Shown: positions 1-64,000 of the stretch, piece after piece
Layout of the letters: the number at the start of each line of letters is the position of its first letter
Position numbering within the stretch: the stretch's first letter is position 1
Virus record (IMG/VR): IMGVR_UViG_3300044732_003010
Location: 24,082 to 88,081 of that record
Length of the DNA stretch: 64,000 nt
Source of the DNA: a virus
Strand: one strand, 5' to 3'
Made by a program: the position numbers and the translations under genes
Notes under the pieces: generated by a model
Databases searched by the model: none
The model's input: the letters and a program-made list of their open reading frames with translations, nothing else
What the model was told of the DNA's origin: nothing

Positions 1-603
1 GACAATCGAACGGGGAGATTTGTCTCTACTGAAAAAGTTAGACAAATCTCCCAACAAACTATTAATGCCCGTACTCAAAAAACAGATAAACTTACCCGTG
101 ACCTTTTACAGGAAAAAATAACTGTCAGCGAGTGGGAAGAGAAAATGTCGTTTGAGATTAAAGACTTGACTATTCAGCTTTATCGAGTTGGCAAGCCTGA
201 TATGAACGCTTCTGACTATGGCAGAATTGGTCAGATGCTTAGAACACAATACGCACGATTAAGAAAGTTTTCCCGTGATATTATTCTTGGTACTCAATCA
301 GAGGCTCAAATAATCAACCGCTCTAAACAGTACGTTGCCAAGTCTAGGGAAGCTTTTGAGGAGGGAAGCCGGAGAGGACACGCTCTAGTCAACAAGTGGG
401 AAAAGAGAATAATTACCAAAAAAGAATCTTGCCAAGAGTGTCTTTTTTATGAAAGTGCCGGCTGGCAGCCTATTGGAACACTCCCCCGACCGACTGAAAG
501 ATGCACTTGTCGGGCTAATTGCGGTTGTTACTTTATTTTTTCTAACTCTAGGACACGACCTACTCAGAATATGCTTTCGTTAAACTTTGGATGGACCCAA
601 TAA
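1..603 (+). CDS. Minor head protein, C-terminal part (5' end cut by window)
   Basis: The frame is open from the first base, so the gene starts left of the window; the first in-window ATG (145) lies inside the same frame and is not a natural start. The C-terminus carries a cysteine cluster (CQECLFYE, then CTCRANCGCYF) of the kind seen at the end of phage minor head/morphogenesis proteins that follow the portal. Position just upstream of the protease and coat genes fits that role. An in-frame 12-bp inverted repeat lies at 13-24 and 41-52. The function is inferred from context and the Cys pattern; no catalytic motif is visible. Confidence 0.6.
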   Translation, partial: DNRTGRFVSTEKVRQISQQTINARTQKTDKLTRDLLQEKITVSEWEEKMSFEIKDLTIQLYRVGKPDMNASDYGRIGQMLRTQYARLRKFSRDIILGTQSEAQIINRSKQYVAKSREAFEEGSRRGHALVNKWEKRIITKKESCQECLFYESAGWQPIGTLPRPTERCTCRANCGCYFIFSNSRTRPTQNMLSLNFGWTQ

Positions 604-605
604 AA

Positions 606-629
606 AACGCAGGGTATCAATCCTGCGTT
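606..629 (+). terminator. Hairpin after the minor head gene
   Basis: Eight-base arms AACGCAGG (606-613) and CCTGCGTT (622-629) enclose an 8-nt loop, starting two bases after the stop codon. The following GTTTCC is only weakly U-rich, so termination may be partial. Confidence 0.5.
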
Positions 630-785
630 GTTTCCTCAGCTATACACTTTCTATGGAGACAAATATTTTGTATTGAAATTTTATATTTATAGGTTGGGCT
701 GGAGACGACACTATTAATATAGATCAACCAACCATAAACGTCAAGTCTTTAGATAGAATTATTTATATAAGTATTTTTTATTGAC

Positions 786-1505
786 ATGGAACTAAAACTA
801 ACCCGCGCTGAATTAGAGATATTGCTACAGACCCGTCATCCTACCGACGACGAGATGCAATTAATCAATCAATTCAAACCCTACGGACTCGATCCGTGGG
901 AATCATCGGAACTGATGCGATTTGCTTTAATTGCTTCAAATAACTTAATTCACAGTTCTGGCCAGGTATGGGATAAAAATGTTTTAGAAACTATGGTAGC
1001 TAGTTACCCTGGATGCGCTTTGATGATCGATCATGAATGGAAAGATCAGACCAAAACTTTTGGGATGATCTATGATTCTTTTATTTATTCCTTGCCTCGT
1101 GTAAGCAAAGAAGGGATAGCACGAATCCTCGAAAAATCTCCTAATCCAAACGAAGATTATCGAATAATTCAAAAAGACGGCTATCATCAGGTCTTGGTTT
1201 TCGGTTTTGTAGAAGCGACTCACCCGATTATTTCAGAAATTTCCTATGGCAGAAAAGCCGATGTTTCAATGGGGGGAATTTTTTATGGCGAGTCGATTTG
1301 TCCTATCTGCGATATTCCTTACAGTGATCCTAAATGTCCTCACTACCCCCCGTATATGGCAGGGCTAGTAGATGAAGAAACCCTAACCCCTTACTATCGC
1401 CGTTCCGGAAAAATGGATTCTATCGAATGCAGTTTTGTTGCCAGTGGCAGTTGTCGCCAAGCAAGATTAATAGATTCCCGTCTCAATACTTTTGTTTTTA
1501 CCTAA
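786..1505 (+). CDS. Prohead maturation protease-like protein
   Basis: A 239-residue protein directly before the coat gene. Visible features are an early DHEW motif near residue 86, a central 'ADVSMGG' strand, a putative metal-binding CPICDIPYSDPKCPHYP segment (three Cys and a His), then 'ECSFVASGS'. The order His, Ser-containing strand, Cys knuckle and ECS.V..G resembles phage capsid-maturation protease families. The role would be cutting scaffold/coat protein during capsid expansion. The assignment rests on gene order and this pattern. A 182-base gap before it shows no other gene. Confidence 0.5.
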   Translation: MELKLTRAELEILLQTRHPTDDEMQLINQFKPYGLDPWESSELMRFALIASNNLIHSSGQVWDKNVLETMVASYPGCALMIDHEWKDQTKTFGMIYDSFIYSLPRVSKEGIARILEKSPNPNEDYRIIQKDGYHQVLVFGFVEATHPIISEISYGRKADVSMGGIFYGESICPICDIPYSDPKCPHYPPYMAGLVDEETLTPYYRRSGKMDSIECSFVASGSCRQARLIDSRLNTFVFT

Positions 1506-1560
1506 AACAGAAAGTTCTGTAGTACAATTATATCTAATAGTTAGTGATCAGCAATCAGTA

Positions 1561-3435
1561 ATGAATACCCTAAAAGAAATCAAACGGGTTACTCCCGTAG
1601 TTATTAAAGATTCAGCAGAAGGAAGTGATACTCCTTCTCAAGAAGAAATCTACACTCTGACTCGAAAAGCCACTTTTCGAGGTGATTTAAAGTCTTCTGA
1701 GGGTGGTGTACCAGTTAAAAATTCCGACCCTGATCCCACTCCCGCCCCAGTCTTTGATCCCAAAATGATTCAAGAGATTGTACAAAACACCGTAGCAGAA
1801 ACCGTAGCTTCGGTAAAACAAGCGATGGAATTGGAAAAACAATCGGCACTAGAATCCCAAAAGCAACAGTTTGAAACTACGAAAGCTACCCTAGAAGCTT
1901 CTCTCAATTCTGCCACGGAAGCTATCCAAGAATCCCACAAAAAAATCGCTCAACTAGAAACTAAAGTCACTGAGTCGGAAAAAACGATTAATAACTTTGC
2001 TGACTTAGGAAAGCTTTACGGTTCTCAAACACCCGAAAAAATGCAGTTGCCTAACTTCAATAAAACCGTCGCTCATGATGCTGATAAAATTACAGGTGCG
2101 CTTGACGAAACCTTTGATTTGATTGAAGACATTCAGAAAAATTCTGGTGTAATCTATTCGGCTCCTGTAATGGGCGGTAATCAGACAGTAAACCTGTACG
2201 ATAAAGTACGATTAGATCGCCATGTTAAAAATAACCGGCAACAGATTGTCAACTCTTTAGATGATTGGGGTCGCAAACAAGGCTGGTTCAGAGGGACTCG
2301 TTCGGCTCCTGTAATGGGCGGTCAAGTTTCAAAAAATGCCCCAACGACTGCGGCGGATTTGCCTCCGTTTTTTCTTGACACTTTGTCAGCAATTCTCCGT
2401 ACAACTCAAATCCCTGGGTTTGCCTTTTGGCAGATTCCTAATTACGCATTAGACTTTACGGCTCGTAATGGAACTGTTATCCGAATTCCTCGATTAAATT
2501 ACCTAACAAGTTCCCCGTCGGTAAGCGATTATCAACTATCAGGAAAGGGTGAGTATGCTGATCTGACTTCTGAATCAGATAATAATAGTGCGTCTAGCGT
2601 ATCGGCAGAAATCTTTGAATATGGGCGCGGTAAAGTAGGTGCTACTACTGCAATCCGACCTGTTTCTATCCCAACTTTCACTGAATATTTTAGTGCGATG
2701 GGAATGATTGATTGGATGCAGAATACGCTGTATTACGACTATGCAAGTTTTGATAATACCATGATCAAAACGATGCTTGATAGCACGTCACTGCATTTGT
2801 ATAACAAAAAAGGCAGTCTTGTTACTTCTCCTACTGGATTATCAGCAACAGGAGATGATGGAACTTTTACCAAAGGATTCTTGCGGCGATTATATCAATA
2901 CGCCCACGATAACAAGTTCCAGATGTATCCCGACCAGACGTATTTGCTATTCTTAAATTCGACTCAAATTCTGCAATTAAAAGAGAGTTATAATGACGAT
3001 TGGCAAGCAAATACGACTCGCGATCTTGACGCTTTACTAAATATTCTCAATCCATCCTATATTCCCCCTGGGGATACTGGAAGGGTTAACTCGTATTTAG
3101 GGTTGGTAGAAAAATTCCATATTTTTGAAACTGGGCAAAGCGTCGGTGTCGGAGCGGCTGGTCAACCCGGTGTTCAAAGTGAAACATTGGGCGGTTCTTT
3201 AGGTGCTAGAACTACCCGTACTGGTTATTTAATTGGAGCCGGTGCGTTAGGTGTTGGTGTAGGGATGCCGTTTCAAATCACTTTTGATAATGTCACTCAA
3301 TTTGATCGTCGGATTCGCGCAACTTGGTTAGCGTGGCTCGGCTACAAAACTCTTGACGTTGATCCCGTAGGTACTGGGGAAGCCTCTCAGCAGTTACGAG
3401 TAGCTGAATTACGCACCCTAGATGTAGCGGTATAA
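1561..3435 (+). CDS. Major capsid (coat) protein with N-terminal scaffold-like domain
   Basis: 624 residues from the ATG at 1561. A TTG-initiated extension to 1492 would overlap the protease gene and is rejected. Residues about 60-180 are charged, Gln/Glu/Lys-rich and coiled-coil-like, as expected of a fused scaffold. The rest has the Gly- and aromatic-rich texture of a coat protein and ends in 'ITFDNVTQFDRRIRATWLAW', typical of HK97-fold or N4gp56-like coat proteins. SAPVMGG occurs twice, at residues 200-206 and 248-254, encoded by an identical 21-nt word (2158-2178 and 2302-2322); one may be a processing site. The start lies just after a TTAGTGATCAGCAATCAG-type repeat. Confidence 0.7.
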   Translation: MNTLKEIKRVTPVVIKDSAEGSDTPSQEEIYTLTRKATFRGDLKSSEGGVPVKNSDPDPTPAPVFDPKMIQEIVQNTVAETVASVKQAMELEKQSALESQKQQFETTKATLEASLNSATEAIQESHKKIAQLETKVTESEKTINNFADLGKLYGSQTPEKMQLPNFNKTVAHDADKITGALDETFDLIEDIQKNSGVIYSAPVMGGNQTVNLYDKVRLDRHVKNNRQQIVNSLDDWGRKQGWFRGTRSAPVMGGQVSKNAPTTAADLPPFFLDTLSAILRTTQIPGFAFWQIPNYALDFTARNGTVIRIPRLNYLTSSPSVSDYQLSGKGEYADLTSESDNNSASSVSAEIFEYGRGKVGATTAIRPVSIPTFTEYFSAMGMIDWMQNTLYYDYASFDNTMIKTMLDSTSLHLYNKKGSLVTSPTGLSATGDDGTFTKGFLRRLYQYAHDNKFQMYPDQTYLLFLNSTQILQLKESYNDDWQANTTRDLDALLNILNPSYIPPGDTGRVNSYLGLVEKFHIFETGQSVGVGAAGQPGVQSETLGGSLGARTTRTGYLIGAGALGVGVGMPFQITFDNVTQFDRRIRATWLAWLGYKTLDVDPVGTGEASQQLRVAELRTLDVAV

Positions 3436-3455
3436 ACTTTATCTTTCTAACAATT

Positions 3456-3680
3456 ATGGCAAGCAAAGAAACCCTCGAAGAAACTTTACCCACTGTGACA
3501 GGTGGAACTAAAAACCTTCCCCTGACAAATGGAACCAATGAAGTTACTTATAACAATCTGAAAGCGCTAGGTTATCCAGTCTGTAACCGGTGTAAAGGTC
3601 AACTCAGAACTGATCTCGATCATCGTCCATTTTGTCCAGTTAACGACACCAGTTGTCCTCTATTGAGCAAAATTTCCTAA
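3456..3680 (+). CDS. Small Cys-rich head-region protein
   Basis: 74 residues starting 20 bases after the coat gene. The C-terminal half holds CNRC...FCPVNDTSCP, a likely four-Cys metal site. The N-terminus is Thr/Glu-rich and probably disordered. Its stop codon overlaps the next start (TAATG), so it is translationally coupled to the connector gene. A head-completion or accessory head role is inferred from position only. Confidence 0.5.
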   Translation: MASKETLEETLPTVTGGTKNLPLTNGTNEVTYNNLKALGYPVCNRCKGQLRTDLDHRPFCPVNDTSCPLLSKIS

Positions 3681-4351
3681 TGATTTTTAGCATCGATGAC
3701 CTCTCTATTTTCGCACCATCAGTATCTTTACCAGAAGATGCCGTCACTGGTGCGATTTACTTTGTCCAGTCAATTATCGAAGGCGATAGAGGAGCGGATC
3801 GACCTTTAGAAATTACCCGCCATAGAGAAAAACTAAAAGTTAATCTAAAATTCCAAAATTTTAGATTAACTTATGTCAGCATAAATACTCCAATTATCAG
3901 CAATCCTGCTCCGATAATTAAAGCTAGATTAGGCAATATTACCGATGGATTTAATCGGGCTATCGCTCCTGATAGTTGGCAAGTTTTAGGTTCTAACGAC
4001 TACATAATCGATATAGACGGGCAAATTCACCTATCTACTGCGATTGGTAGATCGTGGGGGTATGGCGGCTATCACGGCTATAGTCGTGAACCATATCCTG
4101 AGTTTTCCGAGGCTGATGTGGAGTACTCCAGTGGCATTGATTTCTCTCAAGATACCCGACAAACAAAAGAGATAAAAGCAGCTTTTGGCCGTATTTTAGA
4201 TTGGGTATGTAATACTGGTTCTTTTAGAGGTGTTTCGTCAGTTGAATTACCTTTTGAAGAGGCAAAAATCAATTATGGGACTGGTCAACTTGGTACAATT
4301 CCTGATGATTTGCTAATGATATTTAAAAAGTATCGCCCAATAAGATTATGA
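3680..4351 (+). CDS. Probable head-tail connector protein
   Basis: 223 residues. The ATG at 3680 overlaps the preceding stop as TAATG; an upstream TTG in frame would overlap the previous gene. It has no recognisable catalytic motif and mixed alpha/beta composition. It lies between the coat gene and the resolvase, where gp6/gp15-like connectors sit in siphoviruses. A Trp/Gly/Tyr-rich stretch (SWGYGGYHGYSREPYPEF) is notable near residue 125. It ends in an ATGA overlap with the next gene. Confidence 0.4.
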   Translation: MIFSIDDLSIFAPSVSLPEDAVTGAIYFVQSIIEGDRGADRPLEITRHREKLKVNLKFQNFRLTYVSINTPIISNPAPIIKARLGNITDGFNRAIAPDSWQVLGSNDYIIDIDGQIHLSTAIGRSWGYGGYHGYSREPYPEFSEADVEYSSGIDFSQDTRQTKEIKAAFGRILDWVCNTGSFRGVSSVELPFEEAKINYGTGQLGTIPDDLLMIFKKYRPIRL

Positions 4352-4758
4352 AAGCAATTTTTATCTGTCCACTTCCGCCGACTCTTAATGAACAAATAAG
4401 ATACGCTCGTGCAAATAAATTTAAAAGCGCAACTACTAAAAAAGAATGGGACTTTGATATACAAAAACTTATTATAGAACAAAAAATTCCACGTTTTCCT
4501 GACAAAGTATGGATGCTTTACGAATGGCGAATTAAAAACTTTGGACGTGACCCTGATAATGTTTGTGGCAGCGCAAAATATGTTAATGACGCACTGAAAA
4601 AGACAGGAGTTATTGTTGACGATAATTTAAAATATATCTATGGATACGATTCAATATTCACAAAATGGACGAAAGACGAATTAAAGTTAACAATTAGTGA
4701 TAAACCAATTCTAAACAAAATTTTTATAGAGGATGATAATAGCAATGTTATATCTTAA
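4348..4758 (+). CDS. RusA-like Holliday-junction resolvase
   Basis: 136 residues with the RusA signature: an N-terminal 'PLPPTLNEQIRYAR', then RDPDNV (residues 67-72) followed by AKYVNDALK and VIVDDN (89-93). The aspartates at 68, 70, 91 and 92 correspond to the metal-binding acidic residues and Lys77 to the conserved lysine. The enzyme cleaves four-way junctions in recombination or replication intermediates and can debranch DNA before packaging. The length matches the family (about 120-140). It starts in an ATGA overlap with the connector gene. Confidence 0.85.
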   Translation: MKAIFICPLPPTLNEQIRYARANKFKSATTKKEWDFDIQKLIIEQKIPRFPDKVWMLYEWRIKNFGRDPDNVCGSAKYVNDALKKTGVIVDDNLKYIYGYDSIFTKWTKDELKLTISDKPILNKIFIEDDNSNVIS

Positions 4759-4906
4759 ATTAGACCCGTCTATTGTCTGTGTTTTGATTGTTTTCGCCTG
4801 CTTGATTCATTCTTTCTTTACTCCTGAAACTACTGACACCTACGGCAATGTTATCGTAGCAATTGTTTCAGGATACCTCGGCTACTTAAAGGGTTCCGAC
4901 ACTTAA
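4745..4906 (+). CDS. Small membrane protein (53 aa)
   Basis: A 53-residue reading frame beginning inside the end of the resolvase gene. It has one clear hydrophobic span (IVCVLIVFACLIHSFF) and a second weaker one (VIVAIVSGYLGYL) before a short charged tail. The size and two hydrophobic segments would suit a small holin-like or host membrane-modifying protein, but no family is recognised. It converges with the minus-strand gene, the two stops overlapping at 4903-4906. Confidence 0.5.
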   Translation: MLYLKLDPSIVCVLIVFACLIHSFFTPETTDTYGNVIVAIVSGYLGYLKGSDT

Positions 4907-5337
4907 CTACCCTGATCAAATCTTGCATAAAGTTTAATTCTCCGTCCTAGTTTTGCGGCAATTCCTAGCTGCTGGCTTGTCGGAGACTCAAACACATTTA
5001 ACTGTCTGACAAGACCGATTCTGTTATTAATTGTTACTTGTAATTCCCCTGTAGCCTGAATTGGGAACGGGTAATCTTTAGGCTTTACCAATCTTCCCTC
5101 AAAATATTCACAATCGAGATAACTACCTTCTTCTACTTCTGCCACAGGCGGTTTTGACTGTTGCAACCAACAAGCAATTACTACAGACTCTATAGAAGAT
5201 GCTCGCATAATAGGATTACCAACGGCATCGGTAGTCATGGTAGAGCCTGCAGCTACAGAAAAGGATAGAGAAGCATTAGCCTTAATTGTGGGATTTTCTA
5301 GAAACTTTCCCGCAACTCCAATAGCACTGTCGAACAT
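4903..5337 (-). CDS. Unknown phage protein, convergent with the head genes
   Basis: 144 residues if translation starts at the ATG at 5337 (MFDSAIGVAGKFLEN). A longer TTG-initiated form from 5394 would begin upstream of the mapped promoter, so it is rejected. The protein has Ala/Ser-rich beta-like segments and ends LGRRIKLYARFDQGS. No family is recognised. Its isolated orientation opposite the head operon suggests an independently expressed gene. Confidence 0.5.
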   Translation of the reverse strand: MFDSAIGVAGKFLENPTIKANASLSFSVAAGSTMTTDAVGNPIMRASSIESVVIACWLQQSKPPVAEVEEGSYLDCEYFEGRLVKPKDYPFPIQATGELQVTINNRIGLVRQLNVFESPTSQQLGIAAKLGRRIKLYARFDQGS

Positions 5338-5360
5338 TTGTATTGATATAAATTTTTCTA

Positions 5361-5389
5361 ATTTTAGTGTATCAAAATTATCTTGACAA
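5361..5389 (-). promoter_or_regulatory. Sigma70-type promoter for the 5337 gene
   Basis: On the minus strand, TTGTCA (5384-5389) and TAAAAT (5361-5366) are separated by 17 bp. It ends 23 bp before the ATG at 5337 and fixes the start of that gene. Confidence 0.6.
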
Positions 5390-5447
5390 TTCAAGTAAGA
5401 AGGCGTATAGTTGAGTTATGGTAAATTTGTAGAAACAAGATAAAATT

Positions 5448-5543
5448 ATGTCAAAACAATTACTGATAGATTTAACATTTTTCATGTTAAATATTGCGAT
5501 AGTAGTTCTATGGGTTTCTTGGCTTTTCTTAGAAAGAAGTTAA
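5448..5543 (+). CDS. Possible 31-aa membrane micropeptide
   Basis: MSKQLLIDLT followed by a single hydrophobic span (FFMLNIAIVVLWVSWLFL) and ERS. It is AT-rich and has no good Shine-Dalgarno site, so this is tentative. It precedes the strongly translated 5581 gene. Confidence 0.3.
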   Translation: MSKQLLIDLTFFMLNIAIVVLWVSWLFLERS

Positions 5544-5580
5544 CTTATAAAGCCAAATAGTTGTCTAAAGGAGGTACATC

Positions 5581-6219
5581 ATGGACAAATCCAAGCTTCA
5601 TAAAACCTCGTTATCTCTTGGAGTAAAAATGGGAACCACATTAAGTTATGTAGTTTTTTGTAACTACTGTGGTTTTGAAATTCAAGAATGTCCAGACATT
5701 AAAAGCATTGAACTGCTAAAAAATGTTATACAGGAAATTGTCGAGGTTAATCCGATAAAAAAGTACACGCAAGCAAACTGGAAAAATTGGATAAAAACCA
5801 GTCAATTAATTATTCCAAATTTTAATGGCGTATGGGAGGAATTAAAGAAAATTAGGCAAAACTATTTCAGAAAAACAATACAAGAAATGTGGCAAAAAAT
5901 GAACGACTTTGACTACAGTCAATACGAATATGATATATACGAAAAACGATGGGACGAGAAAGCGTGGGATGAATTTCAGAAATCATGGGAAAAAGATTGC
6001 AGAGAAAGACAAAGAAAACTGGCTAGAGAGCTAGCCCACACTAACGACCTGTGGGAAGTTTTAGTAAAGACAAAGCAAAAAATCACCTACTCTCATTCCC
6101 TAACAGATAATTTAAGCGATCTTGATCCTTGGACAAGAAACTTAGTGGGAGTTGTTGATTTAGGCTCAGAAGACTCAAAAGAATCGTATATTGATTATTT
6201 AGTGGAGAAGTATCAGTGA
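5581..6219 (+). CDS. Unknown 212-aa protein with a strong ribosome-binding site
   Basis: An exact AAAGGAGGT (5567-5575) lies 5 nt before the ATG, the best Shine-Dalgarno site in the region. The N-terminus has CNYCGFEIQEC, a possible zinc knuckle (three Cys). The centre is rich in Trp, Lys, Glu and Asp (WEELKKI, WQKMNDFDYSQYEYDIYEKRWDEK), predicted helical. No family is recognised. The stop overlaps a GTG start of the decayed PIN gene (GTGA), the usual arrangement of an operon. Confidence 0.55.
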   Translation: MDKSKLHKTSLSLGVKMGTTLSYVVFCNYCGFEIQECPDIKSIELLKNVIQEIVEVNPIKKYTQANWKNWIKTSQLIIPNFNGVWEELKKIRQNYFRKTIQEMWQKMNDFDYSQYEYDIYEKRWDEKAWDEFQKSWEKDCRERQRKLARELAHTNDLWEVLVKTKQKITYSHSLTDNLSDLDPWTRNLVGVVDLGSEDSKESYIDYLVEKYQ

Positions 6220-6357
6220 AGCAAGTCTTATTCGATAGTGATGTATTGCTAGATGTTTTGGGTAAGCGTAAACCACGTTTTCGAGCAAAGAGCATCTGTA
6301 CAAGCATTAAATACAGTTAAGACAGGTAAAACTCAAGCAGAAAAAGATATTAATTGA
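6216..6357 (+). pseudogene. Decayed PIN-domain (VapC-like) toxin
   Basis: A GTG start overlaps the previous stop. The first ~20 residues (MKQVLFDSDVLLDVLGKRKP) match the PIN-domain N-terminus with its first acidic residue, D7. After that, homology continues one base over (HVFEQRASVQALNTVKTGKT), so there is a frameshift near 6275. The frame stops at 6357, lacking two thirds of a normal PIN domain and the later acidic residues. It cannot be an active nuclease. Confidence 0.6.
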
Positions 6358-6377
6358 TAATCGAAAAGAGCTAAAAC

Positions 6378-6580
6378 ATGAGTATCAAACAATTTCAAAT
6401 AGAGTTTAGTGGGAAAAGCTCAGAACGTCTCGAAGAAATATCTCAGCAGTTGAATTTATCGGGGCTGAAATTATTCGCAAAGGATTAAAGTTTATGGCTT
6501 TATACGCTAAATCTCAGGTAAAAAAAGATACTCGGTTAATACTCGAAAAAAATGGCGATCAAAAAGAGATAATCATCTAA
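6378..6580 (+). pseudogene. Frameshifted antitoxin-like (ribbon-helix-helix type) gene
   Basis: Starts MSIKQFQIEFSGKSSERLEE and reads into EISQQLNLSG, then stops. One base over, the expected continuation appears (AEIIRKGLKFMALYAKSQ ... RLILEKNGDQKEIII). A single-base loss in the GGGG run near 6462 explains this. The pattern resembles small VapB/CopG-like antitoxins of cyanobacteria. It sits behind the decayed PIN gene, so both members look inactive. A sequencing error in the G run is possible. Confidence 0.5.
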
Positions 6581-6595
6581 AAGAGGTGTTATGGT

Positions 6596-6874
6596 ATGGA
6601 TGCGAATCTAATAAAAAACCTTAAAAAAGACTTAATAGAATTAAGAAGTCAAATTTGGGATAAAATGTCGGATGCTCAAAAAGAACAATATTATCAAGAT
6701 GAAGCTAACAATGCTATCAGCCTTGAAAACATTATTTCTTTTGTACATGAATACTCTGATAGAATAAAAAAAGAAATTGATAATCCTAATTTTCAGAATT
6801 TATTTGACAGAAGATTAGAGATGAAAATCACTTGTTTTGACAATTTTTGGGAGGAATTAGACAATGGAAGATAA
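6596..6874 (+). CDS. Unknown small acidic/helical protein
   Basis: 92 residues, almost entirely predicted helix, rich in Asp, Glu, Asn and Lys. AAGAGGTG lies upstream. Its end overlaps the next start by 11 bases. No family is recognised; it is part of a run of small early-type genes leading to nblA. Confidence 0.45.
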   Translation: MDANLIKNLKKDLIELRSQIWDKMSDAQKEQYYQDEANNAISLENIISFVHEYSDRIKKEIDNPNFQNLFDRRLEMKITCFDNFWEELDNGR

Positions 6875-7058
6875 ATTCACGCTAGAAGATTACATCTATG
6901 TTCCCATTGAACCAGAAATGGCAAGAAAGCTACTCAAACATCACGGAAAAGACTGGGAACCCTTTGACGAATTTAACGGTTTTTATCATTGTCTAAAACA
7001 AACATTGGAAGACTTTGATAATAGATTTGAGCCTCAAAAAGAAGAGTCTGAATTTTAA
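6864..7058 (+). CDS. Unknown 64-aa acidic protein
   Basis: MEDKFTLEDYIYVPIEPEMA start; acidic overall and ending EPQKEESEF. It starts within the preceding gene with TGGGAGGAA as ribosome-binding site and ends 13 bases before nblA, so it is probably cotranscribed with it. No family is recognised. Confidence 0.45.
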   Translation: MEDKFTLEDYIYVPIEPEMARKLLKHHGKDWEPFDEFNGFYHCLKQTLEDFDNRFEPQKEESEF

Positions 7059-7071
7059 CTTAGGAGTAATC

Positions 7072-7275
7072 ATGTCTCAACCTATCGAACTTTCTTTAGA
7101 ACAGCAGTTCAATATTCGTTCTTTTCAGATTCAGGTAGAACAAATGAGCCAAGAGCAAGCGCAGGATTTCCTGATCAAGCTTTACGAACAAATGATGGTC
7201 AGAGAAAATATGTACAAAGCTTTTCTTAAACATCAATGGGGATTAAGTGATAATCCGTGGCAAAAAACAAAGTAA
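7072..7275 (+). CDS. nblA: NblA phycobilisome degradation protein
   Basis: 67 residues from the ATG at 7072 (GGAG at 7063-7066, 5 nt upstream). It is recognisable as NblA by MSQPIELSLEQQFNIRSF, the helical 'MSQEQAQDFLIKLYEQMMVRE', and C-terminal KAFLKHQWG. NblA is a short helical adaptor that binds phycobiliproteins and the Clp chaperone and triggers phycobilisome breakdown. Cyanophages such as Ma-LMM01 are known to carry nblA, probably to shut down light harvesting or recycle amino acids during infection. Its length is normal. Confidence 0.92.
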   Translation: MSQPIELSLEQQFNIRSFQIQVEQMSQEQAQDFLIKLYEQMMVRENMYKAFLKHQWGLSDNPWQKTK

Positions 7276-7330
7276 TACTACAGTGCCAGTTGTCGGTTAT
7301 CGGATCAATGTACACTAACCCAAAAAACCA

Positions 7331-7627
7331 ATGAGAACCATCTGGAAGTACCCTATAGATACAACTCCTTGTTGCGAGATTGAAATGCCTTTAAACGCAA
7401 AGATATTATGCGTTCAGTTGCAGAATAATATTCCTACACTTTGGGCATTACTAGAAACAGAAGAACCTAAGAGGATTTTTGATATTTTGACTTACTATAC
7501 TGGTAGCTATTGGATAGATAAAAAAGGACAATACATTGGAACTTATCAACTAGCTGGATTGGTATATCATGTATTTGTTAGACCTCATCCTGTATCTCCT
7601 CGGCTAAACCTTTCGTATATTTGTTAA
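7331..7627 (+). CDS. DUF7352-like phage protein
   Basis: 98 residues beginning MRTIWKYPIDTTPCCEIEMP, followed by AKILCVQLQNNIPTLWALL and 'YIGTYQLAGLVYHVFVRP'. This matches my memory of the DUF7352 family, small all-beta proteins common in phages with no known function. The length is right for the family. It overlaps the next frame by 7 bases. Confidence 0.55.
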   Translation: MRTIWKYPIDTTPCCEIEMPLNAKILCVQLQNNIPTLWALLETEEPKRIFDILTYYTGSYWIDKKGQYIGTYQLAGLVYHVFVRPHPVSPRLNLSYIC

Positions 7628-7839
7628 AGTTTCTGATCGCATCCCTAATATTTGCCTTTCGTAAAAAATTCTCAAATAAAGAGGGACTTATAACTATCGC
7701 AGAAATTGACAAAAGAATATTGATTCTTTTTCAAAAAGTAAGAGAATTGCTTGCCAATGAAAAAGAATCAATCAAAAAAACATTAGCAGAAATAAAATCT
7801 TTTGAACAAAGTAGAGGTAAAATCAATTATGACTCTTGA
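7621..7839 (+). CDS. Small protein with N-terminal hydrophobic segment
   Basis: 72 residues from a TTG start overlapping the previous stop. It has a short hydrophobic N-terminus (LKFLIASLIFAF) followed by a basic patch and a helical, charged body (IDKRILILFQKVRELLANEKESIKKTLAEIKS). It could be a membrane-anchored helix. The start codon is weak and the gene is tentative. Confidence 0.35.
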   Translation: MLKFLIASLIFAFRKKFSNKEGLITIAEIDKRILILFQKVRELLANEKESIKKTLAEIKSFEQSRGKINYDS

Positions 7840-7972
7840 AGAAATCAACGCAAAACTGGACTTGCTTCTAGAAGAAATAGAAAACTGGAAACCTAAATCT
7901 GATTTATTTCCGAAAGAAATAGAAACTTGGAAGCAACCCAATATTAAAGAAAAGGGAAAAGCCAATGTTTAA
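7829..7972 (+). CDS. 47-aa helical protein with an internal repeat
   Basis: MTLEEINAKLDLLLEEIENW followed by a related second segment, IENWKPKSDLFPKEIETWKQ. It overlaps both neighbours (11 and 8 bases), as translationally coupled phage genes often do. No function is recognised. Confidence 0.35.
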   Translation: MTLEEINAKLDLLLEEIENWKPKSDLFPKEIETWKQPNIKEKGKANV

Positions 7973-9509
7973 TGCAATCTACAAGCCCAATCAGTTGATT
8001 TTAGGCAGTGGCTATATTGCTATCTGTACAGGATGGACTCCTGCTAAGTCAGTAGCCGCAAAACTCGATCCCTCTGATTATGCTGTGATTGGCAATCTTT
8101 ATAGTGCATCAAGGGGAATTAACTTTTTAGTTCGCAATTTGTTAGCCAATCCTCACGTTCGCGATCTTGTTGTAATGGATTCAACCCAAGAAGACAAAAA
8201 TTCTGGTAGTGTTCAATGCTTGAAAGATTTCTTTGAGAATGGAGTTTATAAAGGGAAAAATGATGTAGGGAAAGAGTGTTGGGTAATTGATTCTTTAGTG
8301 AAAGGATATATTGATATAGATATTCCTTTAGAAGTTTTAAATCAATTACGGTCTTCTGTTACTTTAAGAGATAGTCTCACAACTTACGCAATTCTGATGT
8401 TGAGGCTATCAGTTTATGGTGCTAATAAACCGTGGGCAGAACCAATGGTTTTTCCCTACAATGAACCTACATCAGAGGTAAAACCTGGACCGCTCTATGG
8501 TCATCGGATCGAAGGTAAAACCATTGCTGAAACTTGGATAAAAATACTGCAAAGAATCAAAACTACTGGCACTATCAGACCTACTGGCTATGACGGTAAA
8601 TGGCAAGAATTAATTGATTTAATGGCGATAGTTACCGATGAACCAGAAGACTTTTATTTTCCAGAACCTAATTACTTACCTTTAGATAAAAAATATCTAA
8701 AGAACTATATCCCACAAATACTTGATGATGCCAATTATCGGGAAGGAGTTAAATATACCTACGGTCAAAGATTACGCTCTTGGTTTGGTCAGGATCAGAT
8801 TAAAGCAGTTATCACAAAATTAATCAAAGAAATCGACTCTGCCAGTGCCGTTATGTCCCTTTGGGATAGCGGGAGTGGAAACTATCAAATACTTGCCGAA
8901 CATGATAGTTGGCGTGGACACGATCATAATACAATCGCGCGAGGAGAAAGAAAAGGGGGTGACTCAGATCATAATCACGGCGGTTCACCTTGCCTTAATC
9001 ATACCTGGGTAAGAGTAGTAGATAATGAACTGTCTTTAACAGCTACCTTTAGAAGTAATGATATGTTTTCCGCTTGGCCGGCTAATGCAATGGGATTACG
9101 GGCTTTACAGCGTCATATCAGAGATGAAATTGCTAGTGAATCTGAGTACGATTTAACAATGGGTCCACTGATTACTATTAGTCAATCAGCCCATATTTAC
9201 GATGACTGTTGGGAAACCGTAGAACAATTACTTGCTAATCAATACCAATCAATTATTAGTCAAGAGTTTCGAGGCTACAGTGACCCTGCTGGTAACTTCT
9301 TAGTAGAAACAGATGGCAATAATATCACAGTCAGCCAGCTAACTCCTAGTGGTGAATTTGTGGGAAAATGGGAAGGTAAGAATCCTTTGAAGCTAATCCG
9401 TCAAATAATTGCCGATTGTCCCAGTATTCAATCTTTTCATATCGGCTACCTAGCTAGAGAAATTGAACGGGCATCTCAACTAAAAACAAATTACACTCAG
9501 GATAAATAA
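7965..9509 (+). CDS. Thymidylate synthase with N-terminal DUF4346 domain
   Basis: 514 residues. The N-terminal ~150 residues (GYIAICTGWTPAKSV, YSASRGINFLVRNLLANP) resemble DUF4346, related to the MtrA-like fold. The C-terminal half is ThyA-like: SPCLNHTWVRV with catalytic Cys343, then TFRSNDMFSAWPANAMGL, matching the R..D...W..N.. nucleotide-binding block. It converts dUMP to dTMP for phage DNA synthesis. A His/Asp-rich insert (DSWRGHDHNTIARGERKGGD) lies just before the catalytic Cys. It is in line with the ribonucleotide reductase genes. Fusions of this kind are known in cyanobacteria. Confidence 0.75.
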   Translation: MFNAIYKPNQLILGSGYIAICTGWTPAKSVAAKLDPSDYAVIGNLYSASRGINFLVRNLLANPHVRDLVVMDSTQEDKNSGSVQCLKDFFENGVYKGKNDVGKECWVIDSLVKGYIDIDIPLEVLNQLRSSVTLRDSLTTYAILMLRLSVYGANKPWAEPMVFPYNEPTSEVKPGPLYGHRIEGKTIAETWIKILQRIKTTGTIRPTGYDGKWQELIDLMAIVTDEPEDFYFPEPNYLPLDKKYLKNYIPQILDDANYREGVKYTYGQRLRSWFGQDQIKAVITKLIKEIDSASAVMSLWDSGSGNYQILAEHDSWRGHDHNTIARGERKGGDSDHNHGGSPCLNHTWVRVVDNELSLTATFRSNDMFSAWPANAMGLRALQRHIRDEIASESEYDLTMGPLITISQSAHIYDDCWETVEQLLANQYQSIISQEFRGYSDPAGNFLVETDGNNITVSQLTPSGEFVGKWEGKNPLKLIRQIIADCPSIQSFHIGYLAREIERASQLKTNYTQDK

Positions 9510-9908
9510 ATGCCAACACAAATCATCCCAAAAGGACAATCCTTTCCCGACGGCACTTATCTGTATAAATGCCCTTGCTATGTTAATCCTTGCAACCTGT
9601 GTTTTAACGGCAATGAGACTGCTATAATTAACTCTTTAAAGACAGCAAAAGGACAACAATATTATGGCAACTTAAAAGCTTATTTGGCTATAAAAGGACA
9701 GATCATTATATCTACTGCAAAGTCAATAAAAGAAAAAAATAACGGCAAATTTACAATGATTAATATTACAGAATTAGCTGATACTCTAGGGTTTCCTAGA
9801 ACACGAATTAAACCTTTAATAGAATATTTAGAAGAGTGTGGCTTTATAAAAGCTGGAACTTATGATAGACTGAGAATATCAATCAATTGGCAACCGACAA
9901 AGATGTAA
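9510..9908 (+). CDS. Winged-helix-like protein with Cys knuckle
   Basis: 132 residues, starting immediately after the thymidylate synthase stop. The N-terminus has CPCYVNPCNLC, a dense four-Cys putative metal site. The C-terminus (ITELADTLGFPRTRIKPL, then EYLEECGFIKA) reads as a helix-turn-helix plus recognition helix of the winged-helix type. A DNA-binding regulator of the nucleotide-metabolism operon is possible. No family is recognised. Confidence 0.45.
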   Translation: MPTQIIPKGQSFPDGTYLYKCPCYVNPCNLCFNGNETAIINSLKTAKGQQYYGNLKAYLAIKGQIIISTAKSIKEKNNGKFTMINITELADTLGFPRTRIKPLIEYLEECGFIKAGTYDRLRISINWQPTKM

Positions 9909-9977
9909 TTACTTCAAATTAAATTACATGGTAAACGAGAAAGAACCGAATGGAAAGGAGTGTTTAATTAAAATAAA

Positions 9978-10574
9978 ATGGAATTAAAGGAATTAAGGCA
10001 ATTTTGCTGTGATAGAATTGCTAACGGACATAAAACTATCACTCTAGAAACAGAATCAACTCGATTGCTAGTAAGTCACGGTCCTATCGGAGAACTCTGC
10101 TGTATTAATAAACGAGGCAAGCACGTTGTTTTGTATGATGCTTTAAAAGTTTTACAGTTTCTAGATAAGCTTGAAAATCAAGAAATAAAATCAAAAATTA
10201 GGAGTAAAGAAATGACTAAAAAAGATTTCCCAACACTAGCAGTTCTAAGTATTACTAGCGGGCGATTACTGACACAACCAAAAGACGCAAGCGAAGGTAA
10301 CGGCTTTGATCAGATATACGAAGTATTAGAATGGATGACTGACGATTTGCTAAATCGTCCCAATTGGTGCGATTTGGCAGAAGAGTGTAAGCAGTGGATT
10401 TATCAATGGCATCCTGAGATTATCGAGGCAGACAAATGGATAGAAAACAAATTGATAGAAAAATGCGAAGCTGAGGACGTGAAAGCTTGCCAAACTGCAA
10501 TGCTTGCAAAGTTTGGTGAGACGATCACGTTACAGAAAATTCCACAAGGCTATCACAATTTTAAAAATCTGTAG
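9978..10574 (+). CDS. DUF7736-like protein upstream of nrdA
   Basis: 198 residues. The middle 'LAVLSITSGRLL' followed by 'YEVLEWMTDDLL' and 'QWHPEI' resembles the DUF7736 phage domain (LSITTGRLL ... VL..MTGD.L ... HP). The N-terminal ~65 residues are a separate small domain containing two CC pairs. It ends 10 bases before nrdA and is probably cotranscribed. Function unknown. Confidence 0.4.
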   Translation: MELKELRQFCCDRIANGHKTITLETESTRLLVSHGPIGELCCINKRGKHVVLYDALKVLQFLDKLENQEIKSKIRSKEMTKKDFPTLAVLSITSGRLLTQPKDASEGNGFDQIYEVLEWMTDDLLNRPNWCDLAEECKQWIYQWHPEIIEADKWIENKLIEKCEAEDVKACQTAMLAKFGETITLQKIPQGYHNFKNL

Positions 10575-10584
10575 GAGTAAATAA

Positions 10585-12849
10585 ATGATTAACGTAATTC
10601 AAAGAAGTGGAGAAACTCGTCCTTTAGACATCACTAAAATTCGACGAGTAGTTGAATGGGCGTGTGAAGGGTTAGAAGTAAATTCCCTCGCTTTAGAATC
10701 AGGATTAACTTCTCGATTACGAGATGGCATTACTACGCGAGAAATTCAAGAAAATTTAATCAATGTTGCCACACAATTGTTTTGTGTAGAAGAAACCGAT
10801 TGGAAGTATGTAGCCGGAAGACTTCACATCTGGGGATTATGGAAAGATACAAGGATTAAAAGAGAATTTGGCGGCTATTTATCTCGTACGGTTTTTAGAA
10901 GATTAGAAGGAACCGACTACGCTAAATATGTTCAGTGGCAAGTGGGTAGAGGTATTTATGATCCAAAAATCACAGAAATCTATGACGAAAACGATTTAAA
11001 GATTGCGGGGGAGTGGATATACCCAGAATACGATAAAGATTTTGACTACGCTGGTGCGATCATGCTGTCAGAAAGGTATTTACTTGATTGTGAATTACCT
11101 CAAGAGGCTTTCCTGACTTGCGCTTTATTGCTTGCGAGTGTAGAGGAAAACCCAGAGAATAGATTAAGAATTGCGTTTCAAATTTACTTAGCTATAGCTC
11201 AAAGAAAAATCTCTTTAGCTACTCCAATTTTAGGCAATCTAAGAACCCCTAATGGTTCTTTAAGTAGTTGCTTCATCGTAGCAATGGAAGACAATCTAGA
11301 GAGTATTTTTAGCGAGATTACTAATACTGCTCGCATCTCTAAGAATGGTGGCGGTGTTGGGGTAAATGTAAGTAGAATCCGTGCCACTGGTAGCTGGGTA
11401 ATGGGGAAAGCTAACGCTTCTGGTGGGATTATACCCTGGATTAAATTACTCAACGATACAGCTATTGCAGTCAATCAAGGGGGAAGACGCGCCGGGGCTG
11501 TCACTGTTGGGGTTGATATTTGGCATCTAGACGTGCCAGAATTTCTGGAAATGCAGACAGAAAACGGTGATCAAAGACGTAAAGCTTATGATGTTTTCCC
11601 CCAATTAGTTATTCCCGACGAATTTATGCGTCGGGTAGTAGATAAATCTGAGTGGACATTAGTTGATCCTTATGAAATTCGGGCAAAACTAGGGATAGAA
11701 TTAGCAGAATTATGGGGCGAAAAATTTGAAGATGCTTACAAATTAATTGAAGATAATCTAGGGACAGAAATTACTCTCTACAGAAAAGTTAACGCTAGGG
11801 AGTTATTTAAAGATGTTATGCGCTCTCAAGTCGAGACAGGTATGCCCTATCTTGCCTTTAAAGATACCATTAATCGGGCTAATCCTAATAAACACGACGG
11901 GTACATCCCTCAAGTTAATTTGTGCTGTGAAAGCTTTTCTAATGTCACACCGGGTAAAACAGCCCATTGCTGTAATTTAGTTAGTCTTAATCTTGCTAAC
12001 ATTGACACTCCTACTAATTTATCAGAAATGTGTCATCTTGCTGTCAGGATGCTTGACAATACTATCGACCTCACTTGTCCCCCAATTGGCGAGGCTAAAG
12101 AACATAATGATAAATATCGAACGATTGGAGTTGGGGTTATGGGATTAGCTGATTGGTTAGCTAAACGTAAATTATCGTATAAATCTTTTGTATTTATCAA
12201 CAATTTGTTTGAAAATATTAGCTATTTTTGTACTCAAGCTTCAATAGAATTAGCTAAAGAACGCGGACATTATCAAGCCTTTTCTAGCAGTGAATGGGAT
12301 CAAGGTAAATTATTAGGGACTAAACCATTAGATTGGTTTAAGTCAAATTTTTACCATAAATCTCACCATTTTTATAAATGGCAACGACTAGCTTCCGATG
12401 TACAACGCTACGGGATTAGAAACTCCCATATTACCGCTATAGCCCCCAATACCACATCATCTTTAATTCAGGGTTGTACTGCCAGTGTTTTACCTGTCTT
12501 TAAGCGGGTATTTACAGAAAAGAACTCAAAGGGTGCTATCCCTAATTGCCCTCCTTTTATTAAGAAATTTTTTTGGTATTATCAAGAGAATCAAAATCTT
12601 GATCAAAAGATTGTCGTTCAGGCAGTTGCTGAAATGCAAAAATGGATTGATACAGGGATTTCTATGGAATTACTATTTAACCTTAATCAGGGTGTTTATT
12701 TTCCTGACGAACCTAACCGCGTATTAACAGTTAAAGAAATTTACGAGACTCTAGTTTTAGCGTGGGAATCAGAATGTAAAGCAGTCTATTATGTACGGAC
12801 TGTTCAAAAGGATAATTTTAAAGATAGCTGTTCTAGTTGTGCTAATTAA
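10585..12849 (+). CDS. nrdA: Ribonucleoside-diphosphate reductase, class Ia large subunit
   Basis: 754 residues, close to the usual NrdA length. An ATP-cone-like N-terminus is followed by the barrel with the active-site triad N445-L-C447-C-E449, the substrate loop 'APNTTSSLIQG', the radical-transfer Tyr pair in VYYVRT, and a C-terminal CSSC redox pair (Cys749, Cys752). It reduces NDPs to dNDPs with NrdB. GGAGTAAATAA precedes the ATG. Together with thymidylate synthase it supplies dNTPs during infection. All key residues are present. Confidence 0.95.
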   Translation: MINVIQRSGETRPLDITKIRRVVEWACEGLEVNSLALESGLTSRLRDGITTREIQENLINVATQLFCVEETDWKYVAGRLHIWGLWKDTRIKREFGGYLSRTVFRRLEGTDYAKYVQWQVGRGIYDPKITEIYDENDLKIAGEWIYPEYDKDFDYAGAIMLSERYLLDCELPQEAFLTCALLLASVEENPENRLRIAFQIYLAIAQRKISLATPILGNLRTPNGSLSSCFIVAMEDNLESIFSEITNTARISKNGGGVGVNVSRIRATGSWVMGKANASGGIIPWIKLLNDTAIAVNQGGRRAGAVTVGVDIWHLDVPEFLEMQTENGDQRRKAYDVFPQLVIPDEFMRRVVDKSEWTLVDPYEIRAKLGIELAELWGEKFEDAYKLIEDNLGTEITLYRKVNARELFKDVMRSQVETGMPYLAFKDTINRANPNKHDGYIPQVNLCCESFSNVTPGKTAHCCNLVSLNLANIDTPTNLSEMCHLAVRMLDNTIDLTCPPIGEAKEHNDKYRTIGVGVMGLADWLAKRKLSYKSFVFINNLFENISYFCTQASIELAKERGHYQAFSSSEWDQGKLLGTKPLDWFKSNFYHKSHHFYKWQRLASDVQRYGIRNSHITAIAPNTTSSLIQGCTASVLPVFKRVFTEKNSKGAIPNCPPFIKKFFWYYQENQNLDQKIVVQAVAEMQKWIDTGISMELLFNLNQGVYFPDEPNRVLTVKEIYETLVLAWESECKAVYYVRTVQKDNFKDSCSSCAN

Positions 12850-12906
12850 CCATGAATATCATTTTTTTTGTTATTTTATCAATACTCGAAAAAATAAATA
12901 ATCATT

Positions 12907-13188
12907 ATGGCAATAATAATTATTAACTTTCTAGCAACTATTGTATTAAGTATATTTTTACTTTATACTGCTTTAATTTTTGCTGTTGTCTTGTGTAGAG
13001 TGTTTTTTAGATTTAAGACTAATTTAATCTACACAGTTAAACAATTCAAATACTATTTAACAGATGAATATAATCGGATTAGTTCTTGTAAATATTATAA
13101 TCCTGAAACCCATAAAGACTTTAATCTAAAATGTAGCGTAAATCCTTCTATTTCTTGTGTACAATGTAAAAACTGGGAGCTAAAGTAA
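12907..13188 (+). CDS. DUF6464-like membrane protein
   Basis: 93 residues. A long N-terminal membrane span (IIIINFLATIVLSIFLLYTALIF region) precedes a cytoplasmic tail with SSCKYYNPETH, LKCSVNPSISCVQCKNWE. The Cys pattern (C..., CSVNP..C..C) matches cyanobacterial DUF6464 proteins, probably a small metal-binding module. It lies between nrdA and nrdB, 10 bases before nrdB. Function unknown. Confidence 0.5.
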   Translation: MAIIIINFLATIVLSIFLLYTALIFAVVLCRVFFRFKTNLIYTVKQFKYYLTDEYNRISSCKYYNPETHKDFNLKCSVNPSISCVQCKNWELK

Positions 13189-13197
13189 AGTAAAACT

Positions 13198-14265
13198 ATG
13201 TCATTGATCAGTCTTAGCAATAAAATGCCCATTTCCCCGATCTTCAATCTGTCGGGAGATGATGCAATCGAAAACCGTTCGATCTGGTTTGGTAACACCA
13301 CCAACTTGATGCAATTAAATGATGTTCGCTATACTTGGGCGGTAGGTTTATATCAACAAATGCGCGAAAATTTCTGGATTCCGCAAAAAATAGATATTAC
13401 TCAAGATATAACTGACTATAACAATTTAACTCTTGACGAAAGACGTGCCTATGATGGTATTTTGTCTTACCTAACTTTTCTTGATTCTGTACAAACCTGT
13501 AACATTCCTCACTTAAAAGGTAGCGTCACTGCACCAGAAATTAGTCTTTGTATGGCAGAACAAATCTCTCAAGAGGCTATGCACAATCAAAGTTATCAAT
13601 ACTTGATTGAAACTATTATTCCCTCAAACAAAAGGGCTGAAATTTATGATTTATGGCGCACTGATAAAGTTCTTAAGGATCGCTGTGAATTTATTGCTAG
13701 TTCTTATCAACAATATATTGACAGCCCAACACAGAGTAATTATTTTGGTTCTCTGTGTTCTAATTATATTCTAGAAGGACTGTATTTCTATAATGGGTTC
13801 CAGTATTTTTATAATTTAGCTTCTAGACATCTAATGGCTGGAAGTGCCGATATTTTTAGGATGATTAATCGAGATGAATTGAGTCATGTTCGTTTGTATC
13901 AAAAATTAATTATAGAAGCATTGCATCTATTTCCAAAAGAGTCAATTAAAGAAGGTATAGCAAGTTCTTTCTTGGAGGCTGTTAATCAAGAAATTAATTG
14001 GTCCAACCATATTATCGGTAATCGAATACTGGGCATTACTGAAGAAAGTATAGATCACTATACCAAATACCTTGCCAATATTCGACTAAAAGCCATCGGC
14101 TTAAATCCAATTTTTACCGAGGACAAATACAAAAAATCTCCTTATTCTCATTTAGAAAAATTCTCTGATACTCAAGGGGAAGGTCATACCAAATCAAACT
14201 TTTTTGAAGCTACTGTTACCAGCTATGTTATGTCTTCTGGATTGAGTGGATGGGATGATATTTAA
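13198..14265 (+). CDS. nrdB: Ribonucleoside-diphosphate reductase, class Ia small subunit
   Basis: 355 residues. Diiron and radical motifs are visible: the aspartate in TFLDS, E126-x2-H129-x3-Y133 (QEAMHNQSY) giving two ligands and the tyrosyl-radical site, EGLYFYNGF, and DELSH with the last Glu and His ligands. It houses the diiron-tyrosyl radical used by NrdA. It is the last gene of the nucleotide operon on this strand. All key residues appear intact. Confidence 0.95.
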   Translation: MSLISLSNKMPISPIFNLSGDDAIENRSIWFGNTTNLMQLNDVRYTWAVGLYQQMRENFWIPQKIDITQDITDYNNLTLDERRAYDGILSYLTFLDSVQTCNIPHLKGSVTAPEISLCMAEQISQEAMHNQSYQYLIETIIPSNKRAEIYDLWRTDKVLKDRCEFIASSYQQYIDSPTQSNYFGSLCSNYILEGLYFYNGFQYFYNLASRHLMAGSADIFRMINRDELSHVRLYQKLIIEALHLFPKESIKEGIASSFLEAVNQEINWSNHIIGNRILGITEESIDHYTKYLANIRLKAIGLNPIFTEDKYKKSPYSHLEKFSDTQGEGHTKSNFFEATVTSYVMSSGLSGWDDI

Positions 14266-14482
14266 GCATCAGAGACAAGCGGCGCTCGATTTTTAAAAGG
14301 GTGGTTTGTTGGCACAAGAGACTGCAAATCACGTAGATGCTTCCAAGCAAAATAGCCTTTAATGGCATCAAGTGCGCTGTAGGCAATCCATCAATCTTTG
14401 AAATTTTTGGCATCCGATTACTGTTCTTGATTTCCTTGATGGTGAGGGATAGAGTCGGGAAATCAGTGGCAAAATGTGGCAC
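14263..14482 (-). pseudogene. Degenerate coding remnant
   Basis: On the minus strand two frames read as natural protein in succession: a GTG-started piece (PHFATDFPTLSLTIKEIKNS) and, one base over, SALDAIKGYFAWKHLRDL to APLVSDA ending at 14262. A frameshift near 14380-14390 and a stop separate them. The remnant ends on the last bases of nrdB. It may come from a transposase or a phage gene; the source was not recognised. The 255-base gap around it holds nothing else. Confidence 0.3.
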
Positions 14483-14520
14483 GCAACCCTGTCAATCAAT
14501 CTTGCAAAAGCCTAAATAAT

Positions 14521-14718
14521 TTAGCCGTATTGATAAATTCCATTATTTTTTATTGCCGGATCCGACTGCTGATAAATTCCATTGATTTTAATGAAAGGTA
14601 CTGCAAGTTGATAAGCTCCATTGACCTTAACGTAACTTTGGGTAAATTGAATTAAATCAATAATGGGAATTTGTCCAATTTCTATTGTTGCGGGATCAAA
14701 TAAACGCCGTGAAGCCAT
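14521..14718 (-). CDS. Small protein with YQ repeats, end of fibre operon
   Basis: 65 residues from MASRRLFDPA (ATG at 14718, 4 bases after the upstream gene's stop). The C-terminal half is three imperfect repeats of about 14 residues ending in NGAYQ/NGIYQ/NGIYQ. It probably belongs to the virion-surface operon. A longer form starting at 14826 would sit inside the upstream gene and is rejected. Confidence 0.5.
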   Translation of the reverse strand: MASRRLFDPATIEIGQIPIIDLIQFTQSYVKVNGAYQLAVPFIKINGIYQQSDPAIKNNGIYQYG

Positions 14719-14722
14719 ACGA

Positions 14723-15520
14723 TTACTCCCCAAAAAAAAGAGAACCTGAAACAGAATGAGCGCCTGTCCCTGGATATAAAAAAATAGACAAACAAGCGTT
14801 TGGGAAGGTTTTGCAAAGGCTTCCAATAAATCCCCCAGTACTTACAGCGTCAATCGGCTGACTGAATGACACCGACATCATAGCCAAAGGCTTAAATAAT
14901 GCCACCCCAAAATTACCAGCCGTGCCAGTGCTGGCTGATAAAGTTACTGACCTCACTTCCCGCACACCAGTATCTCCAGGAGCAAGAGGTATCAAATGTA
15001 TTCTACCCGCTGCTCGATCAGGTGTCGAGCCAGAGAAAGACATCGGAGGGCTAATTCGCTCCGATATCCCATTTTGATTGATATAATTAATCGAAGATGT
15101 AGAAATTGTTTGTCCTATAGTTGCCCAAGTAATTAAGCCAGCAAATACCCCTTCCCCATTTACATATCTTGTTAGGGGTGCTGATGGCAAATTTGTGGTT
15201 TGCTCTGTGGTCAAAATAGCATTTAGCCCGCCAGAAATATTAAGCAAATCTACCAGGATCAAAGTGTGTGTTCCTAGAGAATTAAATTCGCCTCCCAGCA
15301 ACAACAACTCACTTGTGCCTAATAAATTATTATTTATCCCATGCAGGCTGGTATTATCTAGCGCAATACTTGAAGAAGGAATAGAAGCCGTAGTAGGAAA
15401 AAATCTGGAGATTAATATTAATTTAGCAGCCATTGTCTGCGTTGTTATATTAGCTTGAAAATTTTCTGCATTTTGCAAAGAGATTTGGCTAAGATAATCT
15501 TGATAATTATTAATAGGCAT
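14723..15520 (-). CDS. Virion surface/tail-associated protein, paralogue 2
   Basis: 265 residues from the ATG at 15520 (MPINNYQDYLSQISLQ), 3 bases after the preceding gene. It is paralogous to the 15523-16362 gene: both share TT(E/D)Q....LTR..NG.G, PLA.GDTG(V/I)R, SASTGTAGNFG and (P)NACLS. Beta-rich, no catalytic motif. Proteins of this type are found among phage structural genes; a fibre, decoration or baseplate component is likely. Confidence 0.55.
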   Translation of the reverse strand: MPINNYQDYLSQISLQNAENFQANITTQTMAAKLILISRFFPTTASIPSSSIALDNTSLHGINNNLLGTSELLLLGGEFNSLGTHTLILVDLLNISGGLNAILTTEQTTNLPSAPLTRYVNGEGVFAGLITWATIGQTISTSSINYINQNGISERISPPMSFSGSTPDRAAGRIHLIPLAPGDTGVREVRSVTLSASTGTAGNFGVALFKPLAMMSVSFSQPIDAVSTGGFIGSLCKTFPNACLSIFLYPGTGAHSVSGSLFFGE

Positions 15521-15522
15521 TT

Positions 15523-16362
15523 TTATTTCTCCACAAAAGCCAAGCATCCAAAAATTTCTGGGGCAGTTGCCACTCCCGCTCGAAACATATAAGAAAGACA
15601 AGCATTCGGGTGGATCGCCGGGATGCCTGGCAACCCTGTCGTGTAATCGCGCCAACCCATCACCCCTGCCGAAGTCACAGGCTGCCAAGATATCGGCATC
15701 GCAAGGATGATGCCAAAATTACCAGCCGTACCAGTGCTGGCTGATAAAGCAATTTTTTCGATTGCTCTGATTCCGGTATCCCCTAAAGCTAAAGGAATTC
15801 TTTGTGTGCGAGTCGCTTCTCGAAATCCAGTTCCTCCGATATTAATGGATGATACTCTTCCTGGTACACCTGCTTGATTGGTGTAGGTCATAGTCAAGTT
15901 GGCACTGGTTGTGCCAACTTGACTATAGATTTCGTAAAAAGCAATATTTCCAAGTCCATTCGTATTTCGCGTCAGAGCGGTAGAACCTTGAATCGGCTGA
16001 TCCGTGGTTATTGCAGCGCTCAATCCTCCTATATGAAACAAGCGATCATACAGAAGATAAATTCCAGCAACAGTAGAGGTAATTCCAGCCTGAATTAAAA
16101 ATTTTTCCTGCGAATTGCTAGGAGCAAGAAAAGGCATCGATCCAATCATCGATCGGACTGGAATTTCGGCAATTGTGGGAATAGCCCCACCACTCGGAAG
16201 GCCGTCGTATTGCCACAAAGAATGATCTCTCCCGGCGACTGGTACTGCGGCACTGGCTCCCCCGATTCGTGGAACTTTATGAAAAAAAAGATTATCGGGA
16301 TTGCCATTGTTGCCCCCCGATTGCCTATTAATTAAATCTGATAATCCACTTAAAGCGGCCAT
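15523..16362 (-). CDS. Virion surface/tail-associated protein, paralogue 1
   Basis: 279 residues, beta-rich, beginning MAALSGLSDLINRQSGGNNG. It has the family blocks VAGRDHSLWQYDGLPS, RLFHIGGLSAAITTDQP, GTGFREATRTQRIPLALGDT, LSASTGTAGNFGI and CLSYMFRAG. Its paralogue follows directly, so the pair probably arose by tandem duplication and diverged. Likely a phage structural protein; exact location in the virion unknown. Its start overlaps the upstream gene by 13 bases. Confidence 0.6.
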   Translation of the reverse strand: MAALSGLSDLINRQSGGNNGNPDNLFFHKVPRIGGASAAVPVAGRDHSLWQYDGLPSGGAIPTIAEIPVRSMIGSMPFLAPSNSQEKFLIQAGITSTVAGIYLLYDRLFHIGGLSAAITTDQPIQGSTALTRNTNGLGNIAFYEIYSQVGTTSANLTMTYTNQAGVPGRVSSINIGGTGFREATRTQRIPLALGDTGIRAIEKIALSASTGTAGNFGIILAMPISWQPVTSAGVMGWRDYTTGLPGIPAIHPNACLSYMFRAGVATAPEIFGCLAFVEK

Positions 16363-16565
16363 AATTCTCTCGCAGATACAAACGCGTGAACTTCGACTAT
16401 AAAAGTTGATAAATTCAAGAAATTAACTGGACTGGCTACGATTAGCCTTGAATCTGGTAAAAATTGAGGCAAAATCTCAACACCTTCATCTTTATACCAT
16501 TTGCAATGCCAGTCGCCCGCATCGGATTGAAAAGTGTAAGATTCTACTGTTTCTATGATTTTCAT
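16350..16565 (-). CDS. Unknown 71-aa protein in the fibre operon
   Basis: Starts MKIIETVESYTFQSD. It has two beta-like segments and a WHCKWYKDEG motif. The ATG at 16565 is chosen because longer versions overlap the upstream fibre gene. It overlaps the next gene by 13 bases, showing coupling. No family is recognised. Confidence 0.45.
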   Translation of the reverse strand: MKIIETVESYTFQSDAGDWHCKWYKDEGVEILPQFLPDSRLIVASPVNFLNLSTFIVEVHAFVSARELWPL

Positions 16566-16587
16566 AATTTTTATCGAAGGGATTAAG

Positions 16588-16776
16588 TTAGGTGGAAATT
16601 TGAAAATACAGGGATCCGTCCGGATATCCATCGCTATTATTAGGAGCCGCAGTTCCGTAGGTAATAATTGGAATGGTTGGTTTCCCGGAAATATTAGCCC
16701 AAGTCATGTAATTTGATACCCATCGGGATGTAGCAATGCTATCTAAGGTGTCAATTGGTCCGAGATACTCTTTCAT
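16588..16776 (-). CDS. Short tail-fibre segment protein
   Basis: 62 residues ending GTAAPNNSDGYPDGSLYFQI, the 'G..AP....G..G.LY' module typical of phage tail-fibre and tip proteins where monomers trimerise. It lies 3 bases after the larger fibre gene. It may be a separate distal fibre piece or a fibre chaperone. Confidence 0.5.
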   Translation of the reverse strand: MKEYLGPIDTLDSIATSRWVSNYMTWANISGKPTIPIITYGTAAPNNSDGYPDGSLYFQIST

Positions 16777-16779
16777 GCA

Positions 16780-17589
16780 CTAAGCTAATAATTTGGCTAC
16801 AAAACCATTTACGGAGGGTACTGCTGTAGAAGCAAAAGTTAAACGAATTGAAGTATTACTTAATCGTTCCGTAAAAACTCCTACAGTATCCCTATTACCG
16901 CTATTGCGAATTACTTCTACGCTGGGATTAGTATCAGTCAAGGTGTGCGTGATCACAAACACCGTATTAGTGCCATCTCCAAAAGGATTAGTAGTTACTG
17001 ATCGCCGCTTGCCAGACCAACTGGCAAGCAAGGAAGGTGTGACATATTTGGCTGTGTCTGTTCCCGCTTCTAGTTCGGCTAAAGTAGCTCGCTGTACTTT
17101 TCCCGACGTGGTTTCACTTGCGTCAGGAACTCCGGCCCCATGAACTTGCCAGATTATAGGAGAAGTTCCCAAAGTCACGGATTGAGTAATCTGCCTGTAA
17201 GTCACTCCGTCATCAGTATTTCCAGTACCAGAAGCTACGGTAACAATAGCGTTTCTCAGTTCGGCTCCTGTACTAGCGTCAGCAGTGCGGGTAGCCGGAA
17301 CAGAAGCTCCGTTCCAATTGTATAACCCGTTCTCTGTATTATTAGTTTGATTTGCGGCAATAAAGCGAGAGTTGGCTAGAGTCATCGTGACCCCACCAAT
17401 TACTGACCCAGGGGCATTTAAATTGATATTTGATGGGGCAGAAGCGAATACTGCATCTTTGTAGTCAAATCCTTCCAGGAGAGCATTTAAAGTGCCAAAA
17501 TTGACCAAATCGCTAGGATTTTCTGGGGCAACAGAAGCCCGAATTTTTCCTTTAAATTCAGTGTCAGACCAAAATTCGATGAATGTCAT
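16780..17589 (-). CDS. Tail fibre protein
   Basis: 269 residues, Ser/Thr/Ala/Asn-rich and beta-like. It contains ASETTSGKVQRATLAEL followed by EAGTDTAKYVTP, the repeat seen in many phage tail fibres (ASE...G.V..AT..E...GTD...AVTP). The C-terminal third (GTNTVFVITHTLTDTNPSVE, NTSIRLTFASTAVP) is a beta-sandwich-like receptor-binding tip. Probably trimeric and involved in host recognition. Confidence 0.7.
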   Translation of the reverse strand: MTFIEFWSDTEFKGKIRASVAPENPSDLVNFGTLNALLEGFDYKDAVFASAPSNINLNAPGSVIGGVTMTLANSRFIAANQTNNTENGLYNWNGASVPATRTADASTGAELRNAIVTVASGTGNTDDGVTYRQITQSVTLGTSPIIWQVHGAGVPDASETTSGKVQRATLAELEAGTDTAKYVTPSLLASWSGKRRSVTTNPFGDGTNTVFVITHTLTDTNPSVEVIRNSGNRDTVGVFTERLSNTSIRLTFASTAVPSVNGFVAKLLA

Positions 17590-17594
17590 GATTT

Positions 17595-18041
17595 TTACCT
17601 CGATAAAATTGCATAACCACTAAAGGGACTACTAAAAATAATTTGAGTAGTATTTAAAGAAAGGTTTTGTACAAAAGCTTCTATTTTTACTCCTCCTGAA
17701 CTAAAAACTTGAGTTTGTGGCTCAAAGTTCAAGCTGTGAACGATTGTCCAGATTGCAGAAGGAGTAGCTTGGGTGTGCTTATAAAAAGCACTTCCTTCTC
17801 CCGGACTACCGGGAGAACCCCGAACATCAACAGCAGAGCTAATTGAAGAAACTAATCCAGATATTCCAATATACCCACCCGTTGCAGGGGGAGTGCCCGA
17901 ACCTCCTATCCAATTAACTACCTGAAAAACCCGGCGATTACCATCAGTAACTAGGGACAAAACAGGCGACCATCCAGCACCTCCAAGAGTAGCTGAAACA
18001 ATTACTTGCCTAGAACTTCCAGTTATTTCAATTGGCATCAA
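17595..18041 (-). CDS. Fibre/tip accessory protein with collagen-like linker
   Basis: 148 residues. A beta-like N-terminus leads to GSPGSPGEGSAFYKHTQ, a short Gly-X-Y stretch, and then a C-terminal beta domain (AIWTIVHSLNF, NTTQIIFSSPFSGYAIL) similar in layout to the fibre gene's tip. It overlaps the end of the upstream gene by 4 bases. Likely part of the adsorption apparatus. Confidence 0.5.
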   Translation of the reverse strand: MMPIEITGSSRQVIVSATLGGAGWSPVLSLVTDGNRRVFQVVNWIGGSGTPPATGGYIGISGLVSSISSAVDVRGSPGSPGEGSAFYKHTQATPSAIWTIVHSLNFEPQTQVFSSGGVKIEAFVQNLSLNTTQIIFSSPFSGYAILSR

Positions 18042-18517
18042 ACTTCCCCCCTAACGACTACGGGAATTAAATCTAGTCCTAAAGGTTCAACAACGAGCCG
18101 ATTAGCAATAGTTTTAGATGCCTCTAAGTCAGCTTGCCAGTAATCTCTTCCTGCTTTTGGTTGTGCAATTTCCTTAAAAGCAATAGGAGTAACTTCCATT
18201 CCATCCGTAACGTTGCTGTCAACGATTAGACGAAAATAAGTATAATCTTGATATTCAATTGGATTTTCTCCATCTTCATTAGAAGGTAAAATAAAATCCC
18301 CAAACTGCAATTCATCAACTCGCCCAACTGCCATGCGATCTTCTCCAAATTGCTTTGCTACATAAAAATTAATGTTCCATGTAGTAAAATCTCCCTGAAT
18401 AAAAAACTCCTCATCCCAAGTCGATCCCTTTTTAATCTCAACAACAATTTCACTGGCAATCGTAGGATACGATTGCCCTTTAAGAAAATAGTTACCAGTA
18501 AGGACTTTTTGAGCCAT
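18038..18517 (-). CDS. First gene of the fibre operon, unknown structural protein
   Basis: 160 residues from MAQKVLTGNYFLKG (ATG at 18517). A longer form from 18589 exists, but a TATAAT-like box on the minus strand (18543-18548) would lie inside it, which favours the shorter start. The protein looks beta-rich with acidic patches and no motif known to me. It leads the six- to eight-gene leftward operon of fibre proteins. Confidence 0.5.
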   Translation of the reverse strand: MAQKVLTGNYFLKGQSYPTIASEIVVEIKKGSTWDEEFFIQGDFTTWNINFYVAKQFGEDRMAVGRVDELQFGDFILPSNEDGENPIEYQDYTYFRLIVDSNVTDGMEVTPIAFKEIAQPKAGRDYWQADLEASKTIANRLVVEPLGLDLIPVVVRGEV

Positions 18518-18542
18518 CGATGAGGTGCGTACTGTTTCTTGT

Positions 18543-18548
18543 ATTATA
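18543..18548 (-). promoter_or_regulatory. -10-like box before the fibre operon
   Basis: TATAAT on the minus strand, 25 bases upstream of the ATG at 18517. No convincing -35 hexamer is seen at normal spacing, so it may be a late promoter needing a phage factor. Confidence 0.35.
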
Positions 18549-18700
18549 TCTTGAATTTTGTTTTTTGAGATATAATAAAAAGTAATCATATTTATACCTT
18601 ATACTACTGCGCTTTTTATACCACCCGGGAGCGCGGTTATTTTTTGTCTTGACAATTCTATTAAGACTATGAGAAAATTTTTTTAAAGATTGACTTGGAT

Positions 18701-18730
18701 TACCGCCCTACGAGGGAGCGGTATTTTTTT
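18701..18730 (+). terminator. Rho-independent terminator
   Basis: TACCGC (18701-18706) and GCGGTA (18718-18723) form a stem, with CCT/AGG pairing inside, followed by seven T. It would stop rightward transcripts entering the repeat region. A weaker look-alike (TACCACCCGGG...GGTTATTTTTT) lies at about 18619-18643. Confidence 0.6.
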
Positions 18731-18772
18731 ATCTATCCGTATTACATATACTACAAATACTACAGAGCGATT

Positions 18773-18905
18773 GTTAGATTGTAAATAGATTGTAGATAAG
18801 GTTATCTACAATCGAAAGCTTTACAGGGTATAGGTTTTAGACTTTGTAGATATTGTCGATGCCTTATAGAGGAAAAGAGAGAAAAGAAGATATACAGCAA
18901 AGTCA
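18773..18905 (+). repeat. Dispersed structured element, copy A
   Basis: Begins with 11-bp phased direct repeats, then the palindrome at 18788-18813 (arms GATTGTAGATAA and TTATCTACAATC around GG), a second imperfect stem ending TATAGGTTTTAG, then CTTTGTAGATATTGTCGATG, CTTATAGAGG and a purine-rich tail. The 1.1-kb space 18518-19609 contains no gene; it is filled by copies of this element in both orientations. Confidence 0.7.
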
Positions 18906-19009
18906 GCAATAAAAGTGATTAAACGCAAAACTGACTCTATTGACAAAATGCTGTATTTTTGGCTAATTAGAGGATTTTAGAGGCGAGAAGTGCTTTATCT
19001 CTAATTTGT

Positions 19010-19150
19010 TCTTTTTGTGATTGATTGTAGATAAGGTTATCTACAATCAAAATCCTTACCCCGACTAGGTTTTAGGCTTTGTAGATATTGTTGATGCTCT
19101 ATAGAGAAAAAAAAAGATAAAGAAAACAAACAAGGTCAGCAATAAAAAAA
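19010..19150 (+). repeat. Dispersed structured element, copy B
   Basis: The palindrome at 19023-19048 is identical to copy A. It is followed by CTTACCCCGACTAGGTTTT, GGCTTTGTAGATATTGTTG and a purine tail ending GGTCAGCAATAAAA, the same ending as copy A. Same orientation as copy A, about 235 bp apart. Confidence 0.7.
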
Positions 19151-19315
19151 CAGACTCAACAGTAAAACAAAAAAAATACACACGGGGTAATTATTAACAA
19201 TATCTACAAAGAAGTACAGAAATAATGAAAGCTATATATATCAATACTTTTACCCTTTTTATCTTTGTTAATAAGGGTATTTACAACCTATTTACAAACT
19301 AACAATCTAATTAAT
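19130..19315 (-). repeat. Dispersed element, variant copy (minus orientation)
   Basis: Read on the minus strand it has phased TTAGATTGTTAG/TTTGTAAATAGG words, TTATTAACAA, AAAGTATTGATATATATAG and CTTTGTAGATATTGTTAATAA, then a TTTTTTATTGCTGACC tail overlapping copy B. It shares the core with the elements at 19320-19455, 32212-32335 and 33205-33340. Confidence 0.55.
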
Positions 19316-19319
19316 CGAG

Positions 19320-19455
19320 GTCAGCAATAAAAACATAAAAAATCCTGACACGGGAATAAGGCTAACAATATAAACAAAGTCTGAAATCTATATATATCAA
19401 GGGTTTTATTGTTAATAAGAGTATCTACAATCTATCAACAATCTAACAACCAGCC
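19320..19455 (-). repeat. Dispersed element, variant copy with 11-bp phased repeats
   Basis: On the plus strand TCTACAATCTA (19424-19434), TCAACAATCTA (19435-19445) and ACAACC follow at an exact 11-bp pitch. On the minus strand these lead into CTTATTAACAATAAAA, CTTGATATATATAG, CAGACTTTGTTTATATTG and TTCCCGTGTCAGGATT, closely matching 33205-33340 downstream of the paralogous KilA-like gene. Confidence 0.6.
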
Positions 19456-19497
19456 AATCTCTGAACATTACCCACTAATCTCCGAGCATTAGACAAC

Positions 19498-19526
19498 AAA
19501 AAACCCCTGTAGTCTCTACAGGGGTT
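19498..19526 (-). terminator. Terminator of the 20134 gene
   Basis: A perfect 11-bp stem (AACCCCTGTAG at 19502-19512, CTACAGGGGTT at 19516-19526, loop TCT), followed on the minus strand by six T. It ends the leftward KilA-like gene. Confidence 0.8.
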
Positions 19527-19609
19527 AGCTTTATCAGTTATGTACCAGTTATGGTGTCAATTTCTATTTTTTATTTTAGCAGTAAACAACCTTGTTTACT
19601 GATTTTCCC

Positions 19610-20134
19610 CTAATATCCCCCCATTAACTCGATTTGTTCCTCTAGAGTAGAGTTCTCGCTCTCAAGCTTTTTAATTCGGTCTTTTAAGCCGAGGATTTCA
19701 TCGATATAGTCAACTTCTCGATAATCCAATTCGTCGATTTTGGCAGTCAATTCAGCGACTTGGCTCTCAAGTTGCTTGTTAGTCTCAATTGCCTCACTTT
19801 TGACCTGAAAACCGGCTAAGGTGTGAAGGAATAAGCGAACGCCCAACTGCATTACTTTTAGGGCTAGTTCGTGATTGTCTTTAATTAGCCACTGGCAGAT
19901 TAAATTTTCTGGGATCAATGCAACGGTTCGTAACCCACTTGCTGTCTCGATTTGAGCCTGTTCAAGACCCTTTTCACGCAAACCACTCATGGTCAAACGG
20001 CGAGAAATAGTCGAAGGTATTTTCCCCGACATCCGGGCATATCCACTAATTGAGGCAAAGCTCTCACCGGTCTCGGTATTAATAATTAATTCAATACCAT
20101 CGTGATCAAAACGCTGTAAACTAGAATTAGTCAT
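19610..20134 (-). CDS. KilA/antirepressor-like DNA-binding protein, copy 1
   Basis: 174 residues. N-terminal domain LQRFDHDGIELIINTETGES followed by FASISGYARMSGK...TISRRL reads as a small beta hairpin plus helix-turn-helix, as in phage antirepressor/KilA-N-like proteins. The middle (LICQWLIKDNHELALKVMQLG, then RLFLHTLAGFQVKSEA) is shared with the paralogue at 32450. The last ~55 residues form a coiled coil (LESQVAELTAKIDELD, LKDRIKKLESENSTLEEQ). A regulatory role is inferred. Its leader hairpin, terminator and downstream repeats mirror those of copy 2. Confidence 0.55.
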   Translation of the reverse strand: MTNSSLQRFDHDGIELIINTETGESFASISGYARMSGKIPSTISRRLTMSGLREKGLEQAQIETASGLRTVALIPENLICQWLIKDNHELALKVMQLGVRLFLHTLAGFQVKSEAIETNKQLESQVAELTAKIDELDYREVDYIDEILGLKDRIKKLESENSTLEEQIELMGGY

Positions 20135-20165
20135 GATTTACTCTGTAGTAGTAATTGTGATGAGT

Positions 20166-20198
20166 CCCCCGTTAACGCGGGGGCATACCAATATTATA
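20166..20198 (-). promoter_or_regulatory. Promoter plus 5'-hairpin leader of KilA-like copy 1
   Basis: On the minus strand TATAAT (20193-20198) is followed after 6 nt by ATG and a hairpin CCCCCG-loop-CGGGGG (20166-20183). The same arrangement, with a compensated stem (CCCTCG/CGAGGG), precedes the paralogue at 32385-32417. The hairpin would form the extreme 5' end of the mRNA. Confidence 0.55.
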
Positions 20199-20211
20199 CC
20201 GTATTTAAAAT

Positions 20212-20451
20212 ATGCCTGACAAATTTGACGGGTGTGGTGGGTATTCAGCAAAAATTGACCGATTACCGGGTATTCCTCCTGATTTCAAGTCGAATGTCGT
20301 CAAACCACCACAATCTAGGGTTATTGTTTTACTGAAAACCAGAGAGATCAGAGAAATCTCCGATGATCAGCTAGAGTCTTTCCTTGAGGAAAACCAAGAT
20401 TTAATTCAAGATCGACAATCACCCAGAAAAAGACCGATTAGAAAACTTTAA
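20212..20451 (+). CDS. Unknown 79-aa protein upstream of PadR
   Basis: Begins MPDKFDGCGGYSAKIDRLPG; the C-terminal half is charged and helical, ending in a basic RKRPIRKL tail. It lies 4 bases before the PadR-like gene, so probably an operon. It diverges from the KilA-like gene with less than 80 bases between starts. No family is recognised. Confidence 0.45.
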   Translation: MPDKFDGCGGYSAKIDRLPGIPPDFKSNVVKPPQSRVIVLLKTREIREISDDQLESFLEENQDLIQDRQSPRKRPIRKL

Positions 20452-20455
20452 AGCA

Positions 20456-20749
20456 ATGACAAACAAAGAAATCCTTGTTTTGCAGACTCTTTACAATAAA
20501 GAATTGTCGGGATTACAGATAATTGAATCTATAGCCAATACTAAAGGTAGAAGCCTTGATATTGGCTCGTTTTACCCTGTATTTCAGAAATTAGAGGAAA
20601 AAGGACTCATTAAATCTCGATGGGGAACCGAGCGATCTAACGATAGAGCCGGTGCTAGAAAAAGATACTATCGACTTACCCAATCAGGAGAAAAATCCCT
20701 TGCTGATATTCAAGGATTTGATAATTCTCTTAATTGGAATTTTACTTAA
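20456..20749 (+). CDS. PadR-family transcriptional regulator
   Basis: 97 residues. It matches PadR N-terminal winged helix: LQTLYNKELSGLQIIESI (helix 1-2), GSFYPVFQKLEEKGLIKSRW (recognition helix), then KRYYRLTQSGEKSL (wing). The C-terminal dimer helix is short, typical of the small PadR subfamily. It probably controls nearby early genes or its own operon. Confidence 0.75.
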   Translation: MTNKEILVLQTLYNKELSGLQIIESIANTKGRSLDIGSFYPVFQKLEEKGLIKSRWGTERSNDRAGARKRYYRLTQSGEKSLADIQGFDNSLNWNFT

Positions 20750-20753
20750 TTAA

Positions 20754-20826
20754 TGTGGGGTCTAGGAGTCGAACCTAGTGTTTTAGGCTTATGAGGCCTA
20801 TGTGGAAACCATTTCACTCACCCCGC
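20754..20826 (-). tRNA. tRNA with CAU anticodon (Met or Ile2)
   Basis: Cloverleaf on the minus strand: acceptor GCGGGGT/ACCCCAC (one mismatch at position 2), anticodon stem TAGGC/GCCTA with loop CTCATAA, T arm CTAGG-TTCGACT-CCTAG, discriminator A. The anticodon CAT is at 20791-20793. Whether it is elongator tRNA-Met or the AUA-reading tRNA-Ile (modified C34) cannot be told by eye. No CCA is encoded. Confidence 0.75.
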
Positions 20827-20858
20827 TTTTATAAGCTAACATATCAAAAAACAAAATG

Positions 20859-21527
20859 TCAAGTGTATTGTACTGATAAGTTTACTGTTTTTTGTTCCTG
20901 GCTTAGACCAGCCAAATAACCAACTATTTGGTTATTAAAGATTTGACTATTTCTAACTACAATACAGCCCGCGCTTCCAGGTACATTAGCGTCTCGATGT
21001 AATCCAATTTCTGATCGAGAAAACCCTGATCCTTTGTAAGGATCAGGCGTAATATGAAAAAACATCCCCTCAACACCTTTTGTATCTAACCAATACCCCC
21101 TAGTATTGATTTGCCAATGATGTCCTTCTGGTATTTGTCCCTTGCCTACAATTTTTTCGGCACCTCGGTATTGATACCCAATTGCGCCACTGGTAGCCAC
21201 TACTTCAATTGCGATATCATCTCCTCGATAAAATTGCAAAATTCCTTCAATCAACCTAGGAGATCGACCTACAGGAAACTTAAAAACGGCTGTCACGGGT
21301 AAGGTGTTAGGTAAATCAGATAAATCCCAATGTGGCTTAAATACCCACCAATCACCAGCGCCGTAGCTAAGTTTTACTTGAATGTGTAATCCATATTCAA
21401 GTAAAACTTTATCTACAGAATAATTTCGATTTTTTTCTACAAAAATCAACTCATCTTTTTTCAAATCAGACACTTGCTCTGGAGTTTTTTTCAGATAAGT
21501 GTTAAATATTGCTGTAATTTGCTTCAT
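20859..21527 (-). CDS. L,D-transpeptidase-fold lysin-like protein
   Basis: 222 residues. The N-terminal ~70 residues (TYLKKTPEQVSDL, VKLSYGAGDWWVFKPHW) form an SH3-like domain common in cyanobacterial and cyanophage cell-wall proteins. The C-terminus has HRDANVPGSAGCIVV with His177, Ser185 and Cys188, the catalytic pattern (H...SxGCI) of YkuD/L,D-transpeptidase-like enzymes. A role in host peptidoglycan attack at lysis is likely. The XRE repressor gene lies upstream. Confidence 0.6.
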   Translation of the reverse strand: MKQITAIFNTYLKKTPEQVSDLKKDELIFVEKNRNYSVDKVLLEYGLHIQVKLSYGAGDWWVFKPHWDLSDLPNTLPVTAVFKFPVGRSPRLIEGILQFYRGDDIAIEVVATSGAIGYQYRGAEKIVGKGQIPEGHHWQINTRGYWLDTKGVEGMFFHITPDPYKGSGFSRSEIGLHRDANVPGSAGCIVVRNSQIFNNQIVGYLAGLSQEQKTVNLSVQYT

Positions 21528-21562
21528 TTATCCTAGCTCGCATTTTCCTTAATTCTAGCTTT

Positions 21563-21766
21563 TCAATCAATCCGATAGACAATTTCATTGGGCTGTATCT
21601 CGTACCTATCACAGATTGCCTGCAAAACTGTGATAGACGGCAAGTGATCAGGATTTTGGGATAGCTTGTATCCCGTGGACATCGCAATCCCTGTTTGCTG
21701 AACGAATTTATAGATTGTGATGCCTCTAGATTCTGTAAATTCTTTGACTCTGTTTTTTAGTACCAT
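21563..21766 (-). CDS. XRE/Cro-CI-type repressor
   Basis: 67 residues, a compact helix-turn-helix: VKEFTESRGITIYKFVQQTG, IAMSTGYKLS (recognition helix), ITVLQAICDRYEIQPNEIV. No C-terminal oligomerisation domain, as in small phage Cro/CI proteins. It is divergent from the 21976 gene with promoters for both in the gap, a layout like a lysogeny or early-late switch. Confidence 0.75.
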   Translation of the reverse strand: MVLKNRVKEFTESRGITIYKFVQQTGIAMSTGYKLSQNPDHLPSITVLQAICDRYEIQPNEIVYRID

Positions 21767-21799
21767 TGTATTAGTTTTGTGTCTCTATAATTTATTATA

Positions 21800-21851
21800 A
21801 CTTTTTTGGGAATATGCTTGACAATATTACTGCCTTTACGGTAATATACAG
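21800..21851. promoter_or_regulatory. Divergent promoters between repressor and 21976 gene
   Basis: Plus strand: TTGACA (about 21821-21826) and TAATAT with an 18-bp spacer. Minus strand: TTGTCA followed 19 bp later by TATAAT, upstream of the XRE gene. The two promoters overlap, so one regulator could choose between them. Confidence 0.5.
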
Positions 21852-21975
21852 ATATAGAGAAAAGCGACCACCGCCAATTCCACTTAGTGTGATCGCCTTT
21901 CCGTCAACCCTTATCAGGTCAAAAGCCATGTTAGCATCCAATTCTCTTTCTGTCAAATCTAATTGCGTCCCCGTT

Positions 21976-22365
21976 ATGTCTGGCAATTTCACTATGATTG
22001 CCAGAGGTCAAAAGCACCAGGTTTCTCTTAAAGTGTGGGGAGAAGGACAGATTACCACTCTCCGAGTTATTTGTCAGCAAACTGGTAAAGAATGGTTTTT
22101 CGATACCTTTAATGGCAAGTTAAGCCGTGGTTTCAGTCCTGACGGAAAACTCCCCAACTGCGAATTACCTGAGATTAAATTTCAACCCGTCAAAAAAGCT
22201 TTTGTTATTTCCCCTACGATGGGATTCGTGGATTGTGGCGGACGCTACCATGAAATTCCTAGTAACGAACCTACAGACGATTTTATTGATGATGATACCG
22301 AGCCGTCGGATTTAAGTCGGTACAGCAAACCAATGACCGATCCGACGACATGGCAAGAGTTTTAA
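21976..22365 (+). CDS. Unknown early protein divergent from the repressor
   Basis: 129 residues from MSGNFTMIARGQKHQVSLKV; a later ATG (21994) is also possible. The upstream open frame to 21814 covers the promoter and is not used. It is followed by beta strands (VWGEGQITTLRVICQQTGKEW), then a cysteine-containing centre and an acidic C-terminus. No family is recognised; the context suggests a first gene of the rightward early operon. Confidence 0.45.
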   Translation: MSGNFTMIARGQKHQVSLKVWGEGQITTLRVICQQTGKEWFFDTFNGKLSRGFSPDGKLPNCELPEIKFQPVKKAFVISPTMGFVDCGGRYHEIPSNEPTDDFIDDDTEPSDLSRYSKPMTDPTTWQEF

Positions 22366-22802
22366 TTAGTTATCAGTTATCAGTTATCAGTAAACAGCAA
22401 CCTATTAAGAGTAAAAACCATGACTATTATCAACGCTACCCCCACAACATCACCATATTAAACAAAGCTGGCATCACCCAAGATGAAAAAAAACAGTTTC
22501 TGGGAAACAAAGAGGCGATTGTGGTTCTCAAGGAAATCCCAGCATCCGGGATTCTCCCGCGGGTCAAAATGTCCAACGAACCCGCAGAACCCATTGACGG
22601 TATCCCAGTAGAAACCGTTATCTACGGGGAGATCGAGGGACTCCCTAAGTATCAGGAGGAGGTGTACTATATTGTCTCAGGATTAGTGGCAGCGGCAGCC
22701 GCTAAGATAGGGCGCACAGACTGCCTTGCCCCTGGTGCAATCGTCCGGGATGAGTCTAATCCCTCGAACGTTCTAGGGTGCTTGTTCTTACAAAAGCCCT
22801 AG
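22350..22802 (+). CDS. Conserved phage-type protein with alternative start
   Basis: The clear protein domain spans about residues 33-150 (EIPASGILPRVKMSNEPAEP, EEVYYIVSGLVAAAAAKIG, CLAPGAIVRDESNP, LGCLFLQKP). It resembles small phage proteins ending VRDE.....V.GC..F of unknown function. The N-terminal ~20 residues are translated TTATCAG heptad repeats, so the real start is probably internal and non-ATG, or the repeats invaded the 5' end. The frame overlaps the preceding gene by 16 bases. Confidence 0.45.
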   Translation: MARVLISYQLSVISKQQPIKSKNHDYYQRYPHNITILNKAGITQDEKKQFLGNKEAIVVLKEIPASGILPRVKMSNEPAEPIDGIPVETVIYGEIEGLPKYQEEVYYIVSGLVAAAAAKIGRTDCLAPGAIVRDESNPSNVLGCLFLQKP

Positions 22803-22817
22803 CCGATCCGAAACGGG

Positions 22818-22898
22818 AACCTTTCCCGTATGCCTAGCGGCTCAATTCTAGGCACTGATGAGGATAGAAGGAGTTACGGCTATCCTAAAATGGGAGGT
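22818..22898 (+). ncRNA. Hammerhead-like RNA fold (degenerate)
   Basis: GUA at 22828-22830 is followed by a 7-bp hairpin (TGCCTAG/CTAGGCA), then the exact core CTGATGA, a 6-bp stem (GGATAG/CTATCC), then TAAA where GAAA is required, and a GGGAGGT that partly pairs with upstream ACCTTTCCC. This is the order of a type III hammerhead with the key G12 replaced, so it is probably inactive or a chance fold. Confidence 0.25.
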
Positions 22899-22933
22899 GC
22901 AATTCCTCCCTCTACAAATCGATATATTTGAAC

Positions 22934-23206
22934 ATGAACATGAACGAGGAATCCAGAAAAATACTAGGAACAATTGCAAGGCTAGAGAACGCATCGTATC
23001 TTTTGATTGCTATCTTAATCGGAATGGTAGTGTTTGGAGTAGGTCAAACACTACACAAAGCTAATCACTACCTTGCATCACAAGGACACGAAAACCCAAA
23101 AGTACTATTGCTTCCATCTTGGAGGTGTGGAACATTTACCGAATTGAATTTCCATCAGAACGACGGAAATAGAGGATATTTGTGTGCAAAACAGATAAGG
23201 AGGTAG
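22934..23206 (+). CDS. Small single-span membrane protein
   Basis: 90 residues from ATG 22934 (or 22940). A helical N-terminus with MNEESRKILGTIARLEN leads to a clear membrane span (YLLIAILIGMVVFGVGQTL), then a polar tail with two Cys. No family is recognised. A good TTG alternative exists at 22928. Confidence 0.4.
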   Translation: MNMNEESRKILGTIARLENASYLLIAILIGMVVFGVGQTLHKANHYLASQGHENPKVLLLPSWRCGTFTELNFHQNDGNRGYLCAKQIRR

Positions 23207-23321
23207 GTTGTCCAATCAGTACTCAACGAAGTGAAACCTAATAAGATGATGCTGTAGCAAATGCAGATTGGCGCATAGAAGATTAAGGTTATCAGTAAAC
23301 AAATTATTTAGGAGTAAAACA

Positions 23322-23789
23322 ATGACAATGATGGATATAGGACAATTCCCTAAGATTGACTCAGAGCCACAAGAGTTCAAGTTAAACTGGTACGAAACAA
23401 AGTTAATTTATCCTTTTAAATACTCAGAAGGAGTTCATTATTTTATTCAAAAGGATCAAGAATGGATAATCGACGAAATTGCTAAATGGGTAAAGGAAAG
23501 AGAACATTGCAAAGAAGATTTTCCTTTAATTATTGACTGGAAACTAAAAATAAGTTCAAATTCAGATCATTTTGCTACACTAACCTGCGAAAATCGCCAA
23601 AATGCCGACTTTAAGTTTGCCTTTTTTGCATTTTTCCCAAATACTGATATTGAGTTATTCTACGATGGTAATCCCATAGACGAAGTTAACTTTTGTTTGT
23701 TTAATATAGCCGATTCTTCTAAAACGGAATTAATGCTTGAAGAAGAATGGATGTATTTACGTAGTATTACATCAAGACTATTTACTTAG
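23322..23789 (+). CDS. DUF6876-like protein
   Basis: 155 residues; ATG 23322 preceded by AGGAG. The pattern YPFKYSEGVHYFIQK, WIIDEIAKW, 'IDWKLKI', 'ATLTCEN' resembles the DUF6876 family (Y..GV.Y......WL.D.I... WKL.V ... L...), small proteins of phages and plasmids without known function. The assignment is from memory of the pattern. Confidence 0.4.
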   Translation: MTMMDIGQFPKIDSEPQEFKLNWYETKLIYPFKYSEGVHYFIQKDQEWIIDEIAKWVKEREHCKEDFPLIIDWKLKISSNSDHFATLTCENRQNADFKFAFFAFFPNTDIELFYDGNPIDEVNFCLFNIADSSKTELMLEEEWMYLRSITSRLFT

Positions 23790-23839
23790 TTTCGATCAGC
23801 TATTAGTTATCAGTCAACAATCATCAACCAAACAAAAAA

Positions 23840-24391
23840 ATGAAACCTCTGTATAAATTAGGCAAATATCACAATCTAAAACGTCTAAACAAGATAGTAG
23901 AATTGAGCAGTTCTACTACCTTTTCTGCGAGAGCAAAACACAATTGGGTTAACAATCCTTTTTCAGAGTTGTTTGATCCTTATTCTCTATGGTGGACATT
24001 GGGGGTGGAATGGCACGTTGACGACATTGATAAAGATAAAAAATATTCAATTATTTTAGTTGTTCAGAGTGACAACTACGAACTCTACTCTTCTACAGTA
24101 AACAATGATACTTTAGAAAAACTCTTGAAAGATTATACTCCCTTTAAAAGTATGGATGATCAAATAAACTCTTTATTAGTCCAAAGAAAAGATACTCAAA
24201 AATTAGTCTTAAAAGCGGGAGATATTTTGCTGCTGGACATATCCTGCTACCATAAGCTGGAAAACACAAAAAAAACAGAAGACCCCTTTATGTTTATTAC
24301 CTTAGATATTGACCTTATTCCAAGAGTCAAGGAAGCGGTCAAGGTTGTCAATTATTTTGTTCACGATTTTTTTGTAATCAATGAGGAGTAA
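23840..24391 (+). CDS. Possible 2OG-Fe(II) dioxygenase-like protein
   Basis: 183 residues. EWHVDDID places an HxD pair (His59, Asp61), and a distal His138 lies in GDILLLDISCYHKLEN after a beta strand; this H-x-D...H spacing suits the double-stranded beta-helix of 2OG/Fe(II) oxygenases. A C-terminal Arg after the distal His (PRVKEAV) could bind 2OG. Such enzymes in cyanophages act on host metabolites or DNA bases. The fold is inferred only. Confidence 0.35.
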   Translation: MKPLYKLGKYHNLKRLNKIVELSSSTTFSARAKHNWVNNPFSELFDPYSLWWTLGVEWHVDDIDKDKKYSIILVVQSDNYELYSSTVNNDTLEKLLKDYTPFKSMDDQINSLLVQRKDTQKLVLKAGDILLLDISCYHKLENTKKTEDPFMFITLDIDLIPRVKEAVKVVNYFVHDFFVINEE

Positions 24392-24395
24392 AGCA

Positions 24396-24746
24396 ATGGA
24401 AGAAGAAATTGAAGAATGTATGTCTCCAAGCCATCGTCATTTTTGGCTTTGCTGGTATCAATTATCTCTCCTAGAGAAAAAGGTCTGCTTTTATTTTCTC
24501 TGTGGGTTTGATAACAAAGAAATTGCTAAAAAACTTTTACTAAAAACTGAAATAGTAAATGACTATACGACGGCAATTTTAAAAAAATTTAATATTTCAA
24601 CTCAACCTAAGTTTATGTTCTTTTTTTATCAGCATACAGGATGGGATATAGCCAAAGACATGATTGACGATGACGAAAAAGAACAATGCGCTTTATGGGG
24701 TGTTCAAAAATGTCTAATTCCGCCTAGAATATGGAAAAATATGTAG
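24396..24746 (+). CDS. LuxR/GerE-type helix-turn-helix protein
   Basis: 116 residues from ATG 24396 with AGGAG 8 nt upstream. LSLLEKKVCFYFLCGFDNKE followed by IAKKLLLKTEIVNDYTTAIL and KKFNIS aligns with the GerE/LuxR DNA-binding domain (L...E..VL...G..NKEIA..L......V...IL.K). The C-terminal 40 residues are acidic. Probably a phage transcription factor. A start at 24381 is possible but less well placed. Confidence 0.5.
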   Translation: MEEEIEECMSPSHRHFWLCWYQLSLLEKKVCFYFLCGFDNKEIAKKLLLKTEIVNDYTTAILKKFNISTQPKFMFFFYQHTGWDIAKDMIDDDEKEQCALWGVQKCLIPPRIWKNM

Positions 24747-24760
24747 TTTAACGAAAATCT

Positions 24761-25039
24761 ATGACTAATACCATTGAAAATAAATATACACCAGATTGGG
24801 TTTCTCTACCGGGAGAAACCCTTAGTGACATCCTAAAAGAAAGAAAAATAACTAGAACTGAATTTGCTAGTCGCATAAAGTTGCCGAAAAAGACTATTAA
24901 TCAACTCATAAAAGGTAAGGCAAAAATTACTGTTCGTATTGCTTATAAAATGGAATTAGCTTTAGGCGTACCTTCTGCTCGTTTCTGGATAGAGCGTGAA
25001 AGACTTTATCGAGAGTCTCTAGTAAATCAAATTGATTAG
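24761..25039 (+). CDS. HigA/VapI-like XRE antitoxin-type regulator
   Basis: 92 residues. DWVSLPGETLSDILKERKIT, then RTEFASRIKLPKKTINQLI and KMELALGVPSARFWIERE match HigA-family HTH proteins (PGE.L...L....I....FA..I..S...I..L..G). No toxin gene is next to it, so it may serve as a plain repressor or as an antitoxin against a host toxin. Confidence 0.65.
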   Translation: MTNTIENKYTPDWVSLPGETLSDILKERKITRTEFASRIKLPKKTINQLIKGKAKITVRIAYKMELALGVPSARFWIERERLYRESLVNQID

Positions 25040-25068
25040 AATATTTTTACAACTGTTAACGAGGATTT

Positions 25069-25266
25069 ATGAATCTGTACCTAATTAGAGATTCAGTTAC
25101 ATCATTTGGTCTTTTTATTGCAGCAGAATCAGAAACAAAGGCTATCTGGCATTGGTGCAATTATTTTAATAGTGATAATGACAATCCAATCGAAATAGAA
25201 GAAATTAACATTAATACTTCTGGTATCGTTTGGGAATGTGGGTGGACTACTGATACTAACCCCTAA
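25069..25266 (+). CDS. Unknown 65-aa protein
   Basis: MNLYLIRDSVTSFGLFIAAE, small alpha/beta with several Trp near the end. GAGGATTT precedes the ATG. It converges with the terminase gene, overlapping by 11 bases. No family is recognised. Confidence 0.4.
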   Translation: MNLYLIRDSVTSFGLFIAAESETKAIWHWCNYFNSDNDNPIEIEEININTSGIVWECGWTTDTNP

Positions 25267-26911
25267 AACCGCTCCTAAACCGATTAACAGGAGCAGAAGT
25301 AACAATCGTGCTAATAACCTTTTCATGTCCCTGAAACTCATTTTCAAGGGAATAAAATGCTCCCGATAGGCTATCTACAATGTCATTAGTCGGGGGTGTT
25401 TTTTTGCTACCATCAAAACCCTGGCAGGCATTTAAAAACCGAGTGTTCCATGTCCCATCTCTTAAGATAAAGATTTGTCCCCGACTAGCTGCCGTGGCTA
25501 CTGGTAAAGCTCGTGTTAGCTTATCCCCTTGAGGTACGATCGCTTTAACATCATGGTTCGGATGATTTTCTCTAATTACATTAGTAATGGTATTTTCAAC
25601 AAATTTACCGCTCGATCCCCCTTCCTGTTCCCATCTTACGGCTACAGTTTTCCCGTCCAATTCAGCAGTATTTTTAAGCATTAATTCAACTTCCCCTACC
25701 TTTTTCTGCTCACAGATATTATCGGCAATCACATAAGCAAATTCCTTAATCTCAGTTGAATCTGACAATGTGTCCTTAATTCTTTGGTATTTGTAAATAA
25801 GAGTGCCACTGGTATAACAATGATAGTTTTCGGCATTCTCTTTGGCAGTTGCCGCTAAATCCCAGAATCTTACTTTACCTATTAACTTCCAATCATCGGG
25901 TATTTTATCGAGAATCTCAAACCAAGTCCGATCAAATACTGTACCAGCTTCGTATTTAATCTTCCAGTTACCTCTAAGAAGTCTTTCTCGTTCAACTTGA
26001 TGAAGTGAATAAAGGTTAGCTAAGTAGGTAGGGTTAACTTTTATCAGTTCTCTATTATCAAAAATTGTGGCAGGAATAAAAGTAAAACTCTTGATTAAGT
26101 CTTCTGGTTTAATGCTTATTTCTTCATTTAATAAAAACTTTTTTTGAATATCATTAGGAATCATTTCAAAAAGCTTATCTTTAAGACTAAATTTATCAAT
26201 TAATTCTTGTTTATTATCAGCCCAATAAACCGTATCTCCCTGCCTAATAAAGTATCGAACTATTCCCGACCTTTCTTCAATAGCATAACCGTCTTTTGGG
26301 TTGATCCACCAAGAGATAAAACTAGCTACCCATGAATCAGCGTCGGGGTTACAGGTTGCTCTAACAGCGGGTTTAATTCCTGATACAGACCGGTTTCTAG
26401 AGAGAAGATAGAAAAACTGTTCCTGCGTAAAATGGGTTAGTTCGTCAAAACCGATCCTAGTAATCTGAGAGCCTTGATAAATATGAACGGTTTTTTCATG
26501 CTGTAAATGCCTAAAAGATACCCTAGCACCACTAGGAAACCGCCATTCAAGACTAGGTTTTTCTATAAAAGTACCCTTGATAGGATAATAGATTTTACGA
26601 CTTTCATCCACTAATCCCCCAGCTTGAGTAAATTCAGGATAAGTCCGGCGAAACATGACAGCCCGGTAATCAGGATTGTCGATATATTCTTGACGAACAA
26701 AATCAGTTAATAAGGCTCTGGTCTTTCCTGCTCCTGCGGCTCCACCGAATATAATTACATCAGCGTCAATTTTCCCAAATAAAGCTTGTTTTCCCTCTTG
26801 TAATTGAGGAAAAACAATTTCTTCTTTGGTGTTAACAAGTCGATATTTTTCGGTCGCTGTTTTTATCTTTGAGAGATTTTTTAATGATAATTTACTCGCT
26901 TTCATCGTCAT
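25256..26911 (-). CDS. terL: Terminase large subunit
   Basis: 551 residues. ATPase domain: Walker A GGAAGAGKT at 56-64, Walker B-like IGFDELTHF, and RRTYPEF coupling loop. Nuclease domain: FWDLAAT (first Asp), EQEGGSSGK (Glu region) and NDIVDSLSGAF (last Asp), the three acidic sites of the RNase H-like headful nuclease. It packages DNA with the small subunit and portal. It is on the opposite strand from the head genes, which is unusual. It overlaps the small-subunit gene by 20 bases. Confidence 0.92.
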   Translation of the reverse strand: MTMKASKLSLKNLSKIKTATEKYRLVNTKEEIVFPQLQEGKQALFGKIDADVIIFGGAAGAGKTRALLTDFVRQEYIDNPDYRAVMFRRTYPEFTQAGGLVDESRKIYYPIKGTFIEKPSLEWRFPSGARVSFRHLQHEKTVHIYQGSQITRIGFDELTHFTQEQFFYLLSRNRSVSGIKPAVRATCNPDADSWVASFISWWINPKDGYAIEERSGIVRYFIRQGDTVYWADNKQELIDKFSLKDKLFEMIPNDIQKKFLLNEEISIKPEDLIKSFTFIPATIFDNRELIKVNPTYLANLYSLHQVERERLLRGNWKIKYEAGTVFDRTWFEILDKIPDDWKLIGKVRFWDLAATAKENAENYHCYTSGTLIYKYQRIKDTLSDSTEIKEFAYVIADNICEQKKVGEVELMLKNTAELDGKTVAVRWEQEGGSSGKFVENTITNVIRENHPNHDVKAIVPQGDKLTRALPVATAASRGQIFILRDGTWNTRFLNACQGFDGSKKTPPTNDIVDSLSGAFYSLENEFQGHEKVISTIVTSAPVNRFRSGFRG

Positions 26912-27656
26912 CGCTTATCCTAGTGGGAACCATTACATCATCATCAAATTCTGCACTATCACGAATAATCGAGGTCAGTCCGTCATCGAGTTTCTCTATA
27001 CCAGAATGTCCTATAAGTTTTCCGTCAGGGTCAATAACAGCTAATCCGTGCTTTTGAACAATATTAATTGCGTACTCGATGGTGTCAAAACCTAAAACTT
27101 TTTCAAAGGTATCAGTCAATGTTTTAGCCATAGTCACTGCGTCTCTATGATTCCAATTTCCGTTAGGTTCAATTGTTATGGCAATCGGTCGGCCCGATTC
27201 ATCTACAGAATCTATCCGACGGCGAGAAATCGGATAATTAGTCATCTGTTCAATCTTTTCGAGGTTTTTTAGAGTAATCTTTAGAGTCTTCTCTCGGATT
27301 TCTCGTAAAATGCTATCAGTGTAAGCTTGTTGCTCTTGAATTTTTAAAAGCCAATAGGCTTTTGCTCTTTCTTCCCACCGATAATTTTTGTGTGCTAACT
27401 GCCAGTCATCGGGGACAGTTTTAGCTCGTTTAAATTTAGTCTTCTCTATCTGTTCCCCAGAAGCTTCCCCACAGTTACTGTAAGCTCGGTTTAAAGTGCG
27501 ATAGCCTGATGGAATAGGAAGGTAAAAAATCTGAAATCTTTCAAACCAATCAGGGGTTTCTAGTTCTTGCTGTTCCCAGATAGGATATTTGGTAAACTCG
27601 ATTACCTCTTCATGAATAGAGTATGTACGCTTTCTGCCTCGATTAGTGACAACCAT
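26892..27656 (-). CDS. Probable terminase small subunit
   Basis: 254 residues just upstream of terL and overlapping it. N-terminal basic GRKRTYSIHEEVIEF, DNA-binding-like KNYRWEERAKAYWLLKIQEQ, central coiled segment (TLKITLKNLEKIEQ), acidic C-terminus typical of TerS tails. The role (recognising the pac/cos site) is inferred from position. The family similarity is modest. Confidence 0.65.
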   Translation of the reverse strand: MVVTNRGRKRTYSIHEEVIEFTKYPIWEQQELETPDWFERFQIFYLPIPSGYRTLNRAYSNCGEASGEQIEKTKFKRAKTVPDDWQLAHKNYRWEERAKAYWLLKIQEQQAYTDSILREIREKTLKITLKNLEKIEQMTNYPISRRRIDSVDESGRPIAITIEPNGNWNHRDAVTMAKTLTDTFEKVLGFDTIEYAINIVQKHGLAVIDPDGKLIGHSGIEKLDDGLTSIIRDSAEFDDDVMVPTRISDDDESE

Positions 27657-27697
27657 TGGTTATTATAGTAGTAGAGTTACTTAATCTTACATCAATC

Positions 27698-28402
27698 ATG
27701 ACAGATAAATTAGAAATTGAGTATCGACGGCTTTGCGACCTAAAACAACTAAAGGGTAATTCCAAAAAACACGCCACTGAAAACACCATAGCTTCAATAT
27801 TGGAGTTGGGATTTAAAGACCCAATTGGCTACGATCCGAGCTTAAACGGCGGAAAAGGGGGGATTACTGAGGGTCATGATCGGTGTGCCGCACTATTAGC
27901 AATTAAAAAGCGCAAAATAGATCGACCTAGAGGTATAGATATTGACAATGATGGGGAGTGGATGGTTCCTATTTTAGTAGGAGTTCACGCTAAAAATGAG
28001 GCTCAAGCTATAAAATACTCGATTATTCACAACCATTCTACGATTCACGGGGCGGGGCTTGACCTTGCTACGGAATTAAAGCTTTTTGATACTGACTTAC
28101 TAATTAGCCAAGCTGAATACCTTGATGAAGAGGGGGAGAATTTAGGAGTAATCGGCGATTTAAATTCAATCCTAGAAGCTTTAAATACTTCAGATAATTT
28201 AGATAATTCTGATAATTTTGAATCGAATATAACAGATAATTTTTCGGGAAAAAACAAAGAAATTGACATCGAGGGTATGGATGGGCAAATGATAATTAAA
28301 TTAAGTTATACCGAAAATGAATACTGGCAAGTAAAAGAACAATTAAGTAAAATAGCATCGACACCCGAACAAGCAGTATGGAAGCTTTTAGGTAATGACT
28401 AA
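27698..28402 (+). CDS. ParB/Srx-fold nuclease-like protein
   Basis: 234 residues from MTDKLEIEYRRLCDLKQLKG (ATG 27698). NSKKHATENTIASILELGFK, EGHDRCAALLAIKKR, VPILVG match the ParB/Spo0J N-terminal fold, including GHDR, the Gly-His..Arg motif of ParB box II. In phages this fold is often paired with DNA methyltransferases, as here. The C-terminus is acidic and low-complexity (NTSDNLDNSDNFESN). It overlaps the methyltransferase start by 8 bases. Confidence 0.75.
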   Translation: MTDKLEIEYRRLCDLKQLKGNSKKHATENTIASILELGFKDPIGYDPSLNGGKGGITEGHDRCAALLAIKKRKIDRPRGIDIDNDGEWMVPILVGVHAKNEAQAIKYSIIHNHSTIHGAGLDLATELKLFDTDLLISQAEYLDEEGENLGVIGDLNSILEALNTSDNLDNSDNFESNITDNFSGKNKEIDIEGMDGQMIIKLSYTENEYWQVKEQLSKIASTPEQAVWKLLGND

Positions 28403-29441
28403 ACATAAATTTGCATATAAGTGGAATTTGTCAGATGGATACCCAGCACCCGGAATTGAAAAACATGGGTTAAAAGTATTTGGTACTTTTATCTGTGGCG
28501 GTGGTTCGACTATGGGTTACAAGTTAGCAGGTTTTGACCATTTAGGAGGTGTTGAAATAGACTCGCAGGTAGCTGATGTATATAAAGTTAACCACAATCC
28601 TAAATATTTATTTATTGAAGATATAAGAGATTTTGCTGATCGTACAATCTTTCCTAATGAACTTTATAACCTAGATATTTTAGATGGCTCACCTCCCTGC
28701 TCTTCATTTAGCATGGCAGGAAATAGAGAAAAAGACTGGGGGAAAGAAAAGGTATTTAGGGAAGGTCAGGCTAAACAGCGACTTGATGACCTTTTCTTTG
28801 ATTACATACGATTAGCAAAAAAACTACAGCCAAAGGTCGTTATCGCTGAAAATGTTAAAGGAATTATTCAAGGTAATGCCAAAGCGTATGTAAAGCGAAT
28901 AAAAGATGAATTTGAAAAAGCAGGATATAAAGTACAGTTATTTCTTTTGAACGCTGCGAGCATGGGAGTGCCTCAAAAACGTGAGCGAGTATTTTTTATT
29001 TGCCAAAGGAATGATTTAAACTTTAAAAATCTAGAGTTAAGTTTTGATGAAAAATCAATTATTTATAGTGAATTTAAGTCAACAAAATTAGGAAAAGAAT
29101 TAACCAATGAAACAAAAGCTGTATGGGATAAAAGAATAAAAACAGATCAAAATTTAGAGAGTATTCACGAAAGAATTGGAAACAAAAGAAAAAGATTTCA
29201 AGCTAAATTTATTCACGATAACCAGATTTCTCCTACTATATTAGCAGGTGAAGATTCTGTCCCAATAAGATTTGATCATCCAAATAGAATAACAATGGAT
29301 GAAGTTAAAATGATTGGTAGCTATCCGCTTGATTACAACTTTAAAAATATTAAACCAAATTATTTAACAGGAATGAGTGTGCCTCCTGTAATGACTGCAC
29401 AGATAGCGCATCAGATTTATTTACAGTGGTTTACAGAATAA
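28395..29441 (+). CDS. DNA (cytosine-5) methyltransferase
   Basis: 348 residues with canonical C5 motifs: I (FICGGGSTMGYKLAGF), IV (DGSPPCSSFS, nucleophile Cys102), VI (AENVKGII), VIII (QKRERVFFI), X (GMSVPPVMTAQIAHQIY). It methylates cytosine in a specific sequence, probably to protect phage DNA from host restriction. The partner ParB-like protein upstream may help targeting. The specificity cannot be read from the sequence. Confidence 0.92.
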   Translation: MTKHKFAYKWNLSDGYPAPGIEKHGLKVFGTFICGGGSTMGYKLAGFDHLGGVEIDSQVADVYKVNHNPKYLFIEDIRDFADRTIFPNELYNLDILDGSPPCSSFSMAGNREKDWGKEKVFREGQAKQRLDDLFFDYIRLAKKLQPKVVIAENVKGIIQGNAKAYVKRIKDEFEKAGYKVQLFLLNAASMGVPQKRERVFFICQRNDLNFKNLELSFDEKSIIYSEFKSTKLGKELTNETKAVWDKRIKTDQNLESIHERIGNKRKRFQAKFIHDNQISPTILAGEDSVPIRFDHPNRITMDEVKMIGSYPLDYNFKNIKPNYLTGMSVPPVMTAQIAHQIYLQWFTE

Positions 29442-29461
29442 TCAGTACAAAAGTATCCACA

Positions 29462-29508
29462 GTGACAGTTTATCAAGTGTCACTCTTTGGTAATTGTTAC
29501 CAAAGAGT
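29462..29508. repeat. 22-bp inverted element plus convergent terminator hairpin
   Basis: 29462-29483 has arms GTGACA/TGTCAC; its reverse complement occurs exactly at 31531-31552. Next to it CTCTTTGGTAA (29484-29494) and TTACCAAAGAG (29498-29508) form a perfect 11-bp stem between the convergent methyltransferase and 29497 genes, likely a bidirectional terminator. Confidence 0.55.
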
Positions 29509-29880
29509 TCGAGTATTGTATCTTTCATCGTAACTACTTTCCACTAAAAAGTTTGAAGCTATTGCCACGGACAACATAAAAAGATTATGGTTTTTTCGAA
29601 GACATTTAGGAATAGAAATGCCTGTTGCTATTAAAAACATACTTGTTGCTATATTAAATTTAAACTGATCCAACCAATTACGTTTTTTAATTGGGTTTTG
29701 TATGTTACTTAACAATAAATCCATTTTACCATTCTTGATAGTTTTATCATAAAAATTTTTCAATACCGTTGATTTAGGGTTTTGTCTTGCTTCGTTTACT
29801 AAGTCATTAACATATTTCTTGGCTTCATCAGGTAAATTAAAAAATTTGTCTTGAACTTTCATTGCGCGTTGAATATCCAT
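29497..29880 (-). CDS. Unknown protein with one hydrophobic segment
   Basis: 127 residues. The N-terminus is charged and helical (MDIQRAMKVQDKFFNLPDEA); residues about 75-112 hold hydrophobic stretches (IATSMFLIATGISI, LFMLSVAIASNFLV) that could be membrane segments. No family is recognised. First of four leftward small genes' downstream members. Confidence 0.4.
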   Translation of the reverse strand: MDIQRAMKVQDKFFNLPDEAKKYVNDLVNEARQNPKSTVLKNFYDKTIKNGKMDLLLSNIQNPIKKRNWLDQFKFNIATSMFLIATGISIPKCLRKNHNLFMLSVAIASNFLVESSYDERYNTRTLW

Positions 29881-29908
29881 AAATTTAGAACCTGTAAACT
29901 TAGGTTTA

Positions 29909-30169
29909 TTATATCAAATTATTTCGTTTTAGATAATCTGTGTAAACGTCTGTTCCCATTATTTTCAAAAAATCAATGCAATCGTTTACATAAGGCCCGT
30001 AAGTGGGAACCGCGTCCCAATAATGATAAAAATGATAAAGGTCAATAACTTTGCTGCCTAAAGTGTGCAAAGTCTCTCCTGTAATTTTACCATCAATCTC
30101 TTTTACAATTGCTTCGATTTTTTCAACCGATGCAATTTCGCCAGCAAAGATGTTTTTTATTAATCGCAT
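29909..30169 (-). CDS. Unknown 86-aa protein
   Basis: MRLIKNIFAGEIASVEKIEA; helical with an aromatic-rich centre (DLYHFYHYWDAVPTYGPYVN). It starts one base after the next upstream gene's stop, so they are probably cotranscribed. No family is recognised. Confidence 0.4.
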   Translation of the reverse strand: MRLIKNIFAGEIASVEKIEAIVKEIDGKITGETLHTLGSKVIDLYHFYHYWDAVPTYGPYVNDCIDFLKIMGTDVYTDYLKRNNLI

Positions 30170-30505
30170 TTATTTAAACCAGACAAACTTGTGATGGCAG
30201 TCCTGGCAATAAAATTGCCTATTTCCTGCTTTAGTATCGGGTAATTGGTGAAGATTGTGGCTGTGGCACCTGGGACAATGCTCTTCCTCTGGGGGGAGCA
30301 ATTCTCCCAATTCCAGGCACCGATAAACTTTATAAACGGCGCGGCGGACGTGTTCTTGTTGCACGCCTAACTTTTCGGCTAATTTTTTACTAGCTTTGTA
30401 CCGATAAAACTTGTGCTTTTCGGTAAGGGGCAAAGGAAGAATTCCGTAGAAATCAGCCCATGCCCGATAAATGTTAGCTTGTCTTGGTGTGATCGGCATA
30501 ATCAA
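30170..30505 (-). CDS. HTH plus zinc-ribbon protein, paralogue of 31932 gene
   Basis: 111 residues. The N-terminal PITPRQANIYRAWADFYGI domain is homologous to the 31932 gene (ITPRQAYIYLVWAKNNNL). A sequence-specific helix follows (KKLAEKLGVQQEHVRRAV). The C-terminal CPRCHSHNLHQL ... FYCQDCHHKF is an InsA-like four-Cys zinc ribbon. Probably a DNA-binding regulator. It overlaps the upstream gene by 32 bases. Confidence 0.5.
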   Translation of the reverse strand: MIMPITPRQANIYRAWADFYGILPLPLTEKHKFYRYKASKKLAEKLGVQQEHVRRAVYKVYRCLELGELLPPEEEHCPRCHSHNLHQLPDTKAGNRQFYCQDCHHKFVWFK

Positions 30506-30836
30506 AACTGTAATACTTCCAATAATCCTCTCTCAATTGCTGAAAGTCAATCAAGCCTATTTTTAAATAAGATTTATTGGGATTAAACTGCTGAGGTATT
30601 GTATATTTTCCTCGTTTTTCTTGCGCCCAATTTATCAAATCGTTATTACTCGGCATAGTATCTGTCTGTCCAGCATCAATCCATTTAAGTCTTGCAATCT
30701 TTTCAAAAATTTTGCAATACCGAGCCGCTTCATGAGAATCGTGAAGATACCCCATTTTGCTGTTTTCGTTCCAGTTTTCTTCAATTTCTTTAAGAAGAAG
30801 TTCGGATTCTTTAATTTTTTGCGAAATAGTAGTCAT
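30474..30836 (-). CDS. Unknown helical protein
   Basis: 120 residues: an N-terminal coiled-coil (TTISQKIKESELLLKEIEEN), then aromatic-rich, and C-terminal LREDYWKYYSFDYADHTKTS. No family is recognised. First gene of the leftward operon running to 29497. Confidence 0.4.
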   Translation of the reverse strand: MTTISQKIKESELLLKEIEENWNENSKMGYLHDSHEAARYCKIFEKIARLKWIDAGQTDTMPSNNDLINWAQEKRGKYTIPQQFNPNKSYLKIGLIDFQQLREDYWKYYSFDYADHTKTS

Positions 30837-30864
30837 AATTTCCCCCCCCTACTTAAGCTTCGGG

Positions 30865-30940
30865 GTATCCCTAATAGGGATTATTAGATAAAGCGCACGC
30901 AACTACGACTATAGTTCATAGTTTCAATTCCTAATAGGAG
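30865..30940 (+). repeat. Solitary CRISPR-repeat-like words
   Basis: TATCCCTAATAGGGATTA (30865-30882) and GTTTCAATTCCTAATAGG (30921-30938). The second matches the start of the widespread cyanobacterial repeat GTTTCAATCCCTAATAGGG (reverse of the repeat ending TATTAGGGATTGAAAC) with one substitution. Both words are followed 20-30 bases later by GCAACTAC. No normal repeat-spacer ladder is present. Confidence 0.35.
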
Positions 30941-31005
30941 TTCTTTGTGCAACTACCTTAAGTAAATCACCTAATTCGTAAAAATAGGTGTTTTGCTGTG
31001 CCACT

Positions 31006-31467
31006 TTAGGCACTGGCACGCTGAGAAAATCGGTAACATACCTCTTGATAGGAAATACACTGAATCTCTCCCTTAATATTTTCAAATACCCAATAATCGC
31101 CATCGCTATCTCGATAAATAGCATTTAAATCAATAGGAATCTCAAAAGTTGCTGACACCTCTCCTTTTTTACCTTCAAATTTTCGGCTTACAGGTTCCAT
31201 AAATTGCTTTTTGTAGCCACCATATTTAATATCTTTTTCGCTAGATATTTTAGCGATCCACGCTTTCCAAGCTCGTTTGGGAGTTTCGAGGGTAAGAGTG
31301 CGAGTTTTAGGCAATCTTTTAAAGCTTACGATAGTATTTTTTTGAAGCTGTTCAATTGCGGCTTCTACTGCTAAGATTTTAATCACTAATTTGGCTTTAT
31401 TACGATTGCCATGAGTCGCTCGTAATTGAGCATTTAACTTGTTTAATTTTGTTTTTAGGGTATTCAT
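31006..31467 (-). CDS. Protein sharing an N-terminal module with the 33780 gene
   Basis: 153 residues. The N-terminal ~40 residues MNTLKTKLNKLNAQL, HGNRNKAKLVIKILAVEAAIE are clearly homologous to the 33780 gene (MNTLQTKLARLESQLKITKG), while the C-terminal halves differ. The module may be a dimerisation or targeting coil. The second half is beta-rich (RKFEGKKGEVSATFEIPIDL). Function unknown. Confidence 0.45.
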   Translation of the reverse strand: MNTLKTKLNKLNAQLRATHGNRNKAKLVIKILAVEAAIEQLQKNTIVSFKRLPKTRTLTLETPKRAWKAWIAKISSEKDIKYGGYKKQFMEPVSRKFEGKKGEVSATFEIPIDLNAIYRDSDGDYWVFENIKGEIQCISYQEVCYRFSQRASA

Positions 31468-31598
31468 GTTTATTTCCTATTTATCCATACTTTAATCTAA
31501 TCACCTATTCCCATATCGTGGGAGTTAGATTGTGACACTTGATAAACTGTCACACTTTGCCAACTATCTGAAAATTATCATGATATATTTAAAATATA

Positions 31599-31871
31599 AG
31601 CACTAAACCGAGTGCATCCATTAATTAGAGCCTCCATAAGCTACTGGGCGGATCAGTAACCGATTTGAAATAGTAGTCGGCTGGTGAGACTGGTTAATGA
31701 AGTGCATCCATTAATTAGAGCCTCCATAAGCTACTGGGCGGATCAGTAACCGACTTGAAATAGTAGTCGGCTGGTGAGACTGGTTAATGAGTCGTTCTAA
31801 GCTTGCTGGTGTAAACCCAGTAACCGATTTGAAATAGTAGTCGGCTGACGCACGCACTTGGTTTAGTGCTT
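31599..31871 (+). ncRNA. Candidate tandem structured RNA leader
   Basis: An 18-bp closing stem (31599-31616 with 31854-31871, one G-U pair) encloses two 90-nt tandem copies (31611-31700 and 31701-31790, 89/90 identical) and a third divergent arm (31791-31853). Each arm repeats CAGTAACCGA and GTAGTCGGCTG, pairing CAG/CTG and CCGA/TCGG; each 90-nt copy has outer CATTAA/TTAATG. AT-rich -10-like bases end about 8 nt before the stem, so it may form the start of a transcript. The 464-base gap 31468-31931 is otherwise empty apart from the 31531-31552 element. Confidence 0.6.
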
Positions 31872-31931
31872 ATTACTTTAAATAGATTCTTAGTTACTCT
31901 AGCGATTTACTGTCACTGGATTTGGGCAAAA

Positions 31932-32177
31932 GTGATAACACCTAGACAAGCCTACATCTATCTAGTGTGGGCAAAAAACAACAATCTTGACCCAGTGCCT
32001 GTTACTTCCCGGCATCGGAACTATCGCTTTAGAGTGGCATCAACTACAGCAGAATTAGGAATAGGTAAAGAACGAGTTAGGCAAGTTTTGGCTAAAGTCC
32101 TTGAACTGCTATCAAAAGGAAACCAAATTGAGGAGGCAACCGACCTAATACTACAAGAGTACAAAAAATTTAATTAA
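31932..32177 (+). CDS. HTH protein downstream of the structured leader
   Basis: 81 residues from GTG 31932 (VITPRQAYIYLVWAKNNNLD), matching the start of its paralogue at 30505. An upstream GTG (31866) adds 22 residues but lies in the leader's closing stem. TAELGIGKERVRQVLAKVLE is a helix-turn-helix-like segment. Unlike the paralogue it lacks the zinc ribbon. It is probably a regulator controlled by the leader RNA. Confidence 0.5.
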   Translation: MITPRQAYIYLVWAKNNNLDPVPVTSRHRNYRFRVASTTAELGIGKERVRQVLAKVLELLSKGNQIEEATDLILQEYKKFN

Positions 32178-32180
32178 TCA

Positions 32181-32209
32181 AAACCCGTCAATCAATTGAC
32201 GGGTTTTTA
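32181..32209 (+). terminator. Rho-independent terminator
   Basis: A stem of AACCCGTCAAT/ATTGACGGGTT with a 2-nt loop followed by TTTT, directly after the 31932 gene. Confidence 0.85.
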
Positions 32210-32211
32210 GT

Positions 32212-32335
32212 TAGTATTGTTAACAATCTGTTAGCAGTGTATTAACAGTGAAAAGTATTGATATATATACGTTTTATTAGTTTGTTGTTTTTGTTAGCAG
32301 GTTCCCTAATTTTCGTTTTTTTTGTGTCCAGATTC
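32212..32335 (+). repeat. Dispersed element, variant copy
   Basis: Contains TTGTTAACAATCTGTTAG, AAAAGTATTGATATATATA, TTAGTTTGTTGTTTTTG and TTGTGTCCAG, in the same order as the copy at 33205-33340. It lies between the terminator and the palindrome at 32333. Confidence 0.45.
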
Positions 32336-32364
32336 CCTAATATAGAAAATTCTATATTAGGGAA
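32333..32364. promoter_or_regulatory. 32-bp near-perfect palindrome (operator candidate)
   Basis: Arms TTCCCTAATATAGAA (32333-32347) and TTCTATATTAGGGAA (32350-32364) around AA, with an extra half-site GTTCCCTAATTTT at about 32301-32313. It lies 20 bp upstream of the promoter of KilA-like copy 2, so it is a likely regulator-binding site. Confidence 0.5.
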
Positions 32365-32384
32365 TAATTGATTATTTAATGTAG

Positions 32385-32417
32385 TACAATATTAATATGC
32401 CCTCGTTGACGCGAGGG
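32385..32417 (+). promoter_or_regulatory. Promoter plus 5'-hairpin leader of KilA-like copy 2
   Basis: TACAAT (32385-32390), 6 nt, ATG, then CCCTCG (32400-32405)/CGAGGG (32412-32417). Same plan and spacing as copy 1 (20166-20198) with a compensated base pair in the stem. Confidence 0.55.
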
Positions 32418-32449
32418 ACTAACTAAGTCAACCTACTGTAGAGGCTAAC

Positions 32450-33154
32450 ATGGCTGATCTAATTTTACAACGTTTTGATCACGACGGCATCGAGCTAATT
32501 ATCGACACTCAGACCGGTGAAAGCTTTGCCTCAATCAAAGGATATGCTCGTATGTCAGGGAAAAGCCACAACGCTATCACTATGCGATTAAACCGGCTAC
32601 CTAAAGAAGATAGCAAGGGGGTAACTTCTGAATCTCCAAATCACCCTCAAATTCAAACAGGGAGCGGGTTACAAGGGGGTAACACAATGGGGTTAGGATT
32701 AGGATTGCTAAAACAGGCTCAAATTCAAACAGAGGGCGGGTTGCAAGGGGTTTATCTAATCCCAGAAGACCTAATCTGTAAGTGGTTGCCAAAGGATAAT
32801 CCTGAGTTAGCCTCTCAAGTGCTTAAGCTAGGAGTCCGATTATTCCTTCACACATTAGCTGGTTTTCGCGTCAAGAGCGAGGCAATTACAGAGGTAAGGC
32901 AACTTGAGAGCCAAATCGTCAAACTAAGCGAAGAGAAGCAAATACTAGAGGAGTTGATCAAAACTCAAAAGACTATGATCGCTGACTTTAGCAGTAAAAA
33001 CTCGATGCTTGACTATAAGCGGCTAGTGATCGAAGAATTACACGCTGAAAAAGAGCGCGATATAGCTAAATTTAACCTACTCGAAACCGAACGAGAAAAA
33101 GCACGGGGATGGCGAGGCGGTCGAATGCTCATGAGAAACGATAAAAAACAGTAA
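32450..33154 (+). CDS. KilA/antirepressor-like DNA-binding protein, copy 2
   Basis: 234 residues; paralogue of the 20134 gene: LQRFDHDGIELIIDTQTGES and YARMSGKSHNAITMRL N-terminus, LICKWLPKDNPELASQVLKL and FRVKSEAIT centre, coiled-coil and basic C-terminus. An internal duplication inserted a second QAQIQT.GGLQG-like unit (two copies near residues 62-105). The leader hairpin, terminator (33173-33200) and downstream element match copy 1 in mirror orientation. A phage regulatory protein is likely. Confidence 0.55.
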   Translation: MADLILQRFDHDGIELIIDTQTGESFASIKGYARMSGKSHNAITMRLNRLPKEDSKGVTSESPNHPQIQTGSGLQGGNTMGLGLGLLKQAQIQTEGGLQGVYLIPEDLICKWLPKDNPELASQVLKLGVRLFLHTLAGFRVKSEAITEVRQLESQIVKLSEEKQILEELIKTQKTMIADFSSKNSMLDYKRLVIEELHAEKERDIAKFNLLETEREKARGWRGGRMLMRNDKKQ

Positions 33155-33172
33155 AAATACCTAAACCCATAT

Positions 33173-33200
33173 AAACCCCCTATGGACTCATAGGGGGTTT
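33173..33200 (+). terminator. Terminator of KilA-like copy 2
   Basis: A perfect 12-bp stem AAACCCCCTATG/CATAGGGGGTTT with loop GACT. The counterpart of the terminator after copy 1. Confidence 0.75.
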
Positions 33201-33204
33201 ATAG

Positions 33205-33340
33205 TTTGTTGGTTTGTAAATAGATTGTAGATAAGGTGATCAACAATAAAAAGCATTGATATATATAGGTTCTAGACTTTGTTAGTATTGTTACTCTATT
33301 TCCCCGTGTCAGGATTTTTTATCCTTTTCTTATTGTCCAG
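33205..33340 (+). repeat. Dispersed element, variant copy after copy 2
   Basis: TTTGTAAATAGATTGTAG at 11-bp phase, an imperfect GATTGTAGATAA palindrome, AAAAAGCATTGATATATATAG, GACTTTGTTAGTATTGTTA, CCCCGTGTCAGGATTTTTTA. It is base-for-base very close to the minus-strand copy at 19320-19455. The 625-base gap 33155-33779 holds no gene, only these elements. Confidence 0.6.
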
Positions 33341-33349
33341 TTCGTTTAT

Positions 33350-33480
33350 CTCTCCCTATTTTTTCTCTCTCTGTATAGAGTGTCGACAAGATAAACAAAC
33401 CTCGAAATCTATACTCTGCAAGGATTTCGATTGTAGATAACCTTATCTACAATCTATCTACAGACTAACAGACTTATTGC
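33350..33480 (-). repeat. Dispersed structured element, copy C (minus orientation)
   Basis: The palindrome at 33429-33454 has the same arms as copies A and B around CC on the plus strand. On the minus strand it is followed by GAAATCCTTGCAGAGTATAG and ATTTCG, a clear second stem (GAAATC/GATTTC). 11-bp phased TCTACAATCTA, TCTACAGACTA, ACAGACT words flank it at 33446-33475. Confidence 0.65.
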
Positions 33481-33529
33481 TGACTTTGGTTTTTTCTTTC
33501 TATTGCTAAACTTAGTTATCTCTCGCAGT

Positions 33530-33680
33530 CTTTTTATTGTCCAGCCTGGTATATTTTCTTATCTTTTCTTTTTCCCTATAAACCATTGACAACGTTAACA
33601 AAGCCTAAAACCTTTACTCTGCAAAGGTTTCGATTGTCGATCACTTTATTAACAATCTATCTACAATGATAACGAGTAAA
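33530..33680 (-). repeat. Dispersed structured element, copy D (minus orientation)
   Basis: A degenerate palindrome at 33632-33657 (nine pairs plus one wobble). Its second stem is strong: AAACCTTT/AAAGGTTT. It then reads GGCTTTGTTAACGTTGTCAA and GTTTATAGGG. Same order as copies A-C. Confidence 0.6.
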
Positions 33681-33707
33681 TATACTTAGTACATCTGCTC
33701 AGAAAAG

Positions 33708-33750
33708 ATTCTCCCATCTACTTGACTTTGTTGGGAGAATGATCCACAAT
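33708..33750 (+). promoter_or_regulatory. Promoter/operator module 1 (TTCTCCCA type)
   Basis: ATTCTCCCA (33708-33716) and TGGGAGAAT (33732-33740) flank TTGACT (33722-33727); CACAAT (33745-33750) follows at 17 bp. A regulator bound to the arms would cover the -35. The same module occurs at 35347 and 36849. Confidence 0.65.
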
Positions 33751-33779
33751 AGAAAAGCAAGAATACACACAACGACGAC

Positions 33780-34346
33780 ATGAACACTTTACAAACTAAA
33801 TTAGCTCGATTGGAATCTCAACTTAAAATTACAAAAGGCAATCGTGCCAAAGCTAAGATTGTTATAGAAATTCTAAAAGTAGAATCAGCTATTGAGCGGT
33901 TAAAGCCCAAAAAAGAAATAAAAGTAAAAAATATAACTGTTAAAATCCCTGTTAGTGTTTCTACCCTTAAAAAACACTGCTGCAACGTGCCATCTCCTAA
34001 ACTGACAGACAAAGAAATTATTGACGGATGGAAGTATTCTTTGGCTGCCCAATCAATGCAAAGAGACCTTAGAACACAAAAAGATATTCAATGGGGAGAT
34101 CGCCATCTCCTTCTACAGGTAGTTTATTGGGTTAATCAATACCAGCAAGAAATGGATAAAAGGGGATTAACAGAAAAATACTGTCTATGGATCGAGAAAA
34201 AACAAGCATTTAAAGACGAATTTCATCGGAAACCAGAAAAGGCAATTAATGAATCTAAGCCTCAAATTAATATAACCGAAACTCAAGTAATTGACCCCAA
34301 AACCAAGCAATTAGAATTAAATCTCTTTTGTGAGATGCCTGCGTAA
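33780..34346 (+). CDS. Unknown protein with shared MNTL N-terminal module
   Basis: 188 residues. Residues 1-40 match the 31467 gene's N-terminus; residues 80-130 are aromatic and helical (WKYSLAAQSMQRDLRTQKDI, LLQVVYWVNQYQQEMDK), and the tail is polar. It is driven by promoter module 1. An open frame without start codon (KPQEVIDNTKFTKQTVSILN) follows in 34347-34460, possibly an old 3' extension. Function unknown. Confidence 0.45.
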   Translation: MNTLQTKLARLESQLKITKGNRAKAKIVIEILKVESAIERLKPKKEIKVKNITVKIPVSVSTLKKHCCNVPSPKLTDKEIIDGWKYSLAAQSMQRDLRTQKDIQWGDRHLLLQVVYWVNQYQQEMDKRGLTEKYCLWIEKKQAFKDEFHRKPEKAINESKPQINITETQVIDPKTKQLELNLFCEMPA

Positions 34347-34520
34347 ATAAGCCTCAAGAAGTAATTGATAACACAAAATTTACCAAACAGACCGTATCTA
34401 TTCTAAACAGAGAAGGTGAACCAAAAAAGTCCGAAAGCTTGTTTATATTGTCTAAAATTCAGTGACCTAAGCAAGTCAGTAAACTGCTTAATTTAAGTAC
34501 CTCACTTAGGAAAATAAATC

Positions 34521-34904
34521 ATGAACACAGAACAAACTATTAAAAAGTTTAAAGCCAGCAAACTTCGTATTTACGAAGATGGTTACATCGGGCCTCACGG
34601 ATGGTACTGGGGAAGTCACACAATTGCTAGTTTTATAGCAAAAGCTATTCAGACAAAACACGGTCATAATATGACTGACGTTCTAAATTATACCACTATC
34701 TATGTCTCAGAGCTAGTTAAGGTTCCTGCGGGGGGTTTAGCTTGCGGATGTCATGACACACTCTACAGCGTGACGGCTTTAGTTGATTTGCCCCTAGAGT
34801 TGCCGACGGAAAAAGAGATATACGCCGCTTACAAACACAATAACGCCCATTTCAACGGCGTAGAGGCTATAAAAGGCGGTTATCACTTTTATAGCATTTG
34901 GTAA
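34521..34904 (+). CDS. Unknown 127-aa protein
   Basis: TIKKFKASKLRIYEDGYIGP, HGWYWGSHTIASFIAKAIQT, GLACGCHDTLYSVTALVDLP. Several His, Cys and Trp may form a metal site (CGCHD). CTTAGGAAAA lies upstream of the ATG. No family is recognised. Confidence 0.45.
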   Translation: MNTEQTIKKFKASKLRIYEDGYIGPHGWYWGSHTIASFIAKAIQTKHGHNMTDVLNYTTIYVSELVKVPAGGLACGCHDTLYSVTALVDLPLELPTEKEIYAAYKHNNAHFNGVEAIKGGYHFYSIW

Positions 34905-34966
34905 TAAGCAACTAAGTCAAAACGGGGATAATTCCCCGTTTCGTATTAACACTAACAAAAACCACT

Positions 34967-35347
34967 ATGATCTTAATCTTATCTCTTGAATTGGAAGATT
35001 TTGAAGTTTTAAAATCTTCTATTCAGAAAATCGACAACATTGACACTAACTTAAGTCTTGTTAAGCTACAAGATTACTCTTTATCGGGCATAGCCTTGAC
35101 AAGAGTAGCTTTAATCTGTGATAAGCCTCCTCAGATAATCGCAAAAAAAGGAATCAACTTTTCTACAGAAGCAGTTATCCCTGAAACCAAATACTGCGTT
35201 GCTTGCTTAGTTTTAGGTAAGTTTACGCCACTCAATACCCGTAACAATTCTGGATACTGCTTGGAACACCGAGAACTCGATCCTAAACGAAAACAGGATC
35301 AACACCAACGTTACAAACAAAGACGTAGTACAAACGTTCAGAAATAA
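34967..35347 (+). CDS. Unknown protein with Cys/His C-terminal motif
   Basis: 126 residues. The C-terminus has YCVACLVLGKF, NNSGYCLEHRELDPKRKQDQ and a basic end, which looks like an HNH-type or zinc-binding module (C..C ... C..H) used by small phage DNA-binding proteins. The N-terminal half is alpha/beta without motif. Its stop lies on the operator arm of promoter module 2. Confidence 0.45.
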   Translation: MILILSLELEDFEVLKSSIQKIDNIDTNLSLVKLQDYSLSGIALTRVALICDKPPQIIAKKGINFSTEAVIPETKYCVACLVLGKFTPLNTRNNSGYCLEHRELDPKRKQDQHQRYKQRRSTNVQK

Positions 35348-35389
35348 TTCTCCCATCTACTTGATTTTATTGGGAGAATTTTGTAAGAT
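35347..35389 (+). promoter_or_regulatory. Promoter/operator module 2 (TTCTCCCA type)
   Basis: ATTCTCCCA (35347-35355), TTGATT (35361-35366), TGGGAGAAT (35371-35379), then TAAGAT (35384-35389) after a 17-bp spacer. It drives the 35424 gene and rules out a start at 35361. Confidence 0.6.
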
Positions 35390-35423
35390 AAGACTAGGCA
35401 AACAAACACAAGAGGACAAAGTT

Positions 35424-36806
35424 ATGACTTCCATTAATGATGATTGGTTACTTTACGAGTATGAAACATTGGTACTTATCAAGCATATCGAAAAAAATCT
35501 CAATCAAATTAACCAAAGATACTTTGAGGGAAACCACGGAATACTAAGCGTCACCGATAACGGCAATTATGTTACAGTCAAAAGACAGGGTTTATCTGTT
35601 GCTGACTATGACACTCAAAAGCTTTTTGACGCACTAGAAAATTTTAGTCAAGAAGAGTACGAGCTTTCCTGTTACGATCTTTGGGATTATTTCGATCATT
35701 GTAAATACACCCCACAAGAGGACAAAAAAATGACTTCAAATATCGAACTTTACGAAAAAGCCACAATTATCAGGTTTTTCCAAAGCACCCTCAATCAAAT
35801 TAACCAAGAGTGTTTCGGAGAAAAATTGTCAGTCACTGATAACGGTGATTATGTTACGGTCAAAACGCAAGGGTTATTTGTTGCAAATTATGACATCCAA
35901 AAGCTTTGGAACGCACTAGAAAACTATGATCAAGAGGACTGTGTTAAATTTGATAATTTGTGGGATTATCTTGATAATTGTAAATACATCCTTCCAGAAA
36001 ATCAGGAAACTGAAAATGAGTTAAAGACTGATGACGAGTTATCTTTTTCTGAAAAAACACAGGTTGCCCTCGTTGATTTGTTGTTAAGTGAACCTGACTT
36101 AGAATACCAAGAGTTCAATAAAGCATGGATTGAAAAGGAAACCTTAAAATGGGAAAATATTGAATTGACTCAATCTATTCAAGAGATGCACAATCTCAGA
36201 CGGCGTGAACTTAAAGAAGGATCTGAGATTATTAACCACTTGACGGCCCGTATTCATGAATTAAAACAGGACAAAGAGTCTAGTGGAGCATGGATTGAAA
36301 ACTTAAAGCAACGAATACATGATCTTGAATGTACAGTTTCTCTACTGCAAAAAGAAACAAATCAAATAACAGTTCTAAACGAATCTGTTACTCAATTACA
36401 AATTCGTATTTATCAACTGGAACAGGAAAACAAGCAACTAAAAACCAATCAACTAGAAACCAAACTAGAACCTAAACTGACGGATAACAAGGCTAAAAAA
36501 CCTAAATTTAAATTACCAGAAAACTTTGCTGACTACCAACAAGAGTGCGACGACTTAATTGACGCATTGTCTTGCTTTTACAATATCAAAAAAGGTAAAT
36601 GGGGAAAAGACATTCTCCAGTTTATTCTTACTCCCAACGATACCGAAAAAGCAAAGCATCCATATCCTGACAAGTGGAAAGCAGGGCTATATTTACATGG
36701 ACAGTGGACAGTCGATAAAGTCAATCTATCCGACCCTGATGAATGGAAAGACTGGTTTATGGATGTCAACGACTTTGCTGACGCTAACGACATAGAGATT
36801 AGTTAG
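35424..36806 (+). CDS. Tandem-duplicated coiled-coil protein
   Basis: 460 residues from MTSINDDWLLYEYETLVLIK. Residues 1-90 are duplicated at about 103-190: LNQIN..., LSVTDNG.YVTVK.QGL.VA.YD.QKL, LWDY.D.CKY. The link between the units (QEDKKMTSNIE) copies the sequence just before the gene's own start, so a whole small gene plus its ribosome-binding region duplicated and fused in frame. Residues 220-370 form a long coiled coil; the last ~100 residues are a separate Trp-rich domain. Function unknown. Confidence 0.55.
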   Translation: MTSINDDWLLYEYETLVLIKHIEKNLNQINQRYFEGNHGILSVTDNGNYVTVKRQGLSVADYDTQKLFDALENFSQEEYELSCYDLWDYFDHCKYTPQEDKKMTSNIELYEKATIIRFFQSTLNQINQECFGEKLSVTDNGDYVTVKTQGLFVANYDIQKLWNALENYDQEDCVKFDNLWDYLDNCKYILPENQETENELKTDDELSFSEKTQVALVDLLLSEPDLEYQEFNKAWIEKETLKWENIELTQSIQEMHNLRRRELKEGSEIINHLTARIHELKQDKESSGAWIENLKQRIHDLECTVSLLQKETNQITVLNESVTQLQIRIYQLEQENKQLKTNQLETKLEPKLTDNKAKKPKFKLPENFADYQQECDDLIDALSCFYNIKKGKWGKDILQFILTPNDTEKAKHPYPDKWKAGLYLHGQWTVDKVNLSDPDEWKDWFMDVNDFADANDIEIS

Positions 36807-36848
36807 TTTCTAGTTATCAGTTATCAGTAGTACACTTGTTCAGAAAAG

Positions 36849-36891
36849 ATTCTCCCAGATAGTTGACATTACTGGGAGAACGATCCATAAT
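36849..36891 (+). promoter_or_regulatory. Promoter/operator module 3 (TTCTCCCA type)
   Basis: ATTCTCCCA (36849-36857), TTGACA (36863-36868), TGGGAGAA (36873-36880) and CATAAT (36886-36891) with a 17-bp spacer. Best match to consensus of the three modules. Confidence 0.65.
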
Positions 36892-36923
36892 AGAAAGTAA
36901 CCAAAACACAGAAAAACAAGATT

Positions 36924-37067
36924 ATGGATAACGCTAAACAACCAATCGAAACAACACAAATTTCTGAAATTAAAAAAGCTCGAATTTTCTGCAAAGAGAT
37001 TGAGCAAATAACTCAATCTCTAAATCAGGAAGCACAAACAGTGCTAGGCAAATATCCGACGCTGTAA
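36924..37067 (+). CDS. 47-aa helical protein under promoter module 3
   Basis: MDNAKQPIETTQISEIKKAR followed by IFCKEIEQITQSLNQEAQTV. It is wholly helical and charged. It is placed 33 bases after the promoter, in the position of a regulated early peptide. The region 37068-37282 after it has TTATCAG repeats and promoter only. Confidence 0.4.
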   Translation: MDNAKQPIETTQISEIKKARIFCKEIEQITQSLNQEAQTVLGKYPTL

Positions 37068-37211
37068 TCAGTTATTAGTTATCAGTTGTCATCCGTCAAA
37101 AAGTGTGTGATTGCTTTATTAGCTTGATTTTCCGAGATTTTTGGCAGTCCTGCGATCAGTGTAACTATAGGTAAATCTACAAACTACAAAAAGATAATAA
37201 AAAAGTTTGAC

Positions 37212-37281
37212 AAAACACTTGACATACAAACATATACCTGTCATTATAGGTATATACCAAAAAACCAAAGGAGTTCACGAT
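37212..37281 (+). promoter_or_regulatory. Duplicated promoter/leader, copy 1
   Basis: TTGACA (37219-37224), 17-bp spacer, CATTAT (37242-37247). The -10 lies in the loop of ATATACCT/AGGTATAT. AAAGGAG follows. The whole 70 bp is repeated without change at 38286-38355. Confidence 0.7.
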
Positions 37282-37282
37282 T

Positions 37283-37747
37283 ATGACTACTGCTACCATC
37301 GACAAAATTGATTCTCAAGTCGCTGACATTCAAAATGAGATTGATTATCTCAAATCTCAAATTGAGATTTTCCAAGCCAAGCTATCTGATTTAGAAAATT
37401 TAAAAGCGCAAAAAGAAGCGCAAAAAGAAAGAGTTCAAAAGTTTGAAGACAAAACCTCAAAAGTATTGACAGAAGCAGAGTCCCTAAATGTAGAGATTCC
37501 TTCAAAAGAAGAATTTGAAAAAGTCTATGATATTCCTTATTATCAGGGCGGACTGACCGATCAAGAACGAAAAATCCTTTGGAAGCTTCCCTATCATTTG
37601 GAAGAGGTCATTGCTGAGGATCAATGTGTAACAAAATCTCGGTTATCTGGGATTAAAAGCAGTCTTTACAAAAAATTTGAATTGCAAGGTACACCTTGTC
37701 AAAAAACCATCGCACTTAAAGCTATGTCTGTTATGTATCTTAGCTAG
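37283..37747 (+). CDS. Coiled-coil protein
   Basis: 154 residues. Residues 5-70 are a heptad-rich coiled coil (DSQVADIQNEIDYLKSQIEI, AKLSDLENLKAQKEAQKERV). The second half (YYQGGLTDQERKILWKLPYH ... GIKSSLYKKFELQG) looks globular. No family is recognised. Expressed from the palindromic promoter at 37219. Confidence 0.45.
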   Translation: MTTATIDKIDSQVADIQNEIDYLKSQIEIFQAKLSDLENLKAQKEAQKERVQKFEDKTSKVLTEAESLNVEIPSKEEFEKVYDIPYYQGGLTDQERKILWKLPYHLEEVIAEDQCVTKSRLSGIKSSLYKKFELQGTPCQKTIALKAMSVMYLS

Positions 37748-37754
37748 TCTAATC

Positions 37755-37819
37755 GGGGTTTAAAAATATTTCTTAAACCCCTTGACAACATACAAACATA
37801 TCCCCTACAATGGGGATAT
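37755..37819 (+). promoter_or_regulatory. Terminator-like hairpin and third palindromic promoter
   Basis: GGGGTTTAA/TTAAACCCC (37755-37781) forms a hairpin. TTGACA (37782-37787) follows, then an 18-bp spacer and TACAAT (37806-37811) in the loop of ATATCCCC/GGGGATAT. The operator stem differs in sequence from 37212 but keeps the same geometry. Confidence 0.6.
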
Positions 37820-37848
37820 AGAAAAACAAACACAAAAGAGTTAAACAG

Positions 37849-38112
37849 ATGAACGGGTTAAACACATTAAAGGAATTTGCTCAAAAATTCAAAAATGTCA
37901 CTATTGGTTCTCACGAACACGGGCAACTATTTGTTAAAACAGAAAGAAGTCTTACAAGGCTAAAATCTACCGAATTAGTAGCACTTGCAAGCAAAATAGG
38001 ACTAATTACTTCAACCATTAACGGGAAAACGTTAGGTTACACCAAAGATCAATGGATTGATCTACTGTTACAGTATTCTCATCTATCATTAAATGACAAT
38101 GCAATGTCCTAA
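37849..38112 (+). CDS. Unknown 87-aa basic protein
   Basis: MNGLNTLKEFAQKFKNVTIG followed by SLTRLKSTELVALASKIGLI and KDQWIDLLLQYS. The LKSTELV.LA..IGL.....G..K..WID pattern looks like a SAP/HeH-type DNA-binding motif. It overlaps the zinc-ribbon gene by 20 bases. Confidence 0.45.
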   Translation: MNGLNTLKEFAQKFKNVTIGSHEHGQLFVKTERSLTRLKSTELVALASKIGLITSTINGKTLGYTKDQWIDLLLQYSHLSLNDNAMS

Positions 38113-38296
38113 ATGTCAATCACAGAAAATCTCTAAAAAAGGGTTCTCTGTGTCAGGAAAACAGAGATACCGATGCAAGGATTGCAATCATCATTTTACT
38201 GGTAATCCGGCAGGAAAACCCCCCCACACTGATTCAATGACTAACGCCGAAAGATGTCGTCGTTATCGGTTGAAAAAAAAACAAAAAAACACTTGA
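38093..38296 (+). CDS. Zinc-ribbon DNA-binding protein
   Basis: 67 residues: CPKCQSQKISKKGFSVSGKQ, YRCKDCNHHFTGNP is an InsA/IS1-type zinc ribbon (CxxC ... CxxC) with a basic tail (RCRRYRLKKKQKNT). It matches the C-terminal ribbon of the 30505 gene in type. Its stop codon falls inside the -35 of the next promoter (38293-38298). Confidence 0.55.
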   Translation: MTMQCPKCQSQKISKKGFSVSGKQRYRCKDCNHHFTGNPAGKPPHTDSMTNAERCRRYRLKKKQKNT

Positions 38297-38355
38297 CATA
38301 CAAACATATACCTGTCATTATAGGTATATACCAAAAAACCAAAGGAGTTCACGAT
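38286..38355 (+). promoter_or_regulatory. Duplicated promoter/leader, copy 2
   Basis: Seventy bases identical to 37212-37281, with TTGACA at 38293-38298 and the -10 in the palindrome loop. It drives the FGE-fold gene, which starts in its last bases. Confidence 0.7.
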
Positions 38356-38989
38356 GACCGAAAAACTACCCAATCAAGTCGCATTAGAAATGGTGAACTT
38401 ACCAGCAGGTGAGTTTCTCATAGGCTCTCCTGATAGTGATCCCGATGTTCAAAATCATCAAAAGCCTTCACACCAAGTTAAAGTCAACAGTTTTGCGATT
38501 GGCAAATATCCGGTGACTCAGGAACAATATCAAGCAGTAATGGGAACCAATCCCTCTCACTTTAAAAATAATCCCCAAAATCCGGTAGAACAGGTTAGTT
38601 GGGACGATGCTAGAGCTTTTTGTCAGAAATTGAGTCGAATAACCGGTAAAACCTATCGCCTACCCACAGAAGCGGAATGGGAATATGCTTGTCGAGCAGG
38701 TACAACTACTACATATTATTTTGGTGATGATGCTAATCAGTTAAGAGATTATGCTTGGTATAGCGAAAATTCTAATGACACAACTCATCCCGTAGGACAG
38801 AAAAAGCCCAATGGTTGGGGACTGTATGACATGAGTGGTAATGTTTGGGAGTGGTGCGAAGATAGTTGTCTGCGCGGCGGTTCTTGGTTCATCAATCCGA
38901 GGTACTGTCGCAGTGCGGTTCGTTTCTGGCTCTTCCCCGGCTTCCGCTTCAACTTCAGCCTCGGTTTTCGAGTTGTCTGCGACAATTAG
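38354..38989 (+). CDS. Formylglycine-generating-enzyme-fold protein, DGR target type
   Basis: 211 residues of the FGE-sulfatase (SUMF1-like) fold: FLIGSPDSD, FAIGKYPVTQEQYQAVMG, PVEQVSWDDARAFCQKLS, YRLPTEAEWEYACRAG, WGLYDMSGNVWEWCED, LRGGSWF, GFRVV. The C-terminus is the kind of C-type-lectin-like variable region diversified by cyanobacterial DGRs. About 25 residues normally found between WCED and LRGGSW are missing. With this fold in a phage a binding role is more likely than sulfatase activation. Its promoter is a 70-bp duplicate. Confidence 0.75.
   Translation: MTEKLPNQVALEMVNLPAGEFLIGSPDSDPDVQNHQKPSHQVKVNSFAIGKYPVTQEQYQAVMGTNPSHFKNNPQNPVEQVSWDDARAFCQKLSRITGKTYRLPTEAEWEYACRAGTTTTYYFGDDANQLRDYAWYSENSNDTTHPVGQKKPNGWGLYDMSGNVWEWCEDSCLRGGSWFINPRYCRSAVRFWLFPGFRFNFSLGFRVVCDN
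38888..38962 (+). other. DGR-type variable region within the FGE-fold gene
   Basis: Between GGSW and GFRVV, twelve codons are NNC (TTC, ATC, TAC, TTC, CTC, TTC, TTC, TTC, AAC, TTC, AGC, CTC), as expected if AAC codons in a template were mutated at adenines; TGG and GGC suit AGG and GAC. The stretch 38906-38974 has very few A compared with the A-rich surroundings. No template repeat or reverse transcriptase is visible in the window. Confidence 0.65.
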
Positions 38990-39036
38990 TCAGTTATCAG
39001 TTATCAGTTGTCAGCAACGAATCAACGGGAGTAATT

Positions 39037-39405
39037 ATGCTATCATTTCAAGAGTTTCAAGAACAAGTTTTGAACGTTCTTAGTCCAAGTGAAAGAGAAT
39101 GTAAGTTTTGGAAAAGTTGCTCAAGTTTCTCGGCAGATATTAATTATCATGGCGTAGAATATGTATCTTTTCAGGTAAGATACATAATAGACGAGAAAAA
39201 CTGCAATTGCGGGCAGTGGTTTATTCAAAAAACTTACACGCAAGAATGTAACACTTTTTCGGATTCTTTAACTCAAGGCATAGAAACTATTGGTAAACAA
39301 ACCACAGAATGTATTAACGGTGAGTTACAAGTTTTTTTTAAAATTCAAAAAGGATGGAGAAACGTTAAATTTAAAGAATTGTTTGAGTCTTTAATGATAA
39401 ATTAA
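39037..39405 (+). CDS. Unknown 122-aa protein
   Basis: MLSFQEFQEQVLNVLSPSER, a Cys-rich beta region (DEK NCNCGQW), and helical C-terminus. It starts after a TTATCAG heptad repeat run. No family is recognised. A longer frame into the FGE gene (from 38866) is a shadow of the coding strand. Confidence 0.4.
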   Translation: MLSFQEFQEQVLNVLSPSERECKFWKSCSSFSADINYHGVEYVSFQVRYIIDEKNCNCGQWFIQKTYTQECNTFSDSLTQGIETIGKQTTECINGELQVFFKIQKGWRNVKFKELFESLMIN

Positions 39406-39461
39406 TATCTCACCACGAGACATAAGAGTTGACTATCCGTAATCGGTTAGTCTAAAGTTGC

Positions 39462-39497
39462 TATAATAGCTGTAAGTTATCCTTACAGCTATTTTTT
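39462..39497 (+). promoter_or_regulatory. Promoter with terminator-like leader hairpin before the tail operon
   Basis: TATAAT (39462-39467) overlaps the first base of a 12-bp stem (AATAGCTGTAAG 39465-39476, CTTACAGCTATT 39482-39493) followed by four T. The tail operon's first ATG follows 2 bases later. It could be a terminator of upstream transcripts plus a late promoter. Confidence 0.5.
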
Positions 39498-39498
39498 A

Positions 39499-39897
39499 AT
39501 GATTAACTGGAATCTAGGAAGACAATTAGCCATTGAGTCTTTTAATGAAATGGTGGGCGAATTTGCCCAAGAGATTAACTTTCAGATAAAAGATACTAAA
39601 TGGAACTGGCCACGGGAGACTGTACGAAAAAATGGCGGTGTAGTTGGCTCACCCCGGGACATTGTAGATACAGGTGAGCTAAAAAATAGCCAATTTATTG
39701 AAGATGTATCAGATACCTATAAAGTAATCGGGTACACGGCTGATCATGCCGCTCTTGTCCATGAAGGGTATCAAATAGAGCGTAACGATGGGACGGTGAC
39801 AGATGTTCCCGCCCGCCCATTTATCGACACGGCTATAGAAGACTATAATCCAATTGAGGCTTATAGTGAAATCTTAAAGGAAAAATTAAATGAGTGA
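39499..39897 (+). CDS. HK97 gp10-like neck/head-closure protein
   Basis: 132 residues. SPRDIVDTGELKNSQFIEDV, YKVIGYTADHAALVHEGYQI, ARPFIDTAIEDY match the gp10-like neck family that joins head and tail (DTG.L..S, Y.A..HEG, RPF...A). First gene of the tail operon. It overlaps the next gene by 8 bases. Confidence 0.7.
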   Translation: MINWNLGRQLAIESFNEMVGEFAQEINFQIKDTKWNWPRETVRKNGGVVGSPRDIVDTGELKNSQFIEDVSDTYKVIGYTADHAALVHEGYQIERNDGTVTDVPARPFIDTAIEDYNPIEAYSEILKEKLNE

Positions 39898-40339
39898 ATC
39901 AGAATTAAGAGATATTTTATTAAGCATTAGAAACAATTTAAAGATACTTATCGGCGCTGACTTAGGTAAATACGAAATAACAAGCCCTACAGGGCAAAAT
40001 TTAAAAGAAATTGATGCTATTTGGGTAGAGCCTCCTGAATTACCCCCTAACTATAAAGTAAAACCTAATAGCGGCATCGAAGCAATTATTCAAAGAGAGC
40101 CTAATCCTTATCACGAAAATTTACTAGGATATACCGTAGGTATAAATAACTATTACATTACCCTAAAACAGTACAATCTAGAGAAATCCTTAACACCGGT
40201 GATCGAGAGACTTAAATCATCTCGCTACTGGAATTTTCTAGATCAGCCGCGCCTAACCCCCTACACCAAAACCTCTGAGGGGATTATCAGACCAAAAGCG
40301 ACCTTTAAAATCACTACTGCTAGGCTTTTAGACTTCTAG
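39890..40339 (+). CDS. Tail terminator/completion-like protein
   Basis: 149 residues. The position between the neck and the tube protein suits a tail terminator. The visible sequence (WVEPPELPPNYKVKPNSGIE, LLGYTVGINNYYITLKQYNL) is alpha/beta with no catalytic motif. The assignment is positional. Confidence 0.45.
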   Translation: MSESELRDILLSIRNNLKILIGADLGKYEITSPTGQNLKEIDAIWVEPPELPPNYKVKPNSGIEAIIQREPNPYHENLLGYTVGINNYYITLKQYNLEKSLTPVIERLKSSRYWNFLDQPRLTPYTKTSEGIIRPKATFKITTARLLDF

Positions 40340-40401
40340 AGTACACATTTACTAATCTTTTATAGTACAATATAACTAGAAAAGTTTAGTCAGTGATTAG
40401 A

Positions 40402-41133
40402 ATGTCGAATCAAATTCTAGAGTTAAATCGGAGTGACAACCTCACCCCTAGCCGTGATACGCAATTTTTTATTTCTGGTGCTTACGGATTTGGACAAGAA
40501 CCTTCCACACGAGTAGCCGATTTAGGTGGTGCAATCGTCTTAGGTGATACCACTCTTACCGTGGCGACTGGGGGTTTTGGCCGAATTTTATATGCTGGCA
40601 CTTTAATTTATGTGGGGACTGCCGGTGATTATGTGGTCGTCCGAACAAAAACGACGACAGCAACCCAGACAGCAATCCAGATCGAACCTTCCAAAATTGC
40701 TGCTACCCTTGCTACTCCCGCTCAAAAATGCACAATTAAATCTTGGGTTCCTTTTTTGAGCGCCAAGACCTTTAACGTTGACACCTCCTCTACTGAGGTT
40801 ACTGATTCCGTCTTTGGTGAAATGGCGGTGGAGAAATTTATCTCTGAGATCATGAGTACTGGGTCGGTATCGGGTCCGCTTGTATTTGGTGATCCTGGAT
40901 ATGAAATCGTAAAGGCCGCAGAGCAAAAAGGTGAGCGAATTTACCTCGAAATTGTCTATATGGGACAGCGCGGAGGTTTAGGGTTTCAGACAAATGTTAG
41001 CCAAAATGTTAGTGGTGAAAAAGGTAATTTCCTACAAGGAAACGTAACTCTAACTATTAGTGGCAATGTGTTTGACATTAAACCGATGGCAACGTCGCCA
41101 TTCTCTCCTAATGTAGCTGATGACCTCAATTAA
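40402..41133 (+). CDS. Major tail (tube) protein
   Basis: 243 residues from MSNQILELNRSDN (ATG 40402; 40393 also possible). Gly/Thr/Val-rich beta composition, GGAIVLGDTTLTVATGGFGR, and ending in 'FLQGNVTLTISGNVF' type strands of tube proteins. Order neck, terminator, tube, chaperone, tape measure is the standard siphovirus tail layout. Confidence 0.65.
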   Translation: MSNQILELNRSDNLTPSRDTQFFISGAYGFGQEPSTRVADLGGAIVLGDTTLTVATGGFGRILYAGTLIYVGTAGDYVVVRTKTTTATQTAIQIEPSKIAATLATPAQKCTIKSWVPFLSAKTFNVDTSSTEVTDSVFGEMAVEKFISEIMSTGSVSGPLVFGDPGYEIVKAAEQKGERIYLEIVYMGQRGGLGFQTNVSQNVSGEKGNFLQGNVTLTISGNVFDIKPMATSPFSPNVADDLN

Positions 41134-41401
41134 AATAGTTAAACTCCTTGTCGATGAAGACCAAGAGGTAATGTTAGTCAATTCTAGAATAATCAATAAT
41201 TACCTCTGGTTTTCTTTCGGTACGTTTGATCGAGAAATAAGTCAACAAGAAAAGATATTAATTGAACCACCAGACGGAACAAAAAACCAAGAAAGAATAC
41301 AGGTATCTGTGATCATTGATCCTCTGTGGCTCAATACTGAACAAAGTGCAAAAAGAAATCAAAAGGTAAAAATAAATGGCGAAGTTAAGCGTATTGGGTA
41401 A
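41120..41401 (+). CDS. Small tail-operon protein
   Basis: 93 residues: MTSIKIVKLLVDEDQEVMLV, then acidic and beta-like (FGTFDREISQQEKILIEPPD). It overlaps the tube gene by 14 bases and the chaperone gene by 26. It may be a tail-tube accessory. No family is recognised. Confidence 0.4.
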   Translation: MTSIKIVKLLVDEDQEVMLVNSRIINNYLWFSFGTFDREISQQEKILIEPPDGTKNQERIQVSVIIDPLWLNTEQSAKRNQKVKINGEVKRIG

Positions 41402-42158
41402 ATTGAAGTTTAATGAAACATTCTTTTTCCCTTTAAAAAAAGAATGGATTTGTTACATTGAAGACAATGATGCTTTATTAGAAAAGATAGATACAATTGC
41501 CACTGAAGAAAATGGGGAAATTGGGATTAAGTTTTTAAAACGATACGGGATTAATCCAAAGGAAAATGAAACAGTCAAGGAATACTTAGAGGCACGGGAA
41601 AAAGCTGACAAAGCTTATCTTGAGAAAATTAAAGCTATCGGGCAAAAAACGGGACTATCCACTGCTGAAATTGAAGGAGTAGTAGTTAACGACGGTTCGA
41701 TCCGAGAACGAATTGAACAGGTCATGGTTGATGCCCTTGACGGGGTAAAATCTGACAGCGTAGAACAAAAAGTAGAAACCGCCGCTATCGTGCAGCAATC
41801 AATTTTAAGCAACCGTAAAAAAACAAGAGAACTAACAAAAGAATCTATAGAACTTGTAGAGCCTTATCTCGATGAATTAAACGCTTTATTTAAGGATCGG
41901 GAAACAACCTATGAAACTTACAATAGAGCCTTGTTAGCTAACTTTCTAGGTAGTCCTCGACGGGTAGTTAAACTTAAAGATAAATCTTCTGTTGATTTCA
42001 CCATACAAGACATTAATGATATGTCTCAATTTATGGTAATAAAACTCTATCAAGACTATCTCTGGCAAGACATAACCCAGTGGCAAAACCCAGAAACTGA
42101 GAAACTGGAAGAAAAACCAGAATCAGAACCAACGGAGGACGACGAAAAAAACGAATAG
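41376..42158 (+). CDS. Tail assembly chaperone (short form)
   Basis: 260 residues, helical and acidic at the end (ESEPTEDDEKNE), in the gpG position before the tape measure. It ends at TAG 42156. A classical -1 slippery heptamer A_AAA_AAC (42146-42152) lies just before the stop, giving the gpGT-like fusion listed next. These chaperones bind the tape measure during tube assembly. Confidence 0.65.
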   Translation: MAKLSVLGKLKFNETFFFPLKKEWICYIEDNDALLEKIDTIATEENGEIGIKFLKRYGINPKENETVKEYLEAREKADKAYLEKIKAIGQKTGLSTAEIEGVVVNDGSIRERIEQVMVDALDGVKSDSVEQKVETAAIVQQSILSNRKKTRELTKESIELVEPYLDELNALFKDRETTYETYNRALLANFLGSPRRVVKLKDKSSVDFTIQDINDMSQFMVIKLYQDYLWQDITQWQNPETEKLEEKPESEPTEDDEKNE

Positions 42159-42604
42159 ATGACGCAATTAATGCACGGTTAGAGGCAATCGCTAACCCCA
42201 TTAATTGGGAAGAAATCTATTACAAATGGTGTGCATGGGGATTATCTATCGAGGAGTGGGAAGATTGGCCAGACTGGTTAATCCTGAAAAAATATTCAGG
42301 GATTCAAAAAGTCAAATGTGAAGAAATTAATTCACTATCAGGTACGGTTAGTCAGATTGCTGCCATGGTTCACGCCTACCTAATAGCACAATCTAAAGAA
42401 AGTTCTAAGTCACAAAGTCTTAATCCTAGTGATTTTCTGCCTTACCAGTTTAAAGAAAATAAAAAATATTTTCTTGATCAAGAAACCGCTCAAATCCTGT
42501 TAGAAGCTATGCAAGCCGGCCAAGTGCCAGTCTTCGCCACTCAGATAATAGTCGATTGCGGACTATACGACGAAATAATTCAATTAGTAGGGGAGAAAAG
42601 CTAA
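41376..42604 (+). CDS. Tail assembly chaperone, -1 frameshift fusion
   Basis: If a -1 shift happens at A_AAA_AAC (42146-42152), translation continues at 42152 in an open frame (RIDDAINARLEAIANPINWE ... WCAWGLSIEEWEDWPDWLIL) to the TAA at 42602-42604, giving about 409 residues. The downstream frame lacks its own strong start until ATG 42365. This gpG/gpGT arrangement before the tape measure is universal in siphoviruses. The fused domain would bridge chaperone and tape measure. Confidence 0.7.
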
Positions 42605-45600
42605 TGTCTTTATCACTTGGTACTTTAGAAATCGGTCTAGGGCTAAATACAGCCCAATATGATAGCGGCATCAAATCGGCTAAAGACCAGCTTTCTTCCC
42701 TAGAGCGTCGTGTCACTAAACTTGGCACGACTCCACTAAAAATTAAAGTTAGCGTCGATGACCGTCAGCTTTATGGGCTAAATAGTCATTTACTTTTAAA
42801 AAGAGTTGACCTTAAAAAGACAGTTGATTTTTATAAAGCAAATCCTATTAAAGTATTTGCTGAAGATGACGCATTAGTTTCTCTTAACCAAGAGTTGCGT
42901 GAATTAAAAAAAACATCAGTAGAGATAAGAACACCTTCTAAAATTGTTGTTGAGCATCGGTTTTCTGGGTATCAAGATCGGGTAGAGAAAGCGATTGATC
43001 GATCTACTTCTCGAATATCGTCAGAAATTAGAATATCCTCTAGCAAAGGAGGCGTTGCAGGCGCAATTGGCCGTATTTTAATGTCTCCTTTTAAACTTGC
43101 GGGACGAGTTCTTGATGACATGGTTACTGGTTATTTCGAGAAACTAGGTCAATCCTTTGCAGAAGAGATAGGCGTAACATCAGCTAAAAATACAGCTAAA
43201 AAAATTAAATCCGCAATAACAAAAATTGATGAACAATTAATTGGTAAAAACCAAGTATATGAAACGTTTTTATCGGAATTTTTTAGGTCAGGAAGTATAG
43301 AAAAAGCTACACAAGCTTCTTTTCCTCGCACCGAAGTAGGTAAAACTACAGAAAGACTTCAAAAATTACAAGAAATCGCATTAGTGCCTGCAAATAAACC
43401 ACTGGAGCGTCTGAGATTAATTAAAGAAAATTCTGAGTTAAATAAAATTTATCAACAAGTATTACAAAAAATAGAATCGGAAAATCCTGGTATTAAGCCG
43501 CGAGAAGCGGGGAAAAAAGCCATGGCTCAGTTTTTAGTTGACGCACAGCCACAAACACAAGTATTAAAAGGATTTGTTAATTCTTTTATTCAAGAAATGG
43601 CTCCTTTATTAAAATTTATACAAGGGATGAGGTCTTATAGAACATCAGTAGAAAGCCAAAAATATTACAACGAAAGAAAAGCAGGTTTTCCATTACTAAG
43701 AGAGGGGGAAGATGTAGTTAGTGTCATTGGAGGAGCGCAATTTAAGGGAGGTCAGGGTGGCAGACAAGTTGTTCAATCAATTGAATTATTAGCTCCTAAT
43801 AAACGATTTATTCCTGTAGAAAATCCTGAAACTGATACTGATAAACAAAACCCTAATCTTTTAGAAAAAATGATTAGGGATAAAATAACTGAGATTGCCC
43901 CTGATTTTGCTGCTGGAGAAACCATAGATACAGCAATTAACGCTTTTCGGCAGGTAGTAAACGCTATTAACCCGTTCGGTTATTCTACGGCCGCAGCGCA
44001 AGCAATAGCCAATACCAGATTAGCTGAAGAACAGGGTAAAAAAGGCAGTGTTGTTAGCTATTCTTTAGGAGGAGCAGATAACCTTCAGTATGCTCAAACA
44101 GCATCATATTTAGGAATGCAGCCACACGCATTAGCCATGGCTTATCCCTTTCTTAATTTTACTCAAAATACACCTAAAGGATTTAATGCAGCATTACTGA
44201 GTGGCGACCCTCTCGGTTTTGCCAAGTTATTAGGAATTGGAGTCAATACTAACCAATTCCGCTCGATTGAAAGTAATACTCCTTTTGGGCTATCAAATCA
44301 CCACCAAAAACATTTATTTAAAGAACAACCTTTTCTAGATTTATTTTATAAGACTATTAATGCTGAACAGCCAGATATGACCCCAGGTCAACAATCAAAA
44401 GTTGTTCATGCCGGCGATAAGCTATATGAAGTATTGGGATCGACTCTACAATTAAAGTCACTTAAAGAAACAGGGGAATTTGATAAGACTCTACCTTATC
44501 ATAGATTCTTGCAAGGATACAGCAGTGGCAGTCCTAACGTAAGCGTAGAAGGATTTATTGCAAAGTTTTTTGAAGGGCTTCGTCTTATATCTTCTTTTGA
44601 TACAAAAGAATTACAGCCTGTGTCACAAGCTTTAAAAAGTTTAATGGAACCTTTAATTCCATTTATAGCTAAAAAATTTAGACAAGGGGGTGCAAATTTA
44701 CCAGAAAATCCTCAAGATTTTGCCGGGTATCAAAAATATCAACAAGAAGCAAAAAGTATAAACAGAGCATTATTAGAATTTAAATCAGGAAAACTTGCTG
44801 ATACTCCTAGCTGGTATGCTGGAAATTTAGAGCCTAATGAAGTTAAAAGACGGACAGAAAAGATTAGAACCGAAACAATACCGTGGTTTACTTCTGAAGA
44901 AAGTACGTTTGGGCAAACTTACACAAAAAAAATTGTTGAAGCATACAAAAAAATAGCTGATGTTGCTGATGAATTTATTAAGACAGGAGGAAAACTATCG
45001 CAAAAAACCAAAGACAGTATAAAAACTTTTGAAGTTGATGAGTTTTCTGGGGAATTAGCAAGTTTTTTAAATACACGCCTTGACACATCAACACTACCAA
45101 AAGAAGAAGAAGTAAGACAATTACAGGTTACTGTTCCTGAAATTTTTCTGAAAAAGCAATCAGCTATTTTAGCTTACAACAAACTTCTTAACGCCGTAGG
45201 TAAAGAAATTCTTCCTGGTATTTCTGAAATCAAAAAAATTGGTGCAGGAATGTCTGGAGCCGTTGCTCTTCTTTCAGATAATCTTGTTTATAAAACTGAT
45301 CTTGACCCAATAGGAGCGACAAAAATTGCGTCAGAAGATGAAATTAAGGCTTATGAGAAATTACAAGGTCGTTTGTCTCCTTTATTGTACAAAGCAGTTC
45401 CAGGTCAGGCTTTAATTACTGAAAGAACACAAGGTCGTCCTTTAAAAGAAATACTTGATCGAATTGCACGTCCTTACAAAGAAATTCAGCAAAAAATACA
45501 GGAAGCTAATAAAGCATTAGAGTTAGCCATAGACAACAAAGATGCGACTAAAATCAAAGAGCTAAAAGTATTAACCAAAGAATTACAATCGTCTGCCAAA

Positions 45601-48600
45601 AAAGAACACAATCGTTTTAATAAGGCCGCATCTATTCTATATCAACAAGTAGGACAACTTGGAGCATCCTTACAGGAAATGGGTGTTGTTCATAATGATT
45701 TAGCTGCAGCAAATGTATTTTTTGCACAAGGTGGAATTACTTCAATTGATCTCGGAAATGCAAAGGTTGATCCGACTAGCAGTGATAAATTTAACGATAA
45801 AATTACTACTATTCAGCGAGCAATTATTGATTCTAGCTATTACGGATTGATGGATCCTTTTAAAATAATAGGCGCAGTTCAATCTGGCTACTCAAAACCT
45901 TTTGCTACTCAAGTTTCTGATTCTAATGCCAGACAAAAATCAGCCATTATCCCTCAGAAAAGAGAAATTAATGAAACTCTTCTTTCCCCTGTAGTAACAG
46001 GAAAAGCAATTTCATTAGGTTCATATACACCAACTTTATTAAAGCAAATCGTTGGTGATTTTTCTTTGCCTACTAAAGAAACTGTTTTCGCAAAAATAGA
46101 TACTCCCGAACAAAAAAAAGAACAACCAATTCTAGATAATCAACCACAAAAACTTAATGATTTAGCTGCTACAGCTAAATCAAAATTAGAAGATGTTTTA
46201 GCTTCACGACTTGGTACTCCTGATAAATCGGGAGAAATTCAGCACCTTAGCGGGAATGAAGATTTTGCAGAATTACTACAATTAACTCTTGTAAGAGAAT
46301 TAAAAACAGCAAGCCTTCTACTTTCAAAAGCTTTCCGAGACACATCTCTTGACGTTATTAAATTTGGCCAGGTTGTTTTTACAGTCTTAAAAGCGATCGA
46401 GCGTCCAGTAATGGCTTTACCTGGTGCTGCAATAGGTAAAAAAGCTATTCAGGTAGGGGGAACGGCTGCTATGGGAGCCGCCGCTCTCCACGCTCTCCCG
46501 ATGGGGCTAGATGCCACGGTTGTCAATACTATGCGAGATATTCTTGCAGGGGCGATGAGTGCTGGCGGTCGGGGAATGGTCCAAGCCGTAGCCACACAAA
46601 TGACTCAAGCTTTTAGCGGCTTGCCGTTTGGAGTGGGACAACAGCTAACGGAAGCAGTAGTGCAGCTTGTAACCGAAATAACTAACGGCACTATCAGCGT
46701 CCTATCGCAGGGGGGAGCAGTTGCTGGATCGGCGTTAATGGCCGGTGAAGGTGTTAAGAGACTCTTAGGAGCGGCTACCAGTAATGTTCCTAAATTAATT
46801 AGCAAAGAAGAACAGCAAAAAATTGAGGGTAAAACCCAGAAAGCATTAAAAGCGGCAAAGAATAAAGCTGATTCTTTGATTACCACTGAAATAACTCCAT
46901 ATTTCGATGAGAGAGTCTTCCCAGCAAGTAACCCTATTCCAGCTAACATCAAGGCAATTAACCCAGAATATTACACGGTAAAACAATTACGAGGATTGGC
47001 CAGAAATCAGGGAATTGACGTACCAGCATCAGGAGCAGGAGCCAGAAAAGAGGAAATATGGAAATCGTTGACTGAAAAATTTAACCCTGATCAGCTAACT
47101 CGACTTTTACTAACAACAAAAGCAAGTGATAGAACAAAATTAGGGAAAAAAGAACTTAGTGGATTCCAGGTTGCATCTACAGAAATTCCTGCTGATTTTA
47201 CTAAGAGAATTGGCATTGGCATAAAAAACATTGGTCAAGAAATTAATACTACTAAAGATATCCAATCTTTAGAACGTCTTTATTTTCAATTAGAAAAAGT
47301 TAAAAAGGGAATTACAGCGTTAAGAGCTAATCCTGAATTTAACACAACAAATATTAATAAATCATTAAGTGGCTTTTTACAGTCAGTTGATAATTTACAG
47401 ACACAAATTCTTGCTAAAGGTGGTTTGGAGTCAGGGAAAAATCTCAACAAAGGTTTAGCTAAAGGATTAAAAGATACTAGCGCAAGCGACATCGCCTATC
47501 AAAACGCTCTTAAAATAGTAGATCAAATTGATAAAGGGCTGGGAAATGCTTCACCATCTTGGAAGGGGGAAGAATCGGGAGAAAATTTTATTAAAGGTGT
47601 GGCAATTGGAATAGAAAAAGGAATTTCTTCTTTTGATTTTCAGAGTTTAGCTAGTGAAGTTGTTAAAGGATTTGAATCAGGGTTGTCACTTGGCGATATT
47701 GAAAAAATTATTCAATCTTATTTTGATGTAAATATTCCTAACTTAAAAGATTTAGCTGTTGAAGCGAAAATGATGGGGTGGGAAGGTAAACCAATTGACG
47801 GGCTACTAGAAAAAAAATTAAGCAAATTCCCTCTATCAAAAACTTTTACTCCTGTTGAACCCCCAAAAAATAATATTATTTCTTATCCTACCCCTACACG
47901 ATTAATTGAATCAAACTTACCATCGGAAAATGCGTTAGCTTCTGCTAGTATTAGACTCAAGCAATTATCTAATTTTTACGCTGGACATAAAACAGCTTTT
48001 GCAAATCTCAAAGCTATTTTAACACAAGGAATAGACCCTACTTTTAATCAATGGAGTTTAAGAAGAGACAGATTTGATTTTGAAAAACAAGTTTTCAAAG
48101 AACCTGTTGCTTATAGCGCAATTAACTCTTTTTCCGAACCGATTAAAGGAAATGATTACTATGGCGATGCTGAAATAATGCTCGATATAGCAAAAATTGC
48201 CAACCGATCAACATTTACTAGAGGTGACTCTGGTGCTTTTTGGAGAAATCCAAGCGAGATAATAACAAATCCTTTGTCTAGCTTTACACCAGACCAATAC
48301 AATCGCAGACCTAATGAGATACTTGAATACCTTGAGGTTCAAACTACTGGCAAAATTGATCCGTCTGATTTTTTAGGGATTAATTTAGGCGATATAGAAG
48401 AAAAGTACAATATTTATGGACGCAAACTCATTGAAGTTATTGCATCTTCTTTAAGTGCTGGCGTTCCAGTATTCGCAAAAAACCTTGAAGCGATTAGTTC
48501 GATGTTTTCCAGTGAGGGCAGACAGTCTGGGTTAAATTATATCAAGGGGTTAAATATTGGATTACAAAATAATAATAGCGAAAAATACGCTTTAGATGTT

Positions 48601-51600
48601 GCGATTGGAATTATCGACGCAACAAATAAAGGGCTGGGAAATGCTTCACCGTCTAAAAAAGCGATGAAAGCAATGCGGTTTTTTTATGAAGGATTAGCGT
48701 TAGGGGCGCGTCATATTCGCTTCGGATTAAGGCTAGAGACTCAATTCGATAAAGAAGTAAGCGATTTTACTTTCTTTGTCGGGACGAGGTCAAAAGAAGC
48801 CCGAAAAGCGATCCTTCAAGCTGTTAAAGAAATGGTAAACCAAGGGGAACGCCTAGCGGCTATTAACGAGATTCAAGGCTCGATGAACACGGGAATTTTC
48901 GCTTCTCCCCGCGCTTTTCAAGTGATGAAGCGAGCTACCGTCATCGCTCGTCCAAAAACAACACGAGAAGAAATTCTTGACGACTGGAATAAAAAACGAG
49001 ACAACATTTTCAACGCTCTCGATAGCATTGAAAAAGCGGGCGTTTCTAGTGGTTTTACAAACGGTATCGTAAGCGGACTAAAAGCTGTTATTGCCCAAGC
49101 GGACGGATTTATTAATTTCCTCTCGGTTGGTGGCAAAGCACTCAGAACTCTCGACCAAGAACTTAATGCCGCTACAGGAGGTATGATTAATCTTCGTAAA
49201 GGTGCTATAGCGGCAATTGGGGGATTTGCTCTTTTCAAAGGAGCAGAATTTTTATTACGACCTCTATTTTTTGCTATTTACGATATTCCTTTTAGGATTC
49301 AACAAGCTGTTACTGATTCTTTACTTGCTTTTACTGAGTTACAAAGAATTAAATTAAATTTAAATCTTGCTGGTGTAGGCAATGTAGAACAATCTCTTGA
49401 CGCTTTAGTGGCAAGGGCTGACAAATTAGGAATATCCTTTAAAGAATCCGCTATTGCTTATAGCAGATTCAAATTAATTACTACCAATTCTCCACTACAA
49501 GCGCAGGCAGATAATATTTTTGAAGGATTCCAAGAGGCATTATCGGCGCGACAAACCAATGCCCAACAGCAAGCTGAATCTTTTAGAGCTATCGGGCAAA
49601 TAGCCTCTAAAGCTGTTGTTTCCGTTGAAGAATTCACGCAGCAATTGAGCGAGTCAGGAGGATTAAACGACGCTTTAAACGTGGCCGCCCGATCAATGGG
49701 GTTAACCACTGCTCAATTTTATCAACAAGCATCAGCAGGCAATCTTTTGGTACAAGATGTTTTACCTCGATTAGCGGCCGAATATGAACGGATGAGTGCC
49801 GGAGGTCTTTCTCTCTCTACTAAAACTTTACAATCGGAAATCTCTCGATTCCAGAACAATACCGAACAACTTCAAATGCAGTTAGGGGAAAAAATTGGAG
49901 TAGTCGCTTACCCTGCTTTACAGGCATTAAATGCCGTCTTGAGTACCTTAAATGACAATCTAGGGACGGTGGCATCAGTGGGAGCCGCCGGGTTACTGTC
50001 AGTCATGGGATTCTTAGGAAAATCAGTCATGCAATTTGCGGCAGCGGGTCGGTTAGGAGCCGTTGCCAGTGCTGCTATGAGTGCATCCTTACAATCTGCC
50101 GGAGTAGCGTCTCTATCTACAGCTACAGCCATGGGTAGATTAAAAGTATCTATAAACCTTGCTACTTTAGCAGGAATAGGATTAATTAAAGCATTGATTA
50201 TTCCTACTGCGGTGATAACTGGTATTCAATTTGTTTATAACGCATTAAATGCTGGTAGCGAAGAACTAAAACAAGCTGTAAGAACCCTAGAAGAGTCTAA
50301 AAAAGCTCTTGATGCTTGGCAAAACAAAACCGATAACAGTAATCGCAAAGGCCTAACAAGCTTTTTGCCTGACATGGAATTGTCTGGAGGAGAAAAGTTT
50401 TTTAATGTTATAACATTCGGGATTGTTTATAATTCTAAATGGCTTATGTCACTATTAGAATTACGACAAGGACTAGAAAACATTGATAAATCTCTGGCTA
50501 CTGGAGTTGGGAATCTTAAAGAATATCAAAAAACTTTATCTAATTTTTCAGGTAGCAAGCAATTTTCATCTGAATTACAAGAAATCAGAAATAATTTAGC
50601 TTTAGTCAGAGCAGAAAGAACAATTGCAAGCGCAAAAGGAAACGACCGATCTGTAGCTGAATTTAACCGGCGAGAGCAGGATTTAATGAAGCAAGAACAG
50701 GAGCTAATTAATAAACAGTTAGGTCCCGTTGGGTCAAGAATTACTGCCGACCTTCAACAATATGAGATGGCGTTAGCATCGTTAGAGCAAAGCTTTAAGA
50801 ATAGAGATATAACTGACATTGCTTACGCGCAACGTAAAAAAGACCTCGTGACTATAATTGGTCAACTAAAAAAAGCGGAACAAGATTATCTACAAGTCTT
50901 GAAAGATCAAGAAAAAGAATATAGAAAATTACAAGTTGCCTTTGATCTTGCTATAAGAACAAGAGCTAATGCCAATTTTGCTAATGAAGGAAATAGTTTA
51001 AGTCGTTCAATTGGATTAAATCAACAATTTGCATCAGGGGAAATTAATGAATTTCAGTTTAATGTTAAAGTTCGAGAAGAAAGCTTACAGACTGCTAAAG
51101 AGCGTATTGCCACTTTAGGCAATACAGCTAACTCTATCTCTAATACTTTAAACGAAAGGCTATCTAAATCTGCCAATAAAGTTTTAAGCACTTACTTTAA
51201 AGAAGATCTAAAACAGCTAAATGTAGCGAGCTTTGGTGGAGCAATTGCTGGAAATTTACTCTCTCCTGATGCTATTCAGCAAATAATGGATCAGTATGAA
51301 TCTGACCTAAAAGATAACGCTGCTTTAAGATCTATTTTAAATCAGGCTAAAGAATACGCAACTGCTCGACGAGATATTTTAAACACTGAGAAAGAAATTC
51401 AGCAAATTAGTCGAGAGATTATTGTCGAAAGAAAGAAAAGACAAATACAAGAAAAACAGGCTAGTAAAGAAATTGTTAAAGCAGAACAACTTACTAATCT
51501 AGCCAATAAAACCTCCTCCAGTCAAAATATTGGCTACGGACTAGAGCAAACCAAAATAAACTTGGCAGCTCTTTATAATCAATTAGCCTTAGAGCAAGAA

Positions 51601-54600
51601 AAATTAGTATTAAACGTAGATGATCCGTTAACGGTCAAAACAGCTATTGCAAATATCACACAGCAAATAGCTGAAACCGAACTATCTTTAAGAGATCAGC
51701 AAGAGCAACTACAATACTATTACCGCAACCTTGGCCGTCAGATAATCGACTTTAATCGTCAGATTGAAGATTATAGAAGACAGATTGAAGATGCTCAACT
51801 GTCAGCTTTTAGAGGAAATCGTTCTCTATCTGAAAGTTACACTGATTTAGTCAGGGAACTCGACAAGAAACTCTTAAATGCCCAAAATCAGCTACTGGAT
51901 GCGACCGATAGAATCAGGGTACAGCAAGTTAAAAACCGTTTATTAATACCCGGTACAAGCGACGCTGGTAAAGAATTAGGTGACATTTTCCTAGAATTTG
52001 TCCAGGGACAAGCTGACCTTGCCAGTCGCGGTCGCACCTTCCAATCCCGAACCGAGGAGATAGAAACTTCCTATATCTCTACTCTAAGAAATATTCGTAA
52101 CTTACAAGAGCAACAGCAAGACGCTGAAAGAAGCCGACTAAGAACGATTGAGGATATTAAACGGACTCAAGAAAACCTTAATCGCACCTTAGCTGACTTA
52201 ATCCGACAAACCAATAAAGAATTAGGCTTTATTCCCCAATCAATCAAGGATATTGTCACAAATCTTAATACACTTCCAGAACCAATTAAATTAATCAATT
52301 CTGAGTTAGTGGCTATTCCCCCAAATATTAAGACTTCTGGAGAAGACTTAATAAAAAGTATAGAAGAAACTGCGGAGGCAATTAGAAAAGCTAAGGAAGG
52401 TTTGATACTACCAGCACCTAGTAATTTCACCCCTGCTCCTGTGTGGAATGGGGGAGGGGTTTTACCGCCGCCACCGCCACAGTCGTCTTCAATTCCCAAA
52501 GGGTTAACACCACGCGGTCGAGAATTATCTCAATATTTAAACAATCCTCACGTCAAGGCCTTTCTTGATATTATTGCTTACGCAGAAGGTACTGCCAATA
52601 TGCCAAATAAGGGATATAACACCCTTTTTGGCCATGGACAATTTAGTTCTTTTGCAGACCATCCACGCCAAAGAATTCCGTTTGGATCAACCAGTTCATC
52701 GGCATCTGGAAGATACCAGATCATGGATTTTACATGGAATGAAGAAAAAGCAAAATTAGGATTAAAAGATTTTTCTCCTGTCTCTCAAGATTTAGTCGCA
52801 TTAAGTCGTATTTTAATGAGAGGTGGATTAGACGAGCTTCTTAAGGGAGATATTCGTGGGGCAATTAACGCAACCCGCAAAGAATGGGCATCTTTCCCAG
52901 GGGCTAATTACCCAGGGCAAGGCATGAAACGGATGGAAGACCTGTTAAGGGTTTACGATCAGTCTTTACGAAAATACCAACCAAATGCCCCTCGTACTCA
53001 ATCCGAACTAGACGCACTGCGATATGACGGCAATCCTGCTAACAGCGGAGCATCAAACCGTATTCGACAAATCAGAAGAAATCAAGGCGGTTTACCCACT
53101 CCATCAACTTCCACCCCTAACCCTTCTCCATCAGTTCAGCAACAAATCACCAACAGATTACCAAAAAATATTCAATCTGTTTTAGTTCAAGAAGTTGGCG
53201 GAAAAACTGTATATTCTAAAAATGCTCAAACACCTCCAGCGTCACCAGCTAGTACAATTAAAGTTATTATTGCTGATTTGATTGCCAAAGAAATAACAAG
53301 CGGAAAACTTTCCTTAAAAGATGCTATCGCCATAAAATTGCCTTTGGTTGATCCACACGGACAATTAAAAGCCAATCAAGTTAAAACAGTTGAACAGCTA
53401 GTACAGTTAATGCTAGAAAAGTCAGATAATACGGCAACTAATGTTTTAATTGATCGGCTAGGTGGGCTAACCAAAGCTACAGAATTAGCCAGAAAAGAAG
53501 GTTATAAAAACACTACTATTTCTAGGTATTTAAATATACCAGGCAGTGGAACTCCAAACATTTCAACAGCACAAGACGTAACGTTAGCTATGCAGTCTTT
53601 AATTAAAAATCAAAATCCTGCAAGTCAATTAGCTGAACAATCTCTAAGACAAACAAGAAATTTTAAGTATAATAATGAAATCGGCGGAAAAATTGGAAAT
53701 AACTCTAAAGTTATTGGTAATGTTGGACTGGTAAACATTAATGGGAAAGAATATATTGTAACTGCTTATGCAAACATTAACGGCAATCAACTAAATAATC
53801 GAAAAATAATAACTAATGCTACTAATGCAATTAGCCAATCCATTAAAGACTCCACCCCTAACCCTTCTCCTGCCCGTGTTTTAACAAAAGAAGAAACAAA
53901 AGAAGGAAAAGGTGGACCAGAATTTAGTAGTCCTCCACCCATAGCTCAGTTACCGACTTTACCTAATCAAAACCGAGATAATTTCTGGGATGCCGATTTA
54001 CCACCGGTTCTTAAAGACAATCCGATTAACTTCCAGAGTCCTAATTTGCCTCCCGTTCCCAATCTTCCTACGGGTAATCTTGGCGCAGCGGCTGATCAAA
54101 TTCGCAACGCTGAAACAGCTAATCAAAACGCTGAGGAGTTTTCAAGACGACTAGAAGAGCAACAAAATCTAAACAAGGCTCTTGACAGATCAATGAAATT
54201 TAGACGGCAGCAAGAGGAAGATGCCCGTGCATTAGAACGTACTTTAAGAAATGCTTCCGAAAATGTCGCTGATTTGACTATCAACTCTAAAGGGTATCTG
54301 ACAGTACAAGAAGAAATTAATAAGAGTGCTACAGAAGTCTCTCGTCAATATCGCTCTCAAATTGAATCACTAGAAGACCAGCGACGGACTTTACTTTTAA
54401 ATGCTGAGGCTCAACAAAAATACAGCGACGCGATAAAAGAAATCTTAGGAGAATTTCAAAGAAAAGGTATAGCTCTCCCCCCTGAATTTACCAAAGAAAT
54501 GATAGATAGTATTGACGCTTTAGCTAAACGCGCTGAATTAGCTAAAGAACAGGTAGCAATTCTTGATCAAGCGATTGAACAATTAGGCAAGAATCAGGGA

Positions 54601-55752
54601 GTAGCCAGCTTAGAAGCATCATTTAGAAAAACCAGAGATACAGTCAGGAGTATTCGTGATCGGTTAAATGATTTAACTATCCAAAGAATGAAGTTAGAGA
54701 ATCAAGCCCGACCGACTTTATTTGATGATTCTGCTATCCTTGCCGAACGTATTAGCCTACAAAAAGAAAAAGAGGAACTAGAGGATTATTTAGAACCTTA
54801 CAAAGACTTACCACAATACGCTGAATTTGTGGCTAATATTCGCTCGGAATGGGAAAAACTTGCAGAATTAAGATTAAAACGAGCGGAGTTAAACGCTTCC
54901 CCAAATCGTGGCGCAGCTGAAAGCTTTTTCTCTGATATTAGAGAAGGAAAAGGAATAGGATCGGCTTTTAGTAGTCTTGGATTAAATATCATGACAAAAT
55001 TTGTTGAGGGTATTACTAAGCCCGCTATCGATGCTTTAACTTCTGCTATCGATGGATTTACAAAGCCGATTACTCAGGCATTTGAATCAGTATTTAATGC
55101 AATCATCGGTCCAGTAGGTAACTTTTTCACTAATGCCCTCAGTAGCATTTTTAAACCAGTAGGTAACATCTTTTCCTCTATCTTTGGGGGCGGTGGCGGA
55201 GGTGGCTTATTTAATGGCTTACTTAGCGGAATAACAGGGATTTTTAGTGGAGGGATTGGGGGACTTGGTTCGATTGGATCACTTGGTAGTATAGGAGCCT
55301 CTAGTTTTGCTTCTGCTCCGGCTTCTGCCTTTTCTCTAGGTACAGGATTCAGCTTATTTAGTGATGGCGGGAAAGTTGGAGATGCCAATGTTCCGATAGA
55401 GAAAAATATCATTTCAGCTTTTCAGCGCGAACGAGCAATGTCGGGAGGCCGAAAACCTCGCTTGATCGTAGCTAATGAAGACGAATTGGTTCTTAACCCT
55501 AAAGAAACAGAAGCATATCTAGAGTACAGAAATAATGCTCCTATTAAGAACTATGCTAATGGAGGATTTGTCGGGGGTAAGCCTAATTACTCCACAACCT
55601 CAAATAACAATAGCTCTAATCAGTCTTTGGTAATTAATAACACCAATAACGTGACTGTAGAATCACGGAATGATATGGGGTATAGTTTGAATCAATTGAA
55701 AGAACGGGAAAATGCACAAAATGAACGAACTAAAAAACGATTCTTTGGGTAA
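42604..55752 (+). CDS. Tape measure protein with multiple enzyme-like domains
   Basis: 4382 residues from ATG 42604 (TAATG overlap with the chaperone stop). It has the typical start (SLGTLEIGLGLNTAQYDSGI) and a tape-measure core at ~2240-2420. Inserted domains: alpha/beta-hydrolase-like SYSLGGA (Ser487); kinase-like GAGMSGAV (~880), HNDLAAANV (Asp1032), DLG (Asp1049); SAP-like helix pair (~1453-1490); ADP-ribosyltransferase-like YGDAEIMLD (~1853), STFTRGDSG (1869-1877) and EYLEVQ (1908-1913); lambda R-type transglycosylase (3300-3450; AYAEGT Glu3328, SASGRYQ 3366-3372, KDFSP); class A beta-lactamase-like STIK (3550-3553), SDN (3607-3609), KIG (3696-3698), lacking the ExxLN glutamate. It ends in a Gly run and acidic tail. 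It sets tail length and probably enters the cell. Confidence 0.85.
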   Translation: MSLSLGTLEIGLGLNTAQYDSGIKSAKDQLSSLERRVTKLGTTPLKIKVSVDDRQLYGLNSHLLLKRVDLKKTVDFYKANPIKVFAEDDALVSLNQELRELKKTSVEIRTPSKIVVEHRFSGYQDRVEKAIDRSTSRISSEIRISSSKGGVAGAIGRILMSPFKLAGRVLDDMVTGYFEKLGQSFAEEIGVTSAKNTAKKIKSAITKIDEQLIGKNQVYETFLSEFFRSGSIEKATQASFPRTEVGKTTERLQKLQEIALVPANKPLERLRLIKENSELNKIYQQVLQKIESENPGIKPREAGKKAMAQFLVDAQPQTQVLKGFVNSFIQEMAPLLKFIQGMRSYRTSVESQKYYNERKAGFPLLREGEDVVSVIGGAQFKGGQGGRQVVQSIELLAPNKRFIPVENPETDTDKQNPNLLEKMIRDKITEIAPDFAAGETIDTAINAFRQVVNAINPFGYSTAAAQAIANTRLAEEQGKKGSVVSYSLGGADNLQYAQTASYLGMQPHALAMAYPFLNFTQNTPKGFNAALLSGDPLGFAKLLGIGVNTNQFRSIESNTPFGLSNHHQKHLFKEQPFLDLFYKTINAEQPDMTPGQQSKVVHAGDKLYEVLGSTLQLKSLKETGEFDKTLPYHRFLQGYSSGSPNVSVEGFIAKFFEGLRLISSFDTKELQPVSQALKSLMEPLIPFIAKKFRQGGANLPENPQDFAGYQKYQQEAKSINRALLEFKSGKLADTPSWYAGNLEPNEVKRRTEKIRTETIPWFTSEESTFGQTYTKKIVEAYKKIADVADEFIKTGGKLSQKTKDSIKTFEVDEFSGELASFLNTRLDTSTLPKEEEVRQLQVTVPEIFLKKQSAILAYNKLLNAVGKEILPGISEIKKIGAGMSGAVALLSDNLVYKTDLDPIGATKIASEDEIKAYEKLQGRLSPLLYKAVPGQALITERTQGRPLKEILDRIARPYKEIQQKIQEANKALELAIDNKDATKIKELKVLTKELQSSAKKEHNRFNKAASILYQQVGQLGASLQEMGVVHNDLAAANVFFAQGGITSIDLGNAKVDPTSSDKFNDKITTIQRAIIDSSYYGLMDPFKIIGAVQSGYSKPFATQVSDSNARQKSAIIPQKREINETLLSPVVTGKAISLGSYTPTLLKQIVGDFSLPTKETVFAKIDTPEQKKEQPILDNQPQKLNDLAATAKSKLEDVLASRLGTPDKSGEIQHLSGNEDFAELLQLTLVRELKTASLLLSKAFRDTSLDVIKFGQVVFTVLKAIERPVMALPGAAIGKKAIQVGGTAAMGAAALHALPMGLDATVVNTMRDILAGAMSAGGRGMVQAVATQMTQAFSGLPFGVGQQLTEAVVQLVTEITNGTISVLSQGGAVAGSALMAGEGVKRLLGAATSNVPKLISKEEQQKIEGKTQKALKAAKNKADSLITTEITPYFDERVFPASNPIPANIKAINPEYYTVKQLRGLARNQGIDVPASGAGARKEEIWKSLTEKFNPDQLTRLLLTTKASDRTKLGKKELSGFQVASTEIPADFTKRIGIGIKNIGQEINTTKDIQSLERLYFQLEKVKKGITALRANPEFNTTNINKSLSGFLQSVDNLQTQILAKGGLESGKNLNKGLAKGLKDTSASDIAYQNALKIVDQIDKGLGNASPSWKGEESGENFIKGVAIGIEKGISSFDFQSLASEVVKGFESGLSLGDIEKIIQSYFDVNIPNLKDLAVEAKMMGWEGKPIDGLLEKKLSKFPLSKTFTPVEPPKNNIISYPTPTRLIESNLPSENALASASIRLKQLSNFYAGHKTAFANLKAILTQGIDPTFNQWSLRRDRFDFEKQVFKEPVAYSAINSFSEPIKGNDYYGDAEIMLDIAKIANRSTFTRGDSGAFWRNPSEIITNPLSSFTPDQYNRRPNEILEYLEVQTTGKIDPSDFLGINLGDIEEKYNIYGRKLIEVIASSLSAGVPVFAKNLEAISSMFSSEGRQSGLNYIKGLNIGLQNNNSEKYALDVAIGIIDATNKGLGNASPSKKAMKAMRFFYEGLALGARHIRFGLRLETQFDKEVSDFTFFVGTRSKEARKAILQAVKEMVNQGERLAAINEIQGSMNTGIFASPRAFQVMKRATVIARPKTTREEILDDWNKKRDNIFNALDSIEKAGVSSGFTNGIVSGLKAVIAQADGFINFLSVGGKALRTLDQELNAATGGMINLRKGAIAAIGGFALFKGAEFLLRPLFFAIYDIPFRIQQAVTDSLLAFTELQRIKLNLNLAGVGNVEQSLDALVARADKLGISFKESAIAYSRFKLITTNSPLQAQADNIFEGFQEALSARQTNAQQQAESFRAIGQIASKAVVSVEEFTQQLSESGGLNDALNVAARSMGLTTAQFYQQASAGNLLVQDVLPRLAAEYERMSAGGLSLSTKTLQSEISRFQNNTEQLQMQLGEKIGVVAYPALQALNAVLSTLNDNLGTVASVGAAGLLSVMGFLGKSVMQFAAAGRLGAVASAAMSASLQSAGVASLSTATAMGRLKVSINLATLAGIGLIKALIIPTAVITGIQFVYNALNAGSEELKQAVRTLEESKKALDAWQNKTDNSNRKGLTSFLPDMELSGGEKFFNVITFGIVYNSKWLMSLLELRQGLENIDKSLATGVGNLKEYQKTLSNFSGSKQFSSELQEIRNNLALVRAERTIASAKGNDRSVAEFNRREQDLMKQEQELINKQLGPVGSRITADLQQYEMALASLEQSFKNRDITDIAYAQRKKDLVTIIGQLKKAEQDYLQVLKDQEKEYRKLQVAFDLAIRTRANANFANEGNSLSRSIGLNQQFASGEINEFQFNVKVREESLQTAKERIATLGNTANSISNTLNERLSKSANKVLSTYFKEDLKQLNVASFGGAIAGNLLSPDAIQQIMDQYESDLKDNAALRSILNQAKEYATARRDILNTEKEIQQISREIIVERKKRQIQEKQASKEIVKAEQLTNLANKTSSSQNIGYGLEQTKINLAALYNQLALEQEKLVLNVDDPLTVKTAIANITQQIAETELSLRDQQEQLQYYYRNLGRQIIDFNRQIEDYRRQIEDAQLSAFRGNRSLSESYTDLVRELDKKLLNAQNQLLDATDRIRVQQVKNRLLIPGTSDAGKELGDIFLEFVQGQADLASRGRTFQSRTEEIETSYISTLRNIRNLQEQQQDAERSRLRTIEDIKRTQENLNRTLADLIRQTNKELGFIPQSIKDIVTNLNTLPEPIKLINSELVAIPPNIKTSGEDLIKSIEETAEAIRKAKEGLILPAPSNFTPAPVWNGGGVLPPPPPQSSSIPKGLTPRGRELSQYLNNPHVKAFLDIIAYAEGTANMPNKGYNTLFGHGQFSSFADHPRQRIPFGSTSSSASGRYQIMDFTWNEEKAKLGLKDFSPVSQDLVALSRILMRGGLDELLKGDIRGAINATRKEWASFPGANYPGQGMKRMEDLLRVYDQSLRKYQPNAPRTQSELDALRYDGNPANSGASNRIRQIRRNQGGLPTPSTSTPNPSPSVQQQITNRLPKNIQSVLVQEVGGKTVYSKNAQTPPASPASTIKVIIADLIAKEITSGKLSLKDAIAIKLPLVDPHGQLKANQVKTVEQLVQLMLEKSDNTATNVLIDRLGGLTKATELARKEGYKNTTISRYLNIPGSGTPNISTAQDVTLAMQSLIKNQNPASQLAEQSLRQTRNFKYNNEIGGKIGNNSKVIGNVGLVNINGKEYIVTAYANINGNQLNNRKIITNATNAISQSIKDSTPNPSPARVLTKEETKEGKGGPEFSSPPPIAQLPTLPNQNRDNFWDADLPPVLKDNPINFQSPNLPPVPNLPTGNLGAAADQIRNAETANQNAEEFSRRLEEQQNLNKALDRSMKFRRQQEEDARALERTLRNASENVADLTINSKGYLTVQEEINKSATEVSRQYRSQIESLEDQRRTLLLNAEAQQKYSDAIKEILGEFQRKGIALPPEFTKEMIDSIDALAKRAELAKEQVAILDQAIEQLGKNQGVASLEASFRKTRDTVRSIRDRLNDLTIQRMKLENQARPTLFDDSAILAERISLQKEKEELEDYLEPYKDLPQYAEFVANIRSEWEKLAELRLKRAELNASPNRGAAESFFSDIREGKGIGSAFSSLGLNIMTKFVEGITKPAIDALTSAIDGFTKPITQAFESVFNAIIGPVGNFFTNALSSIFKPVGNIFSSIFGGGGGGGLFNGLLSGITGIFSGGIGGLGSIGSLGSIGASSFASAPASAFSLGTGFSLFSDGGKVGDANVPIEKNIISAFQRERAMSGGRKPRLIVANEDELVLNPKETEAYLEYRNNAPIKNYANGGFVGGKPNYSTTSNNNSSNQSLVINNTNNVTVESRNDMGYSLNQLKERENAQNERTKKRFFG

Positions 55753-56152
55753 TCAAATTGTTACCGAAGCTCTTGAATGGCTCGGTACTCCTTGGTTTCA
55801 TGGTCAATCGCTTAAAGGGATTGGAACCGATTGTGTAGGATTTATCGCTGGCGTAGGGATTGAAGTCGGATTCTTGCCCCATGATTTCATTATTGAAAAC
55901 TACGAACGGATTCCCCGGAACAATTTCTTAGTGAGATTTATCGAGGGTATCTTGACAAGAGTAGAAGGTAGTCCAGATAAAGGAGATATTTTAGTCTTCC
56001 GTAAATCAGGTATAAATGGTCATGTGGGGATTTATCTGGGAGATGGGGAGTATATTCATGCTGACTCAATAAATGGCGTGATGAAGACCTATATTCATGA
56101 ATACCCGCCTGCACTAATTTATCGAGTACCTACTTTAGGAGTGGTAAAATAA
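55712..56152 (+). CDS. NlpC/P60 tail-tip peptidase
   Basis: 146 residues (overlaps the tape measure by 41 bases). LGTPWFHGQSLKGIGTDCVG places the nucleophile Cys41; GHVGIYLGDGEYIHADS supplies His104 and a downstream His. This is an NlpC/P60-type peptidase found at tail tips, where it cuts peptidoglycan during DNA entry. Normal length. Confidence 0.8.
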   Translation: MHKMNELKNDSLGNQIVTEALEWLGTPWFHGQSLKGIGTDCVGFIAGVGIEVGFLPHDFIIENYERIPRNNFLVRFIEGILTRVEGSPDKGDILVFRKSGINGHVGIYLGDGEYIHADSINGVMKTYIHEYPPALIYRVPTLGVVK

Positions 56153-56173
56153 TAGAAAGCTACCTTAATCCCG

Positions 56174-56485
56174 ATGAAAAAGATTATTTTAAGTTTATTG
56201 TTTTTGGGAGTGTTGCCTACCGTGGCACTGTCCCTCGATAATCAGACTCAAGAGATACTTGAGAAAAGAACTTGTCAGTATCTTAAGTCTGGACTGACAC
56301 TAGGGGAAACCACATCGGCGATCAGTTCTGCCGTTTTTCCGTACGCAACAGCAAGAGTAGGGACGGGGACAGGATCAGGATCAGAAATACTGTATATTTT
56401 GCGCGATGAAATTGTGAGAGGTCAAACAGAAGCAATCCTTGAAAACGCTAAAAAAAGATGTCCAGAGTTTTTTCCTCGTAACTAA
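56174..56485 (+). CDS. Secreted small protein
   Basis: 103 residues with a clear signal peptide (MKKIILSLLFLGVLPTVALS) followed by NQTQEILEKRTCQYLKSGLT and a second Cys near the end. The mature part resembles small DUF732-like secreted proteins (hydrophobic, two Cys). First gene of the cargo island between tail genes. It may act in the periplasm, for example in superinfection exclusion. Confidence 0.45.
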   Translation: MKKIILSLLFLGVLPTVALSLDNQTQEILEKRTCQYLKSGLTLGETTSAISSAVFPYATARVGTGTGSGSEILYILRDEIVRGQTEAILENAKKRCPEFFPRN

Positions 56486-56548
56486 GAGGCGATACCGTGG
56501 GAAGTTAGATTGTTTATCAGTAATTTTACGCGCATAAACAGATTCAGC

Positions 56549-56614
56549 TATGAGCCAAGTTATGAGCCTTTATGAGCCAAGTTATGAGCCTTTATGAGCC
56601 AAGTTATGAGCCTT
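56549..56614 (+). repeat. Three tandem 22-bp units around the Rha-like start
   Basis: Three exact copies of TATGAGCCAAGTTATGAGCC plus TT (56549-56570, 56571-56592, 56593-56614). Each contains two ATGs. The 22-bp unit is not a multiple of three, so gain or loss of a copy changes which ATG leads into the frame. Confidence 0.8.
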
Positions 56615-56929
56615 CTGCTGACGAGTTACAAAATTATAGTATCACAGAATGATTGTCTTGTCCTTGATTCTCGTTTGATTGCTGGTGAGTTGGGGATTGA
56701 ACACTGCGCCTTGCGTCAAACCATAGAAAAATACATTAACGAGATTCAAGAGTTTGGAGTTGTCGCATTTCAAATGTCGAAACCGCTAGAAGGCTCTAGC
56801 GGCGGTCGTCCTGAGCGTTACTGCTACCTGAATGAAGAGCAAGCAACTTTAGTGCCGGTCTGTGAACTGGCACTTTTTGTGTTAGCTATCCCGACAACAC
56901 CCTTGATTAGTTATCGGGTAAACTTCTAA
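56594..56929 (+). CDS. Rha-family phage antirepressor-like protein
   Basis: 111 residues. LDSRLIAGELGIEHCALRQT, IEKYINEIQEFGVVAFQMSK, GGRPERYCYLNEEQATLVPV match the phage Rha regulatory domain. The usual C-terminal extension is replaced by about 20 unrelated hydrophobic residues, so it may be truncated or altered at the 3' end. The ATG lies in the third tandem unit. Its end overlaps the minus-strand RHH gene. Confidence 0.6.
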   Translation: MSQVMSLLLTSYKIIVSQNDCLVLDSRLIAGELGIEHCALRQTIEKYINEIQEFGVVAFQMSKPLEGSSGGRPERYCYLNEEQATLVPVCELALFVLAIPTTPLISYRVNF

Positions 56930-57047
56930 TCAATTCCCGGATTACCTCGGTTATTGACCGCTTTTGGGCTTTACAGTAGTTTTTTAGCTTTTTCTCTTCT
57001 GATTCTGATGTACGGACGTTAAGAGGATAATAATTTTTACTTGACAT
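56907..57047 (-). CDS. 46-aa ribbon-helix-helix (CopG/Arc-like) protein
   Basis: Short frame MSSKNYYPLNVRTSESEEKK, LKNYCKAQKRSITEVIRELI, RSLPDN. The pattern (beta strand YPLNVRTSE, helix, RSITEVIRELIR) is that of RHH repressors. Its ATG (57045-57047) overlaps the -35 (57041-57046) of the promoter of the 57115 gene. A regulator of the duplicated promoter is a natural hypothesis. It is too short for standard length cut-offs. Confidence 0.6.
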   Translation of the reverse strand: MSSKNYYPLNVRTSESEEKKLKNYCKAQKRSITEVIRELIRSLPDN

Positions 57048-57077
57048 TTCTAGTAGGCTTATGGTAGATTTAAGTTA
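57041..57077 (+). promoter_or_regulatory. Island promoter, copy 1
   Basis: TTGACATTTCT, 18-bp spacing from TTGACA (57041-57046) to TAGATT (57065-57070), and GGCTTATGGTA within. Copy 2 (57493-57529) shares TTGACATTTCT and GCTTATGGTA with the same 18-bp spacing. Confidence 0.7.
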
Positions 57078-57114
57078 GTCAAATATAGTTTAGCACCTTT
57101 TTCTACTATAAGTT

Positions 57115-57483
57115 ATGTTTAATCCCCGATCTGATTATGTTAAATTTACCGCTTGGACTAACTTAGATAGTTGCAATATATCGCAAGAAAGATTGCTTAC
57201 AAAAGAGATTTTGATCGCAATTACTTCTGAATTAGCCAAAAAATCTGGTAAATTTGACGATACTAGCTATTGTTCTGTTTTAGTTGCCCCAGAGATTTTT
57301 GAAAAATTTATCATCACTGAAACAGGATTAAATTATACGGTTCAGATTGTTGACGTGCCAAGACTATTATACTATTGGGAAGCTATAGGGTTTCCCCTTC
57401 ATATTGATACTACCGCCTTTAATTTTTATAAAAGTTGGGCTATAAATTCTGATGTGGGAACTGGTATCCCAAAAAATCTTTAG
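57115..57483 (+). CDS. Unknown protein co-regulated with the Cas12-like effector
   Basis: 122 residues: FNPRSDYVKFTAWTNLDSCN, LTKEILIAITSELAKKSGKF, 'SYCSVLVAPEIFEKFIITET', 'LLYYWEAIGFPLHIDTTAFN'. Mixed alpha/beta, no family recognised. Its promoter is a copy of the effector's promoter, and no other gene separates them, so a functional link (regulator, anti-CRISPR or accessory) is possible. Confidence 0.5.
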   Translation: MFNPRSDYVKFTAWTNLDSCNISQERLLTKEILIAITSELAKKSGKFDDTSYCSVLVAPEIFEKFIITETGLNYTVQIVDVPRLLYYWEAIGFPLHIDTTAFNFYKSWAINSDVGTGIPKNL

Positions 57484-57492
57484 ACTTCTTAC

Positions 57493-57529
57493 TTGACATT
57501 TCTGTAAAGCTTATGGTATATTTAAATAA
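57493..57529 (+). promoter_or_regulatory. Island promoter, copy 2 (effector gene)
   Basis: TTGACA (57493-57498), 18-bp spacer, TATATT (57517-57522). Nearly leaderless with respect to ATG 57532; a second in-frame ATG at 57559 leaves a normal leader. Confidence 0.7.
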
Positions 57530-57531
57530 GA

Positions 57532-59235
57532 ATGAAAGAAGGTCGATCCATAAAAGCCATGCTAGTCAAGAAAACTATTGCGGACATAAAACTTAACCTT
57601 AATGCCACTCAGCGAACCTATATTGATCGCTGGATGGACGAGCTTAAAGCTGTCTGGAATTTTGGGCTAGAGCTACTGATGGAATATCAGCTTAATAAGT
57701 ATTACGACGAGCTTGAGAAAATAACAGGAAAACCAGTTAAACGGGTTAAACGTCGTTTAGCTAAAAAAACTCAATTTATTGACTCCCTAAAAAACGAAAA
57801 AGGTAAATCCCTTCCTAATCCCCTTTACACCCCTAAATATTTAACTGGCAAGCAAAAAGTTAAAATACAGATAGCTAGAGAAAAAAGACAAAAAGCAGGT
57901 TACTCTTATCCTGTCCATATCCCTATTCAACGGCGGTTAAAATCTGATAATTATTTTGGGTTATGTGGCTGTATTACAAAAGAAAAATGTCCAGAACTAT
58001 GCAAGGACATCCCTATGGCTTTTGTCCAAGGGGTTTTAAAAAAGCTTGCTGATTCCTGGAAAGCTTACACCAAACTCGATAAAAAGAATTTAGACAGAAA
58101 ACTTCCTAGATTTAAAAGAAAAGAAGATAAAATTAAATCTCTTTATTCTGAGATCAGCAATTGCGCTGTTAGAAAAGGGGATAAAATATCTATAGGTAGC
58201 TGTGGCAAAACATTAGGCGATTTAAAGATTGTCAACAATACTTTAGATATTCGGTGGGGTGACAGAAAAGCCTCTACCGTATCAATTATCAAATACCCAT
58301 CGGGATATTATCTAAGTCTATTTGGTGAATTTGAAGTAGATGATCTACCTGATTCCGATAAAGCGATCGGTATTGACGTAGGACTAGAATATATAATTAG
58401 TACCAGCGACGGCCAACAAATTGACCCGCCCAAATACTATAGAAAACAGCAAAAAAGACTAGCAAAACTGCAAAGAAAAACCGCTAGACAGTATAAAGCA
58501 GGGGAAAATAAAGACGGCAAAAATCTCGCTAAAACTCGTGCTAAAGTTGCCAAAACTCACGAAAAAATAGCAAGACAACGCAAAGGATTTAATCATGCCC
58601 TAAGTACCGATATTGCTAGAAATCATGGCGCTGTAGCCGTAGAAGACCTCAACTTAAAGAATTTAATGCGACGACCTAAACCGAAAAAAAGAGAAGACGG
58701 TAAAGGCTACGAACGCAATAACGCGAAAGCCAAAGGGGGATTAAATAAATCCTTTGCTGATGCTAGTTTAGGACAATTAACTGGTTTTCTTGAAACGAAA
58801 ATGAAAACTCCCAACCGAGAGTTTATCAAAGTTCAACCAGCCTATACTAGCCAAGATTGTCCTCGCTGTGGCAATCGTGTTAAAAAAAGTTTATCAACCC
58901 GCACCCATAAATGTTTAGAGTGTGGATGTACTTTACCCAGAGATGTGGCCGCCGCAATCAACATCTTAGGGAAAGCAGACTTCGTAAGAAGCTACCCGGC
59001 TTGTACCGGGGAAGTTAAGCCTCTGAAGGATTTCGATAAGGAATCAGCGCAGGAGGAATTACTTAGCAAGTCCAGCCGATTGTTACTCGGCGAAGAAACC
59101 CTCGAAACCTTACTGGTTTTGACCTCCGAGCCAGTGACACCCAAGAAAAAAACAAGGAAAAGGTCGATCCACTCGCAACCCGCGCAAACAGTCAACGCAG
59201 GCTATACGCAGCTTACACTCTGGGAGACTGGGTAA
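57532..59235 (+). CDS. TnpB-like/Cas12 (type V-U-like) RNA-guided nuclease
   Basis: 567 residues (or 558 from ATG 57559). RuvC-I GIDVGLEY with Asp282, RuvC-II VAVEDLNLKNL with Glu371, a four-Cys zinc finger (CPRCG at 443-447; CLECGC at 461-466) and RuvC-III PRDVAAAINIL with Asp471: all catalytic residues present. The N-terminal ~200 residues are basic and helical (guide-RNA and DNA binding). Its length is that of small type V-U effectors, several of which occur in cyanobacteria. A four-unit array starts on its stop codon; no transposase TnpA or IS end is visible. The CCCGG/CCGGG hairpin at about 58997-59010 recalls tnpB 3' ends overlapping omega RNA. Confidence 0.85.
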   Translation: MKEGRSIKAMLVKKTIADIKLNLNATQRTYIDRWMDELKAVWNFGLELLMEYQLNKYYDELEKITGKPVKRVKRRLAKKTQFIDSLKNEKGKSLPNPLYTPKYLTGKQKVKIQIAREKRQKAGYSYPVHIPIQRRLKSDNYFGLCGCITKEKCPELCKDIPMAFVQGVLKKLADSWKAYTKLDKKNLDRKLPRFKRKEDKIKSLYSEISNCAVRKGDKISIGSCGKTLGDLKIVNNTLDIRWGDRKASTVSIIKYPSGYYLSLFGEFEVDDLPDSDKAIGIDVGLEYIISTSDGQQIDPPKYYRKQQKRLAKLQRKTARQYKAGENKDGKNLAKTRAKVAKTHEKIARQRKGFNHALSTDIARNHGAVAVEDLNLKNLMRRPKPKKREDGKGYERNNAKAKGGLNKSFADASLGQLTGFLETKMKTPNREFIKVQPAYTSQDCPRCGNRVKKSLSTRTHKCLECGCTLPRDVAAAINILGKADFVRSYPACTGEVKPLKDFDKESAQEELLSKSSRLLLGEETLETLLVLTSEPVTPKKKTRKRSIHSQPAQTVNAGYTQLTLWETG

Positions 59236-59482
59236 CAATCGGCTTGACTTGTTAAGTAGATTGCAAGTTGCCAATTCAGATAGGGCGATAGGTCGTTGCC
59301 ACGTAACAATCGGCTTGACTTGTTAAGTAGATTGCAAGTCCCACTGAGAAGTGATTCAATGTCAATCGATTTCATAGTAACAATCGGCTTGACTTGTTAA
59401 GTAGATTGCAAGGAACCGCTAAAGTGTCGCTGTCAGTCGGTTTTAGGTAACAATCGGCTTGACTTGTTAAGTAGATTGCAAG
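59232..59482 (+). CRISPR. Four-repeat CRISPR array
   Basis: Four identical 36-nt repeats at 59232-59267, 59303-59338, 59377-59412 and 59447-59482, starting GTAACAATCGG and ending GATTGCAAG, with CAATC/GATTG and ACTT/AAGT pairing inside. Spacers: 59268-59302 (35), 59339-59376 (38), 59413-59446 (34). The first repeat contains the effector's TAA (59233-59235). No cas1/cas2 in the window. Confidence 0.88.
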
Positions 59483-59525
59483 TATGAACCAAGTGACACA
59501 GAACCCACTACAAAAGAACTTCAAG
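59483..59525 (+). CRISPR. Terminal spacer matching a nearby phage gene
   Basis: The 43 bases after the fourth repeat match 60308-60350 at 39 positions, differing at positions 4, 29, 40 and 42. Homology begins exactly at the repeat edge and ends before the degenerate repeat at 59526. The protospacer is in the coding strand of the small 60251 gene, and in both places it reads as the same protein segment (PSDTEPT.KEL). Confidence 0.75.
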
Positions 59526-59630
59526 CAATTAAGCTTAAGCCTTATTAGGGATTGAAACATCTACTCCTTTGTGGGATAAATCCCACCGGGCCACAGAAAC
59601 AATTAAGCTTAAGCCTTACTAAGATTAAAC
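59526..59630 (+). CRISPR. Pair of degenerate host-type CRISPR repeats
   Basis: CAATTAAGCTTAAGCC...TTATTAGGGATTGAAAC (59526-59558) and a shorter copy ending CTAAGATTAAAC (59600-59630) flank a 41-nt segment containing GTGGGAT/ATCCCAC. The first matches the widespread cyanobacterial repeat ending TATTAGGGATTGAAAC, unlike the 36-nt array upstream. It may be a remnant of a second mini-array or a copied single repeat. Confidence 0.6.
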
Positions 59631-59655
59631 TAAATATTAAACCCGAAAAAAAACA

Positions 59656-59943
59656 ATGAATCAAACACAACTAGATAAAAAGATTAGTCAATTTTTAAGG
59701 AAAAAATTAACCAAAGCGGAACTAAAAGAAATGGAAATAAAACCACGTTCTTTAATCTTAACAATACGCAATTTTGTCGAGAGGTATCTACTTATCATTT
59801 TAGATAGTATTTTTGTTGATGTCCCTCGTGGATGGGATAACTTTTTTGAAAGTTTTCGTTTTTGGCAAAAGCTAATACTTAAAAGAAATAAATCTCTGCT
59901 AGTAATTTATTTCTGGGAAACTATTAATAATTATAAAGAATAA
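59656..59943 (+). CDS. Unknown 95-aa basic protein
   Basis: QTQLDKKISQFLRKKLTKAE, LILTIRNFVERYLLIILDSI (a hydrophobic helix), then WDNFFESFRFWQKLILKR. Basic and amphipathic. It lies just after the degenerate repeats. No family is recognised. Confidence 0.4.
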   Translation: MNQTQLDKKISQFLRKKLTKAELKEMEIKPRSLILTIRNFVERYLLIILDSIFVDVPRGWDNFFESFRFWQKLILKRNKSLLVIYFWETINNYKE

Positions 59944-59946
59944 ATA

Positions 59947-60273
59947 ATGAATCACGAAATTTATCTTATTGGAATACCAACTTTATTGCTAGGATTTCTC
60001 TTGGGAACATGGTTAGCCTATTTCTCGTGGGCTGACACTCGAAACAAAAAACTTGGTATAGACTTTAAATACCGGTACAAAAAGCCGATTAGTGCTAAGG
60101 AATTTGCTATAGAGAATTACATCTCTTTAAAACAATCTAAGCAATTCCTTGACAATAAACTTTTAGAGTTTGGGGGAATAGTAGTTTCCCAAAATGGTGA
60201 CAGTGAATATCATTTTGATATATCAGGATTTCTTATTGAAGAACAAGGCAATGGAAAAATACACTTTGACTAA
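59947..60273 (+). CDS. Membrane-anchored small protein
   Basis: 108 residues. An N-terminal membrane span (YLIGIPTLLLGFLLGTWLAY) and a charged cytoplasmic or periplasmic domain. No family is recognised. It overlaps the 60251 gene by 23 bases and is probably cotranscribed. Confidence 0.45.
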   Translation: MNHEIYLIGIPTLLLGFLLGTWLAYFSWADTRNKKLGIDFKYRYKKPISAKEFAIENYISLKQSKQFLDNKLLEFGGIVVSQNGDSEYHFDISGFLIEEQGNGKIHFD

Positions 60274-60442
60274 AATAGAACAAGATGGGAGTGCCAAAAC
60301 TTTCATCTATCAACCAAGTGACACAGAACCCACTAAAAAAGAACTTAAGGATAAATTAATAGAAATCTTAATGAAAATCAAAACACTGACATCGGAAAAA
60401 GTAAATCTAATTTATTTTTTTATCAAAGTTATAGACAAATAA
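60251..60442 (+). CDS. Small protein whose homologue is spacer-targeted
   Basis: 63 residues from ATG 60251 (MEKYTLTKIEQDGSAKTFIY). Residues 20-33 (YQPSDTEPTKKELK) correspond to the terminal spacer at 59483. Helical C-terminus ending in a hydrophobic segment. No family is recognised. Its interest lies in being the match of the CRISPR spacer. Confidence 0.45.
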   Translation: MEKYTLTKIEQDGSAKTFIYQPSDTEPTKKELKDKLIEILMKIKTLTSEKVNLIYFFIKVIDK

Positions 60443-60472
60443 CTTTAATTCTGATAGGATAAATTTAAACAA

Positions 60473-60555
60473 GGATTGGTGGCCGAGTAGTCGAAGGCGA
60501 CAGACTGTAAATCTGTAGATTTAATTCCACGCTGGTGCAAATCCAGCCCAACCCA
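60473..60555 (+). tRNA. tRNA-Tyr (GUA)
   Basis: Cloverleaf with a long variable arm typical of class II tRNAs: acceptor GGATTGG/CCAACCC (one A-C mismatch at 3:70), anticodon stem ACAGA/TCTGT with GTA at 60507-60509, T stem GCTGG/CCAGC. The D arm TGGCCGAGTAGTCGAAGGC fits tRNA-Tyr. It lies near the right end of the island. No CCA encoded. Confidence 0.85.
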
Positions 60556-60571
60556 CTTAAAATCAAACATA

Positions 60572-60600
60572 TTGACAAAATCAAAGACTTGACCTATGAT
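60572..60600 (+). promoter_or_regulatory. Promoter of the HigA-like gene
   Basis: TTGACA (60572-60577), 17-bp spacer, TATGAT (60595-60600). It overlaps ATG 60596, which is therefore not the start. Confidence 0.65.
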
Positions 60601-60628
60601 AAAAAGTTACAGCGATTACAGTCACACT

Positions 60629-61039
60629 ATGTTTGATACAAATAAATACTTAGAATTATTAAAACAATACCCTCCTCGTCCTATTTACGACAAGGAAAAG
60701 CTAGAAAACACAGAAAAAGTTATCAGTTCTTTTTTAGATAAAATCATATTAGATAAAATTCAATTGACAATAGAAGAAAGGGAGTATTTAAATGTTTTAG
60801 GAACTTTGATTTATGAGTATGAGGAAAATCAAGAGCCAATACCTGATATTTATGGAGTTGAGCTATTGAAATTTTTGTTAGAACTAAAGAACTTGCAAAA
60901 GCAAGACTTATTATCTATTTTTGAGGATCAATCAATCCTAGATGATATTTTTAATAGGCAGCGAGAGATAACAGATATTCACGTTCAAAAATTAGCCGAT
61001 TTTTTTAATATCTCTCCTACTTTATTTTTTCCTAAATAG
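60629..61039 (+). CDS. HigA-like antitoxin (orphan)
   Basis: 136 residues from ATG 60629 (MFDTNKYLELLKQYPPRPIY). It follows the COG5499-type pattern: acidic N-terminal helical domain (LTIEEREYLNVLGTLIYEYE, ENQEPIPDIYGVELLKFLLE) plus helix-turn-helix C-terminus (LQKQDLLSIFEDQSILDDIF, REITDIHVQKLADFFNISPT). No toxin gene is adjacent, so it may neutralise a host HigB-like toxin or act as a repressor. Confidence 0.7.
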   Translation: MFDTNKYLELLKQYPPRPIYDKEKLENTEKVISSFLDKIILDKIQLTIEEREYLNVLGTLIYEYEENQEPIPDIYGVELLKFLLELKNLQKQDLLSIFEDQSILDDIFNRQREITDIHVQKLADFFNISPTLFFPK

Positions 61040-61044
61040 GTCAA

Positions 61045-61117
61045 GGGTTGATGGCCGAGCGGTTAAGGCAACGAACTCATAATTCGTCTTAGGTAGGTTC
61101 GATTCCTACTCAACCTA
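61045..61117 (+). tRNA. tRNA with CAU anticodon (Met or Ile2)
   Basis: 73 nt: acceptor GGGTTGA/TCAACCT (one G-T), D arm GGCCGAGCGGTTAAGGC, anticodon stem ACGAA/TTCGT with CAT at 61078-61080, variable CTTAG, T arm GTAGG/CCTAC. The D arm is of a Leu/Ser-like type. Together with 20754-20826 it is the second CAU tRNA in the window; one may read AUA after C34 modification. Confidence 0.8.
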
Positions 61118-61151
61118 TTAGAATAGAGAAAATACTATCTTTTAAAAAGCC

Positions 61152-63413
61152 GTGGCTAATTTTCTCATTCCCGTAGCGATAGGAATCGGAGCTAACCTAT
61201 TGTTATCTCTATTTGCTCCTAAACCCCCTACCCAACAAAAAGGAAAAATTGAGGATACTGGTGTTCCCGATGCTGAATACGGCAGAAGCCTATCCTATCC
61301 TTTTGGAAGGGTGAGGAAAGAAGGGCTAACTATGATGTGGGGGATTCCTCTTAAGGAAGTCGTCACATCGGAAAGGCAAGGCGGAAAAGGTGGTGGTGGT
61401 GGGCAAACTACCGAAGTTTACACTTATTTTCTGACAGCCGCTTATCCAATTGCTAGAAAAATTGGCTCTGTTAGGCGAGTTTGGATGAATAGCGTCCTTG
61501 TTTACAACTCTGAAACCAATGACGAAAAAAGCCTAAAATTTATTGAACACACAACTATTTATACTGGCAATCAAACTACACCATCGTCAGTAATTCAGTC
61601 AAAAGAATCTAATCCAGTACCTGCTTTTACTGGAATGTCTTTTTTAGTTTTTAATAATTATCCGATTGCTAATTATGACGGCACTGGATTTCCTACTATT
61701 GATATTGAAGTGATTGGAGAAAGTGGAAACAATCCAAAAATAAAAGATATTTTGAAAACTATTTGTAAATTAGCTAGTAGAACAGACGATCAAATTGACG
61801 TAACTGACATTCCTGATGATTACCGAATTCAAGGATTTGATTTATTGTTTGATGGGACATCTTTTGCTGATCAGTTAGAAGAACTTATGAGAGCTTTTTT
61901 TATTGTGGCAAGGGAGCCAAAAGATAAAATCATTTTTAAAAGACAAGAACAATCATCCGATCCTATTTTTATCCCTAAAAGCTCTTTTGGGTCTAAAAAA
62001 TTTGGAGAAAATCCTATTGACATTAATGAAAAAAAACTGACTCATTTTAGAGAAACCCCTAGTGCCGTTACAGTATCTGGACTAAATGTTTTAAAAAATT
62101 ATGAAACTATTACCGTAGTAGCTAAAGACCCATCAGATACTCACACAAACGAGCTTAGTTTTCAAACTAAGCTAATAGATATAGATATGTTTTTTATGAA
62201 TACCGCCTCAAGAATTCTTTTTTTAGGGAAAACGCAATCAAAAACTTTCTCAAAAATGTTTTTATTACCAGCATGGGAAAATTTAAAGGTTGGGGATATA
62301 ATTTTTACTAATGATAATAACAATTATCATCAAGAATTGATGCAAATTACAAAGAAAGTAAGAGGAGTAAATTATTTAATTGAAATTGAAGCTACTCGAT
62401 TTCAAGGAGTAGGATATTTACCAGATATTCCTATAGATAACGAATTTCCGCCAGACGATAACTTTCCTCGTCCCTACGGACGCGCTAACGCTATTCCTAT
62501 TGAATGCCCAATAATTAATAGCCAAGATACAGACATAGGAATTTATGTGGCAATTGAAGGTAACTCTAGTTTTACCAAAGGAGCCTTATTTTATTCCGAT
62601 GACAACGGCTTAAGTTATGATTTTGCTGTTGGCAATGTTGTCAACAGCGTAACTGGTACTGTATTAAGCTTCTCCCCAAATTTTAACAACGCTTCTCCTA
62701 GCTTTATTGACGATTTAAATTGGATACGAGTAAGCATGAATTCAGGGGAATTAGAGCCAGTTACTCTTGAAACATTTCTATCAGGCAAACAATTAGGTTG
62801 GTTTTCTACCGGAGAAATTATAGCGTTTAAAAATGCTGCTATTGTGTCCAACGATCCCTTAACCTTTGATATTTCATATACAATTCGTGGAGTCAAAGGA
62901 ACTGAACCGGCTATCTCTAGGCATATAATAGGAGAAAAATTTGTGTTACTAACTAATTATTTAGTTCGATTCCCCTTAAATCTTTCTGATATTAATCGAG
63001 AATATTTATTAAAAGTAGTTCCTAATGGATTGCTTGAAACTGATATAGAAGACGAGACTGCTCACACAATTACTTTAGAAGGATTGAAGCCTTTCCCTTG
63101 TGCTGTAAGAGGGGAAAAAGATAATAACGATTTAATTATTACTTGGTATCGACGGACGCGGTTAAATGGTCGTTGGATCGACTATATCGACATTGCTTAC
63201 GCAGCAGGAGAATTGGACAGCTATGTAGTCAGAATTTACGATGGAAACACAATAAAACGAGAATGGCCGGTATCGTCAGCCCGAAGCGTCGTTTACACAG
63301 AGGCACAACAAATAGCCGATTGGGGGTCAGTCCAATCAGCTTACACAGTACGGGTTTTTCAAAATTCAAGTTATCCAGTACCTTTTAAAGAATCACTAGC
63401 AACGATCATCTAA
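61152..63413 (+). CDS. Tail-tip (J-like/phage-tail_3-like) protein
   Basis: 753 residues from GTG 61152. N-terminal hydrophobic segment (FLIPVAIGIGANLLLSLF) then APKPP and GVPDAEYGRSLSYPFGRVRK, GGKGGGGGQT, YTYFLTAAYPIARKIGSVRR, YPIANYDGTGFPTIDIEV, as in tail-hub proteins of siphoviruses and gene-transfer-agent-like particles. The C-terminal part has fibronectin-like beta repeats (WYRRTRLNGRWIDYIDIAYA). It probably forms the tail tip and receptor contact. It follows the cargo island, which interrupts the tail module. Confidence 0.7.
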   Translation: MANFLIPVAIGIGANLLLSLFAPKPPTQQKGKIEDTGVPDAEYGRSLSYPFGRVRKEGLTMMWGIPLKEVVTSERQGGKGGGGGQTTEVYTYFLTAAYPIARKIGSVRRVWMNSVLVYNSETNDEKSLKFIEHTTIYTGNQTTPSSVIQSKESNPVPAFTGMSFLVFNNYPIANYDGTGFPTIDIEVIGESGNNPKIKDILKTICKLASRTDDQIDVTDIPDDYRIQGFDLLFDGTSFADQLEELMRAFFIVAREPKDKIIFKRQEQSSDPIFIPKSSFGSKKFGENPIDINEKKLTHFRETPSAVTVSGLNVLKNYETITVVAKDPSDTHTNELSFQTKLIDIDMFFMNTASRILFLGKTQSKTFSKMFLLPAWENLKVGDIIFTNDNNNYHQELMQITKKVRGVNYLIEIEATRFQGVGYLPDIPIDNEFPPDDNFPRPYGRANAIPIECPIINSQDTDIGIYVAIEGNSSFTKGALFYSDDNGLSYDFAVGNVVNSVTGTVLSFSPNFNNASPSFIDDLNWIRVSMNSGELEPVTLETFLSGKQLGWFSTGEIIAFKNAAIVSNDPLTFDISYTIRGVKGTEPAISRHIIGEKFVLLTNYLVRFPLNLSDINREYLLKVVPNGLLETDIEDETAHTITLEGLKPFPCAVRGEKDNNDLIITWYRRTRLNGRWIDYIDIAYAAGELDSYVVRIYDGNTIKREWPVSSARSVVYTEAQQIADWGSVQSAYTVRVFQNSSYPVPFKESLATII

Positions 63414-63467
63414 GCAGATAGCAGTATTTAATTTAAATATGCTAAGTATATCTACTGTTCTTTTGTA

Positions 63468-63590
63468 ATTCGATTGTTAATAACCTTATTAACAATCGAA
63501 ACCTTTACCTTGACTAGGTTTCAAGGTTTGTTGATACCGTTGATGCTTTATGGAGAAAAAAAAGAAAAGAAGATATAATAAATTGAAATC
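63468..63590 (+). repeat. Dispersed structured element, copy E
   Basis: The palindrome at 63472-63497 has arms GATTGTTAATAA and TTATTAACAATC around CC; relative to copies A-C two base pairs have changed together. A second stem AAACCT/AGGTTT follows, then GTTTGTTGATACCGTTGATG, CTTTATGGAG and a purine tail. TATAAT in GAAGATATAATAAATTG ends the element before the next gene. Confidence 0.65.
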
Positions 63591-63611
63591 GGATATTTAA
63601 GGGATAAAACG

Positions 63612-64000
63612 ATGCTTAGAAGAGTACAACAATTTTTAGACTCTGGCGATAGTGATAAAGCTAGAGAAGAAATTGATAGAGCTTTCGGCAATCTGAGAAA
63701 GGTAGATAGTCATGTTAGAGAGTTTGCCGCTCTGTTGGCACTGGGATCGATCGAAGCTTCAGAAATCGGCTTAGGAGTATTGGGACGTAAGCTTCTACAG
63801 AATGACAGCGAGATTAATAATGAGGTTATTTGGTTATTTATTGCGTCAATTTTATCTCGCAATAGTATTCCCGCTGATAGTCCATCTAGAATCAGCCTAC
63901 TTGTTCTTACCGCTTCTGTCAATAGTTGGGAATTACCAATTTTTGCGCTTCTTGCCCCTGCCCTCGACGCTTTTTTTAAAGTTAGTCTTGCGGACGGAAC
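63612..64000 (+). CDS. Unknown protein, 5' part (cut by window end)
   Basis: 129 codons seen from ATG 63612: MLRRVQQFLDSGDSDKAREE, then helical (HVREFAALLALGSIEASEIG, NEVIWLFIASILSRNSIPAD). Open to the window edge. It follows copy E closely, which may serve as its leader or promoter. No family is recognised. Confidence 0.4.
   Translation, partial: MLRRVQQFLDSGDSDKAREEIDRAFGNLRKVDSHVREFAALLALGSIEASEIGLGVLGRKLLQNDSEINNEVIWLFIASILSRNSIPADSPSRISLLVLTASVNSWELPIFALLAPALDAFFKVSLADG

Follow-up and report, generated by a model that had tools for sequence, protein, structure and literature searches.

Cyanobacterial DGRs whose variable proteins are encoded remotely have been described (Vallota-Eastman et al. 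2020, PMC7517822), and according to that study no cyanobacterial DGR is definitively assignable to a prophage. The CLec targets of cellular clade-5 DGRs have been proposed to be invader sensors of MoxR/TIR conflict systems (PMC10907252). In Bordetella phage BPP-1, the IMH and homology to the template repeat (TR) can steer the machinery to a heterologous gene (PMC3240598). Roux et al. (2021) point out that their own survey method would not detect remote targets (PMC8144416), and because DGR surveys start from the reverse transcriptase (RT), targets with an RT in another genome are missed. Here we analyze a CLec gene that, judged from sequence, is probably a DGR target that a phage carries and that DGRs of the host or its plasmids diversify in trans.

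The DNA analyzed, referred to as the window, is a stretch of 64,000 nucleotides within a virus record of 88,081 bp, from base 24082 to base 88081. The initial annotation proposed a DGR-type variable protein for the CLec gene (Table 1); its ORF and coordinates are correct, and the observation is confirmed by the NNC bias, the A-poor core and the TvpA-like fold. In fact, the product matches the Pfam FGE-sulfatase family at 7e-48, its best PDB match by sequence is TvpA (2Y3C, E 7e-35), and its AlphaFold model (pLDDT 86) retrieves 2Y3C as the top Foldseek match (E 7.5e-19). With TvpA ranked first by both sequence and fold, the protein has the C-type-lectin fold with a C-terminal variable region (VR). 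A formylglycine-generating enzyme requires two catalytic copper-binding cysteines in its C-terminal region. The 211-aa protein has a single cysteine in the catalytic region (GGSWFINPRYC) and is therefore implausible as such an enzyme; across an alignment of 39 sequences, C185 is the only nearly invariant cysteine of the C-terminal region. The leader of the gene is a direct repeat of positions 37199-37281, a copy that precedes the ORF at 37283-37747, and TTGACATACAAACATATACC occurs exactly twice in the window against 0.02 expected occurrences. A neck-protein gene lies 0.5 kb downstream of the CLec gene.

Table 1. Coordinates of the features within the window.
Feature	Position	Strand	Basis or remark
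Promoter-like leader and ribosome-binding site of the CLec gene	38273..38355	+	93% direct repeat
CLec variable protein, 211 aa, FGE-sulfatase family, stand-alone domain without effector domain	38354..38989	+	Pfam, PDB, AlphaFold/Foldseek
VR constant 5' flank, CTGCGCGGCGGTTCTTGG	38870..38887	+	Same words beside host TRs and VRs
VR core, 25 codons, FINPRYCRSAVRFWLFPGFRFNFSL, between GGSW and GFRV	38888..38962	+	NNC-rich, A-poor
VR constant 3' flank, IMH-like end, GGTTTTCGAGTTGTCTGC	38963..38980	+	Identical in the FD4 chromosomal caspase-FGE gene (G046:C1)
567-aa protein, type V CRISPR effector C2c8	57532..59235		Above the NCBIfam cut-off
Four 36-nt repeats, GTAACAATCGGCTTGACTTGTTAAGTAGATTGCAAG, 70-74 nt apart	59231..59483		Directly after the C2c8-type gene
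Two copies of a different repeat, CAATTAAGCTTAAGCCTTATTAGGGATTGAAAC	59523..59621		Matches CRISPR arrays in many Microcystis genomes

The composition of the VR core sets it apart from the rest of the window. Codons ending in C account for 16 of its 25 codons, compared with 14.9% of codons in 11 other window genes (binomial p = 3e-8), in which no 25-codon stretch contains more than 11. Adenine makes up 12% of the core and 34% of the window. The A-poor character reported by the initial annotation is thus borne out, while its figure of twelve NNC codons was an undercount. Other phage VRs bear the 3' flanks of other host TR classes. BPP-1-type target sites have a GC-rich hairpin no more than ~34 bp past the VR. 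No counterpart was found in the phages, where the stems after the VR are only 5 bp long or AT-rich, or in the host VRs that we checked.

The entire 88,081-bp record yielded no RT with either RVT_1 or a cyanobacterial DGR-RT profile, no Avd in an Avd family search and no TR-type sequence, and hence none of the three parts of a complete DGR cassette (RT, Avd, TR). The absence of RT and template first noted for the 64 kb therefore extends to the whole record. The alternative raised at the same time, that the RT lies outside the window, fails for this record. It fails equally for 33 viral records related to it and for the sequenced genomes of 8 Microcystis phages (Ma-LMM01, MaMV-DC, MaMV-DH01, MaMV-CH01/02, MaMV-DL01/02 and Mic1): RVT_1 detected no RT in any of them, while host genomes did give matches in the same searches, and Avd was likewise not found in the 8 phage genomes. 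Searches with the DGR-RT profile and the Avd family together matched 0 of 16 phage records versus 4 of 4 Microcystis genomes. Among 79 viral relatives, none has a template-like sequence within 10 kb, and zero-mismatch matches to the general TR pattern were confined to host genomes; TRs were located solely next to RTs of hosts. As part of our best reading, the CLec gene is the target half of a DGR whose carrier phage lacks the machinery. The machinery could also reside on another mobile element, such as a co-infecting phage or satellite that carries RT and TR, and mobile carriers do exist, given that DGRs are located on plasmids of Microcystis, Anabaena and Fischerella. However, the DGR-RT profile scan of IMG/VR returned 11 loci, none above 47% identity and hence no close relative of the cyanobacterial DGR RT, and IMG/VR contained no exact TR-type match; we regard such a source as very improbable.

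Microcystis genomes do contain the missing parts. An intact DGR RT, together with an AAC-rich TR and a matching local VR, is present in 4 of 12 of these genomes, and the targets of Microcystis DGRs and the phage CLec domain are members of one family. On plasmid p1FD4 of M. aeruginosa FD4 (L216, 43.6 kb), the TR GGSWGNNPNNCRSAIRNNNNRRDNRNNNNGFRV adjoins RT and Avd. The plasmid encodes two avd genes, the RT, FGE-type targets, a MoxR ATPase and a TIR protein, and is a plasmid-borne DGR-sensor conflict island. Truncated DGR RTs occur in several Microcystis genomes (G046:C1:4485049-4485714, G041:C15:17272-17550 and G038:C84:108754-108927), which indicates that DGR decay is common in Microcystis. 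The sole RT of genome G034 is not of the DGR kind and was rejected.

On the phage side, CLec relatives are present in sequenced Microcystis phages. The CLec proteins of MaMV-DC (L213), Ma-LMM01 (L214) and Mic1 (L215) are annotated as (serine/threonine) kinases, although in all three it is the CLec/FGE domain that is matched. In some phages (L148, L150, L156, L160, L161 and L210), two to five CLec variable genes with differing VRs lie near one another. The link of the virus to Microcystis, a bloom-forming cyanobacterium, as its host rests on the relatives in sequenced Microcystis phages, on target bodies in Microcystis genomes that are 81-88% identical to phage bodies, and on the repeat at 59523-59621 of the window, which matches CRISPR arrays in many Microcystis genomes.

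The initial annotation offered diversification in trans by a host DGR as one possibility. This possibility is supported by the presence of intact RT, Avd and TR in Microcystis, and further by the finding that homologous phage VRs match host TRs at non-A positions and differ from them at A's. Across 55 distinct phage VRs compared with host TRs, mismatches occupy 836 of 1586 A sites and 245 of 2475 non-A sites. The best TR was assigned here with lenient scoring at A, and choosing the best template favors low mismatch totals; we therefore rechecked key cases without gaps, where the near-zero non-A mismatch is independent of that choice. Aligned ungapped with the p1FD4 TR, L107 differs at 16/28 A and 0/47 non-A positions (p 4e-9), L158 at 15/28 and 0/47, and MaMV-DC at 16/28 and 4/47; Ma-LMM01, aligned with a gap, has 15/28 A and 3/47 non-A mismatches. 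Since VRs within one class are related, the P-values describe single comparisons only.

The distribution over codon positions is equally distinctive. At template AAC/AAT codons, the phage VRs differ at rates of 0.674, 0.506 and 0.057 for codon positions 1, 2 and 3, whereas the corresponding rates in the gene bodies are 0.130, 0.105 and 0.226. Third positions are consequently the least variable in the VRs (5.7%) and the most variable in the remainder of the genes (22.6%). This comparison was made within template classes, as an all-pairs version mixes classes and is uninformative. The VR residues lie in the ligand-binding part of the CLec fold and are open to selection, and ordinary positive selection on the binding loop, without any retroelement, might be invoked. 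Yet the near-frozen third positions alongside saturated first and second positions, the reverse of what the bodies display, imply that NNC was copied from AAC rather than selected in a loop. The codon-position test refutes selection, non-A positions match templates that lie in other genomes, and we find this explanation scarcely credible. The comparisons instead demonstrate a relation between phage VRs and host templates that is, at the level of sequence, exactly what adenine-mutagenic reverse transcription would leave.

For the window VR itself, the template sought was NNNPRNCRSANRNRNNPDNR with the 3' flank of Table 1. An exact TR with this flank was not found in 12 Microcystis genomes or in 388 order-level genomes, and an exact TR of the window class was also not found in IMG/VR or on plasmids; the best-matching known TR leaves 10/41 non-A mismatches. 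The initial annotation called for a template ending in the same flank in phage or host, and this search revealed a host target with that flank but no TR. Among the host sequences sampled, the closest is the VR of the caspase-FGE gene on the FD4 chromosome, which shares both the 5' and the 3' flank. The window VR differs from this target at 24 of 75 positions, distributed 13/11/0 over the codon positions, and the absence of third-position differences among the 24 has a probability of about 1e-7 under the gene-body distribution. Similarly, the VR of the syntenic phage L098 differs from that of the window at 13 positions (9/4/0). Placing A wherever the window, FD4 and L098 differ yields the implied template NNNPRNCRSANRNRNNPDNRININN; the real TR beside the RT of Planktothrix PCC 11201, left out of the inference, reads NNNPRNCRSANRNRNEPDSRNSNY. 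The window VR and the FD4 target thus imply a putative AAC-rich template that resembles the real Planktothrix TR. L180/L181 were rejected as the window TR, being coding caspase-FGE targets with the same flanks.

How the adenine-directed changes reach the phage can only be inferred. On infection, a host RT/Avd complex would copy host TR RNA with adenine errors, the cDNA would home into the phage VR via the conserved flanks, and homing in trans would from time to time rewrite the binding face of the phage protein; no homing event has been observed. The main rival holds that there is no homing, and that host DGRs diversify host targets, from which finished VRs or whole CLec domains reach phages through homologous recombination and are thereafter inherited. 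Host target bodies in Microcystis genomes are 81-88% identical to the phage bodies and the tree contains about six host/phage label changes, and we therefore find that recombination with host genes does occur. The 3' flank class often moves together with the VR class, as in L104, whose body is 94% like that of the window but which carries a VR and flank of the G040 class.

The stability of VRs among the closest relatives also fits this rival: the window VR is unchanged in 8 near-identical contigs with a 100% identical protein, and five MaMV isolates share one common VR. Since near-identical phages share one VR, any rewriting is only occasional. The adenine-biased variation between isolates that the initial annotation would expect is accordingly seen between related phages and not among the 8 contigs. 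In favor of homing, some pairs combine nearly identical bodies with different VRs. L132 and L125 are identical at 590 of 608 upstream positions and at only 52 of 75 in the VR. LMM01 and MaMV-DC are identical at 561 of 606 upstream positions (45 differences), with the next ~300 nt nearly unchanged, but at only 55 of 75 in the VR (about 20 differences).

Several features of the same data speak against recombination. All phage VRs are at least about 14/75 differences away from the sampled host VRs and TRs, although only 17 cores were sampled. Replaced tracts end at the edges of the VR: for both L132/L125 and L096/window, the 60 nt that precede the VR contain 0-1 differences. L132 and L139 contain a core of the G042 class (one non-A mismatch) between FD4-class flanks on both sides, a mosaic of the kind that a homing patch would leave. 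We therefore judge acquisition by recombination alone to be unlikely, if still a serious contender, and homing in trans during infection to be the most likely course; direct homing versus recombination is not settled. By either course, a host DGR made the phage VR sequence.

The function of the phage proteins is a matter of weaker inference. The copies in the host lie next to MoxR/TIR-type conflict genes and are putatively sensors of invaders, which suggests that the effector-less phage proteins could plausibly be decoys or dominant-negative sensors rather than tail adhesins, a reading for which there are no experimental data. The broader proposal, that phages parasitize the host's diversification of anti-phage sensors by means of effector-less sensor decoys rewritten in trans by a chromosomal or plasmid RT of the host during infection, is possible but doubtful, and we put it forward tentatively. 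These analyses do not exclude a tail adhesin of the BPP-1 type, given the neck-protein gene 0.5 kb downstream, but the separate promoter argues for an accessory gene.

In another part of the window, the repeats that adjoin the C2c8-type gene (Table 1) are a phage-borne mini CRISPR array.

Both trans action inside a single genome (PMC10907252) and remote cyanobacterial targets and plasmid DGRs (PMC7517822) have already been described. Our literature search, which did not cover subscription journals or preprints, revealed no earlier description of a host DGR acting on targets in a phage, and priority is thus uncertain. If true, the proposed arrangement would be one system split across host and virus, with phages using a hypermutator of the host or its plasmid; it would explain how proteins come to be diversified in Ma-LMM01, MaMV-DC and other phages without an RT, and would offer a way to test what cyanobacterial DGR sensors recognize.

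Among known systems, the BPP-1 DGR (mtd/brt/avd; PMC3240598) similarly acts on a phage gene whose 3' VR is diversified from an A-rich template, but it possesses its own RT, Avd and TR, diversifies a tail protein and has the GC-rich hairpin after the VR that is absent here. Treponema denticola TvpA, the closest solved structure by sequence and fold, is a bacterial lipoprotein with its own cellular DGR, whereas the present protein is phage-borne. The cyanobacterial DGRs of PMC7517822 share with our locus the CLec variable proteins, the GGSW...GFRV region and the AAC-rich templates, as well as a location on plasmids and targets far from the RT within one genome; there, however, RT and target belong to the genome of one cell, while here an RT-less phage carries the target. 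Similarly, the trans-acting DGR targets of Thiohalocapsa PB-PSB1 (Dore et al. 2024, PMC10907252) are sensors linked to MoxR/TIR-type conflict systems, but all of them reside in one bacterial genome, whereas the relation proposed here extends across the phage-host boundary.

Follow-up and report, generated by a model that had tools for sequence, protein, structure and literature searches.

A giant phage tape measure protein whose cargo cassettes are apparently exchanged in frame at a repeated linker

The 4382-aa open reading frame (ORF) in the window (the whole stretch of 64,000 nucleotides analysed here, taken from a virus record of 88,081 bases) is a real tape measure protein, and comparison with its relatives indicates that they swap cargo cassettes in frame, by addition, removal and replacement, at a 69-aa linker repeat. 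This exchange at the linker repeats is the main feature of the gene, and one beyond what the earlier note on this DNA could see. We consider it fairly likely that the gene encodes the tape measure of a tailed phage, probably a cyanobacterial one, doubling as a polyvalent cargo protein with linker-exchanged cassettes that would presumably be delivered to the host.

The identification as a tape measure, already proposed in the earlier note, is borne out by profile matches and by the tail-gene neighbours. Pfam TMP_3 matches the protein with E 1.6e-12 (48 bits, where the cut-off is 41) and a PHROG tape measure family (PHROG 2335) with E 1.5e-19 over residues 2159-2860; the TIGR02675 score is 20.3 bits, for a cut-off of 21.35. 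The ATG start is immediately preceded by GGGGAG, which resembles a ribosome-binding site, and the gene sits among tail and head-tail genes, with Neck1 at 39499, a minor tail protein at 55712 and a tail protein at 61152; the genes at 41120-42158, upstream of the tape gene, gave no PHROG match. Hydrophobic segments exceeding 1.4 on the Kyte-Doolittle scale (19-residue windows) occur in the tape protein only at residues 2200-2533. The N-terminal block of the protein is 98% identical in relatives even where the following ~1000 residues are unrelated (blastp). The gene, its constant parts and its neighbours are as follows (window coordinates, strand, feature, basis).

42604..55752, + strand: tape measure protein gene (P0001), open for 4382 codons from ATG
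42604..43002, + strand: conserved N-terminal block (residues 1-133), from comparison of relatives
49201..50202, + strand: four hydrophobic segments (residues 2200-2533), Kyte-Doolittle
49351..49881, + strand: TMP_3 tape measure domain (residues 2250-2426), Pfam
53899..55752, + strand: conserved C-terminal part (residues 3766-4382), from comparison of relatives
39499..39897, + strand: tail completion/Neck1 protein gene, upstream of the tape gene, phrog_5 E 3.2e-9
55712..56152, + strand: minor tail protein gene, directly downstream of the tape gene, phrog_329 E 1.6e-14

Relatives were collected by scans of IMG/VR, one of which contributed the best 80 of its 302 matches; after contained copies had been dropped, 82 ORFs together with the window protein made a set of 83. 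An iterative HMM found 68 copies of the 69-residue linker in 47 of these ORFs. The linkers of the window protein and the segments that they delimit are as follows.

46153..47397, + strand: conserved block with a SAP/Rho_N-like motif at 1458-1490 (residues 1184-1598), from relatives, the motif by eye
47404..47610, + strand: linker repeat 1 (residues 1601-1669), iterative HMM
47531..47555, + strand: 25-nt tract in linker 1, identical to the tract in linker 2, probable cross-over site, DNA comparison
47611..48501, + strand: cargo cassette, orphan, ART-like by motif only (residues 1670-1966; H1795, Y1837 and E1905 proposed)
48502..48705, + strand: linker repeat 2 (residues 1967-2034), iterative HMM
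48626..48650, + strand: 25-nt tract in linker 2, identical to the tract in linker 1, DNA comparison

The junctions at the linkers carry the evidence for exchange. Sixty-one linkers with 110 aa on either side were compared, the remaining 7 of the 68 being dropped for short flanks. When the flanks were clustered, 13 left types and 14 right types were combined in 27 distinct left/right pairs, 13 of which recurred in at least two contigs and 14 of which were seen a single time; because some IMG/VR contigs share a metagenome (e.g. 3300042406 and 3300044620), the contigs cannot all be counted as independent. Six different right sides follow the end of the SAP block, and five follow that of the ART-like cassette. 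The linker DNA itself is mosaic in two relatives. In the L008 linker, the left half matches window linker 1 at 95.0% identity and the right half matches window linker 2 at 98.9%, compared with 50.6% (left) and 35.6% (right) for the wrong halves; in L018, the respective identities to linkers 1 and 2 are 91.1% and 96.7%. In both chimeras, the switch falls around an exact 25-nt tract common to the two window linkers, and such chimeric linkers are the expected residue of linker-linker recombination with loss of the ART-like cassette. Exact tracts of 8-29 nt are shared by the linkers of three other relatives (seven pairs).

The same mobility is apparent when the cassettes are set against the tape domain. 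Among 18 near-identical tape cores, every one of the six last-cassette states (five cassettes, or none) occurs. In a tree of 22 cores, with the last-cassette labels set by hand and the bootstrap not settled, the last cassette has to change 11 times, and its labels cluster barely better than shuffled ones do (22 of 200 shuffles were as low). Recent in-frame domain exchange in a tape measure protein is directly visible here.

The cassettes found between linkers in the 83-ORF set are the ART-like orphan (12 ORFs), D7 (8), a ParB/DdrB-like cassette (7) and C5 (6), together with the rarer C3 (4), ART-PolyVal (2) and a GNAT-like one (1); the names ART-like and GNAT-like were given by eye, and D7, C5 and C3 are of unknown type. 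In a linker-delimited slot of one relative, the curated Pfam family ART-PolyVal is matched with E 5e-20, and the ParB/DdrB-like cassette matches a portal-fused domain family (E 3.5e-60) as well as a family of 3925-residue phage proteins. C3 and C5 had no phage match, and PADLOC returned weak matches only (E 0.003-0.04). The possible GNAT acetyltransferase cassette (D9), read by eye at L111:7562-8008 (DARSKKLWERYGF), is joined to a lead-in of ~80 residues shared with the ART-like cassette; searches of Pfam, PHROG and PDB for the GNAT-like reading of D9 gave nothing.

The part of the tape measure that starts with TMP_3 is nearly constant in length while cassettes come and go. In 20 complete ORFs, 644-3392 residues precede TMP_3 and 1717-2288 extend from its start onward, some tens of residues before the start codon being included in most ORFs, which were measured from stop to stop. 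The separation of a ruler part from a cargo part can now be tested on the tail lengths of near-identical phages that are one cassette apart. A distant phage tape measure (L143:5642-15433) has other segments ahead of TMP_3, in place of the hydrolase and the kinase described below, one metallopeptidase-like with HELRH (M91-like, E 0.006) and one Rho_N-like (E 4e-4), both under the Pfam cut-offs.

Four enzyme-like domains of the window protein could be assigned from profiles, alignments or predicted folds.

43672..44355, + strand: alpha/beta-hydrolase domain (residues 357-584; S487, D535, H567), alignment of versions and profile
45208..45912, + strand: Bud32/RIO-like kinase domain (residues 869-1103; K897, H1030, D1032, N1037, D1049), HMM, profile and fold
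52540..52950, + strand: lambda-R-type lysozyme/transglycosylase (residues 3313-3449, E3328), PDB profile match
53179..53769, + strand: beta-lactamase/penicillin-binding-like domain (residues 3526-3722; S3550xxK, S3607DN, no Glu166), Pfam and alignment

The hydrolase-like nucleophile that the earlier note placed at Ser487 is upheld. Five hydrolase versions were aligned including that of the window, to which one is 62% and three are 17-22% identical, and the triad Ser487-Asp535-His567 falls within ten invariant columns, which include G-G, S-x-G-G, one Asp and one His. The profile built from the aligned versions matches a structure of carbohydrate esterase family 5 (CE5) with E 0.0017, followed by lipases and cutinases (E 0.07-0.7); among additional versions, matches to Pfam Cutinase (E 9e-4) and to secretory lipase (E 5e-4 and 8e-4) all stayed below the Pfam cut-offs. 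In the fold comparison, the strand order of the model is compatible with an alpha/beta-hydrolase, and the serine hydrolase FphE is matched with Z 7.5 over 94 residues. The hydrolase-kinase region had no match in 386 cyanobacterial genomes.

The kinase-like core, proposed previously from Asp1032 and Asp1049, likewise stands. Three divergent versions all keep the glycine loop, Lys897, His1030, Asp1032, Asn1037 and Asp1049, and a profile of these three matches PDB kinases with E 9e-7. Against Pfam, the isolated segment of the window gives kinase-like, RIO1 and APH matches with E 1e-4 to 9e-4, all under the cut-offs, and a Bud32 HMM gives E 1e-5, far under the cut-off of that model; kinase versions elsewhere match Pfam Pkinase above the cut-off (E 5e-9 and 1e-9). 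In the structure prediction that the earlier note had suggested as a check, the AlphaFold model of residues 335-1125 is weak overall (mean pLDDT 58), and the best fold match of the kinase is Bud32 (Z 11.6, rmsd 2.1 over 100 residues); the top 15 rows by Z in VIA-align are all Bud32/PRPK/KEOPS chains (Z 8.3-11.6), and Foldseek with the same model reaches E 0.05 at best. Catalytic residues are retained in kinase and hydrolase versions at 17-51% identity. Among ORFs that carry the N-terminal block, the hydrolase is present in 32 of 43 (the window counted) and the kinase, always accompanied by the hydrolase, in 18 of the 42 that are at least 1400 aa long; since 11 and 24 ORFs, respectively, do without them, neither domain is essential.

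On the C-terminal side of the tape domain, the assignment of a lambda R-type transglycosylase with Glu3328 is confirmed by a match to the lambda lysozyme structures 1am7/3d3d (E 6e-28), in which the SEGT/AEGT glutamate aligns with E3328. The adjoining domain, described in the earlier note as class A beta-lactamase-like, keeps this description in part. Pfam Beta-lactamase2 matches it with E 5e-25, which supports the fold, and its SxxK and SDN motifs align with those of cyanobacterial TLL2115; on inspection, it has SRYLN where ExxLN would be expected, which we take to be the Glu166 site of class A beta-lactamases, and its NCBIfam class A score, at 48.6 bits, is far short of the cut-off of 200. 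Because Glu166 is missing while SxxK and SDN are kept, this is probably a peptidoglycan domain of the penicillin-binding type. The same zone in relatives holds other cell-wall domains (M23 and SLT), which argues for reading the segment as a peptidoglycan domain and not as a resistance gene; penicillin-binding/beta-lactamase-like peptidoglycan domain is probably the better name. One segment in this zone of a relative resembles an L,D-transpeptidase by eye, with no Pfam match.

The ADP-ribosyltransferase-like and SAP-like segments match motif patterns only, and neither was confirmed. Visual inspection of the former had suggested a pattern of the H-Y-E type (GHKT, AYSA and NEILEYL); searches with residues ~1755-1960 gave no HMM, phage or plasmid match and no convincing PDB match, the AF2 model of the cassette is useless (pLDDT 33.5), and single-sequence hhalign of the cassette against eight other cassettes found nothing. 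Copies that are 98-99% identical occur in four relatives. In 19 of 386 cyanobacterial genomes, the cassette gave weak local matches (E 0.004-0.1) that we take as noise: at two of three loci inspected, the frames encode one and the same short protein, which is unrelated, and at the third a long protein that lacks supporting features. The SAP-like motif had no Pfam match. The SAP block together with linker 1 is 81-90% identical over 486 aa in four relatives, and none of 177 candidate stretches in genome contigs contained the block. Of the six domains listed in the earlier note, the hydrolase, the kinase, the lambda-R lysozyme and the beta-lactamase-like fold therefore stand, and its wider claim of several enzyme-like domains on one tape protein holds for the hydrolase, the kinase and the two cell-wall domains, the ART and SAP segments being unconfirmed. 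The other effector-type domains between linker repeats in relatives strengthen the reading as a multi-enzyme tape.

From the N- to the C-terminus, the proteins consist of the hydrolase, the kinase, the SAP-like block and one to several linker-separated cassettes, followed by the hydrophobic segments and the tape domain, exchangeable peptidoglycan enzymes and the conserved C-terminus. In the tapes of other phages, the C-terminus leaves the tail first. Combined with the domain order, an exit of this kind would bring the wall enzymes to the wall first and the cargo last, beside the DNA. Under the model that we favour, the tape would leave the tail at infection, the C-terminal enzymes would open the peptidoglycan, the hydrophobic part would assist membrane crossing, and the N-terminal cargo would enter the cytoplasm with the DNA, where it might modify host proteins, lipids or defences. 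We infer such injection of cargo activities from knowledge of tape measure and polyvalent proteins. Cassette exchange would then allow quick renewal of the injected effectors in a phage population. The stronger proposition, that the tail ruler is a recombinational effector array with constant ends, in which homologous recombination at the 69-residue linker renews the injected enzymes in frame, appears to us evenly balanced; if it is true, phages shuffle the counter-defence proteins that enter first as polymorphic toxin systems shuffle toxins. The main difficulty of the model is that several folded kinase or hydrolase copies should not fit in the lumen of the tail tube, which would require the cargo to be unfolded, located outside the lumen or cleaved off beforehand. 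No processing metallopeptidase came up when the window protein was scanned against Pfam, and the HELRH candidate is found only in the distant L143.

Other explanations of the variable region appear less probable to different degrees. The cassettes could be spacers that lengthen the tape, with decayed enzyme-like folds, so that swapping tunes tail length only. Tape measure length governs tail length in known phages, as in Hardycor1, where the excerpted report predicts a tail of ~84 nm from a tape measure of 703 aa (PMC7911831), and the relatives differ strongly in gene length, with total ORF length varying widely. However, the catalytic residues of the hydrolase and the kinase are invariant although other positions drift to 17-29% identity, the cassettes differ in fold and are not coiled coils, and the cargo side varies far more than the tape-domain side; we accordingly regard the spacer explanation as improbable. 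It is even harder to credit that linker repeats led the metagenome assembler to fuse unrelated fragments, even though all cassette-bearing relatives are metagenome contigs and their linkers have short exact tracts in common. These tracts span only 8-29 nt (eight linker pairs measured), the recurrent junctions account for 13 of 27 pairs, the diverged lineages L111, L126 and L047 have the same architecture, and a single open frame is kept across every junction, the ORFs reaching as many as 5680 codons.

Rather unlikely, in our judgement, is a third possibility, namely that the cargo works late in the producing cell, or is cleaved off before assembly, and is not injected at all. Tape genes are late genes, the lumen of the tube is too narrow for large folded domains, and other phage tape measures are known to undergo processing. 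Against this explanation, fused cargo stays in the virion unless it is cleaved, murein enzymes on the same chain are most sensible at entry, and delivery with the DNA has been proposed for polyvalent domains in the excerpted text of Iyer 2017 (PMC5512222).

The protein that we interpret as a tape with exchangeable cargo has several known counterparts. It resembles tape measures that carry domains of murein hydrolases (Pfam TMP_3, PHROG 2335; tail-lysozyme fusions) in the TMP_3 core, the hydrophobic segments, the lysozyme, M23 and SLT domains and the tail gene neighbours, but differs in that roughly half of the chain, or more, is taken by the hydrolase, the kinase and the exchangeable, linker-delimited cargo array. 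In polymorphic toxins and MuF toxins, a constant delivery part is combined with a variable effector part exchanged by recombination. The likeness to these toxins extends to the constant delivery part, the variable effectors and the recombinational exchange, whereas here several cassettes lie together between repeated linkers, with constant parts at both ends.

The polyvalent proteins, as presented in the excerpted text of Iyer 2017 (PMC5512222), include kinases, ARTs, ParB, lysozyme and rare SAP/Rho_N domains, for which co-delivery with DNA is proposed, and cassette recombination is already raised there for Verrucomicrobium loci; the word 'tape' has 0 occurrences in the text of that paper. Our protein family shares with them the many enzyme domains per chain, of kinase, ART, DdrB-like ParB, putative SAP/Rho_N and lysozyme types, with at least two conflict-type enzyme domains per chain (hydrolase, kinase and lysozyme here; ART-PolyVal and ParB-like in relatives), and the ART-PolyVal and ParB/DdrB-like cassettes belong to the polyvalent-protein repertoire of the same source. 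It differs in that the carrier is a tape measure and the swaps occur inside one ORF at a linker repeat. In addition, the polyvalent kinases described in the excerpt have an insert between the catalytic His and Asp, which the window kinase lacks, H1030-N1031-D1032 being contiguous. The Sle1/Tme tape-measure-related effectors of contractile injection systems (CIS), as outlined in the excerpted text of Nagakubo 2026 (PMC13277306), are similarly tape-measure-related chains with a variable functional domain; Sle1, an effector of a bacterial CIS, bears a single such domain, at its C-terminus, whereas here a phage tape has several N-terminal domains.

Mosaic signals in tape measures were reported by Smug 2023 (PMC10684548), where, according to the excerpted text, no genuine recent case could be confirmed. 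Our searches of the open-licence PMC literature turned up no listing in which a tape measure gene is described as having effector cassettes that can be exchanged. Such a tape joins two lines of research, on tape measure proteins and on injected polyvalent proteins. A reason for tape variation is offered by the SNIPE defence, which, as excerpted, probably works via tape measure proteins (PMC13190303).

The host is likely a cyanobacterium, although the evidence for it is weak. The tRNA-Tyr region of the window is 89.6% identical to Microcystis phages. At 60473-61117, tRNA-Tyr and tRNA-Met lie either side of an ORF, the DNA of which is 76-77% identical to 3 of 386 cyanobacterial genomes. The tape core has 22 distant loci in genome contigs, including a Crocosphaera MAG and Leptolyngbya. 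The large terminase (25256-26911, - strand) shows at most 44% identity to the best matches listed from a set of 50,697 phage records. Near the head-tail genes, a small separate protein at 38354-38989 is annotated as a kinase (phrog_18508, E 8e-75). A Rha/antirepressor-like protein is encoded amid the tail genes at 56594-56929, and a transposase ORF (57532-59235; phrog_506, E 5e-77) lies between tail genes, 1.8 kb 3' of the tape gene.

What the first reader, a model, noticed from the sequence alone, without database searches (positions are those of the whole stretch)
57532..59482. Cargo-borne compact type V (V-U-like) CRISPR-Cas unit: effector gene plus its own four-repeat array inside a phage tail module
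Seen directly: a 567-residue TnpB/Cas12-like protein with the three RuvC acidic residues (Asp282, Glu371, Asp471) and zinc finger intact, followed without gap by four identical 36-nt repeats with three 34-38-nt spacers, between tail genes and with no transposase, cas1 or cas2. Known: small type V-U effectors sit at the border between transposon TnpB and Cas12 and some are found in cyanobacteria. Inference: a mobile anti-competitor weapon or gene regulator carried by the phage, possibly using host adaptation machinery.
Basis: partly seen in the sequence, partly recalled or inferred. Interest (0 to 1): 0.95.

Follow-up and report, generated by a model that had tools for sequence, protein, structure and literature searches.

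The report
Phage mini-CRISPR aimed at host plasmids
A virus of the bloom-forming cyanobacterium Microcystis carries a one-protein CRISPR system of a known but untested type (V-U2), and its changing guide library is aimed mostly at one family of small plasmids of its host, while Microcystis arrays beside a related effector are aimed at the virus.

Summary
In detail: a 567-aa C2c8 (type V-U2) effector with intact RuvC and zinc-finger residues, followed by four identical 36-nt repeats, on an 88-kb phage contig. Relatives from IMG/VR suggest what it does. Sister phages (about 98% identical effector) carry 89 different spacers in this array. 53 of 85 match a family of 7-9 kb Microcystis plasmids (0 of 85 shuffled); about 2 match phages. 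A T-T motif precedes the protospacers (p=1.8e-11), as expected for a type V PAM. The last 170 nt before the array hold an anti-repeat (25 of 27 nt, duplex z=-9), so a tracrRNA probably lies inside the effector mRNA; one review lists V-U2 as lacking one. The same locus in sisters carries a second V-U2 lineage (R2), both, or a type IV-B-like module. The window keeps an R2 repeat with one spacer. Phage R2 arrays also hit the plasmids (25/46), whereas Microcystis arrays next to related C2c8 genes hit this phage (18/78) and rarely the plasmids (2/78). V-U2 in a cyanophage is published (CL131); target, motif, tracrRNA and turnover appear new. Most likely an anti-plasmid weapon; cleavage and benefit are inferred.

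The parts
57493..57522 (+). promoter-like TTGACA-18-TATATT (TG before the second hexamer), 10 nt before the effector start; the surrounding 45 nt are duplicated at 57034-57078
   Evidence: scan (11 of 12 matches); repeat D4. A consensus match only.
57532..59235 (+). C2c8 (type V-U2 Cas12) effector, 567 aa
   Evidence: NF038192 369.7 bits (cut-off 350); Cas12u2 418 bits; catalytic residues invariant
58985..59231 (+). candidate tracrRNA region inside the 3' end of the effector mRNA (boundaries not determined)
   Evidence: folds with the first repeat, z = -5.2, 0 of 200 shuffles as stable
59060..59086 (+). anti-repeat, 25 of 27 nt complementary to the array repeat
   Evidence: I1-I4; duplex -43 kcal/mol, z = -9.1; variable sites keep pairing
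59232..59267 (+). R1 repeat 1 (overlaps the stop codon of the effector)
59268..59302 (+). spacer 1 (S01); about 71% match to plasmid L135 rep at the site hit by sister spacer S40, after TTT
   Evidence: S40; the S01 match was counted by eye
59303..59338 (+). R1 repeat 2
59339..59376 (+). spacer 2 (S02); target not found
59377..59412 (+). R1 repeat 3
59413..59446 (+). spacer 3 (S03); 27/34 match to plasmid L135, same site as sister spacers S34 and S36
59447..59482 (+). R1 repeat 4
59522..59558 (+). R2-type repeat (36 of 37 nt), the repeat of the second V-U2 lineage
59559..59595 (+). single spacer of the R2 mini-array; target not found
59596..59630 (+). degenerate terminal R2 repeat
   Evidence: D7; terminal repeats of R2 phages

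Best explanation
This is a working type V-U2 CRISPR-Cas unit that the phage uses to destroy small Microcystis plasmids in the cell it infects. Proposed steps: (1) C2c8 mRNA, tracrRNA and array come from one transcript. (2) An anti-repeat inside the 3' end of the C2c8 message pairs with the repeats to give a two-part guide RNA. (3) The complex searches DNA for T-T-preceded protospacers, mainly in the plasmid replication gene. (4) RuvC cuts and the plasmid is lost. (5) Guides are renewed without phage cas1/cas2, by recombination between co-infecting phages and probably by host adaptation proteins. Shown by sequence: effector, array, anti-repeat, spacer turnover, target family and flanking motif. 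Inferred: expression, cleavage, plasmid loss, source of new spacers and benefit to the phage.
For: Family. Anti-repeat. Turnover: 89 unique spacers in sister phages with about 98% identical effectors, some shared in different contexts. Targets: 58/86 R1 spacers match six 7-9 kb elements at 70% or more over full length (0/258 shuffles, 0/86 reversed); at 72% or more, 53/85 hit elements against 3/85 sister phages (2 shuffled spacers also reach that for phages). Motif: T at -2 in 39/53 (p=1.8e-11), T at -1 in 33/53 (p=4e-7). Rep enrichment on L135: 20/32 hits in 36% of the plasmid (p=0.002); no strand bias (18:14). Elements: circular or closed plasmids; rep relatives on 107 plasmid records. Second lineage: phage R2 spacers 25/46 elements with a GTN motif. 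Independent case: one CL131 spacer hits a primase/helicase-type gene resembling plasmid Rep in Nostocaceae genomes.
Against: No expression, cleavage or plasmid-loss data. Best matches to the plasmids held are mostly 72-94%, not perfect. About a third of spacers have no known target, and Microcystis phages are under-sampled. No defence gene was recognised on the plasmids, so the benefit to the phage is unclear. Several spacers are variants of one site, so the 53 sites are not fully independent. The six elements were chosen because spacers hit them.
Confidence: 0.66

Rival explanations
1. Passive record: host adaptation proteins insert pieces of the most abundant small plasmids into the phage array, and the phage gains nothing from it.
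For: No Cas1 in the phages. Small plasmids are a favoured spacer source in naive adaptation (general knowledge). Spacer lengths are irregular, 18-59 nt.
Against: The effector and anti-repeat are kept. Two distant V-U2 lineages and a type IV-B-like module occupy one locus. Microcystis arrays next to C2c8 rarely contain these plasmids (2/78) while phage R2 arrays do (25/46).
Confidence: 0.13
2. Binding without cutting: the complex silences plasmid replication genes, as Cas12m does.
For: Small effector; V-M (Cas12m) blocks plasmids by binding (PMC11013384 abstract; PMC11656645).
Against: RuvC D282, E371, D471 are invariant, whereas Cas12m has a changed RuvC site. Spacers lie on both strands of the genes.
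Confidence: 0.12
3. Superinfection exclusion of related phages.
For: One spacer of sister phage G013 matches the tape-measure gene of the window phage 37/37. One R2 spacer of L188 matches the C2c8-R1 gene 35/36.
Against: Only about 2 of 85 R1 spacers match sister phages, against 53 for plasmids. No hits in 50,697 phage records.
Confidence: 0.07
4. Ordinary IS605 TnpB beside chance repeats.
For: TnpB family models match.
Against: Fails the TnpB cut-off and passes the C2c8 cut-off. The spacers have targets and a flanking motif.
Confidence: 0.01

Closest known systems
Type V-U2 CRISPR-Cas of Aphanizomenon phage vB_AphaS-CL131 (PMC6293099)
   Same: C2c8 effector, 36-nt repeats ending GCAAG, lone array, no cas1/cas2, cyanophage carrier
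   Different: About 40% effector identity (42%); different repeat and phage. The paper reports no tracrRNA and suggests regulation; I find an 18/21 anti-repeat about 168 nt before its array, weaker than in the window (duplex z = -1.7).
Microcystis V-U2 loci (NIES-2481 plasmid p1; G001)
   Same: C2c8 next to an array; the R2 repeat of NIES-2481 is shared with sister phages
   Different: Their spacers hit this phage (18/78), not the plasmids (2/78). In G001 the C2c8 N-terminus appears interrupted by a TnpB gene and the repeat is a different one that resembles, from memory, the Microcystis type I-D repeat, so that array may serve type I-D.
Cas12n (type V-U4)
   Same: Compact TnpB-like effector; tracrRNA lies inside the effector mRNA (PMC11641405)
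   Different: Different family; PAM AAN; the V-U4 model scores far lower here than V-U2 (176.7 against 418 bits).
ICP1 phage I-F CRISPR against PLE (PMC11656645)
   Same: Phage CRISPR aimed at one family of host mobile elements from a swappable locus
   Different: Class 1 system with its own adaptation genes; PLE is a proven anti-phage satellite, these plasmids are not.
Type V-M and type IV plasmid-borne systems (PMC11656645)
   Same: CRISPR aimed at plasmids
   Different: Carried mainly by plasmids; here the carrier is a phage and the RuvC site is intact.

Membership tests
Type V-U2 (C2c8) | Effector passes the curated C2c8 model | tested here: met
   NF038192 369.7 bits, cut-off 350
Type V-U2 (C2c8) | RuvC D/E/D and zinc finger | tested here: met
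Type V-U2 (C2c8) | Adjacent CRISPR array, no adaptation genes | tested here: met
Type V-U2 (C2c8) | No tracrRNA, as listed in PMC11641405 (a review entry, not a defining rule) | tested here: inconclusive
   An anti-repeat is present at 59060-59086, z = -9.1, against the listing, but a tracrRNA transcript was not observed. Membership kept.
Type V-U2 (C2c8) | crRNA-guided DNA interference | not testable with these tools
   needs experiment
IS605 TnpB | Passes TnpB model cut-off | tested here: not met
   NF038281 173.6, cut-off 425
IS605 TnpB | Single omegaRNA with one guide at the element end | tested here: not met
   array of repeats with several guides
Cas12f (V-F) | Passes Cas12f2 model | tested here: not met
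   NF049972 43.8, cut-off 450
Phage satellite (for the target plasmids) | Helper packaging or structural-hijack genes | tested here: not met
   none recognised among L135 and L139 proteins scanned
Phage satellite (for the target plasmids) | Mobilised by the phage | not testable with these tools
   one contig joins a plasmid module to phage genes

The most novel reading that the evidence does not exclude
The small integrase-bearing plasmids parasitise this phage as satellites or hitchhikers, and the phage's V-U2 locus is its dedicated immune system against them, while the host turns related V-U2-linked arrays on the phage: a three-way conflict run with one CRISPR family.
Probability: 0.25. Interest if true: 0.9.

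Novelty: new variant of a known kind. Interest (0 to 1): 0.76.

Why it matters
V-U2 is an unassigned type V group for which the review I read lists no PAM and no tracrRNA (PMC11641405). Here natural spacers give it a target class, a candidate PAM (TT for one lineage, GTN for the other) and a probable two-part guide RNA split off the effector mRNA, close to the expected TnpB-to-Cas12 step. It also supplies a phage system aimed mainly at plasmids, and a case where Microcystis arrays hit CRISPR-bearing phages; the huge-phage survey found no such host spacers (PMC7162821). All of this can be tested directly, and the effector is small.

Tried and rejected
Spacers against 50,697 phage records: no match. 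Spacer-family pattern in IMG/VR: only the arrays themselves. Window spacer 2 and the mini-array spacer in IMG/VR: only arrays. Plasmid rep in IMG/VR: none. AlphaFold model of the effector: pLDDT 48, not used. Mic1, a Microcystis siphophage with an early TnpB-like gene: no DNA or translated match to the window in its first 49 kb, and no CRISPR-like array seen after gp49. Rfam: only tRNAs. CL131 spacers against plasmids and Dolichospermum V-U2 spacers against phages: none. L043 anti-repeat: no better than shuffles. TranC literature: the one paper holding the terms was not about it. The L140 chromosomal match is a plasmid remnant, not a full integrated element.

Full report
Observation. The finding holds in every checked detail. 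The ORF at 57532-59235 is 567 aa. Four identical 36-nt repeats follow at once (59232-59482). The record is an 88,081-base virus contig, and the unit lies between tape-measure/NlpC genes and an Rcc01698-like tail gene.

Identity. The protein passes the curated C2c8 model (369.7 against 350 bits) and fails the TnpB and Cas12f2 cut-offs; PADLOC's best model is Cas12u2. RuvC and zinc-finger residues are invariant in eight homologues. It is therefore type V-U2. The nearest phage precedent is CL131, published as V-U2 without tracrRNA (PMC6293099).

Guide RNA. Inside the 3' end of the ORF, 59060-59086 pairs with the repeat at 25 of 27 nt. The duplex is -43 kcal/mol against -19 +/- 2.6 for shuffled repeats (z = -9.1), and the region folds with the first repeat at z = -5.2. 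The two variable sites in the anti-repeat among 26 distinct sister sequences both exchange A and G opposite U, so pairing is kept. CL131 has an 18/21 anti-repeat at a similar distance, but its duplex energy is within shuffle range (z = -1.7); R2 and Dolichospermum loci give z near -3; L043 gives none. So the tracrRNA is strong here and only suggestive elsewhere.

Turnover. 37 IMG/VR loci, most with effectors 98-100% identical, were fetched. Their arrays hold 89 unique spacers, with shared blocks in different contexts and internal losses. Spacer length is mostly 34-41 nt, with outliers of 18, 20 and 59. No Cas1 was found in four phage genomes.

Targets. Spacers hit clustered sites on small contigs of Microcystis genomes, and one hits the 6,987-bp plasmid of NIES-2549. 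Four of the six elements are whole contigs of 7-9 kb; two of these show 127-nt terminal overlaps typical of circular contigs; the fifth is part of a 16.6-kb contig and the sixth a chromosomal remnant. Most share an integrase, and they carry either a large replication protein with relatives on 107 plasmid records or a DUF3987 primase. 58 of 86 spacers match at 70% or more over full length (0/258 shuffles, 0/86 reversed). T at -2 (39/53) and T at -1 (33/53) precede the protospacers; the 3' side shows only a weaker G excess at +1. Several spacers are variants of one site, so the effective number is somewhat lower; I did not recompute the test on independent sites.

The locus as a battlefield. 68 sister loci were fetched by the tail protein. 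The cargo site holds R1 V-U2, R2 V-U2 (about 32% identical to R1; 88-94% identical to the NIES-2481 plasmid C2c8), both (L194, L220), or R2 arrays without an effector gene (L183, L226). L216 carries Csf1, Cas11, Csf2, Csf3 and a CysH-like gene instead, that is, a type IV-B-like module. L203 carries about 2 kb of the plasmid family, integrase included, beside the phage tail gene; this is a single contig and could be a chimera. In the window, R1 is followed by one R2 repeat, one spacer and a degenerate terminal repeat, which reads as the remnant of an earlier R2 array.

Opposed aims. Phage R2 spacers hit the plasmids (25/46, against 3 for phages); Microcystis arrays hit this phage family (18/78, against 2 for plasmids); Fisher p = 2.8e-8. 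With NIES-2481 alone, which has the exact R2 repeat, 5 of 22 hit the phage and 1 the plasmids (p = 0.001). R2-type targets on both sides show GTN. G001 uses a different repeat beside a C2c8 that looks interrupted, so its spacers may belong to type I-D; from memory, GTN is also the PAM of Microcystis type I-D, which would fit shared adaptation. This is a lead, not a test.

Mechanism and limits. The best reading is RNA-guided destruction of small plasmids during infection. Effector, array, anti-repeat, targets and motif are shown by sequence. Transcription, cleavage, plasmid loss and the advantage to the phage are inferred. Why the phage attacks these plasmids is open: they may compete for resources, carry unrecognised defence, or ride on the phage.

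Novelty. V-U2 and its presence in a cyanophage are known. I found no report in the papers held of its targets, PAM, tracrRNA or array turnover; one review lists no tracrRNA and no PAM (PMC11641405). The library lacks most subscription papers, so earlier reports may exist.

Noticed in passing
L216:4271-8222 (sister phage, same cargo site): Type IV-B-like module: Cas11, Csf2, Csf3, CysH-like and Csf1 proteins in a phage, in place of V-U2.
   Followed up: partly
L203:992-2970: Integrase module of the targeted plasmid family sits beside the phage tail gene in one viral contig.
   Followed up: partly
window 59029-59064: An R2 spacer of sister phage L188 matches the R1 effector gene next to the anti-repeat at 35/36: one phage CRISPR aimed at a rival's CRISPR, though without the GTN motif.
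   Followed up: partly
L024 spacer 4: 42/42 match to a conserved Microcystis chromosomal site; this array also has odd spacer lengths of 59 and 20 nt.
   Followed up: no
window 42556-55752: The 4398-aa tape-measure protein contains a beta-lactamase-like domain (PF13354, E=4.9e-25).
   Followed up: no
window 38354-38989: FGE-sulfatase-domain protein whose C-terminal end differs between sister phages, as in targets of diversity-generating retroelements; no reverse transcriptase found in four phages.
   Followed up: partly
L229:5855-8908 (Microcystis phage Mic1): A 3-kb stretch without annotated genes after the TnpB-like gp49 is full of different direct-repeat families.
   Followed up: no
window 59485-59521 and 60310-60346: About 40 nt between the R1 array and the R2 remnant duplicate part of a downstream ORF, a probable recombination scar (D3).
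   Followed up: no
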